Notes under the pieces: generated by a model
Database searches by the model: none
Told to the model about the DNA's origin: nothing
Seen by the model: the letters and a program-made list of their open reading frames with translations, nothing else
In this document: positions 1 through 64,000 of the stretch, in pieces
Layout of the letters: each line of letters begins with the position of its first letter
Numbering within the stretch: the stretch's first letter is position 1
Position numbers and translations under genes: made by a program
Assembly (NCBI RefSeq): GCF_004339595.1
Contig: NZ_SMFU01000007.1
Coordinates: forward strand, 928,658-992,657
From: Marinobacterium mangrovicola
GTDB lineage: Bacteria > Pseudomonadota > Gammaproteobacteria > Pseudomonadales > Balneatricaceae
Length of the DNA stretch: 64,000 nucleotides
Direction: 5' to 3'

Positions 1-1693
1 GTCAGCCGGTGGCTACGTTAACACATACACCGATATCACCGATCACTCCCGCTACGCTGAGACCCTGCGGGAGAGCGAGCGCTGGATCCGTGTGATTACC
101 GACCATGTGCCGGCGCTGATCGCTTATATCGGCGAGGGGATGCGTTACCAGTTCACCAACAAGGTGTATGACGAGTGGTACGGTTGGCCGCGCGGCTCGT
201 TGATCGGCGAGACCATGAGCCGGGTTCACGGCGAGGTGCAGTATGAGCGCCTGGAGCCCTACGTAAAACGCGCCATGGAAGGTGAGAGCGTCACCTTCGA
301 GATTGAAGAAGCCAACGCCCTGGGCGAAAACCGCTATCTGCTGAAAGCCTATGTGCCTAATCTGGGTGCCGATGGCAAGCCGGTGGGTTTTTTCGTGATG
401 ATCCGCGATATCACCGAGCGCCGCCGCACATCGCTGGCGCTGCAGCAGGCCTATGAGAACCTGGAGCAGCGTGTGCGTGAGCGCACCTCGGAGCTGACCG
501 AGGTAAACCAGCAACTGCGGCTGGAGATCGGTGAGCGTAAAACCATCGAATCACGGTTGCGTGATGCCAAGCAGGAGGCGGAGCGGGCTAACCTGTCCAA
601 GACCAAGTTCCTGGCAGCGGTCAGTCACGATCTACTGCAGCCACTCAATGCGGCGCGACTGTTTACCGGTGCCTTGCTGGAGCAGCCGATGCCGGAGCGT
701 ATCGGTGGGCTGATCGGCTCGGTCAGCAATTCGCTGGAGGATGTGGAGCGGCTACTCAGCACCCTGGTGGATATCTCCAAGCTTGACGCCGGTGTGATCA
801 AGCCGGATGTGTCCGCCTTCCATATCAACGAACTGCTGGAGAACATCGCATCGGAATACACCCATATCGCGCAGAGTGAGGGGCTGAGTTTCCACGCGGT
901 GAACTCCAAGGTTGTAGTGCAGAGTGACCCGGCACTGCTCGGCCGGATTCTGCGAAACCTGCTCTCCAACGCGGTGCGTTACACCGGCAGCGGCGGAGAT
1001 ATACTCCTTGGTTGCCGTCGCAGGGCCGAGGGGCTGGAGATCCAGGTCTGCGATACCGGCAGCGGGATACCGGCGGACCAGTTGGCTACCATCTTTCAGG
1101 AGTTCAAGCGCGGCAATAACGCCGGCCAGGACAAGGGCCTTGGCCTGGGGCTAGCCATCGTTGAAAAGATCGCCAGCATGCTCGGGCATCGGATCGATGT
1201 GCGCTCGAGTCCCGGCCGGGGCTCCGTTTTCTCGGTGCTGATTCCCTATGGCGAACTGGCGCCTCAGCATACGGTGCCGCAACTGAAGGTGAACGACTTC
1301 GGTGATCGTTTGCAGGGCGCCAGTATCTGGATGATCGATAACGATCAGTCGATCTGTGACGGTATGTCGACCCTCCTGGAAGGCTGGGGCTGCGAAATTG
1401 TCACCGCGCTGAGTCTTGAACAGCTGCGCGAGAAAGTCGCCGTCGGTTCGGCGCGGCTCGATCTGCTGATTGTTGATTACCACCTGGACGATGGTGTGAA
1501 CGGTGTCGATCTGGTGCGCGAGATTATGCCGCAACGGCCGGATGAACCTCCCGTGCTGATGATCACCGCAAATTACAGCAACGAACTCAAACAGGAGATG
1601 CGTACGCTGGGTTATCACCTGATGCACAAACCGATCCGACCGCTGAAGCTGAAGACGATGTTGAGCCATCTGATCGATCCTCAAACTGCCTGA
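1..1693 (+). CDS. Hybrid sensor histidine kinase, ErcS'/NahK-type (5' end missing)
   Basis: The reading frame is open from base 2 through the left edge, so the N-terminus lies outside the window. Visible order: end of one PAS domain (residues GGYVNTYTDIT), a second PAS domain, a coiled coil of about 60 residues, a HisKA domain with the phospho-accepting His of FLAAVSHDLLQPLN at base 626, a HATPase domain (N box LRNLLSNAVRYT, G boxes DTGSGIP and GLGLGLAIV), and a C-terminal receiver with Asp in LLIVDYHLDD near base 1475. This architecture matches hybrid kinases such as ErcS'/NahK (PA1976), which in Pseudomonas sit beside erbR in the ethanol-oxidation locus; here too an ErbR-like regulator lies about 1.2 kb away. 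No transmembrane segment is visible in the part present, so cytoplasmic action is likely. The partner assignment is inference; the family is secure. Confidence 0.9.
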   Translation, partial: SAGGYVNTYTDITDHSRYAETLRESERWIRVITDHVPALIAYIGEGMRYQFTNKVYDEWYGWPRGSLIGETMSRVHGEVQYERLEPYVKRAMEGESVTFEIEEANALGENRYLLKAYVPNLGADGKPVGFFVMIRDITERRRTSLALQQAYENLEQRVRERTSELTEVNQQLRLEIGERKTIESRLRDAKQEAERANLSKTKFLAAVSHDLLQPLNAARLFTGALLEQPMPERIGGLIGSVSNSLEDVERLLSTLVDISKLDAGVIKPDVSAFHINELLENIASEYTHIAQSEGLSFHAVNSKVVVQSDPALLGRILRNLLSNAVRYTGSGGDILLGCRRRAEGLEIQVCDTGSGIPADQLATIFQEFKRGNNAGQDKGLGLGLAIVEKIASMLGHRIDVRSSPGRGSVFSVLIPYGELAPQHTVPQLKVNDFGDRLQGASIWMIDNDQSICDGMSTLLEGWGCEIVTALSLEQLREKVAVGSARLDLLIVDYHLDDGVNGVDLVREIMPQRPDEPPVLMITANYSNELKQEMRTLGYHLMHKPIRPLKLKTMLSHLIDPQTA

Positions 1694-1713
1694 GTACCTC
1701 TCTCCGGCAAGGA

Positions 1714-1748
1714 AACGCTGCAGGGAACACTCAGTTCCTTGCAGCGTT
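1714..1748. terminator. Stem-loop after the hybrid kinase gene
   Basis: A 15-bp stem with one G-U-type mismatch (AACGCTGCAGGGAAC against GTTCCTTGCAGCGTT) lies about 20 bp past the kinase stop. No clear T-run follows (GTGTTGT), so a factor-independent terminator is possible but not ideal. Confidence 0.45.
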
Positions 1749-1820
1749 GTGTTGTCAGCTTCCTGTCGCAGACCCTTTAGGGTAGGGTTAGAGCGCTTTT
1801 ATTACATATCAGCTTAAATT

Positions 1821-1984
1821 CTCAGGGCGGGGCGAAATTCCCCACCGGCGGTATTTTTGTCTGCGCAGCCACTTTCCTGGCACCTTAAGCGCAACAAAAC
1901 AGCCCGCGAGCGCCTGCCGAAGGCAGGGTCAGCAGATCCGGTGAGATGCCGGAGCCGACGGTTAAAGTCCGGATGGAAGAGATT
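1821..1984 (+). promoter_or_regulatory. FMN riboswitch (RFN element)
   Basis: The conserved 5' RFN block (CAGGGCGGGGCGAAATTCCC, then ACCGGCGG) and the conserved 3' block (GATCCGGTGAGATGCCGGAG, CCGACGG, AAAGTCCGGATGGAAGAGA) are both present in the right order, with a variable stem between them at about 1860-1925. RFN elements bind flavin mononucleotide and repress riboflavin genes; the next gene is ribB. A GC-rich hairpin of form GCGCCAT-loop-ATGGCGC follows at about 2000-2020 and could be the expression platform. Confidence 0.95.
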
Positions 1985-2096
1985 TAGGTTCGCTTCGTGC
2001 GCCATCCTCGTATGGCGCCCACGCACGCCTGCTTGCCAGTCCCCATGTCTGGCTATTCCTTCACGCCCTGATTCTGGAATCAACACGGAGTTATCC

Positions 2097-2771
2097 ATGA
2101 ATCAGATCGAACCGATAAACATTCTCGACACCTTTGGTGACAGCACCACCCGCGTAGAACGCGCACTGGAATCTCTGCGTAATGGTCAGGGTGTCCTGCT
2201 CGTTGATGACGAAGACCGCGAAAATGAAGGTGACCTGATCTATTCCGCAGAGCATCTCACCAACCAGCAGATGGCGCTGCTGATCCGCGAATGCAGCGGT
2301 ATCGTCTGCCTCTGTCTTACTGATGAGAAGATCAAACAGCTCGAACTGCCGATGATGGTGCAGGACAACACCAGCCGCCACGGTACCGGCTTTACGGTGA
2401 CCATCGAAGCGAAGCAGGGAGTGACCACCGGTGTCTCCGCTGCCGACCGGGTTCAGACTATCAAAACCGCCATCGCGGCAGACTGTACACCCGATGATCT
2501 GGCCCGCCCCGGGCATGTGTTCCCGCTGCGTGCCCAGTCTGAGGGTGTGCTTGCGCGTCGCGGCCATACCGAAGGCACGGTCGACCTGATGCGCCTGGCA
2601 GGGCTGCTGAACCCGGCGGGTGTGCTCTGTGAAGTGACCAACGAGGACGGCACCATGGCTCGTCTCCCGGAGCTTGCTGCTTTTGCGCGCAAGCACCAGA
2701 TGCCGCTGCTGAGTATCGAGGATATCGTCGCTTATATCACCGAAACGCAGCAGGTCCGCGAAGCAGTTTGA
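2097..2771 (+). CDS. ribB: 3,4-dihydroxy-2-butanone 4-phosphate synthase
   Basis: Converts ribulose 5-phosphate to 3,4-dihydroxy-2-butanone 4-phosphate plus formate, the four-carbon precursor of riboflavin. The 224-residue product carries the Mg-binding acidic loop [10 protein letters not shown] near residue 38, and the [10 protein letters not shown] and [11 protein letters not shown] motifs that hold the substrate phosphate and metal. Length fits stand-alone RibB (about 217 residues); no GTP cyclohydrolase II domain is fused. The frame is open further upstream to 1857, but that part lies inside the riboswitch, and the ATG at 2097 has an ACGGAG ribosome site just before it. Expression should fall when FMN is high. 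Riboflavin supply fits a window rich in flavoproteins, but that link is speculative. Confidence 0.95.
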
Positions 2772-2796
2772 TCCGGCGGGAAGAGATCTAAACCTT

Positions 2797-2826
2797 AAGG
2801 GCCGCTTGAAGCGGCCCTTTCTTTTT
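2797..2826 (+). terminator. Rho-independent terminator after ribB
   Basis: GGGCCGCTT-GAAGCGGCCC stem followed by TTTCTTTTTC. It can also serve the converging minus-strand gene that ends at 2848. Confidence 0.85.
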
Positions 2827-2847
2827 CGGCTAACTGAGCCCGCTGGG

Positions 2848-3516
2848 TTAGCGTCTCAGGTAATGGGCGAAGTCGATATCGCTGGCGGAGAGAATCGCCT
2901 GTACCCGGTTATGTACGCCGAGTTTACGCAGGATGGCTGACACGTGGGCCTTCACCGTGGTCTCTGCGATGCTGAGGTTATAGGCGATCTGCTTGTTGGA
3001 TTCTCCCTGGGCCATGCGCTCCAGCACCAGTAGCTGGCGGCGGGTCAGCGAGTTGAGCATTTCCGGCGGGATCTGTGGTTCGCTCATGCGCCGCTGACGG
3101 CGGTTATCGCTGGAGGCGGAGCGAATGATATCCGAGGGCAGATAGACGTTGCCGTTGAGAATTTGCTGCAGCGCATCGGTCATTTGCGGCCGCGGTGAGG
3201 ATTTCGAGATAAAGCCAACAGCGCCACAGGTGATCGCCTGGAGCACGATCTGTTTGTCATCCTCGGCGGAGACAATCACCACCGGAACCGTGGGAGCTTC
3301 ATTGCGCAGGGAAATAAGGCCGTTGAGCCCGTGCATACCGGGCATATTCAGGTCGAGGAGCACCAGATCAAGATCATCGTCTTCGGTAGCCAGCTGCAGG
3401 GCGGTTTCCAGATCTTCGGTTTCGATTGTCTCAGATCCGGGAAAACCACTCTGGATTACATTGATGATGGCTTCACGAAACAGAGGGTGATCGTCGGCAA
3501 TCAGAATTTTGTACAC
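2848..3516 (-). CDS. erbR: LuxR/NarL-family response regulator, ErbR/AgmR-type
   Basis: A 222-residue two-domain regulator. The receiver domain shows the acidic pair D8-D9, phospho-acceptor D55 in [10 protein letters not shown] and the conserved Lys of GFISKSS. The C-terminal NarL-type helix-turn-helix reads [45 protein letters not shown]. Receiver and linker resemble ErbR/AgmR of pseudomonads, which controls PQQ-dependent ethanol oxidation; the PQQ dehydrogenase system lies 5-14 kb downstream. The neighbouring hybrid kinase is its likely partner. A perfect AGTACT-AA-AGTACT dyad sits 129 bp upstream and recurs in related form before other genes of the alcohol regulon, so autoregulation is plausible. 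Exact orthology (ErbR versus EraR/ExaE) is inferred. Confidence 0.85.
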
Positions 3517-3643
3517 GTTGTTTCCCTCTTATCGTTTTTGTATAGGGAGTTGGGTGCTACGCAATTGCGCTTTCGCTATTTTAGTTACAACTATTACAGC
3601 CGTTAGCCGGCCACTAGGGAATTAAACCATCGTGGAATCGAAC

Positions 3644-3659
3644 CAGTACTAAAGTACTG
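3644..3659. promoter_or_regulatory. Perfect 16-bp dyad, candidate response-regulator site
   Basis: CAGTACT-AA-AGTACTG, arms of 7 bp with a 2-bp spacer, between the divergent erbR-like gene and the PilZ gene. It is the best-formed member of a set of five related dyads (others near 12370, 17658, 60106, 62288). Confidence 0.55.
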
Positions 3660-3754
3660 TTTTATACACCGGCCAGGATGTCGACGTAAACCCATTTACT
3701 GAATAAGGTTTCTGTCATAAACTGTTGAAATAACGAGTATATAAGGAGTGGGTG

Positions 3755-4099
3755 ATGGACGCTGACAGACGTCTTTATCCGCGTGTGTTCACCGATCTGA
3801 GTGCGCAGGCGAATAAGGGCAGTGACAACTTTCCCGTTCAGGTAGTAAACCTCAGTATGACCGGCTTTCAGGTGGAGGGTGGTGGACAGCTGGCCGCGTT
3901 AACGGCAGAGGCCGGTAAACCCAGCGTGGAATTAAGCCTGAATTTCCAGCTGGCGGGCCAGGCGGTGAACAGTCTTTGTCGTGTGGTTTACAAGCGCCGC
4001 ATGTCGGTGGATCGCGCCGCGTTGGGTCTTAAAATTATCAGTATCGACGACGAGGCGCGTTCGGCAATCGAGAGCTACGTTCACGCCAAGCTTGGATAG
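3755..4099 (+). CDS. PilZ-domain protein
   Basis: A single PilZ domain filling a 114-residue protein: the arginine-rich start RRLYPRV supplies the RxxxR-type element and VNLSMTGFQVEGG the D/N-x-S-x-x-G element that together bind cyclic di-GMP in this family. No signal peptide or other domain. An AAGGAG ribosome site at 3743-3748 gives 6-nt spacing to the ATG at 3755 but only 3 nt to the GTG at 3752, so the ATG is preferred. Such proteins act as cytoplasmic c-di-GMP receptors that bind other proteins; the target cannot be read from context. Confidence 0.85.
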   Translation: MDADRRLYPRVFTDLSAQANKGSDNFPVQVVNLSMTGFQVEGGGQLAALTAEAGKPSVELSLNFQLAGQAVNSLCRVVYKRRMSVDRAALGLKIISIDDEARSAIESYVHAKLG

Positions 4100-4265
4100 A
4101 TTCGCGTATTCTCGCGTTTCGCTCCCATTCTGGTTTTCTTCACCCTCAAGAGCGGGCACGGAAGGGCACCAGCAACTACCCTTAGGGTGTAAAGAGCCAA
4201 CTAAGGAGGCAGTATCTACCCCCTCTCGCAGGGAGCGCGGGGCACAAGGCTGCGAGGAGCGAAAC

Positions 4266-4733
4266 ATGTCTATCTCTACCACAATGCAAACCTACCTGGA
4301 TCGGCAGAAGATTCCCTATCATCTGCGCCATCATCCCTATACCGAAACGGCGATGCGTTCTGCATTCGCAGCACGGGTTCCGGCCCATCGCGTGGCCAAG
4401 GGCGTGGTGTTGAAAGATGAAGAGGGTTTTGTGATGGCCGTGGTGCCGTCCGATCGTCAGGTGGACCTGAATGCGGTGAATCGTTCGTTGAACCGTCTCC
4501 TGGAACCGGCCGCCCAGCGGGATGTGAAAATCCTGTTCAGGGATTGCGAAGCCGGGGCCGTGCCTTCACTGGGACAGGCCTACAACATGAAGATCATCTG
4601 GGATGATGCGCTGGCGGAAGAGCAGGCCTGCTTTCTCGAAAGCGGCGATCACACCGAACTTCTTGAACTTGATCACCAAAGTTTCATCCAATTGATGGAA
4701 CATCAGCCCCACGGGTTGATCAGTCGCCATTAG
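4266..4733 (+). CDS. YbaK/EbsC-family aminoacyl-tRNA deacylase
   Basis: A 155-residue single-domain protein of the YbaK/ProX editing family, which hydrolyses mischarged aminoacyl-tRNAs in trans. The domain core is visible in the block RVAKGVVLKDEEGFVMAVVP, with the conserved Lys of AKGVVLK, and in the later stretch AVPSLGQAYNMKIIWDD. The N-terminal HPYTETAMRSAF and the central SDRQVDLNAVNR resemble a subgroup often annotated as YbaK/EbsC rather than classical Cys-tRNA(Pro) deacylase, so substrate specificity is not assigned. The frame is open upstream to 3981, but that overlaps the PilZ gene; the ATG at 4266 follows GCGAGGAG. The gene stands alone. Confidence 0.85.
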   Translation: MSISTTMQTYLDRQKIPYHLRHHPYTETAMRSAFAARVPAHRVAKGVVLKDEEGFVMAVVPSDRQVDLNAVNRSLNRLLEPAAQRDVKILFRDCEAGAVPSLGQAYNMKIIWDDALAEEQACFLESGDHTELLELDHQSFIQLMEHQPHGLISRH

Positions 4734-4934
4734 ACAGATTTCCGGCCGGCAGACCGCCGCTGTTGGTCGGGCTCGATCTCAGGATTCTAAATTCTCTGTA
4801 TTGAAGAGTAGGAGAACGCCACATCGACACTGGCGCTGGGTGGGTCAGTGTGAAATGTTGGGTGACCTTAATCGGCTTTTATTTATACGTAAGCGACGAA
4901 ATGATATGTCGCATGATATTGGCGTCAGTTTTGA

Positions 4935-4961
4935 CTACAGGGTTGAAGTTTATCCCTGTAG
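4935..4961. repeat. Perfect inverted repeat upstream of dsbB
   Basis: CTACAGGG and CCCTGTAG, 8-bp arms with an 11-bp loop, abutting the Fur-box-like sequence that follows. It could be a weak terminator of the preceding unit or an operator. Confidence 0.45.
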
Positions 4962-4977
4962 AGTAATAATCATTATC
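4959..4977. promoter_or_regulatory. Fur-box-like sequence before dsbB
   Basis: TAGAGTAATAATCATTATC agrees with the 19-bp Fur consensus at 15 of 19 positions by hand comparison. It ends 33-36 bp before the dsbB start codon, a typical promoter position. Confidence 0.5.
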
Positions 4978-5013
4978 TTTCGGCCCGCAGTCCTTTGAAT
5001 CTATAGGAAAATG

Positions 5014-5538
5014 ATGCTCGACTTTCTCTCCGCTACATCTCGCAGCCGTGTCTTCTGGTTTTTAGTTTTGATCGCCTGCCTGCTCCTTGAAGGCACGGCG
5101 CTTTATTACCAGTATGTGCTGGATTACGGCCCCTGTGTGTTATGTGTTCACATCAGGGCATGGATCATGGGGCTGGGGATCGTTGCGTTGTTGATGCTGA
5201 TTGTCGGCGGCCCGCTCGCGGTGCTGGGGCAGTTGGCCTCACTTGGCTTATCGGCCGGTCTGCTGTATTCCAGCTGGGTCACCCTGGGTGTGGAGCGCGG
5301 CACCGCCGGTGAGAGCTGCACCATGGACCCTAATTTCCCGAGCTGGCTGCCACTGCATGAATGGTCACCCACCATGTTCGAACCCTGGGAACCCTGCGGC
5401 TATACACCGATGATGGCGTTCAATATCTCCATGGCTGAAGCGCTGGTGGCGATCGGGGCGGCCTGGGTGTTGGTTTCTCTGGTGCTGTTATTGGCCAGTC
5501 TGCGCAAACCCAAGCAGAATAAGTCGCTGTTCCACTGA
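5014..5538 (+). CDS. dsbB: Disulfide bond formation protein B
   Basis: Inner-membrane quinone reductase that reoxidises DsbA. The 174-residue product has four hydrophobic spans (roughly residues 12-33, 46-66, 69-90 and 142-163), the first periplasmic redox pair in CVLC (about residues 41 and 44), and the second loop pair in ESCTMDPN and EPCGY (about 102 and 128), as in DsbB. Two ATGs are in tandem; AGGA at 5005-5008 is better spaced for the second (5014) than for 5011. A Fur-box-like sequence lies in the promoter. The partner dsbA is not in the window. Periplasmic cytochrome c and secreted cysteine-containing proteins nearby would need such oxidation, but linkage is only circumstantial. Confidence 0.93.
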   Translation: MLDFLSATSRSRVFWFLVLIACLLLEGTALYYQYVLDYGPCVLCVHIRAWIMGLGIVALLMLIVGGPLAVLGQLASLGLSAGLLYSSWVTLGVERGTAGESCTMDPNFPSWLPLHEWSPTMFEPWEPCGYTPMMAFNISMAEALVAIGAAWVLVSLVLLLASLRKPKQNKSLFH

Positions 5539-5547
5539 TAGCCGCCC

Positions 5548-6864
5548 TTAATGGGGCTGAGTTAACACCACCAGTGTGCCGATAATCCGTGTGCCGTCGC
5601 GGATATCGAGCAGCTGGTGGGGCAGCAGCCATTCAGGCAGATGGTTCAGGGCAGGGTTGATCGCCAGATCCAGCGCCGCTACCCGTGTTTGCGGTGTGAT
5701 CGCCAGCGGGGTATCCATTGCTGCCATAAGTTTCTGTGATACCTGGTTGGCGCGGATCAGCCGTCCCCGTCTATCAAAGGCCAGCAGTCCCTCCTTGGAC
5801 CAGTCGCTAAAGGCCGCCTTGCTGCAGCGGATCACATCTTCGCGCTGTGAAAAATAGTGCTCGGCAAGATTGGCTTCCACCAGCCGTGCGGCGGTGATCA
5901 CAAACTCCAGCGCTTCATGTTGATAGGTATCAGTTAGACCCGACAGGTCCACTGCGCCCAGAATCTGGCCGTCGTGCGGATCGCGGATGACATCGGCGGA
6001 ACAGGTCCAGCGCTTGATGCCGGAGCAAAAGTGCTCGGCGCCGTAGAGCTGCACCGGTTCCTGTGCTGCGATGGCAGTGCCAATGGCGTTGGTACCCACG
6101 GCATACTCGCTCCATTGGCCGCCCTCAATCAGATTGACCCGGCCAGCCGCACTGTACACATCCTTATCGGCTTCAGCTTCCAGGATCAGCCCCTGGGCAT
6201 CGCTGAGTACCATAATGCTGTCGGCGCGAAACAGGGCGTCGCGGGCATGTTTTAGGATCGGTTTGGCGGCGTCGAGCAGTTCGGTGTTTGACGCCTGACG
6301 ATAGGCGAGTTCGTCCTCATCGCTGCCCGGGGCGTCCGCGCGGCTCGGGTCCAGGCCGGAGTCCTTACAGCGGATCCAGGATTGAGCCACCACCGGTCTT
6401 ACCAGGTTGAGCGGCAACTGATGGTCAGCCATAAAGGCATCCCAGATATCGAGCAGCTGTTCATGCTGCTCGGGGTCGCTCAACAGCAATGAACGTTCTT
6501 TCATCTGCTGGGTGGCGGAGGCCGCCTGATCCCGGGTATAGAACTGGCCGTTACGTGAAAAGCCCGCAATGATGCCGGCCCTGGCTGCGCAGGGGCGACC
6601 CTTGTCGTCGCGTGATTCGATCAAATCTTCAGGAAGGCCTTCCAGCAGGTGCATCGGTGCCTCGCGGCCATTGGCGAAGCGAGAAGGGAGAATAATGCCG
6701 CTATCCATGTCGTAGAAAGCGGGGCGAAATCCGAGGGCACGGTTTTCCTCACTGACGCCACCGCGGCCGCGGAAAAGACGGTTCTGATTCTCTAGATCCG
6801 TGAGCGTCAGTATACGCCCTCCCTTGCGCCTGCTTTTTCCCGGCTGCCTGGGTTTGGCGTTCAT
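5548..6864 (-). CDS. AcoR-like GAF/PAS sensor protein lacking an output domain
   Basis: A 438-residue protein in three parts. Residues about 30-125 form a block (NRALGFRPAFYDMDSGIILP...GLPEDLIESRDDKGRP...AGIIAGFSRNGQFYTRDQA) that I recognise only as a domain also found as small stand-alone proteins. Residues about 150-330 match the sensor half of AcoR-type activators: SWIRCKDSGLDPSR, then a GAF domain with YAVGTNAIGTAIA, HFCSGIKRWTCSADVIRDP and ILGAVDLSG. Residues about 340-438 form a PAS-like domain (GLLAFDRRGRLIRANQ). AcoR relatives continue into a sigma-54-interacting AAA+ ATPase and Fis-type helix-turn-helix; here the gene ends at TLVVLTQPH and no such sequence follows on this strand. It therefore cannot act as a normal enhancer-binding activator. 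It is divergent from the MFS exporter at 7084 and may sense its substrate. Confidence 0.8.
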   Translation of the reverse strand: MNAKPRQPGKSRRKGGRILTLTDLENQNRLFRGRGGVSEENRALGFRPAFYDMDSGIILPSRFANGREAPMHLLEGLPEDLIESRDDKGRPCAARAGIIAGFSRNGQFYTRDQAASATQQMKERSLLLSDPEQHEQLLDIWDAFMADHQLPLNLVRPVVAQSWIRCKDSGLDPSRADAPGSDEDELAYRQASNTELLDAAKPILKHARDALFRADSIMVLSDAQGLILEAEADKDVYSAAGRVNLIEGGQWSEYAVGTNAIGTAIAAQEPVQLYGAEHFCSGIKRWTCSADVIRDPHDGQILGAVDLSGLTDTYQHEALEFVITAARLVEANLAEHYFSQREDVIRCSKAAFSDWSKEGLLAFDRRGRLIRANQVSQKLMAAMDTPLAITPQTRVAALDLAINPALNHLPEWLLPHQLLDIRDGTRIIGTLVVLTQPH

Positions 6865-7083
6865 GTTGTTTGCTCCTGCCCGGACCGAGCATGTTTATAT
6901 GCTTGCCTGCCGGGGCTTGCTGGTGAGCCTATTCTTGCCTGCTATCTGTACCATTTCAGGCTGTCACTTTCGAGTATAGCTGCTAAGCGCCGTTTTTCGG
7001 GCGTTGGCGGCGATCGGGCTGAAAGTTGACGTAATACCCATTACACTTTGTGCCCGCTACCGGTTTTAAGGAAATTGCCATCC

Positions 7084-8496
7084 ATGCGTCACTCGACATC
7101 CAATAGTCATCACAGGGATCTATACGACAGAGCATCGGTACGCTGGCTGACACTGCTCAGTGTCTGTGTCGCCACCTTCCTTATGCCGATGAGTCTCTCG
7201 TCCGTGAACGTGGCATTGCCGGTGATCGCCAGCGACCTTAAAGCGGACGCGGTGCTGGTCAGCTGGGTACCGACCATGAACCTGTTGGGCGCCGTGGCAT
7301 TTCAGCTCCCCGCCGGGCGTATCGGCGATATTCTTGGGCGCAAAAAGATCTTTATGGGCGGCGCTCTGCTGTTTGCGGTGAGTTCGCTCAGCGTTGAGCT
7401 GATCAACGATATCCGCCCGCTGCTGGCAATTCGCCTGATTCAGGGCATCTCCGGCGCGATGATCTTTGGTACCGGCATGGCGATTGTCAGTAACGTGTTT
7501 GCCAACCATAACCGCGGTATGGCGCTGGGGATCACCTCGGCGGCCGTCTACCTGGGGCTCACCTGTGGTCCCTGGATCGGCGGTATCCTGACCGATGTCT
7601 GGGGCTGGCGTTCAGTGTTCCTGATTCCTCTGCCGCTGGCGACCTTGGCGCTGATCATGGTGGGCACCTTCGTTCATGAAACCGAGCGTAACCCCCATGA
7701 GCGTCTCGACTGGATCGGCAGCCTGATCTTTATGACCGCGACCTCATCGCTGTTTGTCGGTATCTCCTGGCTGCCTTCCTGGACCGGCGCCTTGCTGGCG
7801 TTGTTCGGCGCCGCAGCCATGGCGCTGTTCGTTTACCAGCAGGAGCGCTCCTCCTATCCGCTGATCCGCCTGCGGCATATGATCGGCAACAAGGTGTTTT
7901 TCCGCTCCATTCAGTCCAGTTTCCTGATGTACTCGGCGAACTACCCGCTGCAGTTCATGATGAGTCTCTACCTGCAATATATTCAGGGCCTGACACCCTC
8001 AGAGGCGGGTCAACTTATGTTGCTGCAGGCGGCGGTGATGGCCGTGGTCGCACCACTTTCCGGGCGGCTGTCCGACCGTCTCGAACCCCGTGTACCGGCG
8101 ACTCTGGGCTGTGTTTTCTTCATGCTCGGGCTGGCAGCCCTGGCCACCGTGGATGAAACCACATCGCAGGGCTTTATTGCGGTGTTACTGCTGCTGATGG
8201 GGTTGGGAATGGGGCTGTTCACCTCGCCGAACAACAATGCGGCGCTCTCCGTAGTGAAGCCGGAGCGCCTCGGTGTGGGTTCTTCGATCCTGAATATTTC
8301 ACGTGCCATGGGGAATATGCTCGGTATGGCGGTGGTCGTGCTGCTGTTTAATGTGATTATCGGCAATGCGCAGATAGAGCCAGACCAGTATCCGCTGCTG
8401 ATGAGCGTGCTGCGCATCGCCTTTATCATCTGCGCCGGTTACGCCGCGCTGGCGGCGTTTACCTCCTGGCGTCGCGGCGCGGTACGTCCCGCCTGA
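7084..8496 (+). CDS. MFS multidrug-type efflux transporter (DHA2/EmrB-like)
   Basis: A 470-residue polytopic membrane protein of the drug:H+ antiporter type. Visible family signatures are the cytoplasmic loop motif GRIGDILGRKKIF after the second span and the antiporter motif C region GLTCGPWIGGILTDVWGWRSVFLIPLP. About 13-14 hydrophobic spans can be counted, consistent with the DHA2 group. Substrate cannot be inferred. The ATG at 7084 has AAGGA about 10 nt upstream; a TTG at 7048 in frame is less likely. It is transcribed away from the GAF/PAS sensor gene, the usual layout for a transporter and its regulator. Confidence 0.88.
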   Translation: MRHSTSNSHHRDLYDRASVRWLTLLSVCVATFLMPMSLSSVNVALPVIASDLKADAVLVSWVPTMNLLGAVAFQLPAGRIGDILGRKKIFMGGALLFAVSSLSVELINDIRPLLAIRLIQGISGAMIFGTGMAIVSNVFANHNRGMALGITSAAVYLGLTCGPWIGGILTDVWGWRSVFLIPLPLATLALIMVGTFVHETERNPHERLDWIGSLIFMTATSSLFVGISWLPSWTGALLALFGAAAMALFVYQQERSSYPLIRLRHMIGNKVFFRSIQSSFLMYSANYPLQFMMSLYLQYIQGLTPSEAGQLMLLQAAVMAVVAPLSGRLSDRLEPRVPATLGCVFFMLGLAALATVDETTSQGFIAVLLLLMGLGMGLFTSPNNNAALSVVKPERLGVGSSILNISRAMGNMLGMAVVVLLFNVIIGNAQIEPDQYPLLMSVLRIAFIICAGYAALAAFTSWRRGAVRPA

Positions 8497-8518
8497 GGGT
8501 TTCCGGCTTCAGCTCGGT

Positions 8519-9322
8519 TCAGGCTTTGGCCGGGGCGGCCCGAACGGTGCGCTCCGGGTTAAAGCTGATCACCGCCAGCGTGGCGAACACCAGCGTTGTG
8601 CCCAGGGTGATCGCCAGTGCCTGCAGGTTAAGCTGCTGATACAGCGCAAAACGCACCAGTTCCACCGCGTGGGTGAACGGGTTGTACTGACAGATCCAGT
8701 ACAGCCATTCGCTGGACTCGCGCATCTTCCAGAGCGGATAGAGCGCCGATGAGAGGAAAAACATCGGGAAGATGACGAAGTTCATCACCCCGGCGAAGTT
8801 CTCCAGCTGCCGGATTCTTGCCGACAGGAACAGCCCGATTGAACCCAGCAGCAGCGCCACCAGCACCAGCGCCGGCAGGGCGGTAATCAACCCCAGCGCC
8901 GGAGGCTCGACTCCGGCTAGCCAGGCAATCGCCAGAAAGGCGTAGACCTGCACCAGCGAGATCAGGGCTATGGCGAGCAGCTTGCTGATCAGCAACCAGC
9001 TGCGCGGTACCGGGCTCATCAGCAACACTTTCATGCTCCCCATCTCCCGGTCGTACACCATCGACAGCGAACTCTGCATGCCGTTAAACAGCAGAATCAT
9101 GCAGCAAAGCCCCGGTGCTATGTAGGTCTCATAGGTGATGTAGGTGGCGTAGGGCGGAATAATCGCCACCCCCAGCGCTGCCCGAAAGCCGGCGGCAAAC
9201 ACCACCAGCCAGAGTAACGGTCGCACCAGCGCACTGAGAAAACGGCTGCGCTGCTGGATAAAGCGCCAGAACTCCCGTTTCACCACGCCGGTGAAGGCAT
9301 GCAGGTACACATTCAGATTCAT
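8519..9322 (-). CDS. pedC: ABC-2 type permease of the PQQ-alcohol system (PedC-type)
   Basis: A 267-residue ABC-2 membrane subunit with about six hydrophobic spans, including the conserved region LLMSPVPRSWLLISKL. Permeases of this subfamily are known from clusters with PQQ-dependent alcohol dehydrogenases (the PedC family). The start overlaps the end of the ATPase gene by four bases (ATGA), so the two are translationally coupled and should form one exporter-type transporter. The transported compound is unknown, both here and, as far as I know, in the family. It closes a four-gene minus-strand operon: binding protein, beta-propeller, ATPase, permease. Confidence 0.88.
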   Translation of the reverse strand: MNLNVYLHAFTGVVKREFWRFIQQRSRFLSALVRPLLWLVVFAAGFRAALGVAIIPPYATYITYETYIAPGLCCMILLFNGMQSSLSMVYDREMGSMKVLLMSPVPRSWLLISKLLAIALISLVQVYAFLAIAWLAGVEPPALGLITALPALVLVALLLGSIGLFLSARIRQLENFAGVMNFVIFPMFFLSSALYPLWKMRESSEWLYWICQYNPFTHAVELVRFALYQQLNLQALAITLGTTLVFATLAVISFNPERTVRAAPAKA

Positions 9323-10059
9323 GCGTGTGCCTCCTTGGCTGAAGTGAGACGATCAAACAGGGCATCCAGGGAGGTTTCATCACTCCGTTCGCAGACGTCG
9401 CGACCGATCCCCTCGGCCAGTACACGGCCACGGTGAAGGATGACCACCGGATCATCCAGCGAGATCTCCTCCAGCAGATGGGTTGCCCAAAGCACTGTCA
9501 GTCCGCGTTCCTGACACAGCTGGCGTACCGCTTTGTTGATCGCCTGTCGGGAAGCCACATCGAGCCCGGCGCTGGCCTCATCCAGCAGCAGAATATCGGG
9601 TCGATGCAGCAGGGCGCGGGCGATCTCAACGCGACGGCGATGACCGCCGTTCAGCGAACGCACCTTGTCTTTAGTTCGATCCGCTAACCCAAGCCATTCC
9701 AGCTCTTCAGCGGCGCGTCGACGGATCTCTCTCGTGGAGAGCCCATGCAGCGCGCCGTGATACTCCAGGTTCTGCATCACGGTCAGATCGAGATCGAGGG
9801 TGCTCTGCTGAAACACAACGCCGAGGCGGGCGAGCAGCGCGCGGGGATTGCGGTTGATCGAATCATCGCCCAGGCGAATCTCGCCCTGCTGCACCCGGTA
9901 GAGCCGTGTCAGCAACGCAAACAGGGTGGATTTGCCTGCCCCGTTAGGGCCGAGCAGGGCATTGAACTGTCCCTCCACCAAACCGATGCTGACGTTATCC
10001 AGCGCGACCCGTTGGCCGTACTGGTGGCTGACCCTGTCGATCTGCAGTGCGATAGTCAT
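9319..10059 (-). CDS. pedB: ABC transporter ATPase of the PQQ-alcohol system (PedB-type)
   Basis: A 246-residue nucleotide-binding subunit: Walker A GPNGAGKST near residue 37, Q-loop in VVFQQSTLD, signature sequence LNGGHRRRVE (a variant of LSGGQ), Walker B ILLLDEASAGLD and the switch His in WATHLLEE. It overlaps the downstream permease gene by four bases. The LNGGHRRR signature and context fit the ATPase subfamily restricted to PQQ-dependent alcohol dehydrogenase clusters. It should power the PedC-type permease in the inner membrane. Confidence 0.9.
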   Translation of the reverse strand: MTIALQIDRVSHQYGQRVALDNVSIGLVEGQFNALLGPNGAGKSTLFALLTRLYRVQQGEIRLGDDSINRNPRALLARLGVVFQQSTLDLDLTVMQNLEYHGALHGLSTREIRRRAAEELEWLGLADRTKDKVRSLNGGHRRRVEIARALLHRPDILLLDEASAGLDVASRQAINKAVRQLCQERGLTVLWATHLLEEISLDDPVVILHRGRVLAEGIGRDVCERSDETSLDALFDRLTSAKEAHA

Positions 10060-10083
10060 AAAAGCCTCAGTCAGCCGATGCCG

Positions 10084-11058
10084 TTAATCCGCAAGCGTCA
10101 CGACGCCCCAGGGGTAGCGGCCCACCTTGATCGAGCGCTCCACCTTCATATCCGCCACGTTGATCACCGATACGTCGCCGCTGATGCCGTTGGTGGTCAG
10201 CAGATAGTCTTTCTCTGGGGTGAACTCCATATGCCAGACACGGCGGCCCACCAGCAGATAATCGAGGACCTCGTAGGTGTTCGCGTCCACTACCGCCACA
10301 TGGTTGGCCGGGCCCAGCGCCACAAACGCATACTTGCCGTCAGGAGTCAGTTTCACCCCCACCGGCTGGATCTTATCCGGGTGAATGCCCTTGATCTCGA
10401 AATTGAGCTTCTGGATGATCTGGCGGCTCTCCACATCGATCACGGAAACGGTGCCGCCGATCTCGGAAGAGGCCCAGAGAAGTTTGCCATCCTCGCGGAA
10501 TTCAACGTGGCGTGGGCGCTGATCGACCAGGGTGTTGTCCACCAGTTCATGGGTTTCGGTATCGATCCAGTGCAGCATATTGGTGGTTTCACTGGTATTC
10601 ACCGCCCACTTGCCGTCAGGGCTTACCGCCATCCCTTCAGGTTCTACGCCCACCTCGATCTGGGCCAGCACCTCGTGGGATTCGGTATCCACCACGGTGA
10701 CGATGGCGTCGTCCTCGTTGGAGATATACAGCTTGCGGTTATCCGGGTGCAGCGCGAACTGCTCCGGGTCGGCGCCGGAGGGCAGGTTTTCGATAATCTT
10801 GTGAGTCGCCAGATCCATCACCTGCACGGTGTCGGAGTCGCTGGCGCAGATATACAGCTTGGTATGATCCTTCGACAGCGCGATACCGCGGGGGCGCTCG
10901 CCCACATCGATGGTTTCAACCACTTCCCAAGTGTTCAGATCCAGCACCGACAGCGTGTCGTCCTTTTCGTTGGAGATATACGCCTTGGCGGCATGAACGG
11001 CAGGGGAAGCCAGCGCGGCGGCGATCATCAATGGGAGCAGTTTTGTTTTAATAGTCAT
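10084..11058 (-). CDS. Secreted YVTN beta-propeller protein, PQQ-catabolism associated
   Basis: A signal peptide (MTIKTKLLPLMIAAALAS...AVHA) is followed by about seven repeats of YVTN type, each with blocks like AYISNEKDDTLSVLDLNT, LYICASDSDTVQVMDLAT, LYISNEDDAIVTVVDTES and YAFVALGPANHVAVVDANT. This fits the beta-propeller family that accompanies PQQ-dependent catabolism genes; its biochemical role is not established. The frame runs up to 11124, but the ATG at 11058 has an AAGGAGATAAG ribosome site and gives a proper signal peptide. It is 52 bp downstream of the binding-protein gene and 24 bp upstream of the ATPase gene, so it belongs to the same transcript. Location should be periplasmic. 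Confidence 0.9.
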   Translation of the reverse strand: MTIKTKLLPLMIAAALASPAVHAAKAYISNEKDDTLSVLDLNTWEVVETIDVGERPRGIALSKDHTKLYICASDSDTVQVMDLATHKIIENLPSGADPEQFALHPDNRKLYISNEDDAIVTVVDTESHEVLAQIEVGVEPEGMAVSPDGKWAVNTSETTNMLHWIDTETHELVDNTLVDQRPRHVEFREDGKLLWASSEIGGTVSVIDVESRQIIQKLNFEIKGIHPDKIQPVGVKLTPDGKYAFVALGPANHVAVVDANTYEVLDYLLVGRRVWHMEFTPEKDYLLTTNGISGDVSVINVADMKVERSIKVGRYPWGVVTLAD

Positions 11059-11110
11059 GCTTATCTCCTTGGTTCGGTCCTTTTTTCTGTCCATCTTTGT
11101 ATCGAAGAGG

Positions 11111-12280
11111 TTAGCGAGCGACACGACACTGGCTTTCAGGTTCGTCGAAGCCCAGGGTGTCGAGTTCGGTGCGCGGGTGCAGGAATCCCTCCTGAGGTGA
11201 GCTGGAAACCAGAGCGCGGGGATGGATCAGGGCGATGGGCTGGCGCAACTGGCCACTCCAGCCGCGGAAGTTGAGTTTGCGGCCCTTGAAGGCGGCCAGC
11301 TCGAAGTTGTCGGACAACAGATAGCCACGCACACCCTCGGAGCTGTTATCACCGGTGCGGGTTACCGCCTCGGCGATACTGCGGATTGCGGCCCAGCTGG
11401 CGTAATCCTTTTCATTCATCCAGCGCTCGGACTGCTTCTCAAAGCGACTCTGCAGCTGAGCGGCGCCCCAGGCTTCGATCATCTTGTGCCAACCGGTGGG
11501 CAGCAGACCCTGGGTGCCCACGACCGGGCGCGGCAGCCCTGTGTTGTAGGGCAGATACTCGCCAAAGTCGCCGCGCTCGTCGGCCACGACAACCACGTCA
11601 TATTCCGTGCCGGAGGTGAAAGGCGGCAGCTCTTTCTGTGCGGTGCGGCGCAGGTCGGTATCAAAGCTCCAGGCTTTCTCGGCGACGATCTTGCCGCCAA
11701 AACGCTGGGCCGAACGCTTAATCGCCGCGGCGAAGGCCTGGTCGTCGTCAGTGGAGCCTTCCACCAGCATCCAGCGGTTCCAACGGCGCATGATCAACCA
11801 TTGGGCCAGGGCATCGGCGAGCATGGCGCGGGAGGGGATGGTGTGCAGCAGGCCATCGATGCATTGATTGGAGCGCAGGGCATCGTCACGGCTACCGGCG
11901 TTGATCAGCAGGCTATCCGCAGGCAGGGAAGCTCGCAGTGATTTCAGGGTGTCACTATCGGTGTTGGCGACGAAAAAGCGGATACCGCGACCGTAAAGAT
12001 CGAATGCCGAGGCTACCAGCTGTTGCGGGTCATCGCCCGCAATTTCATGCAGGTTGTAGTGCTGCTTAAGGAAGCGTCCGGTGGTATTGCTGTCAGCGAT
12101 CGCCAGGCGAGCACCCTGCAGACCTGAATCCTTAGGTTCCGGGATTATATTGGACAGTACTGGGCCGAGGTCGATCTGTTGACCCACATAGGCGATCGAG
12201 ATTTCCATTGGATCTGTGGCGGCCAGCGAGGAGCCAGCAACCAGGGCGCAGAAGGCTCCGGTGAGCAGTTTTTTCAGCAT
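11111..12280 (-). CDS. Periplasmic substrate-binding protein of the PQQ-alcohol ABC system
   Basis: A 389-residue secreted protein with a signal peptide (MLKKLLTGAFCALVAGSSLAA) and a type I periplasmic-binding fold like branched-chain amino acid receptors (opening MEISIAYVGQQIDLGP, later GSTDDDQAFAAAIKRSAQRFGGKIVAEKAWSF and DVVVVADERGDFGEYLP). It matches the family seen only next to PQQ-dependent alcohol dehydrogenases. The frame extends upstream to 12379, but the ATG at 12280 starts the signal peptide. It is first in its operon, divergent from the cupredoxin-like/kinase/regulator operon. An AGTACT-CA-AGTAGC dyad lies 84 bp upstream. Whether it works with the exporter-type PedBC subunits is unclear. 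Confidence 0.88.
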   Translation of the reverse strand: MLKKLLTGAFCALVAGSSLAATDPMEISIAYVGQQIDLGPVLSNIIPEPKDSGLQGARLAIADSNTTGRFLKQHYNLHEIAGDDPQQLVASAFDLYGRGIRFFVANTDSDTLKSLRASLPADSLLINAGSRDDALRSNQCIDGLLHTIPSRAMLADALAQWLIMRRWNRWMLVEGSTDDDQAFAAAIKRSAQRFGGKIVAEKAWSFDTDLRRTAQKELPPFTSGTEYDVVVVADERGDFGEYLPYNTGLPRPVVGTQGLLPTGWHKMIEAWGAAQLQSRFEKQSERWMNEKDYASWAAIRSIAEAVTRTGDNSSEGVRGYLLSDNFELAAFKGRKLNFRGWSGQLRQPIALIHPRALVSSSPQEGFLHPRTELDTLGFDEPESQCRVAR

Positions 12281-12363
12281 AGCTTTCGTTCTTTTTGTTA
12301 TTGATGGCCCCAGAATAGGGGTGCGGCCGGGGCTTAGAAATATGCTGAAGGTCGCAATCAAAT

Positions 12364-12377
12364 AGTACTCAAGTAGC
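12364..12377. promoter_or_regulatory. AGTACT dyad in the divergent ped promoter region
   Basis: AGTACT-CA-AGTAGC lies between two divergent alcohol-regulon operons, 84 bp from one start codon and 78 bp from the other. It resembles the dyads at 3645, 17652, 60100 and 62282. Confidence 0.5.
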
Positions 12378-12454
12378 ATTTTGCGCAGACGCAGCAGCTA
12401 TAGCATGGGAGCTGATACCGATAACAAGCTAAAAATAATAAACATGGAGTTCAT

Positions 12455-12886
12455 ATGTTCTCACTGAAGCGCGCCGTGCTGCCGCTGATGGCTGCCTCTC
12501 TTGTATCTGTCGGCGTTCAGGCTGCCGGAGACCTTACCACCCGTCCGCAGGAGCTGCCTGACCTGGTTCTAGGCGATGATGTCAGCGACTATTCGATGTC
12601 CCACAAGCGCTACGAGATGGAAACGGGCCAGGCTTACAGCCTGAAAATCATCTCCAGCGGTTACAAGGAATATGCGATCCAGGCCCCGGAGTTCTTTACT
12701 TCGATCTTCCTGCGCAAGGTTGAAGCGGGCGATATGGAGATCAAGGCTACCACCCTGACCGAACTTGAGTTTGAGGAGGCCTCGGAAGCGGAGATCTTCT
12801 TCGTGCCGATCAAACCGGGCACCTACGAGTTTTACTCCGAAGGGCTGGAAAACAAAGGCATGGTGGGCGAGTTCGTCGTCGAATAA
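12455..12886 (+). CDS. Secreted cupredoxin-like protein without obvious copper ligands
   Basis: A 143-residue protein with a signal peptide (MFSLKRAVLPLMAASLVSVGVQAA) and a beta-rich cupredoxin-like body: MSHKRYEMETGQAYSLKIISSGYKEYAIQ, then FVPIKPGTYEFYSEGLENKGMVGEFVVE. In true cupredoxins the loop after the GTYxF strand carries a Cys-x(n)-His-x(n)-Met set; here the segment contains neither Cys nor His and only a Met, and the upstream His is also absent. A non-metal role, or a scaffold for another ligand, is therefore likely. Strong ATG with GGAG upstream. It is first in a three-gene operon with a sensor kinase (4-bp gap) and a response regulator, so it could provide the periplasmic signal to the kinase. 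Confidence 0.7.
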   Translation: MFSLKRAVLPLMAASLVSVGVQAAGDLTTRPQELPDLVLGDDVSDYSMSHKRYEMETGQAYSLKIISSGYKEYAIQAPEFFTSIFLRKVEAGDMEIKATTLTELEFEEASEAEIFFVPIKPGTYEFYSEGLENKGMVGEFVVE

Positions 12887-12890
12887 TCCT

Positions 12891-14204
12891 ATGCGCTTCC
12901 GTCTGGTTCTGATTGTCGTCGCGGTCTATCTGGCCGTGACGCTGCTCTCTGTCGTCACCATCTCTTATCAAGCCCGCACCGATGTGGTCAGAGAGGTGGA
13001 ATCGGCGCTGTCCCAAACCGCGCTGATGCTGGAGCAGCTGCCACCGGCACAGGCTCGGATCGAAAAATTGCGTGAGCTGGCACCCCGGCATGTGGAGATC
13101 CGGCCTGAGGGCGCCATGCCTTTACCGCAAGATGTGACTCATAACACGCCACTCTGGTTTAGCCACCTTATCCGCCTGAATGCCAAACCTGTCCCGGAAC
13201 GAATCATCCAGACCGCGGAGGGTGGGTTGATTCGATTGATTCCCGATCCGCGCGACGAGATCGACGAGGTGTGGGATTCCATCGTTCAGCTTGCGGCTAT
13301 CTTCGCGATCGCCTGTGTGCTGACGCTTCTGCTGCTGAATCTGGCACTTAAACATGCCAAGTCCCAGCTCAGAAGTTTGATACGGTCACTCGAATCTGAG
13401 GAAAGCCCGGATTTCAGCTTAAAACTCGCCCGTTATGACGAGCCGGAGGTTAAGCGGCTCGCATCTCATCTGACCCGCATCGGCAGCGAGCTTGAGGCGG
13501 AGCAGGCGGATAACCAGCGTTTGACCGATGCGTTGATGCAGTTGCAGGAAGAGGAGCGCTCGGCGCTGGCCAGAGAGCTGCACGATAATCTTGGCCAGTA
13601 CATCACCGGGGTTCAGGCCACCGCTGCGCTGATTGAGGTGTGTTGCAGCGACCCGCAGAAGACGCTGGAAGCTGCGCAAAGAATCCAGCGGGACTGCAGC
13701 GAGATCCACGCCGGCTTTCGTCAATTGATCAACTCGCTGCACCCCGTCGTTTTGACCGAGCTGGGTTTGTCAGAGGCGCTTAGGTCATTGGTGCAGCGCT
13801 GGCAGGAGAGCACCTCAATCATCTGCAAACTCGCTGTAGATGATGAGCTTCCGTCTCTAAGTATCGATTCTGCAACGCATATTTATCGACTGACTCAGGA
13901 GGCGCTGACCAACTGCGCGCGTCATTCAGGCGCCAACAGAGTTAGTGTGCGTCTGAATGCATCGCGCAAACGCCTGAGCCTGGCGATTGTTGATAACGGC
14001 TCCGGGCTGGCGCCAGGAACCCGGTTTGGCATCGGTCTGAGATCTATTCATCAAAGGGCGCGTGCCCTCGGAGGAACAGTCAGCCTGGAGTCGACCCTCG
14101 ACAAAGGCTTGAGTCTGGTAATCGATCTGCCTTGCGATGGTCTGCTTCAGAACCAGCTGAAGAGCCAACTTCAGAGTCAACGACAGGAGAACTTGAGCGC
14201 ATGA
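12891..14204 (+). CDS. Membrane sensor histidine kinase of the alcohol-oxidation system
   Basis: A 437-residue kinase: transmembrane segment about 5-26, a periplasmic sensor region of about 100 residues, a second segment about 131-152, a HAMP-like linker, then a HisKA_3 domain with phospho-accepting H231 in ARELHDNLGQ and a HATPase domain (LTQEALTNCARHS, VDNGSGLAPGTRFGIGLRSI). This is the NarX/UhpB class that partners NarL-type regulators. Its stop overlaps the regulator start as ATGA, so the two form a cognate pair analogous to ExaD/ExaE or PedS/PedR. It differs from ExaD in having membrane spans, and so probably reads a periplasmic signal such as the preceding cupredoxin-like protein or an alcohol product. 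Confidence 0.9.
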   Translation: MRFRLVLIVVAVYLAVTLLSVVTISYQARTDVVREVESALSQTALMLEQLPPAQARIEKLRELAPRHVEIRPEGAMPLPQDVTHNTPLWFSHLIRLNAKPVPERIIQTAEGGLIRLIPDPRDEIDEVWDSIVQLAAIFAIACVLTLLLLNLALKHAKSQLRSLIRSLESEESPDFSLKLARYDEPEVKRLASHLTRIGSELEAEQADNQRLTDALMQLQEEERSALARELHDNLGQYITGVQATAALIEVCCSDPQKTLEAAQRIQRDCSEIHAGFRQLINSLHPVVLTELGLSEALRSLVQRWQESTSIICKLAVDDELPSLSIDSATHIYRLTQEALTNCARHSGANRVSVRLNASRKRLSLAIVDNGSGLAPGTRFGIGLRSIHQRARALGGTVSLESTLDKGLSLVIDLPCDGLLQNQLKSQLQSQRQENLSA

Positions 14205-14836
14205 AAATCCTCATCTGTGATGATCACGCGGTAGTGAGGCACGGTTATGTGGCGCTGCTGGAGGCGGTTCTGCCCGGCGTCGATATGATTCAGGCCGAGT
14301 CAGGTCGCGAGGCGTTTCGACACTGGCAACAGGAGGAGCCGGATCTCACTATTCTTGACATCCATCTTCCCGATATCAGCGGATTAGAGGTCGCGCGGCT
14401 GATCCTGGAGCGACAGCCTTCGGCAAGGATACTGGCATTCTCCATGTACGATGACACCGCCATGGTGAATCAGGTGCTGCAGCTGGGTGTGACCGGTTAT
14501 ATCACCAAAAGCAGTGCGCCTCAGGTATTGATCGATGCGGTCAGAGCAACCCTGAAAGGCAAACCCTATGTGGAGCATGAGTTAGCCACGCGCATCGCGT
14601 TCGGTCAGGAGGGGGGTGATCGCCGCCTGCGCGGCATGACCCAGCGCGAGCTCGAGGTGTTTACCATGATGGCACGGGGCCTGAACAGCCGGGAGATTGC
14701 CGCTCAGCTGAATATCAGCGCGAAAACCGTGGCTAACCATACGGCGCTGCTGAAGCAGAAACTCGGAATCAAATCCACGGCCGAACTTGTCCATCTGGCG
14801 TTTCAATCGGGGCTGGTTCCTCGCGCCCCGATCTAA
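14201..14836 (+). CDS. LuxR/NarL-family response regulator (ExaE/PedR-like)
   Basis: A 211-residue regulator with receiver residues D7-D8, phospho-acceptor D53 in LTILDIHLPDISG and Lys in GYITKSS, followed by a NarL-type helix-turn-helix (MTQRELEVFTMMARGLNSREIAAQLNISAKTVANHTALLKQKLGIKS). It overlaps the kinase gene by four bases. Position inside the PQQ locus makes it the prime candidate for binding the AGTACT/GGGTCT dyads found before exaA, pedF and the two ABC operons. The ErbR-like regulator at 2848 is the alternative. Confidence 0.9.
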   Translation: MKILICDDHAVVRHGYVALLEAVLPGVDMIQAESGREAFRHWQQEEPDLTILDIHLPDISGLEVARLILERQPSARILAFSMYDDTAMVNQVLQLGVTGYITKSSAPQVLIDAVRATLKGKPYVEHELATRIAFGQEGGDRRLRGMTQRELEVFTMMARGLNSREIAAQLNISAKTVANHTALLKQKLGIKSTAELVHLAFQSGLVPRAPI

Positions 14837-14874
14837 GGCCTTTCTTTACCCTTAATAGGGGTTGCCCGTCAGCC

Positions 14875-15507
14875 TTACCAGTCGAACGGGCACCCCTTGC
14901 AACCATCCATCACCGTGTTCTGAAAGATCCCAAAGCGGATCCAGGCACCGCGCATATCAGCATCGATTAGCGAGGCGTTGTAGAGCTTCGCTTCCTGCAG
15001 ATTGGCCTCACGTAGGTCGGAACCGTCGAGGCGCGCCTTGGGCAACCAGGTCATCTCCAGGTTGGCCGCGTAAAGGCTGGCGCCCATCAGGTTAGCGCCG
15101 GAGAAGCGGCTAAACTCCAGGTCCGCACCATCCATGCGCGCGTTCCTGAAGGAGCTGCCCTGGGCAAACATCGCCCAACCGCTGATGGCGGTGAGGTTGG
15201 CCCCGTCCGCTTTGGCGCCTCTAAGGCTCGCGCTTTCAAGGCTTGCGCGGACCAAAGTGGCGCCACTCAGATCGGCACCGCTCAGGTCTGCATCATTAAG
15301 GTTGGCATGGGTAAGGTTGGCATTTTGAAGATTGGCGCCGCTGAGTTTGATACCACGCAGATCCAGGCCTCTAAGGTCCCGGTTGTGCAGATCAGCGCCA
15401 CGGCAGTCTGCTTGAGGGGCGGGCTCACAGGCCTGGGTTGATGCACTGAAGGCCAGGGCGGGTAGGGTCAGACCGATAGATAGAGTCACAGCAGCAAGTC
15501 GTTTCAT
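14875..15507 (-). CDS. Secreted pentapeptide-repeat protein with C-terminal CxxC tail
   Basis: A 210-residue protein: signal peptide (MKRLAAVTLSIGLTLPALAFSA), a Cys-containing mature start (ACEPAPQADCRGADL), then about 25 A(D/N)LxX pentapeptides (DLRGIKLSGANLQNANLTHA and so on) that should form a right-handed quadrilateral beta helix. It ends in GCKGCPFDW, a CxxC-type tail that is not part of the repeat. The ATG at 15507 has AGGAG at good spacing; the frame is open 24 bases further. Secreted pentapeptide proteins occur in PQQ-dehydrogenase clusters, but their role is not known to me. Convergent with the response-regulator gene, and immediately downstream of exaA in the same direction after a terminator. 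Confidence 0.85.
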   Translation of the reverse strand: MKRLAAVTLSIGLTLPALAFSASTQACEPAPQADCRGADLHNRDLRGLDLRGIKLSGANLQNANLTHANLNDADLSGADLSGATLVRASLESASLRGAKADGANLTAISGWAMFAQGSSFRNARMDGADLEFSRFSGANLMGASLYAANLEMTWLPKARLDGSDLREANLQEAKLYNASLIDADMRGAWIRFGIFQNTVMDGCKGCPFDW

Positions 15508-15547
15508 GACGAGCTCCTCGTATTGATTCAATGGGGAAGGCGGGGAC

Positions 15548-15576
15548 GAAAAGGGAGGCTTTCGGCCTCCCTTTCA
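15548..15576 (-). terminator. Terminator after exaA
   Basis: Stem AAAGGGAGGC-loop-GCCTCCCTTT. Read on the minus strand it is followed by a T-rich run, and it lies 25 bp past the exaA stop. Confidence 0.8.
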
Positions 15577-15600
15577 GCGCGCTAAATCGTGATCGGGCTT

Positions 15601-17457
15601 TTAGTCGAAATCCGCCAGTTTAAAGGCCCAGAAGGAGCCCCCCTGAGGTACCGGCTTGGTCAGCACGGCCATATCACCACCCCAAAGCGGTACCGCGCCA
15701 CCGTAGCCGGAGGCGACGCCGATGTACTGCTCGCCATCCATCTCCCAGGTGATCGGGGATGAGATAATCCCGGAGCCGGTCTGGAAGCTCCAGACCTCTT
15801 CGCCGGATTTGGCATCAAAGGCTTTCAGGTAACCATCGCCGGTGCCGGTAAACACCAGCCCGCCTTTGGTGGCGAGTACACCGGCCCAGAGCGGTAGCGG
15901 TTCTTTATGTTCCCAGGCCACGTCACCGGTCAGGGGGTCCATGGCGCGCAGTATACCGACGTGGTCGTCGTACATACGGCGGATACGGAAGCCCTGGCCG
16001 AGATAGGCGTTGCCCTTGCTGTAGGAGACGTTCTCGGTCCAGTACTCCTCCTTCCAGTGGTTGCCCGGTACGTAGAACAGGCCCGTATCCTGGCTATACG
16101 CCATGGGGTTCCAGTTCTTGCCGCCGAGGAAGGGCGGGGATACTTCGATGCTTTCGCCGCGCTCCTCACCGGGAGCCGGCTTGGGCGGGCGCTGGTTCTC
16201 ATTTTCTACCGGACGGCCGCTATCCGGGTCGATATGGCTGGCCCAGGTGATGTTATCGACGAACGGGAAGGCGCGGATAAAATCGCCGTTTTCGCGGTTA
16301 ACCACGTAGAAAAAGCCGTTACGGTCAGCGTGGGCGGTGGCTTTGACCGTTTCGCCCTCTTCATCGTATTCAAATAGCACCAGCTCGTTGTTGCCGGAGA
16401 AGTCCCAGGCGTCGTTCGGGGTGTGCTGGTAGAACCATTTCACCTCTCCGGTGCTGGGTTCTACCGCCACCTGACCGGAGGTGTAGAGGTTATCCCAGTT
16501 GCGCGGATCATCGCCTTCGGCGGTGCGTTCCCAGGTATTCCAGGGCGCGGGGTTACCGGCGCCAACGATAATGGTGTTGGTTTCCGCGTCGTAGCTGGCG
16601 CTCTGCCAGGGCGCGCCGCCGCCGTGACTCCAGGCTTCCACCTTGCCGGTTTCGCGGGCCGGATCATCCGGCCAGCTCGGCGCGTCGGGATCGCCGGTCG
16701 GGGTGCTCTCTTCGCCATTCAAACGGCCCATATGGCCCTCCACAAACGGGCGCATCCAGATCTCTTCACCGGTATCTGGATCACGGGCGAACAGCTTGCC
16801 GACCACACCGAACTCATCGCCGGAGCTGCCATGGATCAGCATCACCCGGCCGGTAGATTGATCCTTAACGATGGTGGGCGCACCGGTCATGGTGTAACCC
16901 TCTTCGTAATCGCCGAAGGTTTCGCGCCACACCACCTTGCCGGTGTCCTTGTTCAGGGCGACCATCTTCGCGTCCAGCGTACCGAAGAACACCTTATCGC
17001 CGTAAATAGCGGCACCACGGTTCACCACATCGCAGCAGGGGCGGATTCCGTCTGGCAGACGTGCGGTGTAAGACCAGATCTGCTTACCGGTTTTGGCATC
17101 GATGGCAAAGATACGGGAGTAAGAACCGGTCACATAGATAACGCCATCATGCACCAGGGCCTGGGATTCCTGACCACGCTGCTTTTCGTCGCCGAAGGAG
17201 TAGGTCCATGCCGGCACCAGGCGTTTGACGTTATCGGTATTGATCGCATCCATCGGGCTGTAGCGCTGCGCCTTGGGGCCGATGCCGTAGCCCAGCACAT
17301 CGTCGGTCGTGGCCTGATCCTGCTGGATATCGTCCCAGGTAACCGGGGTGGAGGCGCTGGCGGGCAGGGCAGTCAGCCCCAGAGCTGCACCGAGTGCGGC
17401 GGCGCGCATCATGGCGGTGAGAGGCTTCAGTGTCAGGTTCGCTGTTTTTGTTCTCAT
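15601..17457 (-). CDS. exaA: PQQ-dependent quinoprotein alcohol dehydrogenase, Ca-type
   Basis: Periplasmic oxidation of ethanol and other primary alcohols to aldehydes, with electrons passed to a c-type cytochrome. The 618-residue product has a signal peptide (cleavage near residue 36) and eight propeller blades with tryptophan-docking repeats ([45 protein letters not shown]). The vicinal disulfide pair is C141-C142 in [10 protein letters not shown], metal and PQQ contacts are E215, N302 and catalytic D352 in WDFSGNNEL. Two residues beyond D352 is S354; lanthanide-dependent enzymes (XoxF, PedH) have Asp there, so this should be a calcium enzyme like ExaA/PedE. No haem-binding CxxCH is fused. 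The ATG at 17457 starts the signal peptide; the frame is open to 17526. The cytochrome PedF gene at 60270 is its likely acceptor. Confidence 0.95.
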
Positions 17458-17862
17458 TACGATAGCCTTTTCTGGTTGGGTAGGGGGCAGCGGTGAACTG
17501 CTCCTGTAGGGATCAACAAGTCCCATACATTCTTGCTATCGCGCGGGTGAACGCCGAGGGAGGTCGCCCCTGTTTTCCCGGGACCTGAGCTCGGGATGCG
17601 GGGGAAAAACACCTAATTCCAAAGCCTCCTGTTCCCGGGTCGTAGAGGGCTGGGTCTTAAGTATTAGGACGGCCACTGACTGATAAGTATTCGGTCTGAG
17701 GAAAAGGCGAGGCGCCTGGCTTGGTTCGAAGACTTAAGCCCGGTCGGTGGACGCTGAATATTTGTAACTCAAATCTAAGCAGTAATATTTCAGGACAACA
17801 AATTTGAAGAGACGAGTATCGGCGTAACTTGCCGATACTCGTTGGGCCGAGAGTGAAGCGCC
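17458..17862. other. Intergenic region between exaA and the first TonB receptor gene
   Basis: 405 bp without a convincing gene. It holds the exaA promoter region with a GGGTCT-TA-AGTATT dyad at 17652-17665, and paired CCCGGG-containing segments near 17577 and 17635 that could pair with each other. The short frame on the minus strand at 17657-17866 has no family resemblance and no ribosome site. Confidence 0.6.
17652..17665. promoter_or_regulatory. Dyad upstream of exaA
   Basis: GGGTCT-TA-AGTATT about 195 bp upstream of the exaA start. The complement of the site before pedF (GGGTCT-TT-AGTAGT) is nearly the same. Confidence 0.5.
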
Positions 17863-20298
17863 TCAAAAGTCGTGTTTGAAGGATAGTGTGATGTTGCGAG
17901 GCTCACCCATGAACGGCCCATAGTTCGTACCCGAGCCGCCTAATGACGAGTAATACTCTTTATCGAAGATATTGTTGATGTTCAGTTGCAAGCGGGTTTG
18001 CGGATTCATCTGATACTTTGTCATCGCATCGAAGACCGCGTAGGACGGCTGCTCTATGCGATAGCCGGTACCGGTTTTGTAGATTTTGCTTTGCGCACGC
18101 ATGCTGCCGCCAATACTGAAGCGATACAGATCTCCACCCAGTTGGTAAACCGATGAGAGTTTGAAAGAGTGGCGTGGCGTATTGTAGGAATAATAGGTTT
18201 CACCTTTGTTAGCTCCCTCGACATATTCCGATTCTGAGTAGGTATAGCCGGCCGATAGATTCCAGCGGTCGGTGATCTCGCCGGAAGCATCAATTTCAAA
18301 TCCGCGGGTGCGAACACGCTCTGCGGCCTCGTAACAGCTTGAGAACGCCGGGTTACAGTAGTTGACGTTATCCAGACGGGTGGCGAGGTTGTCGCGATTG
18401 GTTTCAAACAGCGCAATGGAGCCATTAAACCGGCCATCCAGAGACTCAAACTTGAGGCCAATTTCTTTGTTGTTGCCCTCTTCGGGGGGCAGCAGTGAAC
18501 CGCTGATATCGTAGTTCTGCTGAGGCTGGAATATCTCGGTATAGCTGGTGTAGGCGGTCAGCGTATCGCTGAGGTCGTAAGTGAGGCCGTAGTAAGGCAA
18601 GACATAGCCGTCCTCCTGATAGTCGCTCCAGCTGGCGAATGTGGTTTCCGATCCATAATCAAACCAACTCACCCGGGTACCCAGTACCAGATTGAGATCG
18701 TCCATCGGGTTGAGTTGCAGTGCGCTGTAAAGACCGTACTGTTTCTGGTCGTAGGTGGCGAGTATGGAGCCAACGTCGATATGCTGGCGTTCCGTTGAAG
18801 ATGGGTCCCAGTTTTCCGGATCGATTGGAAGGCGTGTGCCGGAGCCGCCGAGATAGGAGAGTATCTCCTGGTCGTAGTTGGCGCCGATGACCAGTTTGTG
18901 TTCACGGCCAAACAGATCGAATGGACCGTTGGCATGAATATCGAGAGAGCGCGCCTTATGATCGTAGTCGTAGGCACGTACATCCTTCACCAGATCGCCA
19001 CTGTAGCGCCAGGTGTAGGAAGCGAGCATCTCCGATTGCGCCTTGGAGTATCGCCCTGAAACCTTTAATTTCCACTCGTTGGCCAGTGCCTGCTCCAGAT
19101 CGAGGTAGGCCGCATTCTCTTCCCTGTCGAGATACTCCCAGTCTGCCGCCAGGTTATCTTCGGGGCGTAAATCATAGAAAGAACCGTCGGTTTTGGTGGG
19201 AAAGCCACCCCAGGAGTAACCGTCATGGTGGGTTTTCTGATGACTGAGGCCCAGGCTGAGCAGTGTGCTTTCGGTCAGGTCTGCATCAAGTACCGCATAA
19301 TAAAGATAGTTTTCACGCTCGCTATCCTCTTCAAAGTCATCGCCGCCCTGCACCGAAGAAACAAAGCGCCCACGCAGGGTTTCACTTTCATTTAACGCAC
19401 CGGAGGTATCAAAGGTCAGGCGTCCATTACCGAAAACGGAAGCGCTGCCACTGATAGAGGTTTGGTTTTCAGCGGTGGGTCTCTTTCGTACCAGGTTTAT
19501 GGAAGCAGAAGGGTCGCCAGCACCCTGGGTAAGGCCGGTCGCACCACGGACCACCTCGACCCGGTCATACATCGCCATCACATCATCGCCGATGATGTCA
19601 CGGGCATAGTAATGTACGTGGCTCGAGACCCCGTCGTATTGAATATTATCGATAGTCGCGCCGCGCGAAATATACTCCCAGCGCGTTGCTCCAACCCGCG
19701 ATACGTTGATACCTGTGGTGTCCTGGAGCGCTTCATCCACTGTCTGGTAATTCTGGTCCTCGATTTTCTGCTGGGTAATCACACTGACCGACTGCGGCGT
19801 CTCCCGAATAGACAGGTTCATTTTGGTCGCTGTTGATGTGGCGCCAGTGGTGTAGGAACCGGTGTTCTCGGTAACGCCGCGAGCAAAATCAGAGTCGCCC
19901 TCAACCTTGATAGTCGACAGGGATGCGCTGTCGCCGTTACCGGACGACACCGTGATACTTGAACCCTCGATGCTGTAGTTCATAGATGTTCCCTGCAGTA
20001 AGCGGGAGAGGGCGGAGTTCACTTCCATCCGTCCTTCAACCGCAGAGCTGGTAAGACCGGCGAGATCATTCGGGCTGTATAGCACTTGATAACCCGACTG
20101 CCGGCCAAAGGTGTTCAGCGCCTGGCTGAGGTTCTGTGCTGGAATATTGAATGTGGCCTCGGCGGCCTGCACCTGCATGGCGATTGGAGCGCTAAGCGCG
20201 GCAAGGAGTACGGCGCTGGCGGAGTAGCGGGGCAGGTGGAAGGCACGGGTTTTACGAATGGCCTGGTTTAGGCGGTTAAGTGCTGGCTGCGTTGGCAT
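17863..20298 (-). CDS. TonB-dependent siderophore receptor with STN signalling domain (copy 1)
   Basis: An 811-residue outer-membrane receptor. Order: long signal peptide ending VQAAEA, an STN domain (FNIPAQNLSQALNTFGRQSG...LLQGTSMNYSIEGSSITV) that contacts a FecR-type anti-sigma factor, a TonB-box region, a plug (SIRETPQSVSVITQQKIED...MYDRVEVVRGATGLTQGAGDPSASINLVRKRP) and a 22-strand barrel ending ITLSFKHDF with terminal Phe. The pattern is that of ferric hydroxamate/catecholate receptors such as FpvA/FoxA; the ligand is not readable. The ATG at 20298 is preferred over a TTG at 20316. A Fur-box-like sequence lies 28 bp upstream. The first ~140 residues and the promoter are nearly identical to the second receptor gene at 20539. 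Confidence 0.92.
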   Translation of the reverse strand: MPTQPALNRLNQAIRKTRAFHLPRYSASAVLLAALSAPIAMQVQAAEATFNIPAQNLSQALNTFGRQSGYQVLYSPNDLAGLTSSAVEGRMEVNSALSRLLQGTSMNYSIEGSSITVSSGNGDSASLSTIKVEGDSDFARGVTENTGSYTTGATSTATKMNLSIRETPQSVSVITQQKIEDQNYQTVDEALQDTTGINVSRVGATRWEYISRGATIDNIQYDGVSSHVHYYARDIIGDDVMAMYDRVEVVRGATGLTQGAGDPSASINLVRKRPTAENQTSISGSASVFGNGRLTFDTSGALNESETLRGRFVSSVQGGDDFEEDSERENYLYYAVLDADLTESTLLSLGLSHQKTHHDGYSWGGFPTKTDGSFYDLRPEDNLAADWEYLDREENAAYLDLEQALANEWKLKVSGRYSKAQSEMLASYTWRYSGDLVKDVRAYDYDHKARSLDIHANGPFDLFGREHKLVIGANYDQEILSYLGGSGTRLPIDPENWDPSSTERQHIDVGSILATYDQKQYGLYSALQLNPMDDLNLVLGTRVSWFDYGSETTFASWSDYQEDGYVLPYYGLTYDLSDTLTAYTSYTEIFQPQQNYDISGSLLPPEEGNNKEIGLKFESLDGRFNGSIALFETNRDNLATRLDNVNYCNPAFSSCYEAAERVRTRGFEIDASGEITDRWNLSAGYTYSESEYVEGANKGETYYSYNTPRHSFKLSSVYQLGGDLYRFSIGGSMRAQSKIYKTGTGYRIEQPSYAVFDAMTKYQMNPQTRLQLNINNIFDKEYYSSLGGSGTNYGPFMGEPRNITLSFKHDF

Positions 20299-20325
20299 AG
20301 GGATTCCCGGATGCAATCGTTAACT

Positions 20326-20344
20326 GGAAATGGTTATCGTTACC
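20326..20344. promoter_or_regulatory. Fur-box-like sequence before receptor copy 1
   Basis: On the minus strand GGTAACGATAACCATTTCC agrees with the Fur consensus at 14 of 19 positions. An identical copy precedes the second receptor. Confidence 0.55.
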
Positions 20345-20538
20345 AGTAAGACGATGGTGAGCTGAAATTCGGGAATCGATTTCTGAAAAAATTTCCGACT
20401 TGTTGAAGAGGCTTATGAAAATCCGGTCCGATAACTGCAAAACGTGAACGGACCGGTCGAAATCTTAGCAGTGGCAGTCAATCGGTAGGAGGGCCTTTGG
20501 TGAGACCCTTTGTCGATGAATATCTCGCAAGGGAGAGG

Positions 20539-23016
20539 CTAGAACTGATATTTCATCGTCAGCATCAGGTTTCTCGGTTCACCGTAGTAACCGCTCAGGA
20601 AAGTGCTTTCAATTGAGCTCATGTACTCTTCATCAAAGAGGTTGTTTACGTTAACGGTAGCAGAGAGATTTGGATTGAACTGGTATTTGCCCATGAGGTC
20701 GACGACAGTGTAACCGTCTTGCTCTGCCTCGAATACTACTCCGGGTACCTGCCAGGTCGTGGCTGAAAAGTAGATATCACTCTGCCAGTTTACGCCGCCA
20801 CCAAGTGTCAGTTTGTTACCGAAATAAGCCGGGGTATAGGTAGTCCAGAGTTTCACCATGTTTTTCGGGGCGACGGAAGAGAGCCGCTCACCGTCCGAGT
20901 CTTGTATCAAACTATGGCTGTAGCTGGCTGATATATTCCATCGAGGAGTGATTTGACCATTTATCTCGATATCCAGTCCGCGCGTTGTCGCACCATCAAC
21001 CGCTCTGTAAGCAGAGGTCGTTGTACCCTCAACAACGCCGCCGGATGCTTCAGCAAGGTTGTCCTGCTTAATTTCATAGAGTGCAATTGCGGTATTCACA
21101 CGGCCATCAAACAGCTCACTTTTCAGTCCCACCTCATAGTTGTCGCCGGTTTCGGGCTCAAGGAGTTGTCCGCTCTCATCCTGATAGCTTTGTGGCTGGA
21201 AGATGCTGGTATAGCTGGCGTAAATCGAGTGCTGAGGAGTCAGGTCATAGACGATGCCCGCATAAGGTGTGACCACTCCGCTTTCGTTGTACTGTGAATA
21301 TCGGTTTGAGCCTGTCCCCTCAACGTATTCAAGAGAGTAATCGTAGTCGTAATCGGAACTACGGGTCCCCAGGATCAACGCTAAGTTATCGGTAGGGTTC
21401 AAGTGTGTCGCCAGATAAACGCCTCGTTGGTGGATGACGGTATCCAGATCATATAACAGGCCAAACCCTGACAGGGGGCGCGGCGGGTTATTGCCCCATG
21501 TATAGAAGTTGACGTAGTTCCCCTCCACATCGGTGCCGTAGTCTGGTTCGTGGCTATTAGCGAATTGGGAGTAACTGTAACCGAACACCAGGTCATGCTG
21601 CTGGCCAAACGCACCGAAGCTGCCATTTAAGTGAAGGTCTAACCCGGTTTGAGTTTGATAGGTCGCGCCGGAGCCACCGTAGAGACGAATTCCATCGCCA
21701 GTCTCCTCGTTGAAGAATCCCCAGCCGGCGTAGGCACCGCTGAACTGCCTATCGAGGTCCATATAGTTTGCCGCCAAGGTAAAGCTCCAGTCCTCGTTCA
21801 GCTGTTGTTCAAGGGTTGCGAACGCGGTGTAGGTCTTTTTGTTATCGGATGACCATTTTGCGGCGTGGCTGGTTGAGCGTGAAAAGTCGGTTCGTGAACC
21901 GTCATCGTAGAATAGTGGGAAGCCAGAGCCAGTGGAGCCTCGCGGAGCGTCCTCCTGATAATCTACACCCAAAGTCAGGAGCGTTGAGTCGCTGAGATCG
22001 GCTTCGAGTACACCGTACAATACGGTTTTCTCTGTTTCATAGTAGTCAATGAAACTATCGCCTTGGCGATAAGCTCCCACCATGCGTCCACGCACCGTTC
22101 CTGCTTCATTTAAAGGGCCAGAGAGGTCAAGTTGCGAACCATAAAGATCCCAAGAGCCGGTTGTTCCGGTAATCGAGCCTTGAAATACCGAGGTGGGACG
22201 TTTACGCACCATATTAATGGTACCTGAAGGGTCGCCTGCGCCAGACATTAAGCCGTTGGCACCGCGCAAAACTTCGATGTGGTCATAGATTGCCATATCA
22301 GACAGCCCTTGAGGCGTCGCCTGAGTCGATGAAATTGAATAGGTGGGTATGCCGTCTATCGAGTAGGTATCTATCACGTAACCACGCGAATAGATGGTGT
22401 AGCGCTCTGAGCCAAGCTCTTGTACCGTTATTCCGGGTGTCTGCTCTAGCACATCTCTGATCGTTTCAAGGCCCTGATCCTCCATCCTTGCACGGGTGAT
22501 AATGCTGACTGACTGCGGCGTTTCTTTCAGCGTCATCGGCAGTTTGGTGGCGGTCGTGGTTGGACCAGCCGTGGTATAGGAACCGGTGTTTTCAGTCAGA
22601 TTGCTCGCAGCAACGCCTGTCACCGTGATCGCGGACAGGGATGCGCTGTCGCCGTTACCGGACGACACGGTGATACTTGACCCCTTGATGCTGTAGTTCA
22701 GCGATGTTCCCTGCAGTAAGCGGGAGAGGGCGGAGTTCACTTCCATCCTTCCTTCAACCGCAGAGCTGGTAAGACCGGCGAGATCATTCGGGCTGTATAG
22801 CACTTGATAACCCGACTGCTGACCAAAGGTGTTCAGCGCCTGGCTGAGGTTCTGTGCTGGAATATTGAATGTGGCCTCGGCGGCCTGCACCTGCATAGCG
22901 ACGGGAGCGCTAAGCGCGGCGAGGAGTGCGGCGCTGGCGGAGTAGCGGGACAGGTGGAAGGCACGGGTTTTAAGAATGGCCTGGTTTAGGCGGTTCAGTG
23001 CTGGCTGCGTTGGCAT
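20539..23016 (-). CDS. TonB-dependent siderophore receptor with STN signalling domain (copy 2)
   Basis: An 825-residue paralogue of the receptor at 17863. The signal peptide and STN domain differ at only a few positions (QQ for RQ, LNYSIKG for MNYSIEG), whereas after residue ~140 plug and barrel diverge strongly. The plug reads TLKETPQSVSIITRARMEDQ...IYDHIEVLRGANGLMSGAGDPSGTINMVRKRP and the barrel ends LMLTMKYQF. The two receptors should therefore take different siderophores while signalling through the same FecR. ATG at 23016; Fur-box-like sequence upstream. The FecR gene begins just beyond, in the same direction. Confidence 0.92.
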   Translation of the reverse strand: MPTQPALNRLNQAILKTRAFHLSRYSASAALLAALSAPVAMQVQAAEATFNIPAQNLSQALNTFGQQSGYQVLYSPNDLAGLTSSAVEGRMEVNSALSRLLQGTSLNYSIKGSSITVSSGNGDSASLSAITVTGVAASNLTENTGSYTTAGPTTTATKLPMTLKETPQSVSIITRARMEDQGLETIRDVLEQTPGITVQELGSERYTIYSRGYVIDTYSIDGIPTYSISSTQATPQGLSDMAIYDHIEVLRGANGLMSGAGDPSGTINMVRKRPTSVFQGSITGTTGSWDLYGSQLDLSGPLNEAGTVRGRMVGAYRQGDSFIDYYETEKTVLYGVLEADLSDSTLLTLGVDYQEDAPRGSTGSGFPLFYDDGSRTDFSRSTSHAAKWSSDNKKTYTAFATLEQQLNEDWSFTLAANYMDLDRQFSGAYAGWGFFNEETGDGIRLYGGSGATYQTQTGLDLHLNGSFGAFGQQHDLVFGYSYSQFANSHEPDYGTDVEGNYVNFYTWGNNPPRPLSGFGLLYDLDTVIHQRGVYLATHLNPTDNLALILGTRSSDYDYDYSLEYVEGTGSNRYSQYNESGVVTPYAGIVYDLTPQHSIYASYTSIFQPQSYQDESGQLLEPETGDNYEVGLKSELFDGRVNTAIALYEIKQDNLAEASGGVVEGTTTSAYRAVDGATTRGLDIEINGQITPRWNISASYSHSLIQDSDGERLSSVAPKNMVKLWTTYTPAYFGNKLTLGGGVNWQSDIYFSATTWQVPGVVFEAEQDGYTVVDLMGKYQFNPNLSATVNVNNLFDEEYMSSIESTFLSGYYGEPRNLMLTMKYQF

Positions 23017-23043
23017 AGGGATTCCCGGATGCAATCGTTAACT

Positions 23044-23062
23044 GGAAATGGTTATCGTTACC
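23044..23062. promoter_or_regulatory. Fur-box-like sequence before receptor copy 2
   Basis: Same 19 bases as at 20326-20344, at the same 28-bp distance from the ATG. It is part of the duplicated promoter segment. Confidence 0.55.
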
Positions 23063-23113
23063 AGTAAGACGATGGCGAGTTGAAATTTGGGAATCGATTT
23101 GTGAAAAATATTT

Positions 23114-24133
23114 TTAGCGCAGGCTGATAACCAGCTGATCGTTGCCACGCTGGCTGATACGCACCGGCAATATCCGTGGCAGTGTGCGGACGAGCTCCTC
23201 AATATTGGCGGTGTTATAGATGCCGCCGACACGCAACTCGGCCACTTCCGGGCTCGCGAGGACGACCGGCTCCTCCAGGTAGCGGTTGATCAGTGGCAGG
23301 GCTTCGCGCAGAGAGAGGTCGTCCAGCACCAATTTGCCATCGACCCAGGAGAGGGCTTCCTCCACATCCACAGGGCTGACACGGGAGCGCAGATTGTCGT
23401 CCGTATAGACCAGTTGCATACCCGGCTCAAGGTTAACGCTGCCTGATTCAGGGTTGGTTTGCGGCTGCACCCTGACTGCGCCTTCCTGCAGGGTAACGCG
23501 CACCTCGCCATTATAGCTCCAGACATTGAACCGGGTGCCGGTGACGATGATATCCCGGTCACCGGCGTGGACGATAAACGGGTGCTCGGCGTCATGCTCA
23601 ACGGTAAAAAACGCTTCACCGCGGCTCAGTGTTACGGAGCGCCGATCACGAAAATTGGCGAATGAGATTACCGAGTTGCGGTTGATCTCGACCTGGGAAC
23701 CATCAGGCAGATCAGCGACCCGGAGCTCGTTATCGGTGCTATAGCGAGTGTAGGCGTTGGGCACGTAGCCCTGATTCCAACCAAAGATTCCACCAGCCAG
23801 CACAAGCAGACCTGCCGCCACCGCTGCCTGGGCAAAGCGAAAAGGTTTGTTGCGCATGAGCGCTCTGGGAAGAGGGCTGACTCTTGAAAGATCGGCTGAC
23901 GAAGCCGCTGACGGAGCGAAGTCCGGAGGCAGTTGGTCTCCCAGCGCCGAGATCTCAAGCATCGCTTCGTACTCGGCTTTATGCTCTGGCGAGCTGTTGA
24001 TCCAGCGCTGAAAGCTTGTCTGCTCGTCGCTGGTAAGGTCGCCGTCATCAACACGCATACACCAATACGCGGCCTGTTCAGCCAGCCGTTCCCGGGCTTC
24101 TGTATCGAGCGTGTTGGTGTCTGAATGGCTCAT
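23114..24133 (-). CDS. fecR: FecR-family anti-sigma factor/sensor
   Basis: A 339-residue inner-membrane protein. The cytoplasmic N-terminal part (about 1-85) shows the FecR pattern AAYWCMRVDDGDLTSDEQTSFQRWINSSPEHKAEYE that binds the sigma factor. One transmembrane span (about 104-122, AQAAVAAGLLVLAGGIFGW) follows, then the periplasmic FecR domain (RVADLPDGSQVEINRNSVISF, LSRGEAFFTVEHD, VTGTRFNVWSYNGEVRVTLQEGAVRV) and a C-terminal STN-binding region. ATG at 24133 chosen over a TTG three bases upstream. It should pass receptor occupancy to the ECF sigma factor encoded divergently at 24399. Divergent placement is unusual, since fecI and fecR are normally co-directional. Confidence 0.92.
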   Translation of the reverse strand: MSHSDTNTLDTEARERLAEQAAYWCMRVDDGDLTSDEQTSFQRWINSSPEHKAEYEAMLEISALGDQLPPDFAPSAASSADLSRVSPLPRALMRNKPFRFAQAAVAAGLLVLAGGIFGWNQGYVPNAYTRYSTDNELRVADLPDGSQVEINRNSVISFANFRDRRSVTLSRGEAFFTVEHDAEHPFIVHAGDRDIIVTGTRFNVWSYNGEVRVTLQEGAVRVQPQTNPESGSVNLEPGMQLVYTDDNLRSRVSPVDVEEALSWVDGKLVLDDLSLREALPLINRYLEEPVVLASPEVAELRVGGIYNTANIEELVRTLPRILPVRISQRGNDQLVISLR

Positions 24134-24262
24134 CAATAGCTGTCTTATCTGCGTATCTCAAGAAAGGGTAGCTGCGAAGATTGTCATCCCGTTAGTGGGA
24201 TTTCAACTCTTTGGCAGTCGCCCAACCACGGATTATAACCAGTATCCTGCGAGCTCTTTAAC

Positions 24263-24281
24263 AAAGATGCGAATTATTATA
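24263..24281. promoter_or_regulatory. Weak Fur-box-like sequence in the fecI/fecR divergent promoter
   Basis: AAAGATGCGAATTATTATA matches the Fur consensus at 12 of 19 positions. It lies between the divergent start codons (24133 and 24399), where iron control would be expected. Confidence 0.35.
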
Positions 24282-24398
24282 AGTTAGATTTAGAACAAAG
24301 TGTGCCCGCTCAGTAACAGCCTTTCTCGCTGACTGGGGAACGGATGGGGCACAGCGGAAGTTCGGCCTTGAGCTTTGGGTTCGGAGTATCAGCGGACG

Positions 24399-24893
24399 AT
24401 GGAACACTATTATAACGAACTGGTTGGATACCTGACCTCGCGGCTGCGCGATCGGCAGCGGGCGGCGGATGTGGCGCACGATGCCTACGTGCGTGTACTG
24501 GAAAGCGGTAACCTGGCGGTGTTGGATAATCCCCGCGCCTTTCTCTATCGCACCGCCATCAATCTATCGATCGATCTGTATCGACGCGAGAAACGCTTAC
24601 CGCTGGAGCCACTGGAGATCGTGGACACTGTCGATAGAAGTTCACTTAACGAGCCTGAACATCCTGTATCGCAGCTCTACCAGGAGCAGAAAACCCAGTT
24701 GATGCAGCGAGCGCTGAATGAACTCTCGGATAACTGCCGCGAGGCTTTTTTGCTGCGAAAACTGGAGAAACTGTCACACGCCCAGATCGCTGAGCGGATG
24801 CAGATCTCCACCAGCATGGTGCAGAAGCATATAGTAAACGCCATGAAACACTGCCGTATCCGCGTACAGGAGCTGGAAGCGGCTCAAAGTTAG
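24399..24893 (+). CDS. fecI: ECF sigma factor, FecI-type
   Basis: A 164-residue sigma factor with region 2 (LVGYLTSRLRDRQRAADVAHDAYVRVLES...NPRAFLYRTAINLSIDLYRR) and region 4 (LSDNCREAFLLRKLEKLSHAQIAERMQISTSMVQKHIVNAMKHCR), the pattern of iron-starvation sigma factors. The ATG at 24399 gives the usual short N-terminus (MEHYYNEL); the upstream TTG at 24375 is less likely. It should direct transcription of one or both STN-type receptors when their siderophore is bound, and be held by the FecR encoded on the other strand. Confidence 0.92.
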   Translation: MEHYYNELVGYLTSRLRDRQRAADVAHDAYVRVLESGNLAVLDNPRAFLYRTAINLSIDLYRREKRLPLEPLEIVDTVDRSSLNEPEHPVSQLYQEQKTQLMQRALNELSDNCREAFLLRKLEKLSHAQIAERMQISTSMVQKHIVNAMKHCRIRVQELEAAQS

Positions 24894-25047
24894 GTTCACT
24901 GCTTACGCTCTGGCCGGTAGGCGGAACAGGTTTACGCGCGGACCAGCACGGGGCTTTTTCCATGGAAGAACAAAGGCCTACTGGTCAAAAGCGTAAAATC
25001 GTATTAGATTTAGTCCTCTCTTCGAGCGAGCGACCTGTTTACAGTCC

Positions 25048-25542
25048 ATGAACCACCCAAAGCGCTTTTCCAAAACAGTCTGGCTTCTGGTTATCACTTT
25101 GATAACCCAGATGTTCACTGTTGCCGGCGCTAGCGCACATATGGGGCTGATGTCGTCGAAGGGTATGTCCTCTGGGAATCTGTCATCCGCCAGCATGCCT
25201 CACACGGGTTCGGCCCATGAGATGATAAAGCACCTTTCAGCGGGACAAGCTTCGACTGATCAAACCCTTACCGGCAGTGCGCACACAGTGGCCGGCGCCA
25301 ATAGCGATCATGCAAACGGCTGTACCTCGATGAGCTCCGGTTCAGGTGAGGATTCGAACGCCTGGAATAGCTGTGTCGGGCAGGATGACTGCCAGCTGCA
25401 GCATTGCAGCGCCGCCCACGCCATCGCCAAGGTGTTTCCCGCTTCAATCTCCCCGGACCTTAACCAGTCCTGGCCGCGACTCTCACCGCGTCCGCTTCTG
25501 CTGCCTCTGCCTCCGCTGGGCCAACCTCCGAAAACCGCCTGA
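25048..25542 (+). CDS. Secreted Met/His/Cys-containing protein upstream of cusCBA
   Basis: A 164-residue protein with a signal peptide (MNHPKRFSKTVWLLVITLITQMFTVAGASA) followed by a low-complexity region rich in Ser, Met, His and Gly (HMGLMSSKGMSSGN, HTGSAHEMIKH) and a four-Cys block (NGCTSMSSG...NSCVGQDDCQLQHCSAAHA) with a proline-rich end. It resembles CopL/DUF2946-like small periplasmic proteins found ahead of heavy-metal exporters, which suggests metal binding, but the resemblance is in composition and position rather than a firm domain match. The gene is 126 bp upstream of the CusC-type gene on the same strand. Confidence 0.6.
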   Translation: MNHPKRFSKTVWLLVITLITQMFTVAGASAHMGLMSSKGMSSGNLSSASMPHTGSAHEMIKHLSAGQASTDQTLTGSAHTVAGANSDHANGCTSMSSGSGEDSNAWNSCVGQDDCQLQHCSAAHAIAKVFPASISPDLNQSWPRLSPRPLLLPLPPLGQPPKTA

Positions 25543-25602
25543 TCCTCAGGCTGCAGCTAACTGCAGTCCAACCGATCTCCTTTTCGTTTTTTGAATTGGA
25601 TT

Positions 25603-25616
25603 TACGAATTTTCGTA
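25603..25616. promoter_or_regulatory. Perfect inverted repeat before the cus operon
   Basis: TACGAA-TT-TTCGTA, 6-bp arms, 53 bp upstream of the CusC-type start. A possible operator; no known metal-regulator consensus is clearly matched. Confidence 0.3.
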
Positions 25617-25668
25617 GGGCGGCCATTGCATTATCGATGTCCGGTCGCCCAGGCGTGAGGACAGTATC

Positions 25669-26991
25669 TTGTATCTCTTTAAATCTTCCGGAGCCTTGCT
25701 GTGCCTGATCGGCACCGGTGCTCTGGCTTATCTACCTGCCGTTCAGGCGGCGCCACTGACACTTGAAGACGCGGTAAACCGCGCTCTGGCGTCGGATACC
25801 TGGATCAAAACCAGCCAGTTTAACGAGTCATCGCAACGTTCCATGGGCGATGCTGCGGGTCGCTTACCGGACCCCAGGTTCAACCTGGCGCTGGCCAATA
25901 TGCCCAGCGATACGCTGGACTTTAACCAGGAGCCGATGACGCAACTGGTGTTCGGCGTCTCCCAGATGATCCCCCGCGGCGATACGCTTGAGCTGAACTC
26001 CAGCAAGTTTGCCCAGCAGGCCGATATGCAGCCGCTACTGCGTGAAGAGCGCAAGGCGCGGGTGCGCATGGAAGTGAGCCAGCTTTGGCTGGACGCCTGG
26101 CAGGCGCAGCGCAGCATCGACCTTATCGATGACAACCGGGCGCTGTTTGAGCAGCTCGTCGATGTAACCACTTCCAGCTACGTCTCGGCTCTGGGACGCA
26201 CCCGTCAGCAGGATCTGATCCGGGCGCAACTGGAACTGACCCAGCTCGAAAATCGCCTGTCACGTCTGCAGCAGCAGCGCGATATGGCCAGCGCAAAACT
26301 CTCTGAGTGGTTGCTCAACGTAGAGACTGACGATGCGGAGATTTCCGCTTCAACAGCCCTCGAATTCCCGACAGCTACGCCGCAGCTCGCCAGCAGCGAA
26401 ACCGCTCTGGAGCAGATCACCAACGCCAGGCGGTTTATCGGCCACCCGTCCATTCAGCTGTTTGATCGCCAGATCGAACTGTCCCGCACTGATGTGGATC
26501 TGGCCGAGCAGAAGTACAAACCGCAGTGGGGCCTCTCCGCCAGCTATGGCTATCGCGGTGACGATGCCATGGGCTCGGATCGTGCCGATCTGATGAGCGT
26601 TGGCGTCAGTGTGGAGATGCCGCTGTTTTCGACCCGTAAGCAGGACAGTGAGGTGGACGCCGCCAGCTCCCGCGTCGAAGCGGTGCGTACCGAACGCCTG
26701 CTGAAACTGCGGCAACTGGTCTCCGCCTTCGACAACGCCAAGGCGGGCTATCTGAACGCCAGCGATCGCATCGCGCTGTATCAGCAGCAGCTGTTACCGC
26801 AGAGCCATGAGGCCGCCGAAGCGGCGCTGAATGCCTACACCTCTGATGATGGCGACTTTGCCGAGGTGGTGCGCGCGCGTATCAGCGAACTGGATAACCA
26901 CCTGGCTCTGATTGAGCTTTCAGCACAGCAGCAGAAGCAGCTTGCGCAGATCAACTACCTGCTGACCAGCGTCGATAGCGAGGGACGATAA
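25669..26991 (+). CDS. cusC: TolC-family outer-membrane efflux protein, CusC-like
   Basis: A 440-residue outer-membrane channel with a signal peptide (cleavage after VQAA) and the OEP-family pattern of two repeats with long coiled helices (LTLEDAVNRALASDTWIKTSQFN...DPRFNLALANMP; later ELSRTDVDLAEQKYKPQWGLSASYGYRG). It begins with TTG, with GAGG 8 nt upstream; no in-frame ATG fits the signal peptide. It is the first gene of a CusCBA-type tripartite exporter; the adaptor gene starts directly after its stop codon. Confidence 0.88.
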   Translation: MYLFKSSGALLCLIGTGALAYLPAVQAAPLTLEDAVNRALASDTWIKTSQFNESSQRSMGDAAGRLPDPRFNLALANMPSDTLDFNQEPMTQLVFGVSQMIPRGDTLELNSSKFAQQADMQPLLREERKARVRMEVSQLWLDAWQAQRSIDLIDDNRALFEQLVDVTTSSYVSALGRTRQQDLIRAQLELTQLENRLSRLQQQRDMASAKLSEWLLNVETDDAEISASTALEFPTATPQLASSETALEQITNARRFIGHPSIQLFDRQIELSRTDVDLAEQKYKPQWGLSASYGYRGDDAMGSDRADLMSVGVSVEMPLFSTRKQDSEVDAASSRVEAVRTERLLKLRQLVSAFDNAKAGYLNASDRIALYQQQLLPQSHEAAEAALNAYTSDDGDFAEVVRARISELDNHLALIELSAQQQKQLAQINYLLTSVDSEGR

Positions 26992-28665
26992 ATGAGTAAT
27001 GGAGCAAATAACGGCAAGGGAGCGATCAAGTCGCTCGCGCTGCTGGTGGCCGGTATCGCGGTGGGTGCGGGTGCTGTTTATCTAACGCAACCGGGCGGTG
27101 GTGAAACGGGCGCGTCCGCCAGTGGCGAGCCGGAACCGCTTTACTGGGTGGCACCGATGGATCCTAACTACCGGCGTGACCAGCCCGGCAAATCCCCCAT
27201 GGGGATGGATCTTATTCCGGTCTATGCCGAAGACCAGAACAGCGGCCCGGACGAGGGTGCCGGCACTATCAGCATCGCGCCGGAAGTGGTCAACAACCTG
27301 GGCGTTCGTACCGGCGAAGTCGCCGAATCGAGCCTCAACTTTGAAGTCCGCACCGTCGGATATATTCAGTACAGCGAAGATCGCATCGTCCATATTCACC
27401 CCCGTGTCGAGGGCTGGATCGAAAAGCTCTACGTCAAAGCCGCCGGGGAACCTGTTAAGCAGGGTCAGCCACTCTACGATCTCTATTCACCGGAACTGGT
27501 CAACGCCCAGGAGGAGCTGCTGTTTGCACTGAGCCGGGGCGATTCCCGTTTGACCAACGCTGCCGAAGCGCGCCTGCGCTCACTGAACGTTTCCGATTCC
27601 GTGATCGGAACGCTGAAGCGTAATCGCCGTACGCTGCAGACCGTAACCTTCTACGCCCCCGCCGATGGCGTTATCGACGACTTCGCCGTGCGCGAAGGCT
27701 TCTACGTGAAGCCGGGCATGACGCTGATGTCGGTGGGCGCCCTGGATGAAGTCTGGGTTGAGGCGGAAGTGTTCGAGCGTCAGTCGAACCTGATCAAACA
27801 GGGGCTGCCGGTGGTGATGCGGCTTGATTACCTGCCCGGCCGTGAATGGGACGGAGAGGTGGATTATGTCTACCCGACCCTGGACCCGAACACCCGCACC
27901 CTGAGAGTACGCCTGCGCTTTGCCAACCCGGACCGGGAACTCAAACCCAATATGTTCGCGGAGGTCAGAATCCTCAATCAGAGCAGCGAACCGGTGCTCA
28001 GCGTTCCGCGTGAGGCGGTGATCCGCAGCGGCCAGCAGAATCGCGTTGTGCTGGCCCTGGGAGAAGGACGCTTCAAGTCGGTGGCGGTGAATACCGGTCG
28101 CAGCGATGGTTCGCGTATCGAGATACTCGATGGCCTCAGCGCCGGTGAGCAGGTGGTGACCTCCGCGCAGTTCCTGCTGGACTCTGAATCTAGCAAAACC
28201 TCCGACTTCAAGCGGATGCATCAGCCGGATGAGAGCGATACAGCCGAGCAACCGGCCGAAGTACCCACCAGTGTCTGGGCAGACGCCCAGATCAACAAGC
28301 TGATGCCGGACGATCTGAAGATCAACGTCGATCACGCGGCGATCCCGGAGTGGAACTGGCCGGAGATGAAGATGGACTTCAGCGTATCCGAATGGGTCGA
28401 CCTGAGTACGCTTAATCCCGGTGACAAGGCGCAGATCGAGATCCGTAAGCTCGAAGAGGGCGGTTACCAGGTTAACGATATTTATGTCACCGAACCGGCG
28501 GCAGGTGCGCAGGGCGGGGAGATGAGTGGCTCCAGCTCGGATGATATGTCCGGTATGGATCACTCTTCTATGGATCATTCAGCGATGGAATCCGGGGCTG
28601 ACCAGGGCGCTGATCAAACCATGGATCATAGCAATCACAACGCCAACCCGGCCGGCCAGCAGTAA
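26992..28665 (+). CDS. cusB: RND efflux periplasmic adaptor, CusB-like, with CusF-like domain
   Basis: A 557-residue adaptor. After an N-terminal membrane anchor comes the heavy-metal-binding block YWVAPMDPNYRRDQPGKSPMGMDLIPVY, then the adaptor core with barrel-sandwich and beta-barrel regions (EGWIEKLYVKAAGEPVKQGQPLYDLYSPELVNAQEEL, FYAPADGVIDDFAVREGFYVKPG). At about residues 430-500 a CusF-like domain is fused: DHAAIPEWNWPEMKMDFSV carries the His, Trp and two Met that bind Cu(I)/Ag(I) in CusF. The tail is rich in MDH and HSSM units (GMDHSSMDHSAMES). The protein should hand Cu(I)/Ag(I) to the pump; in E. coli CusF is a separate protein, here it is built in. ATG follows the previous stop without a gap. 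Confidence 0.93.
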   Translation: MSNGANNGKGAIKSLALLVAGIAVGAGAVYLTQPGGGETGASASGEPEPLYWVAPMDPNYRRDQPGKSPMGMDLIPVYAEDQNSGPDEGAGTISIAPEVVNNLGVRTGEVAESSLNFEVRTVGYIQYSEDRIVHIHPRVEGWIEKLYVKAAGEPVKQGQPLYDLYSPELVNAQEELLFALSRGDSRLTNAAEARLRSLNVSDSVIGTLKRNRRTLQTVTFYAPADGVIDDFAVREGFYVKPGMTLMSVGALDEVWVEAEVFERQSNLIKQGLPVVMRLDYLPGREWDGEVDYVYPTLDPNTRTLRVRLRFANPDRELKPNMFAEVRILNQSSEPVLSVPREAVIRSGQQNRVVLALGEGRFKSVAVNTGRSDGSRIEILDGLSAGEQVVTSAQFLLDSESSKTSDFKRMHQPDESDTAEQPAEVPTSVWADAQINKLMPDDLKINVDHAAIPEWNWPEMKMDFSVSEWVDLSTLNPGDKAQIEIRKLEEGGYQVNDIYVTEPAAGAQGGEMSGSSSDDMSGMDHSSMDHSAMESGADQGADQTMDHSNHNANPAGQQ

Positions 28666-28674
28666 GGAGGCGAT

Positions 28675-31600
28675 ATGATCGAATCGATAATTCGCTGGTC
28701 TGTCGGCAACAGGTTCTTTGTGTTGCTGGCTACGCTGGTGATCATAGGTTGGGGCTTGTTCTCGCTGAAGAACACTCCAGTGGATGCGATACCGGACCTC
28801 TCCGATGTGCAGGTGATCATCAAGACCAGCTACGCGGGGCAGGCGCCACAGGTGGTTGAGGATCAGGTGACCTATCCGCTGACCACGGCCATGCTGTCGG
28901 TGCCCGGTGCGGAAACGGTGCGCGGCTACTCCTTTTTCGGTGATTCCTACGTTTACGTGATCTTCAACGAGGATACCGATATCTATTGGGCGCGCAGCCG
29001 GGTGCTGGAATACCTCTCGCAGGTAGCGCCTTCACTGCCGGAAAATGCCCGTCCGCAGCTGGGCCCCGATGCTACCGGCGTTGGCTGGGTATACCTCTAC
29101 GCCCTGCAGGATAAAACCGGCCAGCACGACATTAGCGAGCTGCGTTCACTGCAGGACTGGTTCCTGAAATACGAGCTGCAGACCGTTCCCGGTGTGTCTG
29201 AAGTGGCGCCCATCGGCGGTATGGTGAAGCAGTACCAGGTGCGCGTGAATCCCGAAAAACTGCGCGCGCTGGGTATGCCGCTCTCTAATGTTCAGAACGC
29301 CATTCGACGCGGTAACCAGGAGGTGGGCGCGTCGGTTATCGAGATGGCTGAAGCGGAGTACATGGTTCGTGCTACCGGCTATATCCAGGGCGTGGAAGAC
29401 CTGGAAAATATCCCGCTGGGCGTGAATCAAAACGGTACGCCGCTGCTACTCAAGGATGTGGCCGAGATCGGCACAGGACCGCAGATGCGCCGTGGCGTCG
29501 CCGAGCTTAATGGCGAGGGCGAAGTGGTTGGCGGCGTCGTGGTGATGCGCTTTGGTGAAAATGCGCAGAAAACCATCGACGGCGTGAAGGCCAAGCTGGA
29601 AACGCTGAAAGCAGGTCTGCCGGAAGGCGTTGAGGTGGTGACCGTCTATGACCGTTCCGGCCTTATCGGCCGCGCGGTGGAAAATCTCTGGCACAAGCTG
29701 CTGGAGGAGTTCATTGTCGTTGCCCTTGTATGCGTGCTGTTCCTGTTTCATATCCGCTCTTCGCTGGTAGCGATCGTCAGTCTGCCGGTGGGTATTCTCG
29801 CCGCCTTTGGCGTCATGCACCTGCAGGGGATCAACGCCAACATCATGTCGCTGGGCGGTATCGCCATCGCTATCGGCGCGATGATCGATGGCGCCATCGT
29901 CATGATCGAGAACATGCACAAGCATATGGAACGCACAGCGCTGACCAAGGAAAATCGCTGGCAGGTGGTGGCGGAGTCCGCCTGTGAAGTGGGGCCGGCG
30001 CTGTTCTTCAGCCTGTTGATTATCACCATCAGCTTTGTGCCGGTGTTCACGCTGGAATCCCAGGAGGGACGGATGTTCTCTCCGCTGGCATTCACCAAGA
30101 CCTACGCCATGGCGGCCGCGGCGGCGCTGGCGATTACCCTGGTGCCGGTGCTGATGGGTTACTTCATCCGAGGCAAGGTGCTGGCGGAGCACAAGAATCC
30201 GATCAACAAACTGCTCACCGCCATCTACATGCCGACGCTGAAAGCGGTGCTGCAGTATCCGAAAACCGTTCTGGTTGGCGCGGTGCTGGTGTTGGCGGCG
30301 GGCTTCTGGCCGCTGGACAAGATCGGCAGCGAGTTCATCCCCTCACTGGATGAGGGCGATCTGATGTATATGCCGACCACCTATCCCGGTATCTCCGTGG
30401 GGCAGGCGCGCCAGGTACTGCAACAGACCGACAAGCTGATCAGCACTATCCCAGAGGTGGAAACGGTATTCGGCAAGGTAGGGCGCGCGGAAACCGCCAC
30501 CGACCCGGCGCCGATGACCATGATCGAGACCTTTATCCAGCTTAAACCCCGTTACGAATGGCGCGAAGGTGTCACCACCGACAGCCTGCGTCAGGAGCTG
30601 GATGCCCTGGTGAAGTATCCCGGCGTGACCAACGCCTGGGTGATGCCGATCAAGACCCGTATCGACATGCTGGCCACCGGTATCAAAACCCCGGTAGGCG
30701 TGAAGATCGCGGGTCCCGATCTGAATCAGATCCAGGCGATCGGCCAGCAGCTCGAAACCATTCTCAAGGATGTGCCGGGCACAGCGTCGGTGTACTCCGA
30801 GCGAGTGGCCGGAGGGCGTTACATCAAGGTGGATATCAATCGCCTGAATGCGGCGCGTTATGGCCTGAATATCGCCGATATCCAGCAGATCGTCGCCAGC
30901 GCCATCGGCGGAATGAACGTGGCCCAGACCATTGAAGGGTTGGAACGCTACCCGATCAACCTGCGCTATCCGCAGGATTACCGCGACTCACCGGAACAGC
31001 TCGCACTGCTGCCGATCGTTACTCCGGCGGGGCAGCGTATCGCCCTGGGCGATGTGGCGGATATCTACGTGGAAGAGGGGCCGCCAGGGATCAAGAGCGA
31101 GAACGCACGGCTGAACGGCTGGGCCTTTATCGATATCGAGGGTGTAGATCTGGGTTCCTACGTGGAGCAGGCCCGCGCAACGGTGGAAGAGCAGTTGGAT
31201 CTTCCCGCCGGATATTCGGTGTCCTGGTCCGGCCAGTACGAATACATGCAAAGGGCGAAGGAAAAACTCACCTACGTGATTCCGCTGACCCTGGCGATCA
31301 TTGTCGTGCTGCTGTTTATCAACTTCCGCAACTTCACCGAGGTGGCGATCATCATGGGCACACTGCCGCTGGCCATGGTGGGTAGCGTCTGGCTGATGTA
31401 CTGGGAGAACTTCAACTTCTCCATCGCGGTGGGCGTGGGCTTTATCGCCCTGGCCGGTGTGGCGGTGGAGATAGGCGTGATCATGCTGGTGTACCTGAAC
31501 CAGTCCTGGCGCGAGATGCTTGAGCGCTGCGCCGCCCAGCATGTGCTGCCGCGTGAGGAAACCCTGCGCCATGCGGTGCTACACGGGGCGGGTCTGCGTG

Positions 31601-31857
31601 TGCGCCCGGTGATGATGACCGCAGCGTCGATCATTATCGGCCTGCTGCCGATCCTTTACGGCACAGGCACCGGATCCGAAGTGATGAGCCGTATCGCCGC
31701 CCCGATGGTCGGCGGCATGGTTAGCGCCGTGATCCTGACGCTGCTGGTGCTGCCGGCAGTGTACTACCTGCGCCGCCTGCACTCCCTGAAACAGCTCTCC
31801 TTGAAAGAGATCTACGCCGAACCACCCCAGGCACCGGGGAATAACCCCGTTGCTTAA
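28675..31857 (+). CDS. cusA: Heavy-metal RND exporter, CusA/SilA-like
   Basis: A 1060-residue inner-membrane proton-driven pump of the HME-RND class. Two sets of six hydrophobic spans with large periplasmic loops are visible, along with the monovalent-metal signature GAMIDGAIVMIENMHKHME in span 4 and the second-half equivalent GVAVEIGVIMLVYLNQ. Periplasmic methionines in the porter part (GKVGRAETATDPAPMTMIETFIQLKP, and NAWVMPIKTRIDMLATGIKTPVG) match the CusA methionine relay. AAGGAGG ribosome site. With the preceding adaptor and outer-membrane genes it forms a Cu(I)/Ag(I) extrusion complex. Confidence 0.95.
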   Translation: MIESIIRWSVGNRFFVLLATLVIIGWGLFSLKNTPVDAIPDLSDVQVIIKTSYAGQAPQVVEDQVTYPLTTAMLSVPGAETVRGYSFFGDSYVYVIFNEDTDIYWARSRVLEYLSQVAPSLPENARPQLGPDATGVGWVYLYALQDKTGQHDISELRSLQDWFLKYELQTVPGVSEVAPIGGMVKQYQVRVNPEKLRALGMPLSNVQNAIRRGNQEVGASVIEMAEAEYMVRATGYIQGVEDLENIPLGVNQNGTPLLLKDVAEIGTGPQMRRGVAELNGEGEVVGGVVVMRFGENAQKTIDGVKAKLETLKAGLPEGVEVVTVYDRSGLIGRAVENLWHKLLEEFIVVALVCVLFLFHIRSSLVAIVSLPVGILAAFGVMHLQGINANIMSLGGIAIAIGAMIDGAIVMIENMHKHMERTALTKENRWQVVAESACEVGPALFFSLLIITISFVPVFTLESQEGRMFSPLAFTKTYAMAAAAALAITLVPVLMGYFIRGKVLAEHKNPINKLLTAIYMPTLKAVLQYPKTVLVGAVLVLAAGFWPLDKIGSEFIPSLDEGDLMYMPTTYPGISVGQARQVLQQTDKLISTIPEVETVFGKVGRAETATDPAPMTMIETFIQLKPRYEWREGVTTDSLRQELDALVKYPGVTNAWVMPIKTRIDMLATGIKTPVGVKIAGPDLNQIQAIGQQLETILKDVPGTASVYSERVAGGRYIKVDINRLNAARYGLNIADIQQIVASAIGGMNVAQTIEGLERYPINLRYPQDYRDSPEQLALLPIVTPAGQRIALGDVADIYVEEGPPGIKSENARLNGWAFIDIEGVDLGSYVEQARATVEEQLDLPAGYSVSWSGQYEYMQRAKEKLTYVIPLTLAIIVVLLFINFRNFTEVAIIMGTLPLAMVGSVWLMYWENFNFSIAVGVGFIALAGVAVEIGVIMLVYLNQSWREMLERCAAQHVLPREETLRHAVLHGAGLRVRPVMMTAASIIIGLLPILYGTGTGSEVMSRIAAPMVGGMVSAVILTLLVLPAVYYLRRLHSLKQLSLKEIYAEPPQAPGNNPVA

Positions 31858-31900
31858 TCAGCATTTAAAAATCCGAAAAACTGAAATGAGGAAAGACACC

Positions 31901-32248
31901 ATGAAAACTTTGAAATCGATCATCGCTGCCGGCCTTATTGCCCTGTCTGCTCCGGCCTTCGCCCATACCGATATGATGGAATCCCATCCGATGGATGGCG
32001 CCATGATGATGGAGCCGGTCAAGAACGTTGAGATGACCTTCGGCATGGATGTGCGCCTGGTCAACGTGCGTGTGATCGACTCATCCAACAAGCCGGTAAG
32101 CATCGGCTTTTCACCGATGACCGAGCCGGCCAAAAACTTCAGCGTACCCATGCCGATGCTGAAGCCGGATACCTACAAGGTGGATTGGACCGCCATGGGT
32201 GAAGACGGCCACAAGATGACCGGTTCCTTCCAGTTTATGCAGCATTGA
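31901..32248 (+). CDS. copC: CopC-family periplasmic copper-binding protein
   Basis: A 115-residue secreted protein: signal peptide (MKTLKSIIAAGLIALSAPAFA) followed by the mature start HTDMMESHPMDGAMM, in which the N-terminal His matches the copper-ligand position of CopC. A single immunoglobulin-like CopC domain follows (KNVEMTFGMDVRLVNVRVID...YKVDWTAMGEDGHKMTGSFQFMQH), with the GHxxxGxxxF end typical of the family. The frame is open to 31850, overlapping cusA, but the ATG at 31901 has GAGGAAAG ahead and begins the signal peptide. It is the last gene of the copper unit. Confidence 0.88.
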   Translation: MKTLKSIIAAGLIALSAPAFAHTDMMESHPMDGAMMMEPVKNVEMTFGMDVRLVNVRVIDSSNKPVSIGFSPMTEPAKNFSVPMPMLKPDTYKVDWTAMGEDGHKMTGSFQFMQH

Positions 32249-32274
32249 TCAAACACCTGCATAAAGTCTGACCG

Positions 32275-32313
32275 AAAACGGCCGGCGATCTCCTCAGAGC
32301 GCCGGCCGTTTTG
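32275..32313 (+). terminator. Terminator after copC
   Basis: Perfect 13-bp stem AAAACGGCCGGCG / CGCCGGCCGTTTT followed by GTTTC. Confidence 0.85.
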
Positions 32314-32473
32314 TTTCTGCCTTTTGCTACTTGAAAAGTCTTATTGATCCCATGGTCTTTCAAAAACTGATCTATGCTTCGAACAGCCTTTGGCTGAAGG
32401 ACGCGCGGCACTCCTTACCAGACCTGAGCACGAGGAGCATGCGCATCAGAGGATAAAAAGACTGGAGGGAGTC

Positions 32474-33433
32474 ATGCTTTTTGTTACCAACAGGGAGCCG
32501 AAGGGCTCGATCCGCACACGGGTTAACCGCAAGTTTGCATTCGATCTAAAGAAAAACGCACCTTCAAACTCGATCTACTGCTGCGAAAGAGTGGGGCCGG
32601 ACGACTATATCGAGCTGGGTTCCAAGCTCTGGTTGAGTCGCCTGAAACAGAGCCGATCCAAACAGCTGCTTTTCTTTATCCATGGTTTCTCCAATATCCC
32701 GGAGCCGGATATCTTCCCGCGTGCGCTGTCGCTGCAGGCCCAGTTCGATGCGGTCGACCCCGAACTGGTGCAGGTGATACCGGTGATCTGGCCCTGCGAT
32801 GACGACCCCGGCATCGTCAAGGACTACTGGGATGACCAGAAATCCGCCGATATGAGTGCCTTCTCCTTTGCCCGCGCGCTGCAGTTCTTTATGCGCTGGC
32901 GCGATGAAGAGCCGGAAGAGTTTCCCTGTATCAAGCGGATTAATGTGCTGGCGCACTCCATGGGTAACCGGGTACTGAGGCAGACGCTGGCGGCCTGGGA
33001 TAAATATGATCTGGCGGACGGGGTGCCGCTGATCTTCAGAAACACCTTTCTGGTGGCGGCGGATATCGTTAATGAATCGCTGGAGCCGGAGTTTTCGGGC
33101 CGTCTGATCAGCCAGTCATCACGCAATGTATCGGTCTATTACGCCTCGGATGATCTCGCACTGCGGGCAAGCAAAGTCTCTAACCTGAAGAACAAGGTGG
33201 CATCACGCAGGCTGGGTCACTCCGGCCCCGAGGATATGGATAAAACCCAGTCCAACGTGTACGCCATCGACTGCGACAACTTTAACAACCGCTACGACCG
33301 CCCCAAGGGCCACAGCTATTTCATCGATGATGGGGAGGGAAATCCCGGCGTTGTGTTCCAGCATCTCGTTCAGTCACTGCAAACCGGACGTGTCTTTGTC
33401 GGTGTGAGCCGGGATCGGCGTCATATTCTCTAA
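32474..33433 (+). CDS. DUF900-type alpha/beta hydrolase
   Basis: A 319-residue cytoplasmic protein of alpha/beta-hydrolase fold: oxyanion strand LLFFIHGFSNIPE, nucleophile elbow with Ser in NVLAHSMGNRVL, and a likely catalytic His in KGHSYFI near the C-terminus. Similarity is to the DUF900 group of esterase-like proteins; substrate unknown. The ATG at 32474 has GGAGGGA directly ahead; the frame extends to 32390 without a ribosome site. Single gene between two terminators. Confidence 0.8.
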   Translation: MLFVTNREPKGSIRTRVNRKFAFDLKKNAPSNSIYCCERVGPDDYIELGSKLWLSRLKQSRSKQLLFFIHGFSNIPEPDIFPRALSLQAQFDAVDPELVQVIPVIWPCDDDPGIVKDYWDDQKSADMSAFSFARALQFFMRWRDEEPEEFPCIKRINVLAHSMGNRVLRQTLAAWDKYDLADGVPLIFRNTFLVAADIVNESLEPEFSGRLISQSSRNVSVYYASDDLALRASKVSNLKNKVASRRLGHSGPEDMDKTQSNVYAIDCDNFNNRYDRPKGHSYFIDDGEGNPGVVFQHLVQSLQTGRVFVGVSRDRRHIL

Positions 33434-33583
33434 GGCTGTTTTCTTCGGGATAGGCTCTGATGCGTTCTGCCAAAGCGCAGCGTCGTGAACGGTCATAGTC
33501 GCAGGCGAGCAGGACTGTTATGCTGACTTTAATGTAATGGATAGCTGCAATAGAGCTTAACCAAGAGAAGGAGCAACGCCACG

Positions 33584-33730
33584 ATGTTTAATGGACTGGA
33601 TGAGCTCGAAGATTTTGCCGAGCGCCTGGCACCCCCAACCAAGGAGGAGCTGGAAGCGGCCCGCAGCGAGAAGCTGGCTGAGGCCTATGAAGAAAACGAG
33701 GCACCCAGCGAGCTGGAAGTTCACGCCTGA
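33584..33730 (+). CDS. Small acidic protein, 48 residues, unknown function
   Basis: ATG at 33584 is preceded by a strong GAAGGAG ribosome site and the gene is followed by a good terminator. The product is strongly acidic and helical in character (MFNGLDELEDFAERL, then EELEAARSEKLAEAYEENE), with no signal peptide or membrane segment. It overlaps no other gene. I do not recognise a family; acidic helical proteins of this size often bind another protein. Confidence 0.6.
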   Translation: MFNGLDELEDFAERLAPPTKEELEAARSEKLAEAYEENEAPSELEVHA

Positions 33731-33774
33731 TTATTGGACTGCCTGTCGTTAAGACCTCACGAATAACACCCGAA

Positions 33775-33807
33775 AGCCCTGCTCATTGATCCGAGCGGGG
33801 CTTTTTT
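33775..33807 (+). terminator. Terminator after the 48-residue gene
   Basis: AGCCCTGCTC-loop-GAGCGGGGCT followed by TTTTTT. Confidence 0.85.
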
Positions 33808-34153
33808 ATGAGCATGCGCTTCGGCTCGCTGACTTCCGTTAAAAAGTTGGCCCAGGATTATGCTGGTTTTTGGGGAGTTGCGTGCATTGAAAGGGCGCAT
33901 CGTCCACGCCTTAAAAGCGGGTTGATGTTGCTGCGCCAGAAGATTATCGCCTTTTACTTGATCGACCCAGACCATTCTCTGCTTTTAATAGGCACAAGGA
34001 CTGAGTGGCAAAGATGCTGCATAAAAAAATCTGGTGCTAACATAAGATAGAATAGATTTTATTGTTTTATGGCACTGCCCGAGCGACATCAGATTTCACA
34101 GGGTACTGCACGGCGCAAGGCCAGAATTCTGCAGCTCCCTCAAAGGTAGCCCA
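33808..34153. other. Intergenic region before the LysR gene
   Basis: 346 bp with no convincing gene. A frame of 80 codons at 33808 starts inside the terminator T-run and lacks family features. An AT-rich stretch near 34035-34070 probably holds the LysR promoter. Confidence 0.5.
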
Positions 34154-35083
34154 ATGAACTTTACGCTAAAGCAATTGAGATATTTTGTACTGGCCGGTGA
34201 CCATAGCAGCGTCACCAAGGCAGCGGAGGAGATGTACGTCTCTCAGCCCTCCATCTCGTCGGCCATTCATCACCTTGAGACCGTCACCGGGCTGCAGCTG
34301 TTTATCCGACACCATGCCCAGGGTCTGACGCTGACGCCCCAGGGCCGTCAGTTTTATCGCAAGTCCAAGAACCTGCTCAAGCAGGCCGATGATCTGGCTC
34401 TGTTCGCCACCAGCCTTGGTAAGGATATCACCGGTAACCTGAATCTGGTGGGGTTTCCGACCTTTACCGCACTGATGATGCCGAGCATTCTCAAGCAGTT
34501 TATTACCCGTTACCCGGAGGTAAATGTTCATTGCGACGAGATGCACCAGCGCGATCTGATTCAGGGGTTGCTCAACAGCGATTATGAACTGGCGATCACC
34601 TACGATATGGAGCTACCCGACTCCGTCGAGTTTCTGCCGCTGTTGTCTCTGCCGCCCTATGCGGTGGTAAGCCAGGACCACCCGCTGGCAAACCGGAAAA
34701 AGGTCTCACTCAAGGAGTTGGCGGACCTTCCCATGGTGATGCTCGACTGGCCCATGAGCCGCGAATACTTCAGCTCGCTGTTCCTGAGTCAGAACCTCAA
34801 ACCGAACTGCGCGCACAAGGCGCATTCACTGGGTATGGTCAGGGGTATGGTGGCCAACGGCTTTGGCTACTCGCTGTTCAATACCCCGGCGGTCAGCAAC
34901 GTGGCCTTGGATGGTTCTGAATTTGTGTCGCTGGAGTTGGAAGATGAGCTGATGCCGCTGCAGATGGGGATCGCCCGACTTGCCCAGTCGCGTCTGACAC
35001 CCGCAGGCAATGCGTTTGTAGAGATGTTGCAGAGCTATGCAGACCGGTTGCTCAGCGGCGATATAGAGGAGAAATCCTCCTGA
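34154..35083 (+). CDS. LysR-family transcriptional regulator
   Basis: A 309-residue regulator with an N-terminal winged helix-turn-helix (LKQLRYFVLAGDHSSVTKAAEEMYVSQPSISSAIHHLE) and a LysR substrate-binding domain starting near residue 93 (GNLNLVGFPTFTALMMPSILKQFITRYPEVNVHCDEM). It is convergent with the outer-membrane protein gene and lies at the left edge of the nitrogen-compound catabolic region. It is the most obvious candidate to bind the 20-bp AT-rich element found before four operons of that region, although no copy was seen before this gene itself. Effector unknown. Confidence 0.9.
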   Translation: MNFTLKQLRYFVLAGDHSSVTKAAEEMYVSQPSISSAIHHLETVTGLQLFIRHHAQGLTLTPQGRQFYRKSKNLLKQADDLALFATSLGKDITGNLNLVGFPTFTALMMPSILKQFITRYPEVNVHCDEMHQRDLIQGLLNSDYELAITYDMELPDSVEFLPLLSLPPYAVVSQDHPLANRKKVSLKELADLPMVMLDWPMSREYFSSLFLSQNLKPNCAHKAHSLGMVRGMVANGFGYSLFNTPAVSNVALDGSEFVSLELEDELMPLQMGIARLAQSRLTPAGNAFVEMLQSYADRLLSGDIEEKSS

Positions 35084-35107
35084 TCGGCGCTGCTACCCGA
35101 TAGCCCG

Positions 35108-35140
35108 AAGAAAAAAGGGAGCCCGAGTCAGGCTCCCTGG
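35108..35140 (-). terminator. Terminator of the outer-membrane protein gene
   Basis: Stem AGGGAGCC / GGCTCCCT; on the minus strand it is followed by TTTTTTC. It lies just past the stop at 35149. Confidence 0.8.
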
Positions 35141-35148
35141 AAGGGGGA

Positions 35149-35835
35149 TTAGAAGGTGCGGGAAACGGTCAGCACGACGGTGTTATCGTTACGGAACAGA
35201 CCGCTGTTGTATTCGTCCGCCTTGTCGATGCTGTTAAACAGGTAAGCGACCGACAGATCGACACCGGCATAGCTGCCGGACAGGCCGATGGAGTAATCCT
35301 CGTAGTCGTTGATATCGGCTTCGCCCCAGTAGTCACCGAAGCTGTGGCCTGCGTGCAGGTCCAGGCTAAGATCCATAGGCAGCGGCTGGCTGTAGCCGAT
35401 AGCGATGTACTGACCGGATTCGCCGGTGTTGAAATAGTCGTCGGCATAGCCGTAGGTGAGGTAAGCGTTGCCGTAATAGAGGCTGAAGTTGATCTGGCCG
35501 TAGTCGCCATCAGCAGCGTCATAACCCGGGTAGGTGTACCAGGCCAGGTTCACATCGTAGCTCAGGTCATCGGTGATGCTGTTGCCGTACCCGACGTAGT
35601 AATCGATCTCCAGGTTGGCGTCGTCCCCGAAATCCACATTGCTGCCCCAGATGCCGGCGTAGATACCGTTATCGAAGGCAATATCCAGGCTTCCCTGGAT
35701 CGCAGCATCACCCGCCGTCTGGGAGATACCGTTGAAGCGGTAGTCGTTGGTGAAACTGATGGTGCCAGAAGTTTCCGCGGCGTATACCTGAGTGACTGCC
35801 AGAGTGCTGACCAGACCAAACAGTACTTTTTTCAT
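35149..35835 (-). CDS. TIGR02001-type outer-membrane beta-barrel protein
   Basis: A 228-residue secreted protein: signal peptide (MKKVLFGLVSTLAVTQVYAA), then alternating aromatic beta strands (TISFTNDYRFNGISQTAGDAAIQGSLDIAFDNGIYAGIWGS onwards) and a terminal Phe (VVLTVSRTF), as in barrel proteins. The TNDYRFNGISQT opening and DNGIYAGIWGSNVDFG segment are typical of the TIGR02001 (gcw_chp) family, whose function is unknown but which often accompanies transport or catabolic genes. It could admit the substrate of the neighbouring pathway. Confidence 0.85.
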   Translation of the reverse strand: MKKVLFGLVSTLAVTQVYAAETSGTISFTNDYRFNGISQTAGDAAIQGSLDIAFDNGIYAGIWGSNVDFGDDANLEIDYYVGYGNSITDDLSYDVNLAWYTYPGYDAADGDYGQINFSLYYGNAYLTYGYADDYFNTGESGQYIAIGYSQPLPMDLSLDLHAGHSFGDYWGEADINDYEDYSIGLSGSYAGVDLSVAYLFNSIDKADEYNSGLFRNDNTVVLTVSRTF

Positions 35836-36093
35836 TTACTACATACTCCTGAAGTGCATTTTCTTTTTTAGGATTGTTGGGTGTTTCGCATGACCAGGGG
35901 GCGATTAAAACCGCGTGTCCCGAGGCAGCCAGGGTGCGCCTCGGGTACGCGGGGCCACTGAAGCCAGGTTCAGTGGCCGGGTGCTTCGTTGTTATTGGAT
36001 GATCCTTGCCTTTGCTGACCTATAGGCGACTGTCCGCTGAGCGCAGGGTGCGGCGCTCGCTAAACCGACGTGTCGGGGCGGACACAAACAGGA

Positions 36094-36765
36094 CTATTCG
36101 TCACCAGGTACGCCGTAGCTTTCGGCGTTGTCAGGGTCCTGGGCGCGGGTGATGTAGGCCTGCATCTGGGGCTGGTAGTTGTGCCAGACCATGCGTAGCT
36201 CGTTGATCGGGTCGATATGCCAGTCGACGCGCAGATCGACCACCGGCCACTGGGGTTCGGCGCACATCAGAATGCCTGCCGAATGCACCGGGCCCATTTC
36301 GCCACCGGCGGCGAGGCCCGCCTCCAGCGCCTGCAGCAGGCGTTCCGCCAGGTGACCGGTGCTGCTTTCAAACGCTTTCACCATGGCCGCTGGCACCTGT
36401 TCGTTCTGCAGCAGGTTGCCCATGGCGATACAGTTCTGACCCACCGCCGTTGCGTGCAGGCCCAGCGCTTTCTCGCCGCTGAAGGTGGCGCCTTCGCCTT
36501 TGTTATTCAGTACGCCCAGCTGACGCCAGCGCACATCGCTATCGGCTTCGCCGAGTGCCTCAAGCACCTGCTCGGGAGAGAGGCCTTCGCTCAGCAGCTT
36601 CAGACCCAGGGGCCCCAGGTCGGGGTTGGTTACGTTCTGGGTCAGCGCAACACCGGTGCCACTGCCGACAAAGGCGCAGCGGCTGGTGACGCAGATGCTG
36701 GAGGAGCTGATGGCACAGCCCAGCATGCCGGTCTCGGGACAAAAACCCGCCACGGAAAAAGTCAT
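36094..36765 (-). CDS. DUF1028 (putative Ntn-hydrolase-like) protein
   Basis: A 223-residue protein of the DUF1028 family: MTFSVAGFCPETGMLGCAISSSSICVTSRC, GVALTQNVTNPDLGPLGLKLL, then VGQNCIAMGNLL and the C-terminal VDLRVDWHIDPINELRMVWHNY. Family members have an Ntn-hydrolase-like fold and are thought to act on small amides, but no reaction is proven to my knowledge. It starts 9 bp after the Rid protein gene, so the two are co-transcribed. Pairing of DUF1028 with Rid proteins in amino-compound catabolic clusters is a recurring layout. Confidence 0.85.
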   Translation of the reverse strand: MTFSVAGFCPETGMLGCAISSSSICVTSRCAFVGSGTGVALTQNVTNPDLGPLGLKLLSEGLSPEQVLEALGEADSDVRWRQLGVLNNKGEGATFSGEKALGLHATAVGQNCIAMGNLLQNEQVPAAMVKAFESSTGHLAERLLQALEAGLAAGGEMGPVHSAGILMCAEPQWPVVDLRVDWHIDPINELRMVWHNYQPQMQAYITRAQDPDNAESYGVPGDE

Positions 36766-36774
36766 GCTTGCTCC

Positions 36775-37191
36775 TTATTCCTGATCGGGTATAACGGCGA
36801 TGACATCGATCTCCATCAGCCATTCCGCCTGCGCAAGGCCGGCGACAACGAGCCCGGTAGAGATCGGGAACACTCCCTTCAGCCATTTGCCCACTTCACG
36901 GTATACCGGCTCACGGAAGCGCGGATCGGTGATGTAGGTAGTGGTCTTAACGATATGGGACATATCGGAACCCGCCTCTTCAAGCAGCTGCTTGACGTTC
37001 TTCATCGCCTGCTCGGCCTGAGCACGGGGGTCGCCAAGGCCCACCAGGTTCCCTTCAAAATCGGTACCGACCTGACCACGGACATAGACCGTATTGCCGG
37101 CTTTAACCGCCTGGCAGAGATCGTTGTCCAGCGTCTGGTTGGGGTAGGTTTCCTTGGTGTTGAACATGCGGATTCGTGTATGTGTGGGCAT
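36775..37191 (-). CDS. RidA/YjgF/YER057c-family protein lacking the deaminase Arg
   Basis: A 138-residue Rid-fold protein (VKAGNTVYVRGQVGTDFEGNLVG, DPRAQAEQAMKNVKQLLEEAGS, IVKTTTYITDPRFREPVYREV). Canonical RidA hydrolyses reactive imines using an Arg in a P-x-R-S segment near the C-terminus; here that segment reads FPISTGLVV, with Ser at the Arg position, so it belongs with the Rid subgroups that lack this residue and whose chemistry differs. The ATG at 37191 is 9 nt from an AGGAG site; two upstream ATGs are in frame. Downstream is the DUF1028 gene; upstream, after a stem-loop, is the flavin monooxygenase gene. Confidence 0.85.
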   Translation of the reverse strand: MPTHTRIRMFNTKETYPNQTLDNDLCQAVKAGNTVYVRGQVGTDFEGNLVGLGDPRAQAEQAMKNVKQLLEEAGSDMSHIVKTTTYITDPRFREPVYREVGKWLKGVFPISTGLVVAGLAQAEWLMEIDVIAVIPDQE

Positions 37192-37245
37192 CGGCATCAG
37201 CTCCTGTAGCAAAGCGAAAAATGAGACAAGATAAAAACGAGAAAT

Positions 37246-37268
37246 GGCGGCGGGTCAGTCCCGCCGCC
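37246..37268 (-). terminator. Stem-loop between monooxygenase and Rid genes
   Basis: Perfect 9-bp GC stem (GGCGGCGGG / CCCGCCGCC). On the minus strand a GTTTTTATC run follows about 10 bases later. It may attenuate read-through from the monooxygenase into Rid/DUF1028 rather than end the transcript fully. Confidence 0.6.
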
Positions 37269-37282
37269 AACACTTGCCGCGA

Positions 37283-38557
37283 TCAGGCGTTACGCTGGTC
37301 CGCGTCCTGGTATTCCAGGTATTTACGCTGGGTCGCGATGTGATCGGCGATGTGCTTCGCATCGTGCCAGACGCCCCATATAAAGGTGGAACCACGGCGC
37401 GACAGCCAGGGCAGACCGATAAAGTAAACGCCGGGCTCGGTGGATACGCCGCGCTGATGCTGGGGCTTACCGTTGCTGTCGAAGGCGTTCACATCCAGCC
37501 AGCTGTAATCGATGCTGAAGCCGGTGGCCCAGATGATGGTGCTGATGCCGGCTTCCGCCAGGTCCAGTTCCAGAATGGGGTTGGTCATGCACTCAGGGTC
37601 CGGTAGCTTGCGGCGCGCTTCCGGCTCTTCCGGCAGGTCCAGGCCGTTACGCTCGATGTAGGCATCGGCCGCGTCCAGCAGGGAGAAGTAGTTGTCGTCA
37701 CCGCGGGCGATATTCTCGACCAGGTTGGGTGCGAAGGTAGCAACACCCTCGTTGAAGTTCTCGGTCAGGCCGACCAGGTTGATGCCTTGTGCCGCCAGGG
37801 CACGGAAATCAACGGTGCCTTTGGAGCCGTGAGCGCCGGTCACGGCGATGGTGACGTGCTCGGTACCCGGCTTCATCGCTTCGGCATCCCACTCGCCCAG
37901 TACACCCAGCCACCAGACGAAATCGCGGTTGCGGTAAGAGCGGGGCGGACGGTCGTGAGCACCCACAGAAAGGTAGACCTTCTTGCCGGCGCGGTTCAGT
38001 TCATCGGCGATCTGCACGCCGGAAGAACCCGCACCCACTACCAGCACGCCACCTTCAGGCAGATCCTGCGGGTTGCGGTAGTTAGCCGAGTGCATCTGCG
38101 TGATCTGCTCGCTCTGCGGCGCGATCGGCGGAATAGCGGGCTTCTGGAACGGGCCGGTGGCCGCGACGATGCGGTTCGCCTGGATCACGCCTTCAGAGGT
38201 CTCTACGGTAAAGCCGGGGCGGTCGGTGTTACGGAAAACCTGTTTCACCTCAACACCGGTGCGGATCGGTGCTTCAAACTTCTCGGCGTACTCAACAAAG
38301 TAATCCGCTACCTTTTCCTTGGGCACGAAGTCGTCCGGACCGTAACCGCTGAATTCGAGACCCGGAAAACGGTCGTGCCAGGCGGGGCCGTTGGCGACGA
38401 GAGAATCCCAGCGGGCGGTGCGCCAACGCTCTGCAATGCGGTTTCTCTCCAGCACCAGGTGAGGTACACCCAGCTTGGTCAGGTGTTCACTCATGGCTAC
38501 GCCGGCCTGACCAGCGCCTACAACCAGCGTATCGATCTCTGTTTTTGTAGCTGTCAT
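37283..38557 (-). CDS. Flavin-containing monooxygenase (CzcO-like, FAD/NADPH)
   Basis: A 424-residue class B flavoprotein. The FAD Rossmann motif LVVGAGQAGVAMSEHL is near residue 12 and the NADPH Rossmann motif VLVVGAGSSGVQIADEL near residue 168; ATG motif IIWATGFSIDYSW is in the C-terminal third. Relatives oxygenate nitrogen or sulfur atoms or perform Baeyer-Villiger reactions; many are annotated CzcO. The ATG at 38557 has AGGA at good spacing. It leads a minus-strand unit that may continue into the Rid and DUF1028 genes. A 20-bp AT-rich element within a perfect TTGTTAAA/TTTAACAA dyad lies 124 bp upstream. Substrate is not readable from sequence; N-oxidation of an amine is a reasonable guess from context. 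Confidence 0.88.
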   Translation of the reverse strand: MTATKTEIDTLVVGAGQAGVAMSEHLTKLGVPHLVLERNRIAERWRTARWDSLVANGPAWHDRFPGLEFSGYGPDDFVPKEKVADYFVEYAEKFEAPIRTGVEVKQVFRNTDRPGFTVETSEGVIQANRIVAATGPFQKPAIPPIAPQSEQITQMHSANYRNPQDLPEGGVLVVGAGSSGVQIADELNRAGKKVYLSVGAHDRPPRSYRNRDFVWWLGVLGEWDAEAMKPGTEHVTIAVTGAHGSKGTVDFRALAAQGINLVGLTENFNEGVATFAPNLVENIARGDDNYFSLLDAADAYIERNGLDLPEEPEARRKLPDPECMTNPILELDLAEAGISTIIWATGFSIDYSWLDVNAFDSNGKPQHQRGVSTEPGVYFIGLPWLSRRGSTFIWGVWHDAKHIADHIATQRKYLEYQDADQRNA

Positions 38558-38680
38558 CTCTGCATCCTGTATTGCTATTCGGGCCTTCAAGGAAAGGGCG
38601 GTTCAGTGATGCGGGCCCGACGCCAAAGGCTGGTCAAGGCTGCTTACTGAGTAGGGTTCAAGCCTAGGAGATCGCTTTGG

Positions 38681-38707
38681 ATTGTTAAAATATTATTAAT
38701 TTAACAA
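38681..38707 (+). promoter_or_regulatory. Shared AT-rich operator, copy A, inside a perfect dyad
   Basis: ATTGTTAAAATATTATTAAT at 38681-38700 is identical at all 20 positions to the copy at 52561. Here it also forms a dyad of TTGTTAAA (38682-38689) with TTTAACAA (38700-38707). 124 bp upstream of the monooxygenase start. Confidence 0.6.
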
Positions 38708-39018
38708 CAGCATTAAAAAAACGAATTCAGCGGGCGCGGGCAACGAGAGTGCAAACGGCATGGCGATAATCAGCGGGTGGGCCAGGGACAGAATCGGCGT
38801 TCTGAGCGTTATCAGGCATAGGGAATGTTCGGTTAGAAGTGTTCAGCCTTGAGCGAAGCTGTTAGATGCTCAACCTGCGTCCTTTTAGGTCGAGTGTCTT
38901 ATATGCGGTGATGCTTCTTATAAACGCGGCCGGTTATGAGTTGGGCCACCTTTAAGTATGCAGTGAAGCGTTAACATAAGTCCGAGAGTAGCTTTAGTAA
39001 AACCTATGCAGTTCGAAG

Positions 39019-39038
39019 ATTTATAGTATTTTACAAAT
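39019..39038 (-). promoter_or_regulatory. Shared AT-rich operator, copy D
   Basis: On the minus strand ATTTGTAAAATACTATAAAT agrees at 16 of 20 positions with copy A. It is 109 bp before the aspartase ATG on the opposite strand, so its orientation relative to the gene is the same as for copies A-C. Confidence 0.45.
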
Positions 39039-39146
39039 AATTGAGCAGTTTTTAGGCTGGGTCGCATTATCGATCAAGCCGTGTTCCGAGACTGAGTCCG
39101 CGGCTTGAAGCGGTCCGATCCGATCCCTCATCGCCCCGGAATAAAA

Positions 39147-41003
39147 ATGAACGCCAATAACAAAAAAGCCATCAAGACCGTTCTGCAATGCGACTCCCTG
39201 CCTGATACCGAATTCAGCAACCTGCTGATGTTCTGCCGGCTGACCACGGTGCAACAGGGCGGGCGCTTCGATCTGGCCGCTCATCCCGATCAACTGGTGC
39301 TGCTGCTGGATGGCGAATGCCAGTACGACCTTGAGGGGCTGACCGTCGACTTCACGGCACCGGTGGCCTGTAGCGCACTGGAATCGCTGTATGGCTCTGT
39401 TGAAGCCAGGGGCACGCTGATCGCCAAGGGACCGGTACAGCTGCTCACCATTGAGCTGGCCCGTCTGCGCGCCTGGCTGGCACAGGCGGAACTGAACGGC
39501 ACCCTGATGCTGCCGTTGATGAAGCTGGCCACCTCACGCAGTGAGGCGGTGGCCGAAGCCAAGCGGCCCGACAACCTGCGCCGTGAAAAGGATCTGCTGG
39601 GTGAGATGGATGTACCCCAGCAGGCGTATTACGGCGTGCAGACGCTGCGTGCGATGCATAACTTTGCCATCACCGATATTCAGCTGCGCCATTTCCCCAA
39701 ACTGGTGATAGCACTCGCCATGGTGAAAAAGGCCGCGGCACGGGCCAACTGCAAGCTGGGCCTGCTCGATGATCGTCGCGCCAATGCGATCAGCGAAGCC
39801 TGCGACGAGATCATCGCCGGCAAATGGCACGATCACTTTATGGTGGACGTGATCCAGGGCGGCGCGGGTACCTCCACCAACATGAACGCCAACGAGGTGA
39901 TCGCGAACCGGGCGCTGGAGCTGATGGGCTACGCCAAGGGCGACTATCACCAGCTGCACCCCAATAACCACGTGAACCTTTCGCAGTCCACCAACGATGT
40001 TTACCCCACGGCGATTCGCCTGGGCATCCTGCTGAGTCACGATGAATACGTGAAGGCGCTGTCCGGGCTCTGCTACGAGCTAAAACAGAAAGCGGTGGAG
40101 TTTTCCGATGTGGTGAAAATGGGCCGCACCCAGTTGCAGGACGCCGTGCCGATCACCCTGGGGCAGGAGTTCGACGCCTGGTACGTGACGCAGAAAGAGG
40201 ATATAGAGGAAGCCAAGGATGTACTGGAGTACTTCCGCGAGATCAACCTGGGTGCCACCGCCATCGGCACCGGTATCAACAGTGACCCGGAATACTCCAG
40301 CCTCGCCATTGAGGAACTCTCCCATATCTCCGGCAAGGAGCTGGTGCGCGCCCGCAACCTGATCGAAGCCACCTCTGATATGGGAGCGTTCGTTACCTTC
40401 TCCAGCGTGCTGAAGCGCAATGCGGTGAAGCTCTCCAAGATGTGTAATGACCTGCGCCTGCTCTCCAGCGGGCCGCGGGCGGGGCTGCAGGAGATCAACC
40501 TGCCGCCGATGCAGCCCGGCAGCTCCATCATGCCCGGCAAGGTCAACCCGGTGATCCCGGAGATGGTGAACCAGGTGGCGTTCCAGATTATAGGCAACGA
40601 TATCACCGTCACCCTGGCCGCCGAGGCCGGTCAGCTGCAGCTGAACGTGATGGAGCCGGTGCTGGCGTTTAACGTGCTGCAGTCGCTGCGGTTGCAGATT
40701 CGCGCCATCAACACGCTGTCCGCCAAATGTATTCGTGGCATCACCGCTAACCGGGAGCGTTGCCTGGACCTGGTAAACAACAGTATCGGCATTATCACCG
40801 CACTCAACCCCTATATTGGCTACGATAATGCCAGTCGTATCGCAAAACAGGCGGTGACCAACGGTGAGAGTGTGCGTGACCTGGTACTGGCGGAGGGGCT
40901 GCTCAGCGAAGCAGAGTTGAACGAAGTGCTCAGTATCGATGCGATGACGGCACCCCGACGTATGCGCAAACAGGCGCAAACCGAACTACTCACCAATAAG
41001 TAA
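39147..41003 (+). CDS. aspA: Aspartate ammonia-lyase with N-terminal cyclic-nucleotide-binding-like domain
   Basis: Aspartase releases ammonia from L-aspartate to give fumarate. The catalytic part begins near residue 147 (REKDLLGEMDVPQQAYYGVQTLRAMHNF) and contains the HPNNHVNLSQSTNDVYPTAIRLG substrate-binding region, GRTQLQDAVPITLGQEF and the mobile-loop signature GSSIMPGKVNPVIPEM with its catalytic Ser. Ahead of it are about 145 extra residues that ordinary aspartases (about 470 residues) lack. They have the small beta-barrel look of a CRP/cNMP-binding domain (LTTVQQGGRFDLAAHPDQLVLLLDGECQYDL...) and suggest allosteric control. The ATG at 39147 is preferred over a TTG at 39105. The aldehyde dehydrogenase gene follows 34 bp later, in the same operon. 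Confidence 0.9.
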   Translation: MNANNKKAIKTVLQCDSLPDTEFSNLLMFCRLTTVQQGGRFDLAAHPDQLVLLLDGECQYDLEGLTVDFTAPVACSALESLYGSVEARGTLIAKGPVQLLTIELARLRAWLAQAELNGTLMLPLMKLATSRSEAVAEAKRPDNLRREKDLLGEMDVPQQAYYGVQTLRAMHNFAITDIQLRHFPKLVIALAMVKKAAARANCKLGLLDDRRANAISEACDEIIAGKWHDHFMVDVIQGGAGTSTNMNANEVIANRALELMGYAKGDYHQLHPNNHVNLSQSTNDVYPTAIRLGILLSHDEYVKALSGLCYELKQKAVEFSDVVKMGRTQLQDAVPITLGQEFDAWYVTQKEDIEEAKDVLEYFREINLGATAIGTGINSDPEYSSLAIEELSHISGKELVRARNLIEATSDMGAFVTFSSVLKRNAVKLSKMCNDLRLLSSGPRAGLQEINLPPMQPGSSIMPGKVNPVIPEMVNQVAFQIIGNDITVTLAAEAGQLQLNVMEPVLAFNVLQSLRLQIRAINTLSAKCIRGITANRERCLDLVNNSIGIITALNPYIGYDNASRIAKQAVTNGESVRDLVLAEGLLSEAELNEVLSIDAMTAPRRMRKQAQTELLTNK

Positions 41004-41037
41004 CGCCGTCTAACGCGGTAGCCAATGGAGGATAAAG

Positions 41038-42522
41038 ATGACTGTACAGACCAAAGAGTACTGGCTCTCTAAACAACAGCAGATCGAGCTGAAGACTCAG
41101 GCTTTCATAGACGGCGCCTTTGTCAACGCCAGCAACTGCGATACCTACGACACCATCAACCCAGCCAGCGGCGAGCTGCTGGCCAAGACCGCCGCCTGCA
41201 GCAGTGCTGATGTGGACAGCGCGGTAGAATCTGCCCGCCGTGCGTTCAATTCCGGCGAATGGTCCGAAGCGGCTCCGGCCCACCGCAAGGCGGTGATCAA
41301 GAAGCTGGCCGCGCTGATCATGGAAAACCTGGAAGAGCTGGCGCTGCTGGAAAGCCTGAACGTAGGCAAGCCGGTGCAGGATACCCTGAACCTGGATATT
41401 CCCGGTTCCGCCGCCTGCTTCGAATGGTACGCCGAAGCGATCGACAAGCTCTACGGCGAAGTGGCTCCCACCGATGGCAACAACATCGCCACCATCACCC
41501 GCGAGCCGATCGGCGTTGTCGCCGCGATCATCCCCTGGAACTTCCCGCTGGATATCGCCGCCTGGAAACTGGCGCCGGCCCTGATCGCGGGTAACTCTGT
41601 AATCCTCAAGCCCGCCGAACAGTCACCGCTGACCGCGCTGCGTTTGGCTGAGCTGGCTAAAGAGGCGGGTCTGCCGGATGGCGTACTCAACGTGGTTACC
41701 GGCTACGGGGAAGTGGTGGGCAAGGCGCTGGGCCTGCATAACGACATCGACTGCCTGACCTTCACCGGCTCTACCGGCGTCGCCAAGCTGCTGATGGGCT
41801 ACTCCGCTGAATCCAACATGAAGCCGGTATGGCCGGAAACCGGCGGCAAGAGCCCCAACCTGATCTTCGCCGACTGCAACCTGGATGCCGCAGTGGAACA
41901 CGCCGCCATGGGTATCTTCTTTAACCAGGGCGAAGTCTGCTCCGCCAACTCCCGTATCCTGGTGGAGAGCAGCATCAAGGATCAGTTTATCGACAAGCTG
42001 ATTACCAAGGCGCGCTCGATGAAGGTCGGCGATCCGCTGGAGCCCGATACCCAGGTGGGCGCGCTGATTGACAGCAACCATGCCCGCCGCGTACGCAGCT
42101 TTATCACAAAGGCCGAAGAGCAGGGCGGCAAGGTGCTGACCGGCGGTGTCGGCGATGAGTCCACCAACTACGTGGCGCCCACCATCGTCGACGGCGTTAC
42201 CCCGGATATGACCATCGCCCGTGATGAGGTGTTCGGCCCGGTGGTCGCGGTGATTACCTTTGAAAGCGATGAAGAAGCGGTGGCGATCGCCAACGACTCG
42301 ATCTACGGCCTGGCGGCATCGGTTTGGACCGAGAGCCTGAACCGCGCTCACCGCGTAGCGCGTAAACTCAAGGCCGGTACCGTATCGGTGAACACCATGG
42401 ATGCGTTGGACTTCAGCACACCGTTCGGTGGCTACAAGCAGTCCGGCTTTGGCCGTGACCTGTCGCTGCATGCGCTGGATAAGTTCACCCAGCTGAAGAC
42501 CACCTGGATCAAACTCGGTTGA
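41038..42522 (+). CDS. NAD(P)-dependent aldehyde dehydrogenase, PuuC-like
   Basis: A 494-residue ALDH. NAD-binding region GVVAAIIPWNFPLDIAAWKLAPALIAGNSVILKPAEQSP, general base Glu in WPETGGKSPN and catalytic Cys in FNQGEVCSANSR are all present, and the C-terminal FGGYKQSGFGRDLSLHALDKFTQLKTTW is complete. End-to-end similarity is to PuuC-type dehydrogenases that oxidise gamma-glutamyl-gamma-aminobutyraldehyde and other aminoaldehydes. GGAGG ribosome site. Located after aspartase; with the class III aminotransferase at 48185 it could convert an amino-aldehyde to an amino acid. The exact substrate is inferred only at the level of class. Confidence 0.92.
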   Translation: MTVQTKEYWLSKQQQIELKTQAFIDGAFVNASNCDTYDTINPASGELLAKTAACSSADVDSAVESARRAFNSGEWSEAAPAHRKAVIKKLAALIMENLEELALLESLNVGKPVQDTLNLDIPGSAACFEWYAEAIDKLYGEVAPTDGNNIATITREPIGVVAAIIPWNFPLDIAAWKLAPALIAGNSVILKPAEQSPLTALRLAELAKEAGLPDGVLNVVTGYGEVVGKALGLHNDIDCLTFTGSTGVAKLLMGYSAESNMKPVWPETGGKSPNLIFADCNLDAAVEHAAMGIFFNQGEVCSANSRILVESSIKDQFIDKLITKARSMKVGDPLEPDTQVGALIDSNHARRVRSFITKAEEQGGKVLTGGVGDESTNYVAPTIVDGVTPDMTIARDEVFGPVVAVITFESDEEAVAIANDSIYGLAASVWTESLNRAHRVARKLKAGTVSVNTMDALDFSTPFGGYKQSGFGRDLSLHALDKFTQLKTTWIKLG

Positions 42523-42929
42523 TGCTCCCTACAAGGGAGCTGAGGTAGACCAGCAACGAATACTGGGATTACCTTCATCCGCTTCCTTTTCGTGGCCGGT
42601 TTCGGCTGCTGCCGAGCAAAGGGGCTGTACGCCTTTCGTTACTAAGTAAGCCCCTTTGCAATCCCAAACCGCCCCGATGGCTTGGTCGGCTACGCCGACT
42701 ACCCTGTGCTTCTTGTCTGAAAGAGCGGGACAGGAAACTCGCGCCTGCGGCGCTCAAACAGCCTGTCCCTTGTCTCTATTTCAGCCTGCGATGCTCGGCT
42801 GCGCCAAAGGGGATTGATTGCTGCGCTCAGGCATTCATGAAACATCGAGCCCTGTTATTAATAAGGCACGAGAAAGACATAGCTATTTTCCATTTCCTCT
42901 ACCCCGTGCCATTTTACTGGCCCTGCCGG
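42523..42929. other. Structured intergenic block with several stem-loops
   Basis: 407 bp without a convincing gene. It begins with a small hairpin GCTCCCT/AGGGAGC after the dehydrogenase stop, then holds a perfect 11-bp pair GCAAAGGGGCT (42616-42626) / AGCCCCTTTGC (42649-42659), a hairpin GTCGGC-TAC-GCCGAC (42685-42699), and a pair GGGACAGG (42727-42734) / CCTGTCCC (42762-42769) enclosing GCGCC-TGC-GGCGC (42741-42753). Such density suggests a dispersed structured repeat or an RNA; a 60-codon minus-strand frame across it has low-complexity Arg/Ser content and looks spurious. Confidence 0.5.
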
Positions 42930-43535
42930 TTAAAACGGCCACCACCAGTGTGAGGTGCCCAGGCTATCCCGGCAGCCGCGTAGCTGTTCGCCATACGTGC
43001 GGGCGTTGCCATCAACCTTTCTGGCGACCCGGACCAACCATCCCTTGCTGTTGTAGCTTTTACGCTTCCAGCCGCCGTGACCTTCGTGATACGCCAGATA
43101 CTGGTTGTAGGCGTCCCACTTGGAGATGCCCAGCGTCCGCTGGGATACGTTGGCATACCAGCCCATAAAGTCCACCGCGTCATCGTAGTCATCACGGTCC
43201 GCGCCCCAGTTACCGGTCGCATCCTTGTACCAATCCCAGGTGCCATCTTTTACCTGCGCATAGCCATAGGCGCTGGATACACGCCACCACATGGGGATAC
43301 CGAGGAAGGTATCTCTTGGCGGGGCAGCATCATGCTTAAAGCTGGATTCCTGCCGCATAATCGCCAGCTGCACCTGGATCGGCAATCCCCATTTCTCTTC
43401 AACATCCTTGGATGCATCGAACCAGTCGGGCTTTTCACGAAAAATCCTGCAGGCATTTTCCACGTTGGAAGGCGGAGTCGTCGCACAGGACGCGAGCAGA
43501 AGGGATGAGGCCAGGAGTAACAAACTTTTACGCAT
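42930..43535 (-). CDS. Lytic-transglycosylase-like lipoprotein (SLT domain)
   Basis: A 201-residue predicted lipoprotein: lipobox LLLASC at residues 12-17, then a single SLT-like lysozyme-fold domain with the catalytic Glu in LAIMRQESSFKHDA and the later motifs SSAYGYAQVKDGTWDWYK and AYHEGHGGW. Such enzymes cleave peptidoglycan glycan strands from the outer membrane side. The protein is shorter than MltC/Slt family members. Its stop lies at the end of the structured block; upstream begins the AT-rich cassette region. Confidence 0.85.
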   Translation of the reverse strand: MRKSLLLLASSLLLASCATTPPSNVENACRIFREKPDWFDASKDVEEKWGLPIQVQLAIMRQESSFKHDAAPPRDTFLGIPMWWRVSSAYGYAQVKDGTWDWYKDATGNWGADRDDYDDAVDFMGWYANVSQRTLGISKWDAYNQYLAYHEGHGGWKRKSYNSKGWLVRVARKVDGNARTYGEQLRGCRDSLGTSHWWWPF

Positions 43536-44179
43536 ACGCAGATCGGAAGCCAGGTTAAAAGGGTGGTGGGTTGAGCTCGCTTTAGGAAATAAAAACCAAT
43601 CATCTCATACTTTTAGAGCTTTCGGCGGATTCACCTGGGCTGATCGCCGGATCACATAAGTTTTAACTGCTTCTCGGATACTAACGCGTATGTTGTGACC
43701 AGTTTCTGAAGCTGGCCAGTACCTTCCATTAGCGACTTAACATTAAGAAATGACTTGTATAACTTGTGCCTTTGCCCCAACCGTAGCAAACTGACTCCAA
43801 CGTCAGACAGGCAGTAGACGTATTACCACAGCCGTAAACGATCCAAAGGGACTGATGATGGATACGTACAGCTCTCCCATAGCTAGTTCAGCGACTCGAA
43901 AACTTCCCGACAGAGAACAGCTTTGGCCTGTATTGGGCCTATCACTTTTCGCAGAAACGTCAGTATCCCTTAAGTCGGCTCTTAAAGCTCGCGAATACCC
44001 TATGGCGTTTCGCCCTAAGGATGTGCTCGAAAATTCCTCTATGAACTCAGTATTTTACAAATATCCGATAGGTTAAGTCAGGGAATTAATAGGCATACCA
44101 TCTAATAATTATTATGGGGCCAACGGCCCCATTAACAGGCTGTTAGCTCGCAATCATCAATTTTTAGCTAAGAGGCAAT
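43536..44179. other. AT-rich region at the left edge of the cassette block
   Basis: 644 bp in which base composition shifts toward AT. It contains one doubtful small gene (43855-44076) and a perfect stem-loop ATGGGGCC-AAC-GGCCCCAT at 44114-44132, closely followed by a second dyad TAACAG-G-CTGTTA. No integrase, attI site or clear attC site was recognised here. Confidence 0.5.
43855..44076 (+). CDS. Doubtful small protein, 73 residues
   Basis: An open frame starting MMDTYSSPIASSATRKLPD and ending NSVFYKYPIG, preceded by AAAGGG and two tandem ATGs. No family, signal peptide or membrane segment is recognised, and composition gives little support. It lies in the AT-rich cassette region and could be a small cassette gene or chance. 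Confidence 0.25.
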   Translation: MMDTYSSPIASSATRKLPDREQLWPVLGLSLFAETSVSLKSALKAREYPMAFRPKDVLENSSMNSVFYKYPIG

Positions 44180-45013
44180 ATGAGAAAAGACATTCCTGCG
44201 CCTATAATCGCGGTTTTATCAGACAACTTATCTGCGCTCGAGACTCATGCAAGTCTCGATAACCTATTCTTATATGCTGATGCTCCAGGGGAGCCGCCTG
44301 AAGGTTCTAAGCCTGTTAAAGTTCAAGCGTGGCTAAGACGAATTAACAAAGAATCAGGCGAACCATTAAAAGTCCTTGGTAAGTTGATTGAAACGTATAT
44401 GGAGTTACCAAAGCAAGAAGAGGAAGAGGTCTTCCTGTGGGGAACTAACGTTACAAATCATAAAAAGGAGTTCAAAGAAAAGCTTGAGTCAATTCTTGCG
44501 CAGTGCAATCTAACTTACATTAATGGTGGTATTGTATCTGATGGTAGTTCAGCTCCAAGTCGCTCCTTGTCTGACTTAATTAAAGGTAGAGACATTCCCT
44601 CAATTGAAGCTGAATTTACAAGAGCGCTAGCAAATGTAAACTCTGAACCTAGAGAATCAGTGTCAGCAGCTTGCAACATTTTGGAATCCATATTTAAGGT
44701 CTATATTGCTGATGAGCAATTAGCACAACCTCAAAAGCAAGATCTACAAAACGTTTGGAAAGTTGTGCGTGGTGATTTAGGTTTCGATCCTAAACTAGTT
44801 CAAGATGATGACTTAAAAAGAGTTTTATCAGGCATTCTGTCAATTGTTGACGGTATTGGAGCGTTTCGCACACATGCCAGTTCAGCGCACGGTGAGGGTC
44901 GAATTATGTATAAATTAAAACCTCGTCATGCTCGTTTGGCAATTCACTCTGCGCATACAATAGCGATGTTTGTGCTTGAAACTTGGGACGAAAAACGTAA
45001 GTCAGCGAGCTAA
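44180..45013 (+). CDS. Abi_C-domain protein, candidate anti-phage abortive-infection gene
   Basis: A 277-residue protein with AGAGG before its ATG. The C-terminal part (about 165-270) matches the abortive-infection C-terminal domain: ESVSAACNILESIFKVYIADE, DLKRVLSGILSIVDGIGAFRTHASSAHGEGR and ARLAIHSAHTIAMFVLETW, including the R-x-x-x-(x)-AHG core typical of Abi_C/HEPN-like proteins. The N-terminal ~160 residues are not recognised. Proteins with this domain are linked to phage-triggered growth arrest, probably through RNA cleavage; that role is known for relatives, not shown here. AT-rich codon use sets it apart from chromosomal neighbours. Its TAA stop is the first base triplet of a VCR-like attC site, so it is the gene of an integron cassette. 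Confidence 0.8.
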   Translation: MRKDIPAPIIAVLSDNLSALETHASLDNLFLYADAPGEPPEGSKPVKVQAWLRRINKESGEPLKVLGKLIETYMELPKQEEEEVFLWGTNVTNHKKEFKEKLESILAQCNLTYINGGIVSDGSSAPSRSLSDLIKGRDIPSIEAEFTRALANVNSEPRESVSAACNILESIFKVYIADEQLAQPQKQDLQNVWKVVRGDLGFDPKLVQDDDLKRVLSGILSIVDGIGAFRTHASSAHGEGRIMYKLKPRHARLAIHSAHTIAMFVLETWDEKRKSAS

Positions 45014-45134
45014 CAAACAATTTAAGAGGGATTCCCAACGCTTGGCATTTTTGCTTCTACTTCAAGTTTAGTGTTTATGGCACAATGCGTTAGGTTTGGG
45101 TGGTAGCGTTGCTCACCCCTTAATTGGGCGTTAG
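45011..45134 (+). repeat. VCR-like integron attC recombination site
   Basis: About 124 bp with the hallmarks of the Vibrio cholerae repeat family. It starts TAACAAACAATTTAAGAGGG at the stop codon of the Abi gene, continues CCAACGCTTGGCATTTTT, has TTTAGTGTTTATGG in the middle and ends GCTCACCCCTTAATTGGG then CGTTAG. The two ends (TTTAAGAGGG and CCCCTTAA) are complementary, as needed for the folded bottom-strand substrate of integron integrase. Confidence 0.8.
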
Positions 45135-45171
45135 AACAATAAAGTATCCAACATAAAATATGCAGGAAAAT

Positions 45172-46029
45172 ATGGAAGTAGAGGAAAGAATAGAACGTAT
45201 TAGAAATGGGGCAGTAATTAAATGGCTGGAGGTCATGATTTGGTTTTGTTTATGCCTGTATCTTGGGGAAGGATTCTGGGGAGATCTGTACGATTTTATT
45301 GAACATATCGCCACAGAAAGAAGTGATTCATACAGGTACTTTACGAATATATTTGACAATAATCTTGAGGAAATGTTTTTCGCAATACTTAGCGCAATCT
45401 TTCCTATTCTTTACTTAAATATAAATGGCGTATTGCCAATAGCTGAAATTATCGCGAAGTTTGCTTCTATTGGAGAAGCAAAGAAATACGACTTCAACAG
45501 TGATTCTCTAAACTCCGAACAGTATCTTCAGTTACTAAGCGCAAAGAGTGAAAATATTGCTCTTGGAATGGAAAAGAAAGCGCGTATATATATGATCGTC
45601 GGAGTAACCTTTTCAGCCGCTGGCATTTTGGCTCTGATTCTTTCGTCAAGTTTAGGTGAAACAAAATTAGATATAACAGCCAGTTTGTTAGATACGTTAC
45701 CAAAACTTGGTGCTTTTGCTTTTGTGCAGGCAATAGCATTTTTCTTTCTGAAACAATATCGTGTTTCTATGGAAGAATTTCGATACTATGAGGCTATTAA
45801 AAGGAAGCAAGAGGAGAATATTCTATTTTATAAAACAGCTGCCGAGCACGAATGGCAAGATATATTGAAATTGTCGATTGCAAATGGGTCTATGTTTTCG
45901 TCAGGATTCACACTTGATTCAGGAAAAACCACTCAAGTTTTAGAGACAGATAAGCTAGAAACAAGTGACTACAAAATGCTTGAAAAAATCATAGGTGGTA
46001 TATTCGATAAAAATGCTGCTAACAAGTGA
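45172..46029 (+). CDS. Multi-pass membrane protein of unknown function (cassette gene)
   Basis: About 285 residues with an AT-rich gene. Hydrophobic spans are near residues 16-36 (WLEVMIWFCLCLYLGEGFWG), 68-84 (FFAILSAIFPILYLNI), 138-160 (ARIYMIVGVTFSAAGILALIL) and 180-196 (LGAFAFVQAIAFFFL), followed by a charged cytoplasmic-looking tail of about 85 residues. No family is recognised. AGGA four bases before the ATG at 45172 favours it over the ATG at 45160. The gene starts 38 bp after the VCR-like attC site and ends in a second attC-like element, so it sits alone in its cassette, in the same orientation as the Abi gene. Membrane proteins of this kind in cassettes are often defence effectors, but that is only a suggestion. 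Confidence 0.65.
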   Translation: MEVEERIERIRNGAVIKWLEVMIWFCLCLYLGEGFWGDLYDFIEHIATERSDSYRYFTNIFDNNLEEMFFAILSAIFPILYLNINGVLPIAEIIAKFASIGEAKKYDFNSDSLNSEQYLQLLSAKSENIALGMEKKARIYMIVGVTFSAAGILALILSSSLGETKLDITASLLDTLPKLGAFAFVQAIAFFFLKQYRVSMEEFRYYEAIKRKQEENILFYKTAAEHEWQDILKLSIANGSMFSSGFTLDSGKTTQVLETDKLETSDYKMLEKIIGGIFDKNAANK

Positions 46030-46100
46030 TTGTAGTCGCCCGCAAGCGGGCTGGGACCTCCGCTGCTACGCAGCACCAGGCCCTAAATTAGGCGTGAAAG
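46018..46100 (+). repeat. attC-like element, degenerate core
   Basis: Starts GCTAACAAG across the stop codon of the preceding gene and ends TTAGGCGTGAAAG, enclosing hairpins GCCCGC-AA-GCGGGC and GCTGC-TAC-GCAGC. Layout and ends resemble attC sites, but the 3' core reads GTGAAAG instead of GTTRRRY, so it may be inactive or misidentified. Confidence 0.4.
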
Positions 46101-46127
46101 CGTAATAATGGCATAAAGAGTAATAGT

Positions 46128-46916
46128 ATGAAAGATATAATCGATGCTGTTAGTTCTAGAATCAAAACACCATATTTTGGCTATGCTATTCTCGCATTTA
46201 TTGCACTTAATTGGCGTGGGATATTTCTTTTGGTAGTGACAAATGGCACACCGAATGAACGACTCAACGCGTTTGATAGTATGACTAGCTATAATACGCT
46301 CGTAGTCTGTCCTTTACTTGTTGGTGCTTTAGTTGCTGCATCCTCACATTGGGTTCAGTATTTATTCGGTATCATTTCACGTAAACCTTCAGGATTGATC
46401 GATAATCTATATCTTGAGGCGGAACATAAGAAAACTATCCGCGAGGCAGAGCTTGAGCAATCTCGCTCAGATCTCTTCGCTGTTAAAGAGAAGGAACTCA
46501 TCGAAAGGGCAAAGAGAGATGAAGAAGTAGCTGGTATTGAGGATGATGCTGCAAAAGAGCGGTTATCTGAACAAATCGAAAGCCTAAGAAGAGAGCGCGA
46601 TCAGCTTTCGGCCCAACTCGAAAACCAATCTTCTCGGAAAATTCCAACTATAAATAACCTTTCAAGTGAAGCTATAGAAATAATTAAGTCAGCTTCCCAA
46701 GATAAAAGCGGGAAAATCTTGAAGCCGCGAACAATCGGGGAGAGAAGTATTCAGGTCGGCAGACGCGCATTTGGTTCAGAAAATCCAAGAGATTTTGCGA
46801 GATATGATGCTGCACTTGAAGAACTTATTAGCGGGGATCTCGTAAAAGGGCTAGGGGGAAAAGGCGAGGTTTTTGAGTTAACGCATAAAGGGTGGCAAGT
46901 AGCAGATTCGCTTTAA
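46128..46916 (+). CDS. Membrane protein with coiled coil and winged-helix-like tail, unknown function
   Basis: A 262-residue product of an AT-rich gene. Two hydrophobic spans near residues 19-39 and 59-80 are followed by a long charged coiled coil (about 100-175: EAELEQSRSDLFAVKEKELIERAKRDEEVA...EQIESLRRERDQLSAQLEN). A C-terminal ~80-residue segment (NNLSSEAIEIIKSASQD...FARYDAALEELISGDLVKGLGGKGEVFELTHKGWQVAD) has the look of a winged-helix domain, because ALEELISGDLV...VFELTHKGW resembles MarR-like wing ends. No family is recognised. It is co-oriented with the two preceding cassette genes. The ribosome site is weak. Confidence 0.6.
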   Translation: MKDIIDAVSSRIKTPYFGYAILAFIALNWRGIFLLVVTNGTPNERLNAFDSMTSYNTLVVCPLLVGALVAASSHWVQYLFGIISRKPSGLIDNLYLEAEHKKTIREAELEQSRSDLFAVKEKELIERAKRDEEVAGIEDDAAKERLSEQIESLRRERDQLSAQLENQSSRKIPTINNLSSEAIEIIKSASQDKSGKILKPRTIGERSIQVGRRAFGSENPRDFARYDAALEELISGDLVKGLGGKGEVFELTHKGWQVADSL

Positions 46917-46975
46917 AAAAAAGTCATGAAATTGACCTCAATAAGCTACGCTTTTTTCGGCAATTTATAACGGCG

Positions 46976-47291
46976 TTAAATGCCGGTGATAGCCATGTCC
47001 AATGCCCCGACAATTTGGTCTCTGAAGTGCGATAGCGAGCCAACCGGTTTTTGAGGTGCTTTTCCGAAACAGAGGAAATTTGGGGCGTTAACAGTAGGAG
47101 TTCCTGGTCTGCAAAGCTGATTTCCGGCGTGATTCCTTGCATGGCTTCACTACCAAATGCGGAGCGTTTCCCTAAGGGGATGACGATGCGAGTTGCCAGT
47201 TCGCTCAGCAGGCTGCTTTGTATATAGACCAGGTAAGGAAGTGCGCTTTGCTGGTCTTGCTTGGGTTGGGGTATACATCGAACTGCGCCAT
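46976..47291 (-). pseudogene. ccdB: ccdB toxin, broken by two frameshifts
   Basis: The CcdB sequence can be pieced together across three frames. It starts MAQFDVYPNPSKTSKAHF from the ATG at 47291, continues in the next frame as PYLVYIQSSLLSELATRIVIPLGKR...ISFADQELLLLTPQISSV, and ends in the third frame as GSLSHFRDQIVGALDMAITGI with a TAA at 46976-46978. The first break is at about 47232-47241 (one base lost in CACTTCCTTACC), the second in an A-run near 47044-47050. Intact CcdB poisons DNA gyrase; this copy cannot make a full protein. Homopolymer sequencing errors could mimic one lesion, but the paired ccdA is broken too. Confidence 0.8.
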
Positions 47292-47535
47292 CGAAACTCC
47301 CTGAATTCGTCGCCGAAGCATCCATGTTCTTCGACAAAATCATTGTAACTCTTTATAGCGGCGCGGTTTTCTTCAATCCATTGTTCTGCCTGACGTTTTG
47401 ACAGTTCTGCCTTCAGCGCTCGTTCGAGGGTAGCAGACAGGTTAATGTTTAGTTCACGAGTTTTACGCAAAAGATCCCTATTGACCTAGAGGTTTGTCGC
47501 TTTTTTGGAGCATCTGCGTCGTAGAGTTCGGCCAT
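47291..47535 (-). pseudogene. ccdA: ccdA antitoxin, frameshift, nonsense and lost stop
   Basis: Reading from ATG at 47535 gives MAELYDADAPKK, then one base is missing in the run at 47501-47506. The correct frame then continues ATNL, TAG at 47486-47488 (Ser in relatives), VNRDLLRKTRELNINLSATLERALKAELSKRQAEQW...GCFGDEFREF. The final stop, expected as TGA overlapping the ccdB ATG, reads CGA. The length of 245 bases is one short of an intact 246-base gene. Chromosomal ccdAB modules are common in Vibrio superintegrons, which fits the attC neighbours, although this one is on the opposite strand to the other cassettes. Confidence 0.8.
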
Positions 47536-47601
47536 TCGAGCCTCCAAGTGGCTATTTAATGGATGGCTTTAATCTATGCGCATGCCGATGCGCACTCAAG
47601 G

Positions 47602-47672
47602 ATTTAACCAATAGCTGTTGTTGGGCGCACCTACGCTGGCGCTCCGGCACGCCGCAAAGCCAGGCGCTAAAT
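47602..47672 (+). repeat. Possible third attC site
   Basis: ATTTAAC (an exact RYYYAAC box) at 47602-47608 and CAGGCGCTAAAT ending at 47672 (GTTRRRY with one mismatch) bound a 71-bp GC-rich segment with internal pairing CTGGC/GCCAG. Size and polarity fit a typical attC. It would be the right end of the cassette block. Confidence 0.35.
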
Positions 47673-47897
47673 CTTCTCTTCATGAATAAAGCTGTTCAGG
47701 CTGTCGTAATCCCAGGGTTCGCCATCCGGTCGTAAATGGCCGTGCTCGTTCAGCTTGTCCACCATCACCTTCACGTTATCGCCTTTCTTGCGCAGCCCCT
47801 GGACGAAGTGCAGGGCTTCATCGTGTTTGGCTGTCACTGCCGGGTCTTCGGGGGCGTCGCTCTTATGCTTCACTTGAACCTTGATTGATTTGCTCAT
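47667..47897 (-). CDS. Small protein of unknown function, 76 residues
   Basis: Starts MSKSIKVQVKHKSDAPEDPAVTAKHDEALHF and ends DYDSLNSFIHEEKI; charged, soluble, no membrane segment. An AGGGAA ribosome site is 6 nt before the ATG at 47897, and GC content matches the chromosome rather than the cassettes. The C-terminal half (LRKKGDNVKVMVDKLNEHGHLRPDGEPWDYDSLNSFI) looks like a fragment related to recombinase-type helix-turn-helix text (VxxLNxxGxxxPxGxxW), but it is too short to call. Its stop codon lies inside the possible third attC site. Confidence 0.55.
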   Translation of the reverse strand: MSKSIKVQVKHKSDAPEDPAVTAKHDEALHFVQGLRKKGDNVKVMVDKLNEHGHLRPDGEPWDYDSLNSFIHEEKI

Positions 47898-48131
47898 GAA
47901 ATATTCCCTGTGTTGAGCCCGTGTTGAGCCTGAGTTGGATCTTAGATGTTTTTAGCATGGATCATTGGCCGTGAAAGTGCACTGGTGAAAACCGGCGGGT
48001 TTGGGCTTGTTGGTTGCTTCCATGCGTTGAATCAACTCGACGAATTGCGGAGCAGGGCGCAGCGGGCGTTCGAACGAGCGGGGGATCGCAGCGGGGGACG
48101 ACGTTCCCCCGAAAAGTTGATTAGCGGCAGA

Positions 48132-48161
48132 CAAAAAAAGAGGAGCCCGAAGGCTCCTCGA
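48132..48161 (-). terminator. Terminator after the aminotransferase gene
   Basis: Stem CGAGGAGCC / GGCTCCTC; on the minus strand it is followed by TTTTTTT. It lies 25 bp past the stop. Confidence 0.85.
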
Positions 48162-48184
48162 TAAGCGTCACTGACAGGGAGTGA

Positions 48185-49579
48185 TTAGATGAAGCCTTCG
48201 GCTTTCAGATCTTCCATGGTGGCCTCGATGCTTTCACGCAGGGTGGCAACCAGGAAGTCGATGTGTTCTTTGGTCAGGGTCAGTGGCGGAGACAGTACGT
48301 TCATGTGTGCCAGCGGACGTACGATCAGGCCGCGAGCCTGACAGTGGTCGGCGATGCGGTTACCGACCTTGGCATCCGGGTTGATCAGTTCCTTGGTCTC
48401 TTTGTTCGCTACGTTCTCGATGCACATCATGAACTTGCGACCGCGCACATCACCAACGATGGGCAGGTCGATCAGGGTTTTCACCTGGTCTTCGAAGTAC
48501 TGGCCCATATCCTTCACATGGCCGCAGAGGTTCTCGCGTTCCATGATCTCGATGTTCTTCACGCCGGCGGCACAGCTGACCGGGTGGCCGGAGTAGGTGA
48601 AGCCGTGGGTGAACAGGGCGCCGTCCGCCTGGGGCTTGCTGATGACGTCGTAGATCTCGTCAGACAGGATGGTCGCACCCAGCGGCAGGTAACCTGAGGT
48701 CAGGCCCTTGGCGCAGGTGATGATGTCCGGCACGATGCCGAACTCGGCTTCGGAGGCGAACATGTGGCCCAGACGACCGAAGGCGGTGACCACCTCGTCG
48801 GAGACGTAGAGCACGCCGTACTTGCGGCACACTTCCAGGGTCTTCTTGTGGTAGCCCTCGGGCGGCACGATTACGCCACCTGCACCCATGATCGGTTCGG
48901 CAAAGAACGCAGCCACGTTATCCGGGCCCAGTTCCAGGATCTTGTCTTCCAGCTCCTGCACTTTCTCGTTGCAGAACTCTTCCAGGCTCTGGCCGGCCGG
49001 ACGACGGTAGGGGTTCGGGCAGGAGATGTGGGATACCAGCTGCTCTTCGATATCGAAGCCGATGTGATCGAACTTCACGCCGGTGATCGACATCGCCATG
49101 TAGGTGCTGCCGTGGTAGCCGTCGATGCGTGAAATGATCTTCTTCTTGCTCTTCTTACCCAGCTGGTTGAAGTAGAAGTGGATGATCCGTACGGCGGTAT
49201 CGTTCGCCACGGAGCCACCGCAACCGTAGAACACGTGGTTCAGGTTGCCCGGCGCCAGCTCGGCCAGTTTGGCGGCAAGCTGCGCTGCAGGCACGGTGGT
49301 GTGGTGACCGAAGCAAGAGTAGTAGGGGATCTGACGGATCTGGTCTGCGATCGCCTGTGCCATCTCTTCACGGGCATAGCCGATGTTAACGCACCAAAGC
49401 CCACCGATGCCGTCCAGGTATTCGCGGCCTTCGCCATCTTTGACGTGTACGTTGTCACTGTCGGCAAGGACAAGCGAGCCTTCTTCTTTGAAGGTTGAAA
49501 AATCAGTCCAGGGATGGATGTAGTGGTCTCTGTCCTGCTGCCACACCTGCTGCATATCGGTTGTTTGCTTGTTGGGCAT
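48185..49579 (-). CDS. Class III omega-aminotransferase (PLP)
   Basis: A 464-residue fold-type I transaminase. The PLP-binding Lys is in ITCAKGLTSGYLPLGA, the cofactor-stacking region in SRIDGYHGSTYMAMSITG, and DEVVTAFGRLGHMFASE carries the conserved Asp for the pyridine nitrogen. The N-terminal HPWTDFSTFKEEGSLVLADSDNVHVKDGEGREYLDGIGGLWCVNIGYAR is typical of pyruvate-dependent amine transaminases (SpuC, taurine or beta-alanine types). It would turn an amine or diamine into an aldehyde that the PuuC-like dehydrogenase could oxidise. A related AT-rich operator lies 97 bp upstream (copy C). Stand-alone gene by its terminator; the APC permease lies upstream on the same strand. Confidence 0.92.
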   Translation of the reverse strand: MPNKQTTDMQQVWQQDRDHYIHPWTDFSTFKEEGSLVLADSDNVHVKDGEGREYLDGIGGLWCVNIGYAREEMAQAIADQIRQIPYYSCFGHHTTVPAAQLAAKLAELAPGNLNHVFYGCGGSVANDTAVRIIHFYFNQLGKKSKKKIISRIDGYHGSTYMAMSITGVKFDHIGFDIEEQLVSHISCPNPYRRPAGQSLEEFCNEKVQELEDKILELGPDNVAAFFAEPIMGAGGVIVPPEGYHKKTLEVCRKYGVLYVSDEVVTAFGRLGHMFASEAEFGIVPDIITCAKGLTSGYLPLGATILSDEIYDVISKPQADGALFTHGFTYSGHPVSCAAGVKNIEIMERENLCGHVKDMGQYFEDQVKTLIDLPIVGDVRGRKFMMCIENVANKETKELINPDAKVGNRIADHCQARGLIVRPLAHMNVLSPPLTLTKEHIDFLVATLRESIEATMEDLKAEGFI

Positions 49580-49675
49580 TTTCGAGAGTACTCCTGAATT
49601 TCGATTCCAGAACTTCTTATCCAGAATTTTTAATATTAGTTATTTGACCCCTACAACCTTATCCAGTGACGGGTT

Positions 49676-49695
49676 ATTGATAAAATATTATTTTT
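49676..49695 (+). promoter_or_regulatory. Shared AT-rich operator, copy C
   Basis: ATTGATAAAATATTATTTTT agrees at 17 of 20 positions with copies A and B. 97 bp upstream of the aminotransferase start and in the same relative orientation. Confidence 0.5.
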
Positions 49696-49742
49696 TACTG
49701 ATATAGATTAATAAAACTGATGCAGGCACGGCGCCCATAAAG

Positions 49743-49775
49743 AAGCCCCCGCAGTGTTAAGGCTGCGGGGGCTTT
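49743..49775 (-). terminator. Terminator after the APC permease gene
   Basis: AAGCCCCCGCAG-loop-CTGCGGGGGCTT, a strong stem flanked by T/A runs on both sides; it may work in both directions. Confidence 0.85.
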
Positions 49776-49801
49776 ATGTTGTGCTGAGCCTGGTTAAAAC
49801 G

Positions 49802-51223
49802 TTACTCGGCGTTTAGCGCCTTTTCGATCGGCTCGGCCTTGAACAGCGGCTTTTTCATAACGACTTTCACCCAGAAGATCGCAATCACCGAGACCACTGC
49901 CAGCACGATACCGGCGGCGCCAAAGATCTGGCCGCTCAGTTCCGGCGCCGGAGAGGCGTAGTAGATGGCGTAAACCATACCGGCGATACCGAAGATCTGC
50001 GGCAGCGGGTAGAACGGGGTTTTGTAAGGGCGCTTCAGGTCCGGGTAGCGCTTGCGCAGCACCATCACGTTGATATGGGTGATGATGTAGGCGATCAGCC
50101 AGGCGATAGCGGCAGAGATCAGCAGCAGGCCGATAGCATCCGGGTTGTCGCCCATAAAGATCATCGGCAGGCCGGTGATCGCGGCGACAAAGAGTACCGC
50201 TACCCAGGGAGTGTTGGTGCCGGGCAGGCACTTCTTCAGCTGCGGGAACGCCTGGCCATTCTGCGCCATGCCGTAAAGCATACGGGGGATGGCGGCCAGT
50301 GAGGTGTTCACGGTGCTGCAGGTGGCGGTGATCGCGGCCACAGCCAGGAAGATCAGCCCGGTATCGCCGAACACCGCTTTGGCAAAGTCATAATGCGGCA
50401 GCGGGGAAGAGGCGAGCTCGTCAGCCGGGATATAGAACAGTGCGCCCAGGCAGTAGATCGCAATGGTGACGAAGATAATGCTGACACCGATGATCATGGA
50501 GCGCGGAATATTACGCTCGGGGTTCTTGGCGTCTTCAACCAGCGGGCAGACGAACTCGGCGCCCACATAACCCCAGATAGCCAGCGCCACCAGTGAAATC
50601 ACACCGGCACCCAGCGGGTTCCAGTCGGCGGTCAGTTCGATACCGGCCGGATGTGGGTTAGCAAAACCGCCTACGGCGCTCAGGCCAAGCAGGAGCAGAA
50701 CCACCACCATGATGAACGCCAGCGCAGACTGCAGCTTGGCGAAGATATCGATGCCCATCAGGTTGAGCACGGTAAATACGCCGAGCAGGCCAAAGCCAAG
50801 GGTCATCGGCGGGAATACGCCCGGGTAGATCTTCTCGATGATGAAGTCGACCAGCAGTAGTTCAGCGGAGAGTGCGAACATGGCGACGACAACGTAGCCG
50901 GAGAATACCGCGAGGATAGCGGGGAAGTGACCGATGGACACCTCGGTGTAGCTGCTGAGGCTGCCGGCCCGGGGGATCATCAGCGACAGTTCAGAGAACG
51001 AGAACACGTAGGTAAGGGCGAGCAGGAAACCTATGGCGAGGGGGATGATAAAGCCGAGCCCGGCGATACCTGCACCCTGCAACATAAGGACCATTACACC
51101 CTGAGATACGACCAGGCCGACGGCAACCGCCAGCAATGAGCCTAGCCCGAGTATTTTGCTAAAACCTTTCTTGCTTTCCACCGTACAGGACGCGTCCGCC
51201 GTTAGCGTTTGGGATTCAGACAT
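49802..51223 (-). CDS. APC-superfamily amino acid/polyamine permease
   Basis: A 473-residue inner-membrane transporter with about 12 hydrophobic spans. The opening LGLGSLLAVAVGLVVSQGVMVLMLQGAGIAG has the unwound first helix typical of the APC fold, followed by GFLLALTYVFSFSELSLMIPRAGSLSSYTEVSIG (span 2 motif) and WGYVGAEFVCPLVEDAKNPERNIPRSMIIG (the span 6 motif GxE-NPxRxIPRA). The substrate is an amino acid or amine of unknown identity; position between the aminotransferase and the deacylase suggests it imports the pathway substrate. No copy of the shared AT-rich element was seen directly before it, so it may be expressed differently or by read-through from the deacylase gene. Confidence 0.9.
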   Translation of the reverse strand: MSESQTLTADASCTVESKKGFSKILGLGSLLAVAVGLVVSQGVMVLMLQGAGIAGLGFIIPLAIGFLLALTYVFSFSELSLMIPRAGSLSSYTEVSIGHFPAILAVFSGYVVVAMFALSAELLLVDFIIEKIYPGVFPPMTLGFGLLGVFTVLNLMGIDIFAKLQSALAFIMVVVLLLLGLSAVGGFANPHPAGIELTADWNPLGAGVISLVALAIWGYVGAEFVCPLVEDAKNPERNIPRSMIIGVSIIFVTIAIYCLGALFYIPADELASSPLPHYDFAKAVFGDTGLIFLAVAAITATCSTVNTSLAAIPRMLYGMAQNGQAFPQLKKCLPGTNTPWVAVLFVAAITGLPMIFMGDNPDAIGLLLISAAIAWLIAYIITHINVMVLRKRYPDLKRPYKTPFYPLPQIFGIAGMVYAIYYASPAPELSGQIFGAAGIVLAVVSVIAIFWVKVVMKKPLFKAEPIEKALNAE

Positions 51224-51289
51224 AGTTGTCTCCTGATTAGTTGTTCTAGTTTAACTTTCAGGTGAATGACAAACGCTTTGACCTGCGAG

Positions 51290-51313
51290 GGGATATAAGA
51301 CGAGTTATATCCC
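51290..51313. repeat. Perfect 9-bp inverted repeat between permease and deacylase genes
   Basis: GGGATATAA (51290-51298) and TTATATCCC (51305-51313) with a 6-bp spacer. A possible operator of the permease gene or a weak stem after the deacylase; no T-run. Confidence 0.45.
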
Positions 51314-51346
51314 GGTCGAAGACCGAAGCGTTTACCTTCCGGGTTG

Positions 51347-52504
51347 CTACGCCTTTAGCTGGCGTATGAGTCGATCCATAAAGAGCTCACAGCTTTGCAG
51401 TTGGCTCTTATGGATGAATTCGTCGGGCTTATGGCCCTGGTCCATGCTGCCGGGCCCGCAGACCACGGTGGGCACGCCCAGCACCTGGCTGAACAGGCCG
51501 CCTTCGGTGCCGAAGTTGATGCTGCCCCGTGTTTTTTCATCGGTCAGGCTTTGCACGAAGGAGACGACCTCTGCGTCATCGGCGGTGCTCAGGCCCGGAT
51601 ATTCGGTGGTGATATCGATGGCGATGTCGCAGCCGGCGTCGATCTGGCGCATCTCGCTAATAAGGCTGTCGGCATAGGCCTGGAACTCGGCCAGCATGGC
51701 GCGTGGATCGTCGCTGGCGATGTTTCTGATCTCGAACAGGAATGAGCACTGGTTGGGGACGATGTTCAGTGCTGTGCCGCCGTGCACGGTGCCGGTATGT
51801 ACTGTGCTGTAGGGGATGTCGTAGCCGTTTTCGAACGGGCCCTGATCGCCCTTTTTATGGGCCAGTTTTTCCAGCCAGGTGATCAGCCGTGCCGCATAGT
51901 TAACGGCGTTAACGCCCCAGGGGGCCATGCCGGAATGGCACTCTTTACCTTTCACGGTTACCCGGGCGGCCAGCTTGCCCTTGTGTGCGGTAACCACCCG
52001 CATCAGCGTAGGTTCGCCGATAATGCAGATGCCGGGTTTGAGAGGGTGTTGCTTCAGTGTATCGATCATGCGGCGCACTCCCACGCAGCCGATCTCTTCG
52101 TCATAGGAGAACGCAAGGTGGATCGGCGTATGCAGGTCCTGTTTAACTATCTCGGGGACCGCCGCCAGCACCACCGCGATAAAGCCTTTCATATCGCTGG
52201 TGCCGCGGCCGTAGTAGCGACCCTCTTCTTCAGTCAGTTCGTAGGGGGCTTTCTGCCAGTTCTGGCCGGTGACCGGAACGGTATCGGTATGGCCGGATAG
52301 CATCACGCCCGGTTTATCTTTCGGACCGAGAGTGGCGTACAGGTTGGCTTTTTTCTCCTCTTGATCGTAGATCAGCTGGCTTTCGACGCCGTATTCATTA
52401 AGAAACGTCTGGATGTAGCCCATCAACGCAAGGTTGGAGTTCGCGCTGGTGGTATCAAAGCCAATCAGGTTCCGAAGAACCTCAAGAGTTAATGCATTCG
52501 CCAT
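51347..52504 (-). CDS. M20-family metallodeacylase, ArgE-like
   Basis: A 385-residue cytoplasmic di-zinc amidohydrolase of the ArgE/DapE/ACY1 group. Metal and catalytic residues are visible in order: His in MLSGHTDTVPV, bridging Asp in GRGTSDMKGF, the catalytic Glu pair in SYDEEIGC, Glu in IIGEPTLM, the dimerisation-domain His in KECHSGMAPWGVNA, and the final His in GHKPDEFI. It resembles N-acetylornithine deacetylase, but a stand-alone copy in a catabolic region with its own operator points to an N-acyl amino compound other than acetylornithine. The 20-bp element 57 bp upstream is identical to that before the monooxygenase gene. Confidence 0.9.
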   Translation of the reverse strand: MANALTLEVLRNLIGFDTTSANSNLALMGYIQTFLNEYGVESQLIYDQEEKKANLYATLGPKDKPGVMLSGHTDTVPVTGQNWQKAPYELTEEEGRYYGRGTSDMKGFIAVVLAAVPEIVKQDLHTPIHLAFSYDEEIGCVGVRRMIDTLKQHPLKPGICIIGEPTLMRVVTAHKGKLAARVTVKGKECHSGMAPWGVNAVNYAARLITWLEKLAHKKGDQGPFENGYDIPYSTVHTGTVHGGTALNIVPNQCSFLFEIRNIASDDPRAMLAEFQAYADSLISEMRQIDAGCDIAIDITTEYPGLSTADDAEVVSFVQSLTDEKTRGSINFGTEGGLFSQVLGVPTVVCGPGSMDQGHKPDEFIHKSQLQSCELFMDRLIRQLKA

Positions 52505-53003
52505 GTAACTTCCCGAACTGAGTCTGTTAGGTCGAAACTCAGCATAGGGTTGGGCGTAACATTGTTAAAATATTATTAATCTCTCTCCTGCATTTGAAAA
52601 ACTTATATTAGACCTTTAGCTAACAGGTCTAGAAAGGCGTCGAAAACCGCCGATTACAACTCGCTGTAAGTGTTTAAGAGACAGGTGTGCAGCCCCTGTT
52701 TATGGGGCTTTATAGCCGCTGACGCTGAGCAGAATTTGCACTTCTGAACGCCGGGAAATGCTCTGGTGCTGAGTCGGGTGGTTCCCGGATCAACGTTTCC
52801 CTTTTGTCTCACGTTGGTTATTTGCGCCCGATCATTACTCGGCGGACCTTTGCAGGATCGTGCAACAAAGCGGCCGTAACGTGCTATGGCTGCTGGCTGC
52901 TCCTGGGGTAGCTTGGTTAAAGCGATAAGCCGAGCGTGTGGATTTTCTGCACATCGGAAGGATTTAACGCTTAACCGACTAATCTGACCAGGGAGGTTAG
53001 ACC
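52505..53003. other. Intergenic region between deacylase and Tat-ADH genes
   Basis: 499 bp. It contains the shared AT-rich element (52561-52580) and otherwise no feature I can support. A 124-codon minus-strand frame here is Arg-rich, overlaps the ADH start and has no family match. Confidence 0.5.
52561..52580 (+). promoter_or_regulatory. Shared AT-rich operator, copy B
   Basis: ATTGTTAAAATATTATTAAT, identical at 20 of 20 positions to copy A at 38681 although nearly 14 kb away. 57 bp upstream of the deacylase start. Confidence 0.6.
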
Positions 53004-54164
53004 ATGAGCGAAGATACCAATCAATCACGCAGAAAGGTGATCAAGGCGGCGGGTGCAGTTGGCGCGGGCATGCTTTTTTCCGGCCCCATGACCGCTTTCG
53101 CCAGCCAGACGGCCAGTGGTGGCAAGATCATGTCGCGCGGTTACGCGGCGTTCGATACATCGGGAGTACTGAAGCCCTGGACGTTCGAGCGGCGCCCGGT
53201 AGGCGACAACGATGTGCTTATTGATATCAAGTTTGCCAGCATCTGCCATTCCGATATCCACCAGGAGAAGGGCCACTGGGGGCCGCAGAGCTATCCGCAG
53301 GTGCCGGGGCACGAGATCGTCGGCATCGTTGCAGCTGTGGGTAGCAAGGTGACCACCTTCAAAGTAGGGGACCGGGCCGGCGTTGGCTGTATGGTCGGCG
53401 GCTGCAAAGAGTGCAGCACCGATGAGGAGCAGTACCTGCCGGACACTCTCTTCACCTATGGCAATCCTGACCCGCGCTCGCCCACCGGGATCACCCAGGG
53501 CGGCTACTCCAACAATATCGTGGTGGAAGAGCACTTTGCGGTGCATGTCCCGGAGAGTATCAGCTTTGAGCAGGCGGCACCGTTGCTCTGTGCCGGCATC
53601 ACCACCTATTCGCCACTGATGCGCGCCGACCTTAAACCCGGCACCAAGGTAGGTGTGGCTGGTATCGGTGGTCTCGGCCATATGGCGGTGAAAATTGCGG
53701 CTTCCAAGGGGGCCGAGGTTTACGCCTTTACCACTTCAGCTTCCAAGGTGGATGACATCAAAAGCTTTGGCGCCAAAGAGGTGATCGTGGTGGACGATGA
53801 GCTGAAGGCGCTGAATAACTACCGCGGTCAGCTCGATTACATGATCGCCACCATTCCGTACCAGTTTAATGTGGGCGCCTACGCCAGCACCGTTAAGCCC
53901 TATGGCACCTTCACGCTGGTAGGCATGCCGATCGACTACGAGATCAACCTGAGCGCCATCAGCCTGGCTGCATCGCGGGTCAATTTTAATACCTCACTGA
54001 TTGGCGGTATGAAGGAGACTCAGGAGGTGGTGGATTACTGCGCAAGCAATGATGTGCTGCCTAAGATCGAGCTGATAACCGCTGAACAGATTAACGAAGC
54101 CTGGGAAAACGTCGTGAACAAGCAGGCGCGTTACCGCTATGTGATCGATGCGGCGACCTTCTGA
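53004..54164 (+). CDS. Tat-exported zinc-type alcohol dehydrogenase (cinnamyl-ADH/YahK family)
   Basis: A 386-residue MDR-family dehydrogenase. It begins with a twin-arginine signal (NQSRRKVIKAAGAVGAGMLFSGPMTAFA), implying export of a folded, cofactor-loaded enzyme. The catalytic zinc ligands are present: Cys in SICHSDIH and the His-Glu pair in VPGHEIVG. The structural-zinc loop, which normally has four Cys, is reduced to GGCKECSTDEEQYLPD with two. The NAD(P) motif VGVAGIGGLGHMAVKIA is intact. A signal peptide on a soluble NAD(P)-dependent enzyme is odd because the periplasm has no known pyridine nucleotide pool. ATG with GGGAGG ahead. Followed by a terminator. Confidence 0.88.
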   Translation: MSEDTNQSRRKVIKAAGAVGAGMLFSGPMTAFASQTASGGKIMSRGYAAFDTSGVLKPWTFERRPVGDNDVLIDIKFASICHSDIHQEKGHWGPQSYPQVPGHEIVGIVAAVGSKVTTFKVGDRAGVGCMVGGCKECSTDEEQYLPDTLFTYGNPDPRSPTGITQGGYSNNIVVEEHFAVHVPESISFEQAAPLLCAGITTYSPLMRADLKPGTKVGVAGIGGLGHMAVKIAASKGAEVYAFTTSASKVDDIKSFGAKEVIVVDDELKALNNYRGQLDYMIATIPYQFNVGAYASTVKPYGTFTLVGMPIDYEINLSAISLAASRVNFNTSLIGGMKETQEVVDYCASNDVLPKIELITAEQINEAWENVVNKQARYRYVIDAATF

Positions 54165-54198
54165 TTCCTTTTGCTTTAAGCGCTGAACACTAACCAAC

Positions 54199-54224
54199 CT
54201 AAAGGGCGAGTATTCGCCCTTTAG
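54199..54224 (+). terminator. Terminator after the Tat-ADH gene
   Basis: TAAAGGGCGA-GTAT-TCGCCCTTTA stem followed by GCCTTTATT. Confidence 0.75.
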
Positions 54225-54276
54225 CCTTTATTACTGGCTGCGTCTGGCGGCCAGGAACTTAGACAAGGGTGAATTG

Positions 54277-54579
54277 ATGCTTTCTATTACCGTAAAAGCC
54301 GAAGTGAAACCGGGCATGCACGAGACACTGCGAGAAGTGATCGATGTCTTTCAGAACCAGTATGGTGAATCTGAACCCGGTTGTGAGATGTACCGCTGCT
54401 ATGTGGATGGCGATCAGCTGGTGTTCACGGAGCTCTGGCAGGATCAGGCGGCGCTGGATCAGCATATGCAGACGGAACATGCGATCAAATATGTGCCGGT
54501 TCTTAAGTCCTGTGTCGTTAATGGTGAGCTGCATGTACAGGCGATTGTCAGCGATGAGGTTCATCACTCCATCGTTTGA
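54277..54579 (+). CDS. Antibiotic-biosynthesis-monooxygenase (ABM) domain protein, YgiN-like
   Basis: A 100-residue protein filling one ABM ferredoxin-like domain: LSITVKAEVKPGMHETLREVIDVFQNQYGESEPGCEMYRCYVDGDQLVFTELWQDQAALDQHMQTEHAIKYVPVL. The ExWxxxxxLDxHxxTEH pattern is characteristic. Small ABM proteins act as cofactor-free quinol monooxygenases or aldehyde/quinone-handling dimers; the substrate here is unknown. AAGGGTG before the ATG at 54277. Confidence 0.85.
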   Translation: MLSITVKAEVKPGMHETLREVIDVFQNQYGESEPGCEMYRCYVDGDQLVFTELWQDQAALDQHMQTEHAIKYVPVLKSCVVNGELHVQAIVSDEVHHSIV

Positions 54580-54897
54580 TCGTGTCGCTTAGACCTTAGA
54601 TCTTTGAGCATGGACCGGTCTATGCCACAGGGCACAGGCCGGAATGCTCCCGCGCCAGGCGAGGTTCCACTGCGCAATCCCTCATCTTGGGGATTTGAGG
54701 CTATAGTATTTTTAATAACACTGACTTCAAGAAAGTGATTTAACGAAAGCGTTCTCAGGAAAATATGCCAAGCGTTAAACCGCCGCTGCCTGCCTAAGCG
54801 CTAACCTGTTAAGCCATTCGGACCGCCGACCGAATCATATACGCCAGTCAGTCATGTCTATTCACATGTCTGCCGGGGTGAATCGAAGGAGGCCGAC
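54580..54897. other. Intergenic region, no gene seen
   Basis: 318 bp with no supported gene. A GCACAGG/CCGG-rich segment near 54625-54645 and an AT-rich stretch near 54700-54745, probably the promoter of the next gene. Confidence 0.45.
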
Positions 54898-55242
54898 ATG
54901 TCGATCCTTGCGCTACCTTATGCACCACAGGGAAATGCTCTGCTTGTGGTCGCTTTATCGGTTTTACTGACCATCTCTGTTTTTGCCAGTGTTGCCAGCG
55001 GCGCGCATATCCGTGCGAGCGAGAATGAGCGCGCCGACAGAACTCCGGCCCAGTTTTACCGCGTCATCCACGAAATACAGTCAACTATCGAGGCGAACAA
55101 CCAGATTGCCGATCTCGAAGAGGCTTACTTTCAGGGTGAGAGTTACCAACCCACCTATTTCTCCGATACTAGTGTCAGAACCCGGGATTTAAGGGGCTTT
55201 GAGTTACAGAGAGAAATTTTAAGAATCCGGCTTAGCCTCTGA
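54898..55242 (+). CDS. Small single-span membrane or secreted protein of unknown function
   Basis: A 114-residue product with a very strong AAGGAGG ribosome site. One hydrophobic segment at about residues 13-36 (ALLVVALSVLLTISVFASVASG) is followed by a polar domain (RTPAQFYRVIHEIQSTIEANNQIADLEEAYFQGESYQPTYFSD). No family is recognised; topology suggests an anchored protein with its C-terminus in the periplasm. It is followed by a terminator and stands alone. Confidence 0.65.
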   Translation: MSILALPYAPQGNALLVVALSVLLTISVFASVASGAHIRASENERADRTPAQFYRVIHEIQSTIEANNQIADLEEAYFQGESYQPTYFSDTSVRTRDLRGFELQREILRIRLSL

Positions 55243-55257
55243 TTGGGTTTGCGCCAA

Positions 55258-55302
55258 CCAAAACGCCACTTCAACCAGCACAGGTGAAGTGGCGTTTTTC
55301 GT
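55258..55302. terminator. Bidirectional terminator
   Basis: AAAACGCCACTTCA-loop-TGAAGTGGCGTTTTT. It serves the small membrane protein gene and, on the other strand, the ABC operon ending at 55313. Confidence 0.85.
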
Positions 55303-55312
55303 GGGCCAGGCC

Positions 55313-56692
55313 TTAGATCCTTACCACCCGGTCACAGCGCTTTTCGATCAGATGCGGGTCATGGCTGACCAGCATCACCGCGCAGTTGGTTTCGCGAGCG
55401 ACATCCACCAGTAACTGGCTGACCGATTGGGCGGTGATAGGGTCCAGCCGCGATGTGGGTTCATCGGCGAACAGAAAGACCGGATCGAGCAGCAGGGCAC
55501 GCAGCATGCAGAAGCGCTGCAGCTCACCTCCGGAGACCGAGTCGGCGCGCCGCTCCAGCAGCGCCTCTGCCAATCCGAGTCGCTTCATCAGCGGCGCTAC
55601 CCGGCTTTTATCGATGCGGTGGCGTTTGATCGTATCGTTAAGCAGGGTACCTAGGCTCACCGCATGGGAGACTGCAGCGGTAGGATCCTGATACAGCTTC
55701 TGCCAGCGGTGTGTCGTTTCGCTGCAGTGGCGCTTGATCTTGCCGCCATAGCTCGGCTGAAGGCCCAACAGGGTGTCGCCCAGAGTACTTTTGCCGCAGC
55801 CGCTGTCACCGACCACGCCGATTACTTCACCGCGATGGATCTTGAATGAAAGATCCTTTGCCAGCGTCTGCTCGCCGCGGCCGATCGCCAGAGATTCGGT
55901 TTCCATTAATACCGAGGTTTCAGGGCGTGGCTGTCGCTCAGGTGTAGGCCAGCTTTGCGGGTCAGCGGCGATCAATTCACGGGTAAACGCCCGTTGCGGA
56001 TTGTTGAGAATCTGCGAGGCGTCGCCATGTTCGATCAACTCGCCGGATTTGATCACCATCAGCCGGCCGCCGGTCTGCCGGGCCACGGCCACATCATGGG
56101 TGATGGTGACCAGCGCGCCGGTTTGCGATTGGGAGATCAGCTGTTCAACCACCTGATCACGGCGGTTTACATCCAGCCCCTTGGTGGGCTCGTCGGCCAG
56201 CAGCAGGGGGGCGCCGCCCGCCATGGCACAGGCGATAGCCACGCGCTGCGCCATACCGCCGGAGAGCTGATCGACGCGCTTGTGACGGCTTTCACCCAGC
56301 CCCTGAAGCTCCAGGGTGTAATCGGCGTTCTGCTGGGCAGCATCGTATGCGTCGCCGCGGACACGGTGGTAGGTTTCTGCGAGCTGCGCCTTGGCACTCA
56401 TCAGAGGATTAAGCGCGTTCCAGGGTTCCTGCGGCAGCATACTGAGCCTGCGGCCCCAAAGTTCGCGCCGTGATTTAGCGCTCGCGGGGCTGTTGAACAG
56501 GCGAATCTCGCCTTCGGTTCTTAGCCCCTTGGGCAGGTTACCCATGATCGCTTGGGCCAGTAGGCTTTTCCCTGAGCCGGTCTGGCCAAGGATTGTCAGC
56601 TTTTCACCGGCGTTAAGCGTAAAACTGATCGGCTCCAGCAGGCAGGTATCGCCCACGAAAACCGCGAGTTTATCGACTGAAATTAGACTCAT
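55313..56692 (-). CDS. Fused double ATPase of an oligopeptide/nickel-type ABC importer
   Basis: A 459-residue protein with two complete nucleotide-binding domains. Domain 1 (about 1-235) has Walker A ILGQTGSGKSLLAQ, signature QLSGGMAQRVAIA and Walker B LLLADEPTKGLD. Domain 2 (about 250-459) has Walker A VVGDSGCGKSTLGD, signature SVSGGELQRFCML and Walker B FLFADEPTSRLD. It equals DppD plus DppF in one chain. It overlaps the permease gene by four bases (ATGA) and is the last gene of a four-gene operon headed by a binding protein with a Zur-box-like site. The import substrate is probably a metal-ligand complex or peptide. Confidence 0.92.
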   Translation of the reverse strand: MSLISVDKLAVFVGDTCLLEPISFTLNAGEKLTILGQTGSGKSLLAQAIMGNLPKGLRTEGEIRLFNSPASAKSRRELWGRRLSMLPQEPWNALNPLMSAKAQLAETYHRVRGDAYDAAQQNADYTLELQGLGESRHKRVDQLSGGMAQRVAIACAMAGGAPLLLADEPTKGLDVNRRDQVVEQLISQSQTGALVTITHDVAVARQTGGRLMVIKSGELIEHGDASQILNNPQRAFTRELIAADPQSWPTPERQPRPETSVLMETESLAIGRGEQTLAKDLSFKIHRGEVIGVVGDSGCGKSTLGDTLLGLQPSYGGKIKRHCSETTHRWQKLYQDPTAAVSHAVSLGTLLNDTIKRHRIDKSRVAPLMKRLGLAEALLERRADSVSGGELQRFCMLRALLLDPVFLFADEPTSRLDPITAQSVSQLLVDVARETNCAVMLVSHDPHLIEKRCDRVVRI

Positions 56693-57498
56693 GACGCCTT
56701 TTTACCTCCAAGCAGGTGGCAGCTGAGAACCACCAGCGCCAGTGCGATCAGCGGTTGCGCCAGTAGCCAGGGCGCGTCGCTGTAATAGGGGAAGTGCTCC
56801 ACGATCATCAGCCCCAGCTCTGCCAGTGGCGGCTGAATGCCGACATAGACAAAACCCAGCGACGCCATCATCAGGATCGCGCTGGCAGCGCCAAAGGAAG
56901 CAAGTGTCACCAGTTGCGGTGCGATAGCGGGCCAGTAATGACGACGGAACAGGTAGAGCGCGCCAAATCCCATCAGCCGCGATGACTGTACTTCGGGAGA
57001 CCTGGCAATACGTTGCGTAATGGCACGGGTGACGCGGAAGTACTCGATCCATTGAATCAGTGAAATCGCCACGTACAGCATCCAGAACGAACCGGGCACA
57101 ATAGCGGCAAAGATCAGCACCAGCACCAGACCCGGCAGGGCCAGGATCAGCGTGGTCACGCCGTCGAGCGTACGGTCGACCCAGCTAGGACCCGTAGCAG
57201 CGAGGATACCGAGGGTGACGCCGATAACAGCGGATGTGAGTACACAGAGTGCCGCCATGGAGAGTGAAAGCCGCAACGCATCCGCAAGGCGCACCCACAT
57301 ATCACGGCCGAAATGATCGGTACCGAACCAGCTATTGCCACCTGGCAGGCTGAGAATCTGGCTCAGATTCTGGCTGGCCGCATCCTGCGCGCTTAGTAGC
57401 GGCGTCGCGAAAGCGTAAACGCATAGCAAGAGAAGGAGTACCGCTCCGCATAGACGGGAGGTAGATATTTGCGAGGTGCATAGATAGCTCAGTTTCAT
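56689..57498 (-). CDS. ABC importer permease, DppC/NikC-like
   Basis: A 269-residue membrane subunit with about six hydrophobic spans and the DppC-type features: FGTDHFGRDMWVRLADALRLSLSMA near residue 55 and the EAA-loop equivalent EVQSSRLMGFGALYLFRRHYWPAIAPQLV. It overlaps neighbours on both sides by four bases. It forms the translocation pore with the next permease. Confidence 0.9.
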   Translation of the reverse strand: MKLSYLCTSQISTSRLCGAVLLLLLCVYAFATPLLSAQDAASQNLSQILSLPGGNSWFGTDHFGRDMWVRLADALRLSLSMAALCVLTSAVIGVTLGILAATGPSWVDRTLDGVTTLILALPGLVLVLIFAAIVPGSFWMLYVAISLIQWIEYFRVTRAITQRIARSPEVQSSRLMGFGALYLFRRHYWPAIAPQLVTLASFGAASAILMMASLGFVYVGIQPPLAELGLMIVEHFPYYSDAPWLLAQPLIALALVVLSCHLLGGKKAS

Positions 57499-58436
57499 GC
57501 CAGTTGCCCTCCGCGCGGATCAAGCCAGTAGCAGGCCAGATCGACCAGGGTGTTTAGCAGCACAAACAGGATGCCCATCATCAGCGCCGCGCCCTGAATC
57601 AGCGGAATGTCCCGCGCAAAGATGGCGTGTGCCAGTCCGTGGCCGATACCCGGCCAGGAGAACAGGGATTCGATCATGACGACGCCCTCGACAACGGTGA
57701 TCAGCTGTACGCCGAAGAATGCGACCACCGGTACGGACATATTGCGTACGCCGTGGCGCAGAAACGCCTGCCAGGCCGATAGCCCCTTGGTCTGGGCAAA
57801 CTCGTAAAACGGTGCGTTGAACACACGCTCAGCTTCGGTATGCACCACACGGTTGGCGATAGCGGCCAGGCTCAGCCCCAGCGTCAGCGCAGGCAGTACC
57901 AGATGTGCTGGGGTCCCGAAACCTGCCACCGGCAGCAGGTTGAGTTCCAGCGCGAACACCACGACCGCCAGCAGGCCGATAACGAACACCGGCAGGGCAC
58001 GCATGCCGGTCGAAAGTGTCAGCAAAATGCGATTCAGCCAGCCGCCGTGATGGGCGCTGGCGAGTCCCAGAGGGATGGCGATCAGCGCGGCGAGCAGGAT
58101 CCCCGCACCGGCCAGCAGCAGGGAGTGACCCAGCATATGCCAGAGCGATTCACTGACCGGCTGGCCACTGACCAGGGAGTTACCCAGGTTCCATTGCAAC
58201 AGATCCCCGAGCCAGCTCCAGTAAGTGCTCCAGGCACCTTGATCGAGCCCCAACTCTTCACGCACCAGGGCAGCGGCATCGCTGTCCACCGCGTCCATGC
58301 CGTAACGACCGGCGGCGATTCGATACGCCATATCGCCAGGCAGGGCGCGCATCAATATAAAGGTGAGGGTGCCGACACCCCAGGAAACCGCCAGCAGTTG
58401 CAGCAGGCGTTTTAACAGTAGATCGCGAAGTCTCAT
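57495..58436 (-). CDS. ABC importer permease, DppB/NikB-like
   Basis: A 313-residue membrane subunit. The first-span text LLLKRLLQLLAVSWGVGTLTFILMRALPGD is the DppB N-terminal hallmark, and FYEFAQTKGLSAWQAFLRHGVRNMSVPVVAFFGVQ is the coupling EAA loop. It overlaps both neighbours by four bases. Partner of the DppC-like subunit. Confidence 0.9.
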   Translation of the reverse strand: MRLRDLLLKRLLQLLAVSWGVGTLTFILMRALPGDMAYRIAAGRYGMDAVDSDAAALVREELGLDQGAWSTYWSWLGDLLQWNLGNSLVSGQPVSESLWHMLGHSLLLAGAGILLAALIAIPLGLASAHHGGWLNRILLTLSTGMRALPVFVIGLLAVVVFALELNLLPVAGFGTPAHLVLPALTLGLSLAAIANRVVHTEAERVFNAPFYEFAQTKGLSAWQAFLRHGVRNMSVPVVAFFGVQLITVVEGVVMIESLFSWPGIGHGLAHAIFARDIPLIQGAALMMGILFVLLNTLVDLACYWLDPRGGQLA

Positions 58437-59965
58437 TTCCAGCTCAGCTCGTTAAGAAAGTAACTGCGCTCGTAAGGATCAAAGCGGAAGCCGCTTAAGC
58501 GCTTGTTGATGGCGGTCTGCTGAACGTAAGAGGCGACCGGGATCAGCGGGCGTTCGTTATAGAGTGCGGCTGCAATCTTTTGCGCCTGTTCTTGGTAACG
58601 CGCGGTGTCGTTCTCACTGACCATTGCGTTGAGCGTTTCCGGTACCCAGGTGTTGGACCAGTTCAGACTGCCCCAGTCACCGCCTTTGTCGGAGCTGGCG
58701 AAGTCCTTCAGCAGGATGCCGAGCGGGTCTGCGATAATGCCGTAGTTACGGGCAATGAGGGCGACCTCCAGGGAATCATCGCTGTGACCGGAGGGGATGG
58801 CGCTGGAGTTGGTGACGTTAACGTTGAGTTTGACGCCGAGCTGCTTCCACTGGTCCTGAACCGCGGTGGCTACCGTGGTCAGCTCCGGGCGGTCAGCATA
58901 GGTGATCAGATCCAGCTCAAAGCGCTCTCCATCACGTTCCAGCCAGCCTTCGCTGTTTTTGTTCCAGCCCAGTTGGCTGAACATCCCGGCGGCTTTTTCC
59001 AGGTTGTAAGCTTCGCTTTGGCCGTCCAGGTACCAGTCGCTCATATAGGCGGGCAGCAGCTGATCGGTGGCCGCATCCGGCGCACGCAGAATAGCCGTCG
59101 CGATTCCCTGGCGGTTGATCGCCAGGCTCAGCGCCTGACGCGCCTCTTGATCTGCAATAAATCGATGCCCGGCATTGAGCTTGAGCGCCAGGGTACGGGG
59201 CAGGTCGGAGCGCACAATCTCCAGTGTCGGCAGACGTTTCAGCATCGGTACTGAAGCAGGATCGAGCCCGAAGACGATATCGGCCTGGCCGCTGCGCGCC
59301 TGCAGCACGCGAGCCTCGGCACGGTGGCCAGTAAGGTAACTGGCGTATTCGATCTGCGCTTTTTGGCCCCAGTAATCGTCAAAGCGCTCGACCACCAGTT
59401 TGTGCGGTACGGCGATCTCTTCCACCGAGAACGGCCCGGTACCGATCAGGGCGGTGACTTCACCAGCATCGTTATAGGCTGCGTCCGCCAGGATCGCCGT
59501 GGAGTAGTGGGCAAGGGCGGCGCCAAGCGGGCGGTAGGGGGCACTGAGTTTTATCTCAACCTGGTTGTCGCCATTGGCTGTGATTGAATTGATCGGTAAT
59601 CCTCGCAGTGCGCTGGTTTTATTCAGGCCGCGATTGAGTTCATCGGCAACCTGCTGCGCGGTGAGCAGACTGGCGTCATGGAAGTGAACCTGGTCTCGCA
59701 GTGTCAGGCGCCACAGTTTGCCCCCATCCTCAATACTCCATTCACTGGCAAGCCCCGGCAGCAGGCCGCCCTGGCTATCCACGTTCAGCAGGGTTTCGAG
59801 CACCTGCATACGGGTAAACACAAAGCCTGAGCGGGTCGGATCGAGGCTTGAGAACTCGAACGCAGCCTGGATATTGACGGTATTTTGCTGGTTCGGCTCT
59901 GCAGTAACGGCGGCTGGAAGCAGCAGCATGCCGCCCAGCAATGCAGTTATTAGTTTGTTTTTCAT
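58433..59965 (-). CDS. ABC importer substrate-binding protein, SBP family 5
   Basis: A 510-residue periplasmic protein: signal peptide (MKNKLITALLGGMLLLPAAVTA), then the family 5 fold (LLNVDSQGGLLPGLASEWSIEDGGKLWRLTLRDQVHFHDAS; LIGTGPFSVEEIAVPHKLVVERFDDYWG; RQALSLAINRQGIATAIL). Family members bind peptides, nickel or metal-chelator complexes. The frame is open to 60061, but the ATG at 59965 starts the signal peptide, and a Zur-box-like palindrome lies at 60001-60023, which would otherwise be inside the gene. Zinc or zinc-chelate uptake is therefore the favoured, still inferred, function. Confidence 0.9.
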   Translation of the reverse strand: MKNKLITALLGGMLLLPAAVTAEPNQQNTVNIQAAFEFSSLDPTRSGFVFTRMQVLETLLNVDSQGGLLPGLASEWSIEDGGKLWRLTLRDQVHFHDASLLTAQQVADELNRGLNKTSALRGLPINSITANGDNQVEIKLSAPYRPLGAALAHYSTAILADAAYNDAGEVTALIGTGPFSVEEIAVPHKLVVERFDDYWGQKAQIEYASYLTGHRAEARVLQARSGQADIVFGLDPASVPMLKRLPTLEIVRSDLPRTLALKLNAGHRFIADQEARQALSLAINRQGIATAILRAPDAATDQLLPAYMSDWYLDGQSEAYNLEKAAGMFSQLGWNKNSEGWLERDGERFELDLITYADRPELTTVATAVQDQWKQLGVKLNVNVTNSSAIPSGHSDDSLEVALIARNYGIIADPLGILLKDFASSDKGGDWGSLNWSNTWVPETLNAMVSENDTARYQEQAQKIAAALYNERPLIPVASYVQQTAINKRLSGFRFDPYERSYFLNELSWK

Positions 59966-60000
59966 GTGGTTGGGCACCTTTGGCGTAATCGTTAAGGCGC

Positions 60001-60023
60001 GCGATGTTATGGTATAACGTAAT
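60001..60023. promoter_or_regulatory. Zur-box-like palindrome
   Basis: GCGATGTTATGGTATAACGT at 60001-60020 centres on GTTAT-GGT-ATAAC and matches the gammaproteobacterial Zur pattern (ATGTTATANTATAACAT) at nearly all core positions. 36 bp upstream of the binding-protein start codon. Confidence 0.6.
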
Positions 60024-60099
60024 GTTAAATCAACCGATAAAAGATCCGTGAAAGCGGCCATCTAACCGCCGAATCTTCTCCCAATCGCTACCCGGAACT

Positions 60100-60113
60100 A
60101 CTACTAAAGACCC
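60100..60113. promoter_or_regulatory. Dyad upstream of pedF
   Basis: ACTACT-AA-AGACCC, whose complement is GGGTCT-TT-AGTAGT, 157 bp upstream of the cytochrome gene. Close to the dyad before exaA. Confidence 0.5.
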
Positions 60114-60269
60114 CACCCAAACCTGCCAAGGTGTAATCCACGGATAGCGCCGCCTCGGCCATTATGTCTCCCAATACAGTGTTCTCGTGTGTACCCAACC
60201 TCGATGCACTCCTGGTGAAGACCGCCGACTTATAACAACAGTTTTTATAAAAATAACGGGTGAGAAATT

Positions 60270-60710
60270 ATGGCTAAGCGACGTTCTATTCCTGCACTGA
60301 CACTGACTGCGCTGTTTGCGCTCGGTGGCACTTCCCTGGCAATGGCTCACGGTGATGTAACGCCGCAGGGCGTGAATACCGAAGGGCTGCCGGCGCTGGG
60401 TGAAGAGTGGCCGGACACCAACCCCTACCGTGATACCGACGCGTTCGACCGTGCCGTTGAAATCGGCTCCTCCGCTTACAACCAGAACTGTGCCCGTTGC
60501 CACGGTCTGGAAGCGATCTCCGGCGGTATCGCCCCGGACCTGCGTCTGCTGGCACCGGATTTTGATGGTGATGACTGGTACAAGTACCGCGTGATTAATG
60601 GCGCCGTGCGTGACGGCAAGGTCTACATGCCCAAGATGGCCGATTACCTGAGCCAGGAGGCGCTCTGGGCAATCAAGAGCTACCTGGATGTTCGGCACAA
60701 TGAGATGTAA
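60270..60710 (+). CDS. pedF: Cytochrome c-550, PedF/ExaB-type
   Basis: A 146-residue periplasmic monohaem cytochrome: signal peptide (MAKRRSIPALTLTALFALGGTSLAMA), haem site NCARCH with C74, C77 and H78, and the axial Met in KVYMPKMADYLSQEAL. The N-terminal HGDVTPQGVNTEGLPALGEEW and the segment GGIAPDLRLLAPDFDGDDWYKYRVINGAVRDGKVYMP fit the PedF family that accepts electrons from PQQ alcohol dehydrogenases. Its dehydrogenase partner is probably exaA, 43 kb away in this window. GGGTGAG ribosome site. The next gene overlaps its end. Confidence 0.93.
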   Translation: MAKRRSIPALTLTALFALGGTSLAMAHGDVTPQGVNTEGLPALGEEWPDTNPYRDTDAFDRAVEIGSSAYNQNCARCHGLEAISGGIAPDLRLLAPDFDGDDWYKYRVINGAVRDGKVYMPKMADYLSQEALWAIKSYLDVRHNEM

Positions 60711-61626
60711 TAGGCTCTCTACCTTCCTCGCGTCCTGCCTGCTGCCCGTCGCTCTGACGCTGGGCGGCGGCCAGGCCCAGGCACGGGTTTACGACGATGT
60801 GGTCGACTCTGGGTTTGTCCGCATCGGCGTCTATCGCGACTTCCCTCCGTACTCCTTCATGCGCGACGGTGAGCCGGCCGGCATCGATGTGGACCTCGGC
60901 GAAAAGATCGCCGAAGAGCTGGGCGTCGAGATGCGTCTGCACTGGATGACTCCCGACGAAACCTTGGACGATGATCTGCGCAACAATGTCTGGAAAGGGC
61001 ATTATCTCGATAAGGATGAAGACAACCCGCTGGCGATGAAAAATGTCGCCGACGTGATGATGCGGGTGCCTTACGATCGCGATTACTCCTACAAGCGCGA
61101 TGAACTGGGACTGATCATCAACGATCTGGTCGTGATGATGTCTCCCTACCATCAGGAGCGCTGGCAGCTTGCCTTTGATAGCGAAAAGCTTGATTCGGTG
61201 CGCACCCTGGCCAAGTTCCAGTACCACCCGATCGGCGTTGAGGTGGACAGCCTGCCGGCGTTCTATCTCACCTCCGGCCTGCAGGGTCGCATGCGTGAAA
61301 TGACGCATCATTACACCAACCCCAGGGTTGCTTTTGCGGCGATGAAACAGGGAGAGGTGTCTGCGGTGATGGGGATGCGCAGTGAGATCGACTGGTTGCT
61401 CAGCAAGGATGACACTGGCCGCTATCGCCTGGCGGAAAACGGTTTTCCTGACATGGGCAAACAGGCCTGGGACATAGGTATCGCCGTGGGCGAGGCGGAC
61501 CGCGATCTTGGATATTCGGTCGAGGCGGTGTTCGATCGGATGATTCGGGACGGCAGCATGGCGGAACTGTTCGGCCAATACGGTGTTACCTACGAGAGCC
61601 CGAGTCTGTATATGAATACCCCCTGA
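60700..61626 (+). CDS. Quinoprotein-associated periplasmic binding protein (MoxJ-like, SBP family 3)
   Basis: About 308 residues with a signal peptide (RLSTFLASCLLPVALTLGGGQAQA) and the family 3 binding-protein fold: DDVVDSGFVRIGVYRDFPPYSFMRDGEPAGIDVDLGEKIAEELGVEMRLHW. Relatives sit beside methanol or alcohol quinoprotein dehydrogenases (MoxJ and similar) and are thought to assist the dehydrogenase rather than feed a transporter; no permease gene accompanies it. It overlaps pedF by about 11 bases (ATG at 60700 or 60688), so the two are co-translated. Confidence 0.88.
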   Translation: MRCNRLSTFLASCLLPVALTLGGGQAQARVYDDVVDSGFVRIGVYRDFPPYSFMRDGEPAGIDVDLGEKIAEELGVEMRLHWMTPDETLDDDLRNNVWKGHYLDKDEDNPLAMKNVADVMMRVPYDRDYSYKRDELGLIINDLVVMMSPYHQERWQLAFDSEKLDSVRTLAKFQYHPIGVEVDSLPAFYLTSGLQGRMREMTHHYTNPRVAFAAMKQGEVSAVMGMRSEIDWLLSKDDTGRYRLAENGFPDMGKQAWDIGIAVGEADRDLGYSVEAVFDRMIRDGSMAELFGQYGVTYESPSLYMNTP

Positions 61627-61939
61627 TAGCTCCTGTTGCTCCTGTTGTTCCTGTTATAGATGCCCGTACAACCCTCGTTGTTGTTACTCCTTGGCCCGGC
61701 TTGTCCGGGCTTTTTTACGCCCCTCCTTTCGGTCCTGGTTGTTTAACAGCCAGTACAGGCAGCGTTTGCCTGCGCTTTTCATCGGCCCGGTGCCAGCCGC
61801 TGTGACGTATTTGGTCAAGGGTTTGTCATTTAAAGTCAACGCAGGTTTGTGAAAGCGGCCTAGACTGCACTGTATCCGCTGTCCTTTGACGAAGATGGCG
61901 AATCAACGGCCTTAAAAAAATAATTACGCAGGCTTGGTT
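61627..61939. other. Intergenic region after the MoxJ-like gene
   Basis: 313 bp with the terminator at 61692-61716 and no supported gene. Confidence 0.5.
61692..61716 (+). terminator. Terminator after the pedF/MoxJ-like operon
   Basis: GCCCGG-CTTG-TCCGGGC followed by TTTTTT. Confidence 0.85.
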
Positions 61940-62197
61940 ATGAAATCAGTTATTAAAAAATCAGCACCGGCTGTACAGGTCTCACTCCGTTCATCCTCTG
62001 CGCAAGGTTCACCGCATGAGCCGCCAGCGCACTCCCACTTCCGATGGTTCTTTCCGACACTTCGTTTAATGCTCGCGCTGGTGTTTGTGGCTGCGTTGGC
62101 CAAGGCTGAATGGATGAATACGGCCGATCAACAGCAGAGCGCGGCAGCGATTGCGGTTTCCGGTGAGGGTGTCGGCTGGTTCAATCTAGGATACTGA
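61940..62197 (+). CDS. Possible small membrane protein, 85 residues
   Basis: Starts MKSVIKKSAPAVQVSLRS and has one hydrophobic stretch near residues 48-64 (LRLMLALVFVAALAKAE). No clear ribosome site, no family. It lies between two alcohol-regulon units. May be real or chance. Confidence 0.3.
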   Translation: MKSVIKKSAPAVQVSLRSSSAQGSPHEPPAHSHFRWFFPTLRLMLALVFVAALAKAEWMNTADQQQSAAAIAVSGEGVGWFNLGY

Positions 62198-62281
62198 TTG
62201 CTGGCAGTTGCCGGTCGGTTGTTGTCGATTTAGTCGACTGGGGCAAGTAAGACCAAAAGCCAGCACCTGAGAGACCTAAGC

Positions 62282-62295
62282 GGGTCGAAAGTAGT
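62282..62295. promoter_or_regulatory. Dyad upstream of the NMT1-type binding-protein gene
   Basis: GGGTCG-AA-AGTAGT, 65 bp before the start codon at 62361; fifth member of the set of related dyads. Confidence 0.45.
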
Positions 62296-62360
62296 ATGGG
62301 GTAGGCTGACGCATCGAATTAGCGTGGTAGACAACCAAAAAGTCTAACAAGAGTTGCCCC

Positions 62361-63314
62361 ATGGCCACGCTGTTTCGCATCCTGATTCTGGTTGCCCTCT
62401 ATCTTCCGGCCGCGCTCTACGCGGATGACGATCTACCCCGCGTAAAAGTCGGCATGTTGCAGTTCGGCACCGCCCACTGGGAGCTCGCCCATATCCAGAA
62501 CGCCGGTCTGGACCGCAAGCATGGCTACCGGCTTGAATTGATGCCACTGGCCAACAGCTCAGCAGGCCGACTGGCGCTGACCGCAGGTAACGTGGACTGG
62601 ATCGTTGCCGATTGGGTCTGGGCCGCAGAACGCACCCTTCAGGGAGCACCGCTCAGGTTTATCCCGTTCTCTACCCGTATCGGCGAGATCATCGTACCCA
62701 GCGACAGCAGTATTGCGTCAATTGCAGACCTGCGCGGCAAACGGATCGGTGTGGCCGGTGGTCCCCAGGGGAAAAGCTGGCAGTTGCTTGAAGCCGCTGC
62801 GGCAAAGCAGGGTATCGATCTTGCCGACTCGGCAGACATAAGTTTTGGTGCGCCGCCGCTACTCAGTCGTGAACTGGAAGCGGGCCGTCTCGATGCGTTG
62901 CTGACCTTCTGGCATTTCGCGGCACGGCTGGAGTCGAGCGGTCAGTTTAAGCGCGCGCTCAGTGCGGCATCTATTAGCCAGGCCTTAGGTCTCGACAGCC
63001 AGCTACCGATGCTGGGATACCTGGCAAGCGAAGAATGGATTACGGAAAATCAAGAACTTGCAGAAGGTTTTGCAAGTTCTATCTATGAGGCGAAGCATGA
63101 CCTGCGTGCGGACCAGCCCTGGCAGGAGGTGCGCTCGCTGATGCGCGTTGATGATGAGGCAGCCTTCACTGCTCTGCGTCAGGGCTATCGTTCAGGGGAG
63201 CCGGAGTCTCACCTCAGCGAGGCGATGCTCGAGTCTGCCGAACGCGCCTGGCCGTTCCTGCGTCATCAGGACAAGCCGCTCCCTATGGTTCTGTTTTCCG
63301 GTGTTGCACCCTAA
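62361..63314 (+). CDS. NMT1/SsuA-like ABC binding protein of the alcohol regulon
   Basis: A 317-residue periplasmic protein: signal peptide (MATLFRILILVALYLPAALYA), then an NMT1/THI5-like fold (RVKVGMLQFGTAHWELAHIQNAGLDRKHGYRLELMPLANSSAGRLALTAGNVDWIVADWVWAAE; SIASIADLRGKRIGVAGGPQGKSWQLL). It starts a unit whose next gene is a taurine/nitrate-type permease joined by a TAATG overlap. Similar ABC systems occur next to ped/xox genes, where their substrate is unproven. A dyad of the alcohol-regulon type lies 65 bp upstream. Confidence 0.87.
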   Translation: MATLFRILILVALYLPAALYADDDLPRVKVGMLQFGTAHWELAHIQNAGLDRKHGYRLELMPLANSSAGRLALTAGNVDWIVADWVWAAERTLQGAPLRFIPFSTRIGEIIVPSDSSIASIADLRGKRIGVAGGPQGKSWQLLEAAAAKQGIDLADSADISFGAPPLLSRELEAGRLDALLTFWHFAARLESSGQFKRALSAASISQALGLDSQLPMLGYLASEEWITENQELAEGFASSIYEAKHDLRADQPWQEVRSLMRVDDEAAFTALRQGYRSGEPESHLSEAMLESAERAWPFLRHQDKPLPMVLFSGVAP

Positions 63315-64000
63315 TGGATAGCCGTCTGCGCGACTATCTGCTGGTGACCGCCGGGCTGCTGATGGTCTGGCAGGGGCTTGCGGTGTTTGTTGCCGATCCT
63401 ATGCTGCCAGGGCCGCTGGCGGTGATTCAGGCGATCATTCACGAATGGCGCAGTGGTGCACTGCTGCATCATCTCGAGGTGACCTTCCGGCGTGTCGCCA
63501 TCGCTTTTGTCTGCGCAATGATCCTGGGCGGTTTGCTCGGTTGGTTTATGGGGCGATCACAGCGCGCCAACCGTTTGCTTGATCCTCTGTTGGTCCTCTT
63601 TCTGAACCTGCCTGCGCTGGTGGTGATCATCCTGCTCTATGTATGGATGGGGCTGGTGGAGGCTGCTGCGGTGCTGGCGGTGATCGTCAACAAGGTGCCC
63701 AACGTTGCTGCGACGATCCGCGAGGGCGCACGAAGCCTTGACCCCCAGCTTGAGGAGATGGCCGAGGCGTACCGTTTCACCCGCTGGCAGCGCATCCGTG
63801 ATCTATGGCTGCCTCAGCTGTTTCCCTACCTGATGGCCTCCATGCGCACAGGTCTCGCGCTGATCTGGAAAATTGTCCTGGTGGTTGAACTCCTGGGCCG
63901 CTCGGACGGCGTTGGCTTTCAGCTCCACCTGGCGTTTCAGCTGTTCGATGTGACCACCATCCTGGCGTACAGCTTCAGCTTTATCGCCATTGTGCAGCTG
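63314..64000 (+). CDS. ABC permease, SsuC/TauC-type (3' end beyond the window)
   Basis: The frame opens with ATG at 63314, overlapping the previous stop as TAATG, and stays open to the right edge. Visible residues include MDSRLRDYLLVTAGLLMVWQ, LEVTFRRVAIAFVCAMILGGLLGWFMGRS and the coupling EAA loop EMAEAYRFTRWQRIRDLWLPQLFPYLMASMRTGLALIWKIVLVVELLG, the pattern of nitrate/sulfonate/taurine importers. About five hydrophobic spans are seen. The ATPase is expected just outside the window. Confidence 0.9.
   Translation, partial: MDSRLRDYLLVTAGLLMVWQGLAVFVADPMLPGPLAVIQAIIHEWRSGALLHHLEVTFRRVAIAFVCAMILGGLLGWFMGRSQRANRLLDPLLVLFLNLPALVVIILLYVWMGLVEAAAVLAVIVNKVPNVAATIREGARSLDPQLEEMAEAYRFTRWQRIRDLWLPQLFPYLMASMRTGLALIWKIVLVVELLGRSDGVGFQLHLAFQLFDVTTILAYSFSFIAIVQL

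Follow-up and report, generated by a model that had tools for sequence, protein, structure and literature searches.

Gene content of the cluster

The window analysed here, a stretch of 64,000 nucleotides from Marinobacterium mangrovicola, carries a cluster in which genes of the hinF, L, H, G, I, D and A types occur together, as judged by protein families and gene order against published role lists (Table 1). A review describes the breakdown of histamine in Pseudomonas putida U with HinABCDFLHGIJK and three regulators for the histamine genes. The roles given in PMC6467879 are FAD-monooxygenase for HinF, enamine deaminase for HinL, amidases for HinH and HinG, aspartate ammonia-lyase for HinI, aldehyde dehydrogenase for HinD, permease for HinA and aminotransferase for HinC. 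Compared by family and role, the gene set of the window appears to fit these assignments. Ectoine and polyamine catabolism had been considered as the pathway and were set aside once the match of the LysR regulator pointed to HinK, polyamine-like substrates being kept as a rival reading; literature searches on DUF1028 and on this gene cluster returned no matching paper.

The aminotransferase shares 38% identity with the enzyme of a Pseudomonas hin locus (L138), which has a better match in the M. mangrovicola genome (53%) on another contig. Judged by sequence comparison, the cluster enzyme is probably no orthologue of its Pseudomonas hin-locus counterpart. The N-terminal extension of the aspartase (39147-39570, about 140 residues before the aspartase match) is unmatched in one relative, G009, and is thus variable. 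A GC-rich inverted repeat with 10-bp arms (49745-49772), which a terminator scan did not list, separates the permease gene from the aminotransferase promoter. The repeat may be a terminator and, if so, would explain why the aminotransferase has a separate promoter.

Table 1. Genes and promoter features of the cluster, in window coordinates
Feature	Position	Strand	Parts or basis of assignment
Partial module copy, LysR gene	34017..34088	+	good distal dyad 34018-34038; weak core; no -10 match; matrix rank 5
LysR-type regulator, HinK-like, proposed binder	34154..35083	+	sequence and structure-database comparison, neighbourhood
DUF1028 protein, hinH-like	36094..36765	-	by gene order
RidA-family protein, hinL-like	36775..37176	-	family, gene order
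Flavin monooxygenase, hinF-like	37283..38557	-	family, gene order
Promoter module, flavin monooxygenase (hinF-like) operon	38659..38730	-	distal dyad 38709-38729; 20-mer 38681-38700; -35-like 38683-38688; -10-like 38661-38666
Promoter module, aspartase-aldehyde dehydrogenase operon	38989..39060	+	weak distal dyad 38990-39010; element 39019-39038; -35-like 39031-39036; -10-like 39053-39058
Aspartate ammonia-lyase, hinI-like, ~140 extra N-terminal residues	39147..41003	+	family
Aldehyde dehydrogenase, hinD-like	41038..42522	+	family, published roles
Class III aminotransferase (PRK07036 type), in place of hinC	48185..49579	-	family
Promoter module, aminotransferase	49654..49725	-	distal dyad 49704-49724; element 49676-49695; poor -10-like 49656-49661 (TAAGGT)
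APC-type permease, hinA-like	49802..51223	-	family
M20 amidohydrolase (annotated acetylornithine deacetylase), hinG-like	51347..52504	-	by gene order
Promoter module, M20 gene (M20-permease unit)	52539..52610	-	distal dyad 52589-52609; 20-mer 52561-52580; -35-like 52563-52568; -10-like 52541-52546

A 20-bp element repeated before four units

A preliminary description of this DNA had reported a 20-bp element, ATTGTTAAAATATTATTAAT, which reads ATTAATAATATTTTAACAAT on the gene strand, and all of its copies were found as claimed: two exact ones before the monooxygenase and M20 genes, one of 17/20 (three mismatches) before the aminotransferase gene, and one of 16/20 on the opposite strand before the aspartase gene, the last seen by reading the sequence. 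The element ends 123 bp (monooxygenase), 56 bp (M20), 96 bp (aminotransferase) and 108 bp (aspartase) from the start codon, in line with the 57-124 bp first given, and its orientation relative to the gene is identical in all four cases. One hundred dinucleotide-shuffled windows held no match to the 20-mer at up to three mismatches, and the reversed 20-mer, as a control, had none in the whole genome (4.98 Mb, 15 contigs) at the same tolerance. The 20-mer itself had four matches there, three of them those already reported. The remaining one (L004), in AT-rich DNA flanked by a flippase-like ORF and a further ORF, is taken as chance.

A fixed-spacing promoter module in seven genomes

To find relatives, the M20 and flavin monooxygenase proteins were used as queries against 57 genomes, among them the own genome. 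The cluster is present in seven of these, from five genera: the own genome; G003, of the same genus, with proteins 98-99% identical; and G009, G014, G017, G027 and G028, from four other genera of the same family. All seven share nine genes, namely those for the monooxygenase, RidA, DUF1028, M20, permease, aminotransferase, aspartase, aldehyde dehydrogenase and LysR regulator, and in all seven the monooxygenase, M20, aminotransferase and aspartase genes are preceded by the module described below.

Alignment of 24 promoters (four genes in each of six genomes, the near-twin G003 left out; ungapped, anchored on the core) places the 20-mer within a 72-bp module of fixed spacing, of which it is the most conserved piece and the -35-proximal part; it is no stand-alone operator. 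The module begins with a distal TGNAT-N11-ATNCA dyad, followed by an AT-rich element that merges with a -35-like hexamer; a -10 hexamer resembling TANNCT comes 16 nt later. An exact T-N11-A is found in 22/24 promoters, and pairing across the dyad peaks at 4.9 of 10 pairs; a shift by one base to either side lowers this to 1.2 and 1.6, and letter shuffles give 2.8. At the -35 place, 23/24 promoters have TTA and 9/24 have TTANCA; 16 nt after it, TANNCT stands in 20/24 and TANNNT in 23/24. The recurring dyad is distinct from the TTGTTAAA/TTTAACAA dyad that had been pointed out in the copy before the monooxygenase gene. The latter is indeed present there, with 8/8 pairs, and by eye also in G003, but it is not conserved across the 24 promoters, of which the remaining 23 show 1-6 of 8 pairs, and was rejected as the operator.

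The spacing was examined with matrices built without the genome under test, the distal part being searched from -60 to +40 and the -10 part from -15 to +40 around the expected register. The best score fell at that register for the distal part in 23/24 promoters and for the -10 part in 22/24; the misses were the aminotransferase promoter of G017 (both parts), which also has the poorest element copy among the relatives, and that of the window (-10 part). Between different genes of one genome, identity is 0.57 in the distal part, 0.77 in the core and 0.55 in the -10 block, and falls to 0.26-0.27, the level of random DNA, in the flanks. The distance from core to start codon ranges from 61 to 480 bp across the promoters. 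Thus, its blocks keep together wherever they lie before the gene, behaviour more in keeping with a promoter than with a translation signal.

The recognition sites of LysR-type regulators usually lie near -65. With the transcription start presumed here, the distal dyad is centred at about -65. A strict sigma-70 consensus scan of 38550-39150 and 49590-49900 found no promoter, a result that would fit a weak, activator-dependent promoter and proves none.

Confinement of the module to the cluster

A sequence-only profile (Infernal) built from 20 sites outside the own genus gave exactly four matches in the M. mangrovicola genome at E <=10, and these are the four promoters (150 of 465 first-look candidates scored). 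Under stricter filters and E <=0.01, the same profile matched all seven cluster-bearing genomes among the 57, with E-values down to 3.6e-15, and returned one weak match outside the cluster of G017. The other 50 genomes yielded five weak matches, in four of them (G015, G018, G039 and G044; E 7e-4 to 2.4e-3). Among the findings that the preliminary description had named as speaking against a shared regulon were occurrence of the element at many random genomic places and its loss before orthologous genes. Neither of these was observed: by both the 20-mer and the profile searches of the whole genome the element is not scattered, and it is kept upstream of the orthologues in the relatives.

Several further copies of the module were seen by matrix score in the relatives. 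In G017 one strong copy (50.6; L217 12506-12577) precedes a Pot-type ABC operon (upstream of 11350-12420, minus strand), whose binding protein resembles PotD/PotF and whose ATPase resembles PotA; this operon is a candidate histamine uptake system. Copies scoring 27.0 in G027 (L213 10142-10213) and 27.5 in G028 (L214 11980-12051) stand before porin genes related to the TorF-type porin of the window (35149-35835), which itself has no site among the best matrix matches listed. A weak copy (17.0) precedes a TRAP operon in G027.

Two other features of the relatives were noted. G003 has a second, Pseudomonas-like gene set at L072 (C19 1-9000; monooxygenase 64%, M20 49%, DUF1028 50% and LysR 37%), for which no matching module was found. 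In G014 an ORF of the histidinol dehydrogenase family adjoins the aldehyde dehydrogenase gene (L215 10562-11881), and similar ORFs lie near that gene in G028 (L214 9687-11030) and G027 (L213 7923-9245).

The LysR regulator and its own upstream site

The structures nearest to the LysR protein are 3fzv and 6m5f, at E about 6e-61, the next match being at 1e-25. These same chains are matched at 6e-179 by the LysR protein encoded next to hinF in Pseudomonas alcaligenes (L138). We take 6m5f to be HinK, its database entry naming only a probable transcriptional regulator. A HinK-type LysR gene thus lies in or near the cluster, at moderate identity: the protein is 37-40% identical to the three LysR proteins of Pseudomonas and Paraburkholderia hin loci with which it was compared, and it closely resembles the Pseudomonas hin-locus type in the helix-turn-helix and in an RHHAQG stretch. 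Orthologues of the regulator (58% identity or more) are found in the same seven genomes as the cluster. Among the other 50 genomes, with up to 40 candidates scored in each, a single LysR protein matched at E <=1e-45, with 36% identity, in G008.

The preliminary description had seen no copy of the element before the LysR gene. A weaker, partial copy of the module does exist there, 65 bp before the start codon. In a scan of about 128,000 window positions with a matrix of 20 sites from four other genera, it ranked fifth (score 23.6), behind the four known sites, while the top score in 20 block-shuffled windows was 9.8. Taken by parts, its distal section ranked 4th, its core 22nd and its -10 section 31,660th among window positions; by comparison, the distal part of the aspartase-operon module alone ranked only 22nd. 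The Infernal search of the own genome did not report this site. Among the relatives, with a matrix that included the window's LysR site, weak matches before the LysR gene scored 20.6 in G017 and 12.2 in G027, and the matrix scan gave no upstream site above 3 for the LysR genes of G009, G014 and G028. Self-regulation of the LysR gene, resting on this partial site, is plausible.

The module in 80 named loci

We also considered 80 named loci, the best 80 of at least 565 confirmed stretches. In 67 of these 80, mainly from Pseudomonas and Paraburkholderia, genes for the monooxygenase, RidA, DUF1028 and M20 proteins follow one another in this order, on one strand and within 7 kb, which is the order of hinF-L-H-G. 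The threshold for sites was set at 12, after the block-shuffled maximum of 9.8 (20 shuffles, closely related matrix). The motif carries over to hin loci at large only in part: a site above 12 precedes the monooxygenase gene in 42 of these best 80 loci and is lacking in the other 38; the profile, at E <=0.1, places one there in 39 of the 80. Sites above 12 also turn up elsewhere than before the monooxygenase gene, nine of them in 8 of the 80 loci, and the threshold is passed in two of 15 control loci as well (L073 16.1, L075 17.2), so that a cut-off of 12 admits chance or unexplained matches. Several loci of Paraburkholderia, Caballeronia, Trinickia and Burkholderia that were counted as site-free still show a dyad of the TGCAT-N11-ATGC type, and many site-free Pseudomonas loci have a different AT-rich sequence.

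Discussion

The reading we favour, to which we assign a probability of roughly 0.78, is that the histamine (imidazoleacetate) operons share an activator-dependent module, that the 20-bp element forms its -35-proximal half, and that the HinK-like LysR protein encoded at 34154 is the binder. The regulon for a nitrogen compound proposed at the outset, with the linked LysR protein as its likely binder, is thereby supported and may be narrowed to a HinK-type histamine regulon. From what the sequences show (the module, how it is spaced and conserved, its restriction to the cluster and its occurrence together with the LysR gene), we infer the following working, which extends to binding, inducer, activation, transcription start and substrate. 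The LysR protein would hold the distal TGNAT-N11-ATNCA dyad, through the T-N11-A near -65. On binding an imidazole intermediate it would grip, or shift on, the proximal AT-rich stretch lying over the -35 hexamer, and RNA polymerase would thereby be recruited to a weak promoter. The permease, aminotransferase, aldehyde dehydrogenase, flavin monooxygenase, RidA, DUF1028, M20 and aspartase proteins would then be made together and convert histamine to fumarate, and the partial site before the LysR gene may allow the regulator to tune itself.

The general layout is familiar. Classical LysR-type promoters have a recognition site near -65 and an activation site near -35. The module resembles them in its distal T-N11-A dyad, its proximal element over the -35 hexamer and its constant spacing, but conservation is here higher in the proximal element than in the distal dyad (0.77 vs 0.57).

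The closest known system is the HinK regulon of Pseudomonas, made up of hinDAC, hinFLHG and hinK, all of which, according to a review, HinK activates. The kinds of genes are alike, as are the helix-turn-helix and RHHAQG stretch of the regulator, and the module here precedes both a hinF-type unit (monooxygenase) and a hinD-type unit (aspartase-aldehyde dehydrogenase). The HinK box is given as T-N11-A (PMC10912698), as in the module, a likeness at the level of architecture; HinK is reported in the review and in PMC10912698 to respond to imidazole-4-acetate. Self-regulation is reported there, and the LysR gene here has a partial site. There are also differences: the LysR proteins share 37-40% identity, the aminotransferase is of another subgroup, and the aspartase belongs to the module-bearing set here. 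In addition, sites in M. mangrovicola are confined to the cluster, whereas the reported targets of HinK in P. aeruginosa include pvdS, pqsA and further genes (PMC10912698).

It is conceivable, though unlikely, that the module is LysR-activated as proposed and that the substrate is another amine, polyamine-like or another imidazole compound, rather than histamine. The different subgroup of the aminotransferase and the module before the PotD/PotF- and PotA-like ABC operon of G017 would both suit such a substrate. Yet the monooxygenase, RidA, DUF1028, M20, aspartase, aldehyde dehydrogenase and permease together fit the published histamine-to-fumarate route, and an added uptake system suits histamine too, since PA0222, a gene for a solute-binding protein, is described in a review as strongly histamine-induced in P. 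aeruginosa.

A binder other than the linked LysR protein, such as a global factor or an equivalent of HinB or HinJ, seems to us quite unlikely. In its favour, binding by the LysR protein is deduced here from sequence, three regulators of histamine genes are reported for P. putida U, and one further LysR-like ORF lies near the cluster of G028. Against this, the T-N11-A architecture recurs in 22/24 promoters, and the LysR gene lies in the cluster of all seven genomes, its orthologue being found only there among the 57. A global factor would moreover be expected to have sites elsewhere, and the own genome shows four. That the repeats are mere AT-rich promoter DNA or copies from a recent duplication, with no common regulator, is hardly credible and is ruled out as far as sequence allows: the core is 18/20 A/T, yet the genome holds only four matches, and three spaced blocks are kept, between genera too, amid unrelated flanks.

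Returning to the HinK-like regulon, we consider the cluster most likely to be the HinK-type histamine/imidazoleacetate regulon of this genus and a fairly ordinary further example of a known switch. In a broader context, it is tempting to speculate, tentatively and at less than even odds, that these genomes represent a HinK-type branch outside Pseudomonas. In such a branch the whole histamine-to-fumarate route, aspartase included, would be driven from one 72-bp module whose specificity lies mainly in the element overlapping the -35 hexamer. In some of its genomes the same module would also bring in uptake by a Pot-type ABC operon, a TRAP operon or a TorF-type porin, none of which has so far been connected with histamine.

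The analysis gives a likely function and a likely regulator to a cluster whose genes bear vague or misleading names (DUF1028, RidA, MSMEG_0569-like flavoprotein, 'acetylornithine deacetylase'). It also supplies a precise candidate operator with which other bacteria may be scanned for histamine users and for candidate transporters of the pathway. Finally, the set of natural promoters lets one ask directly which half of a LysR operator carries specificity.
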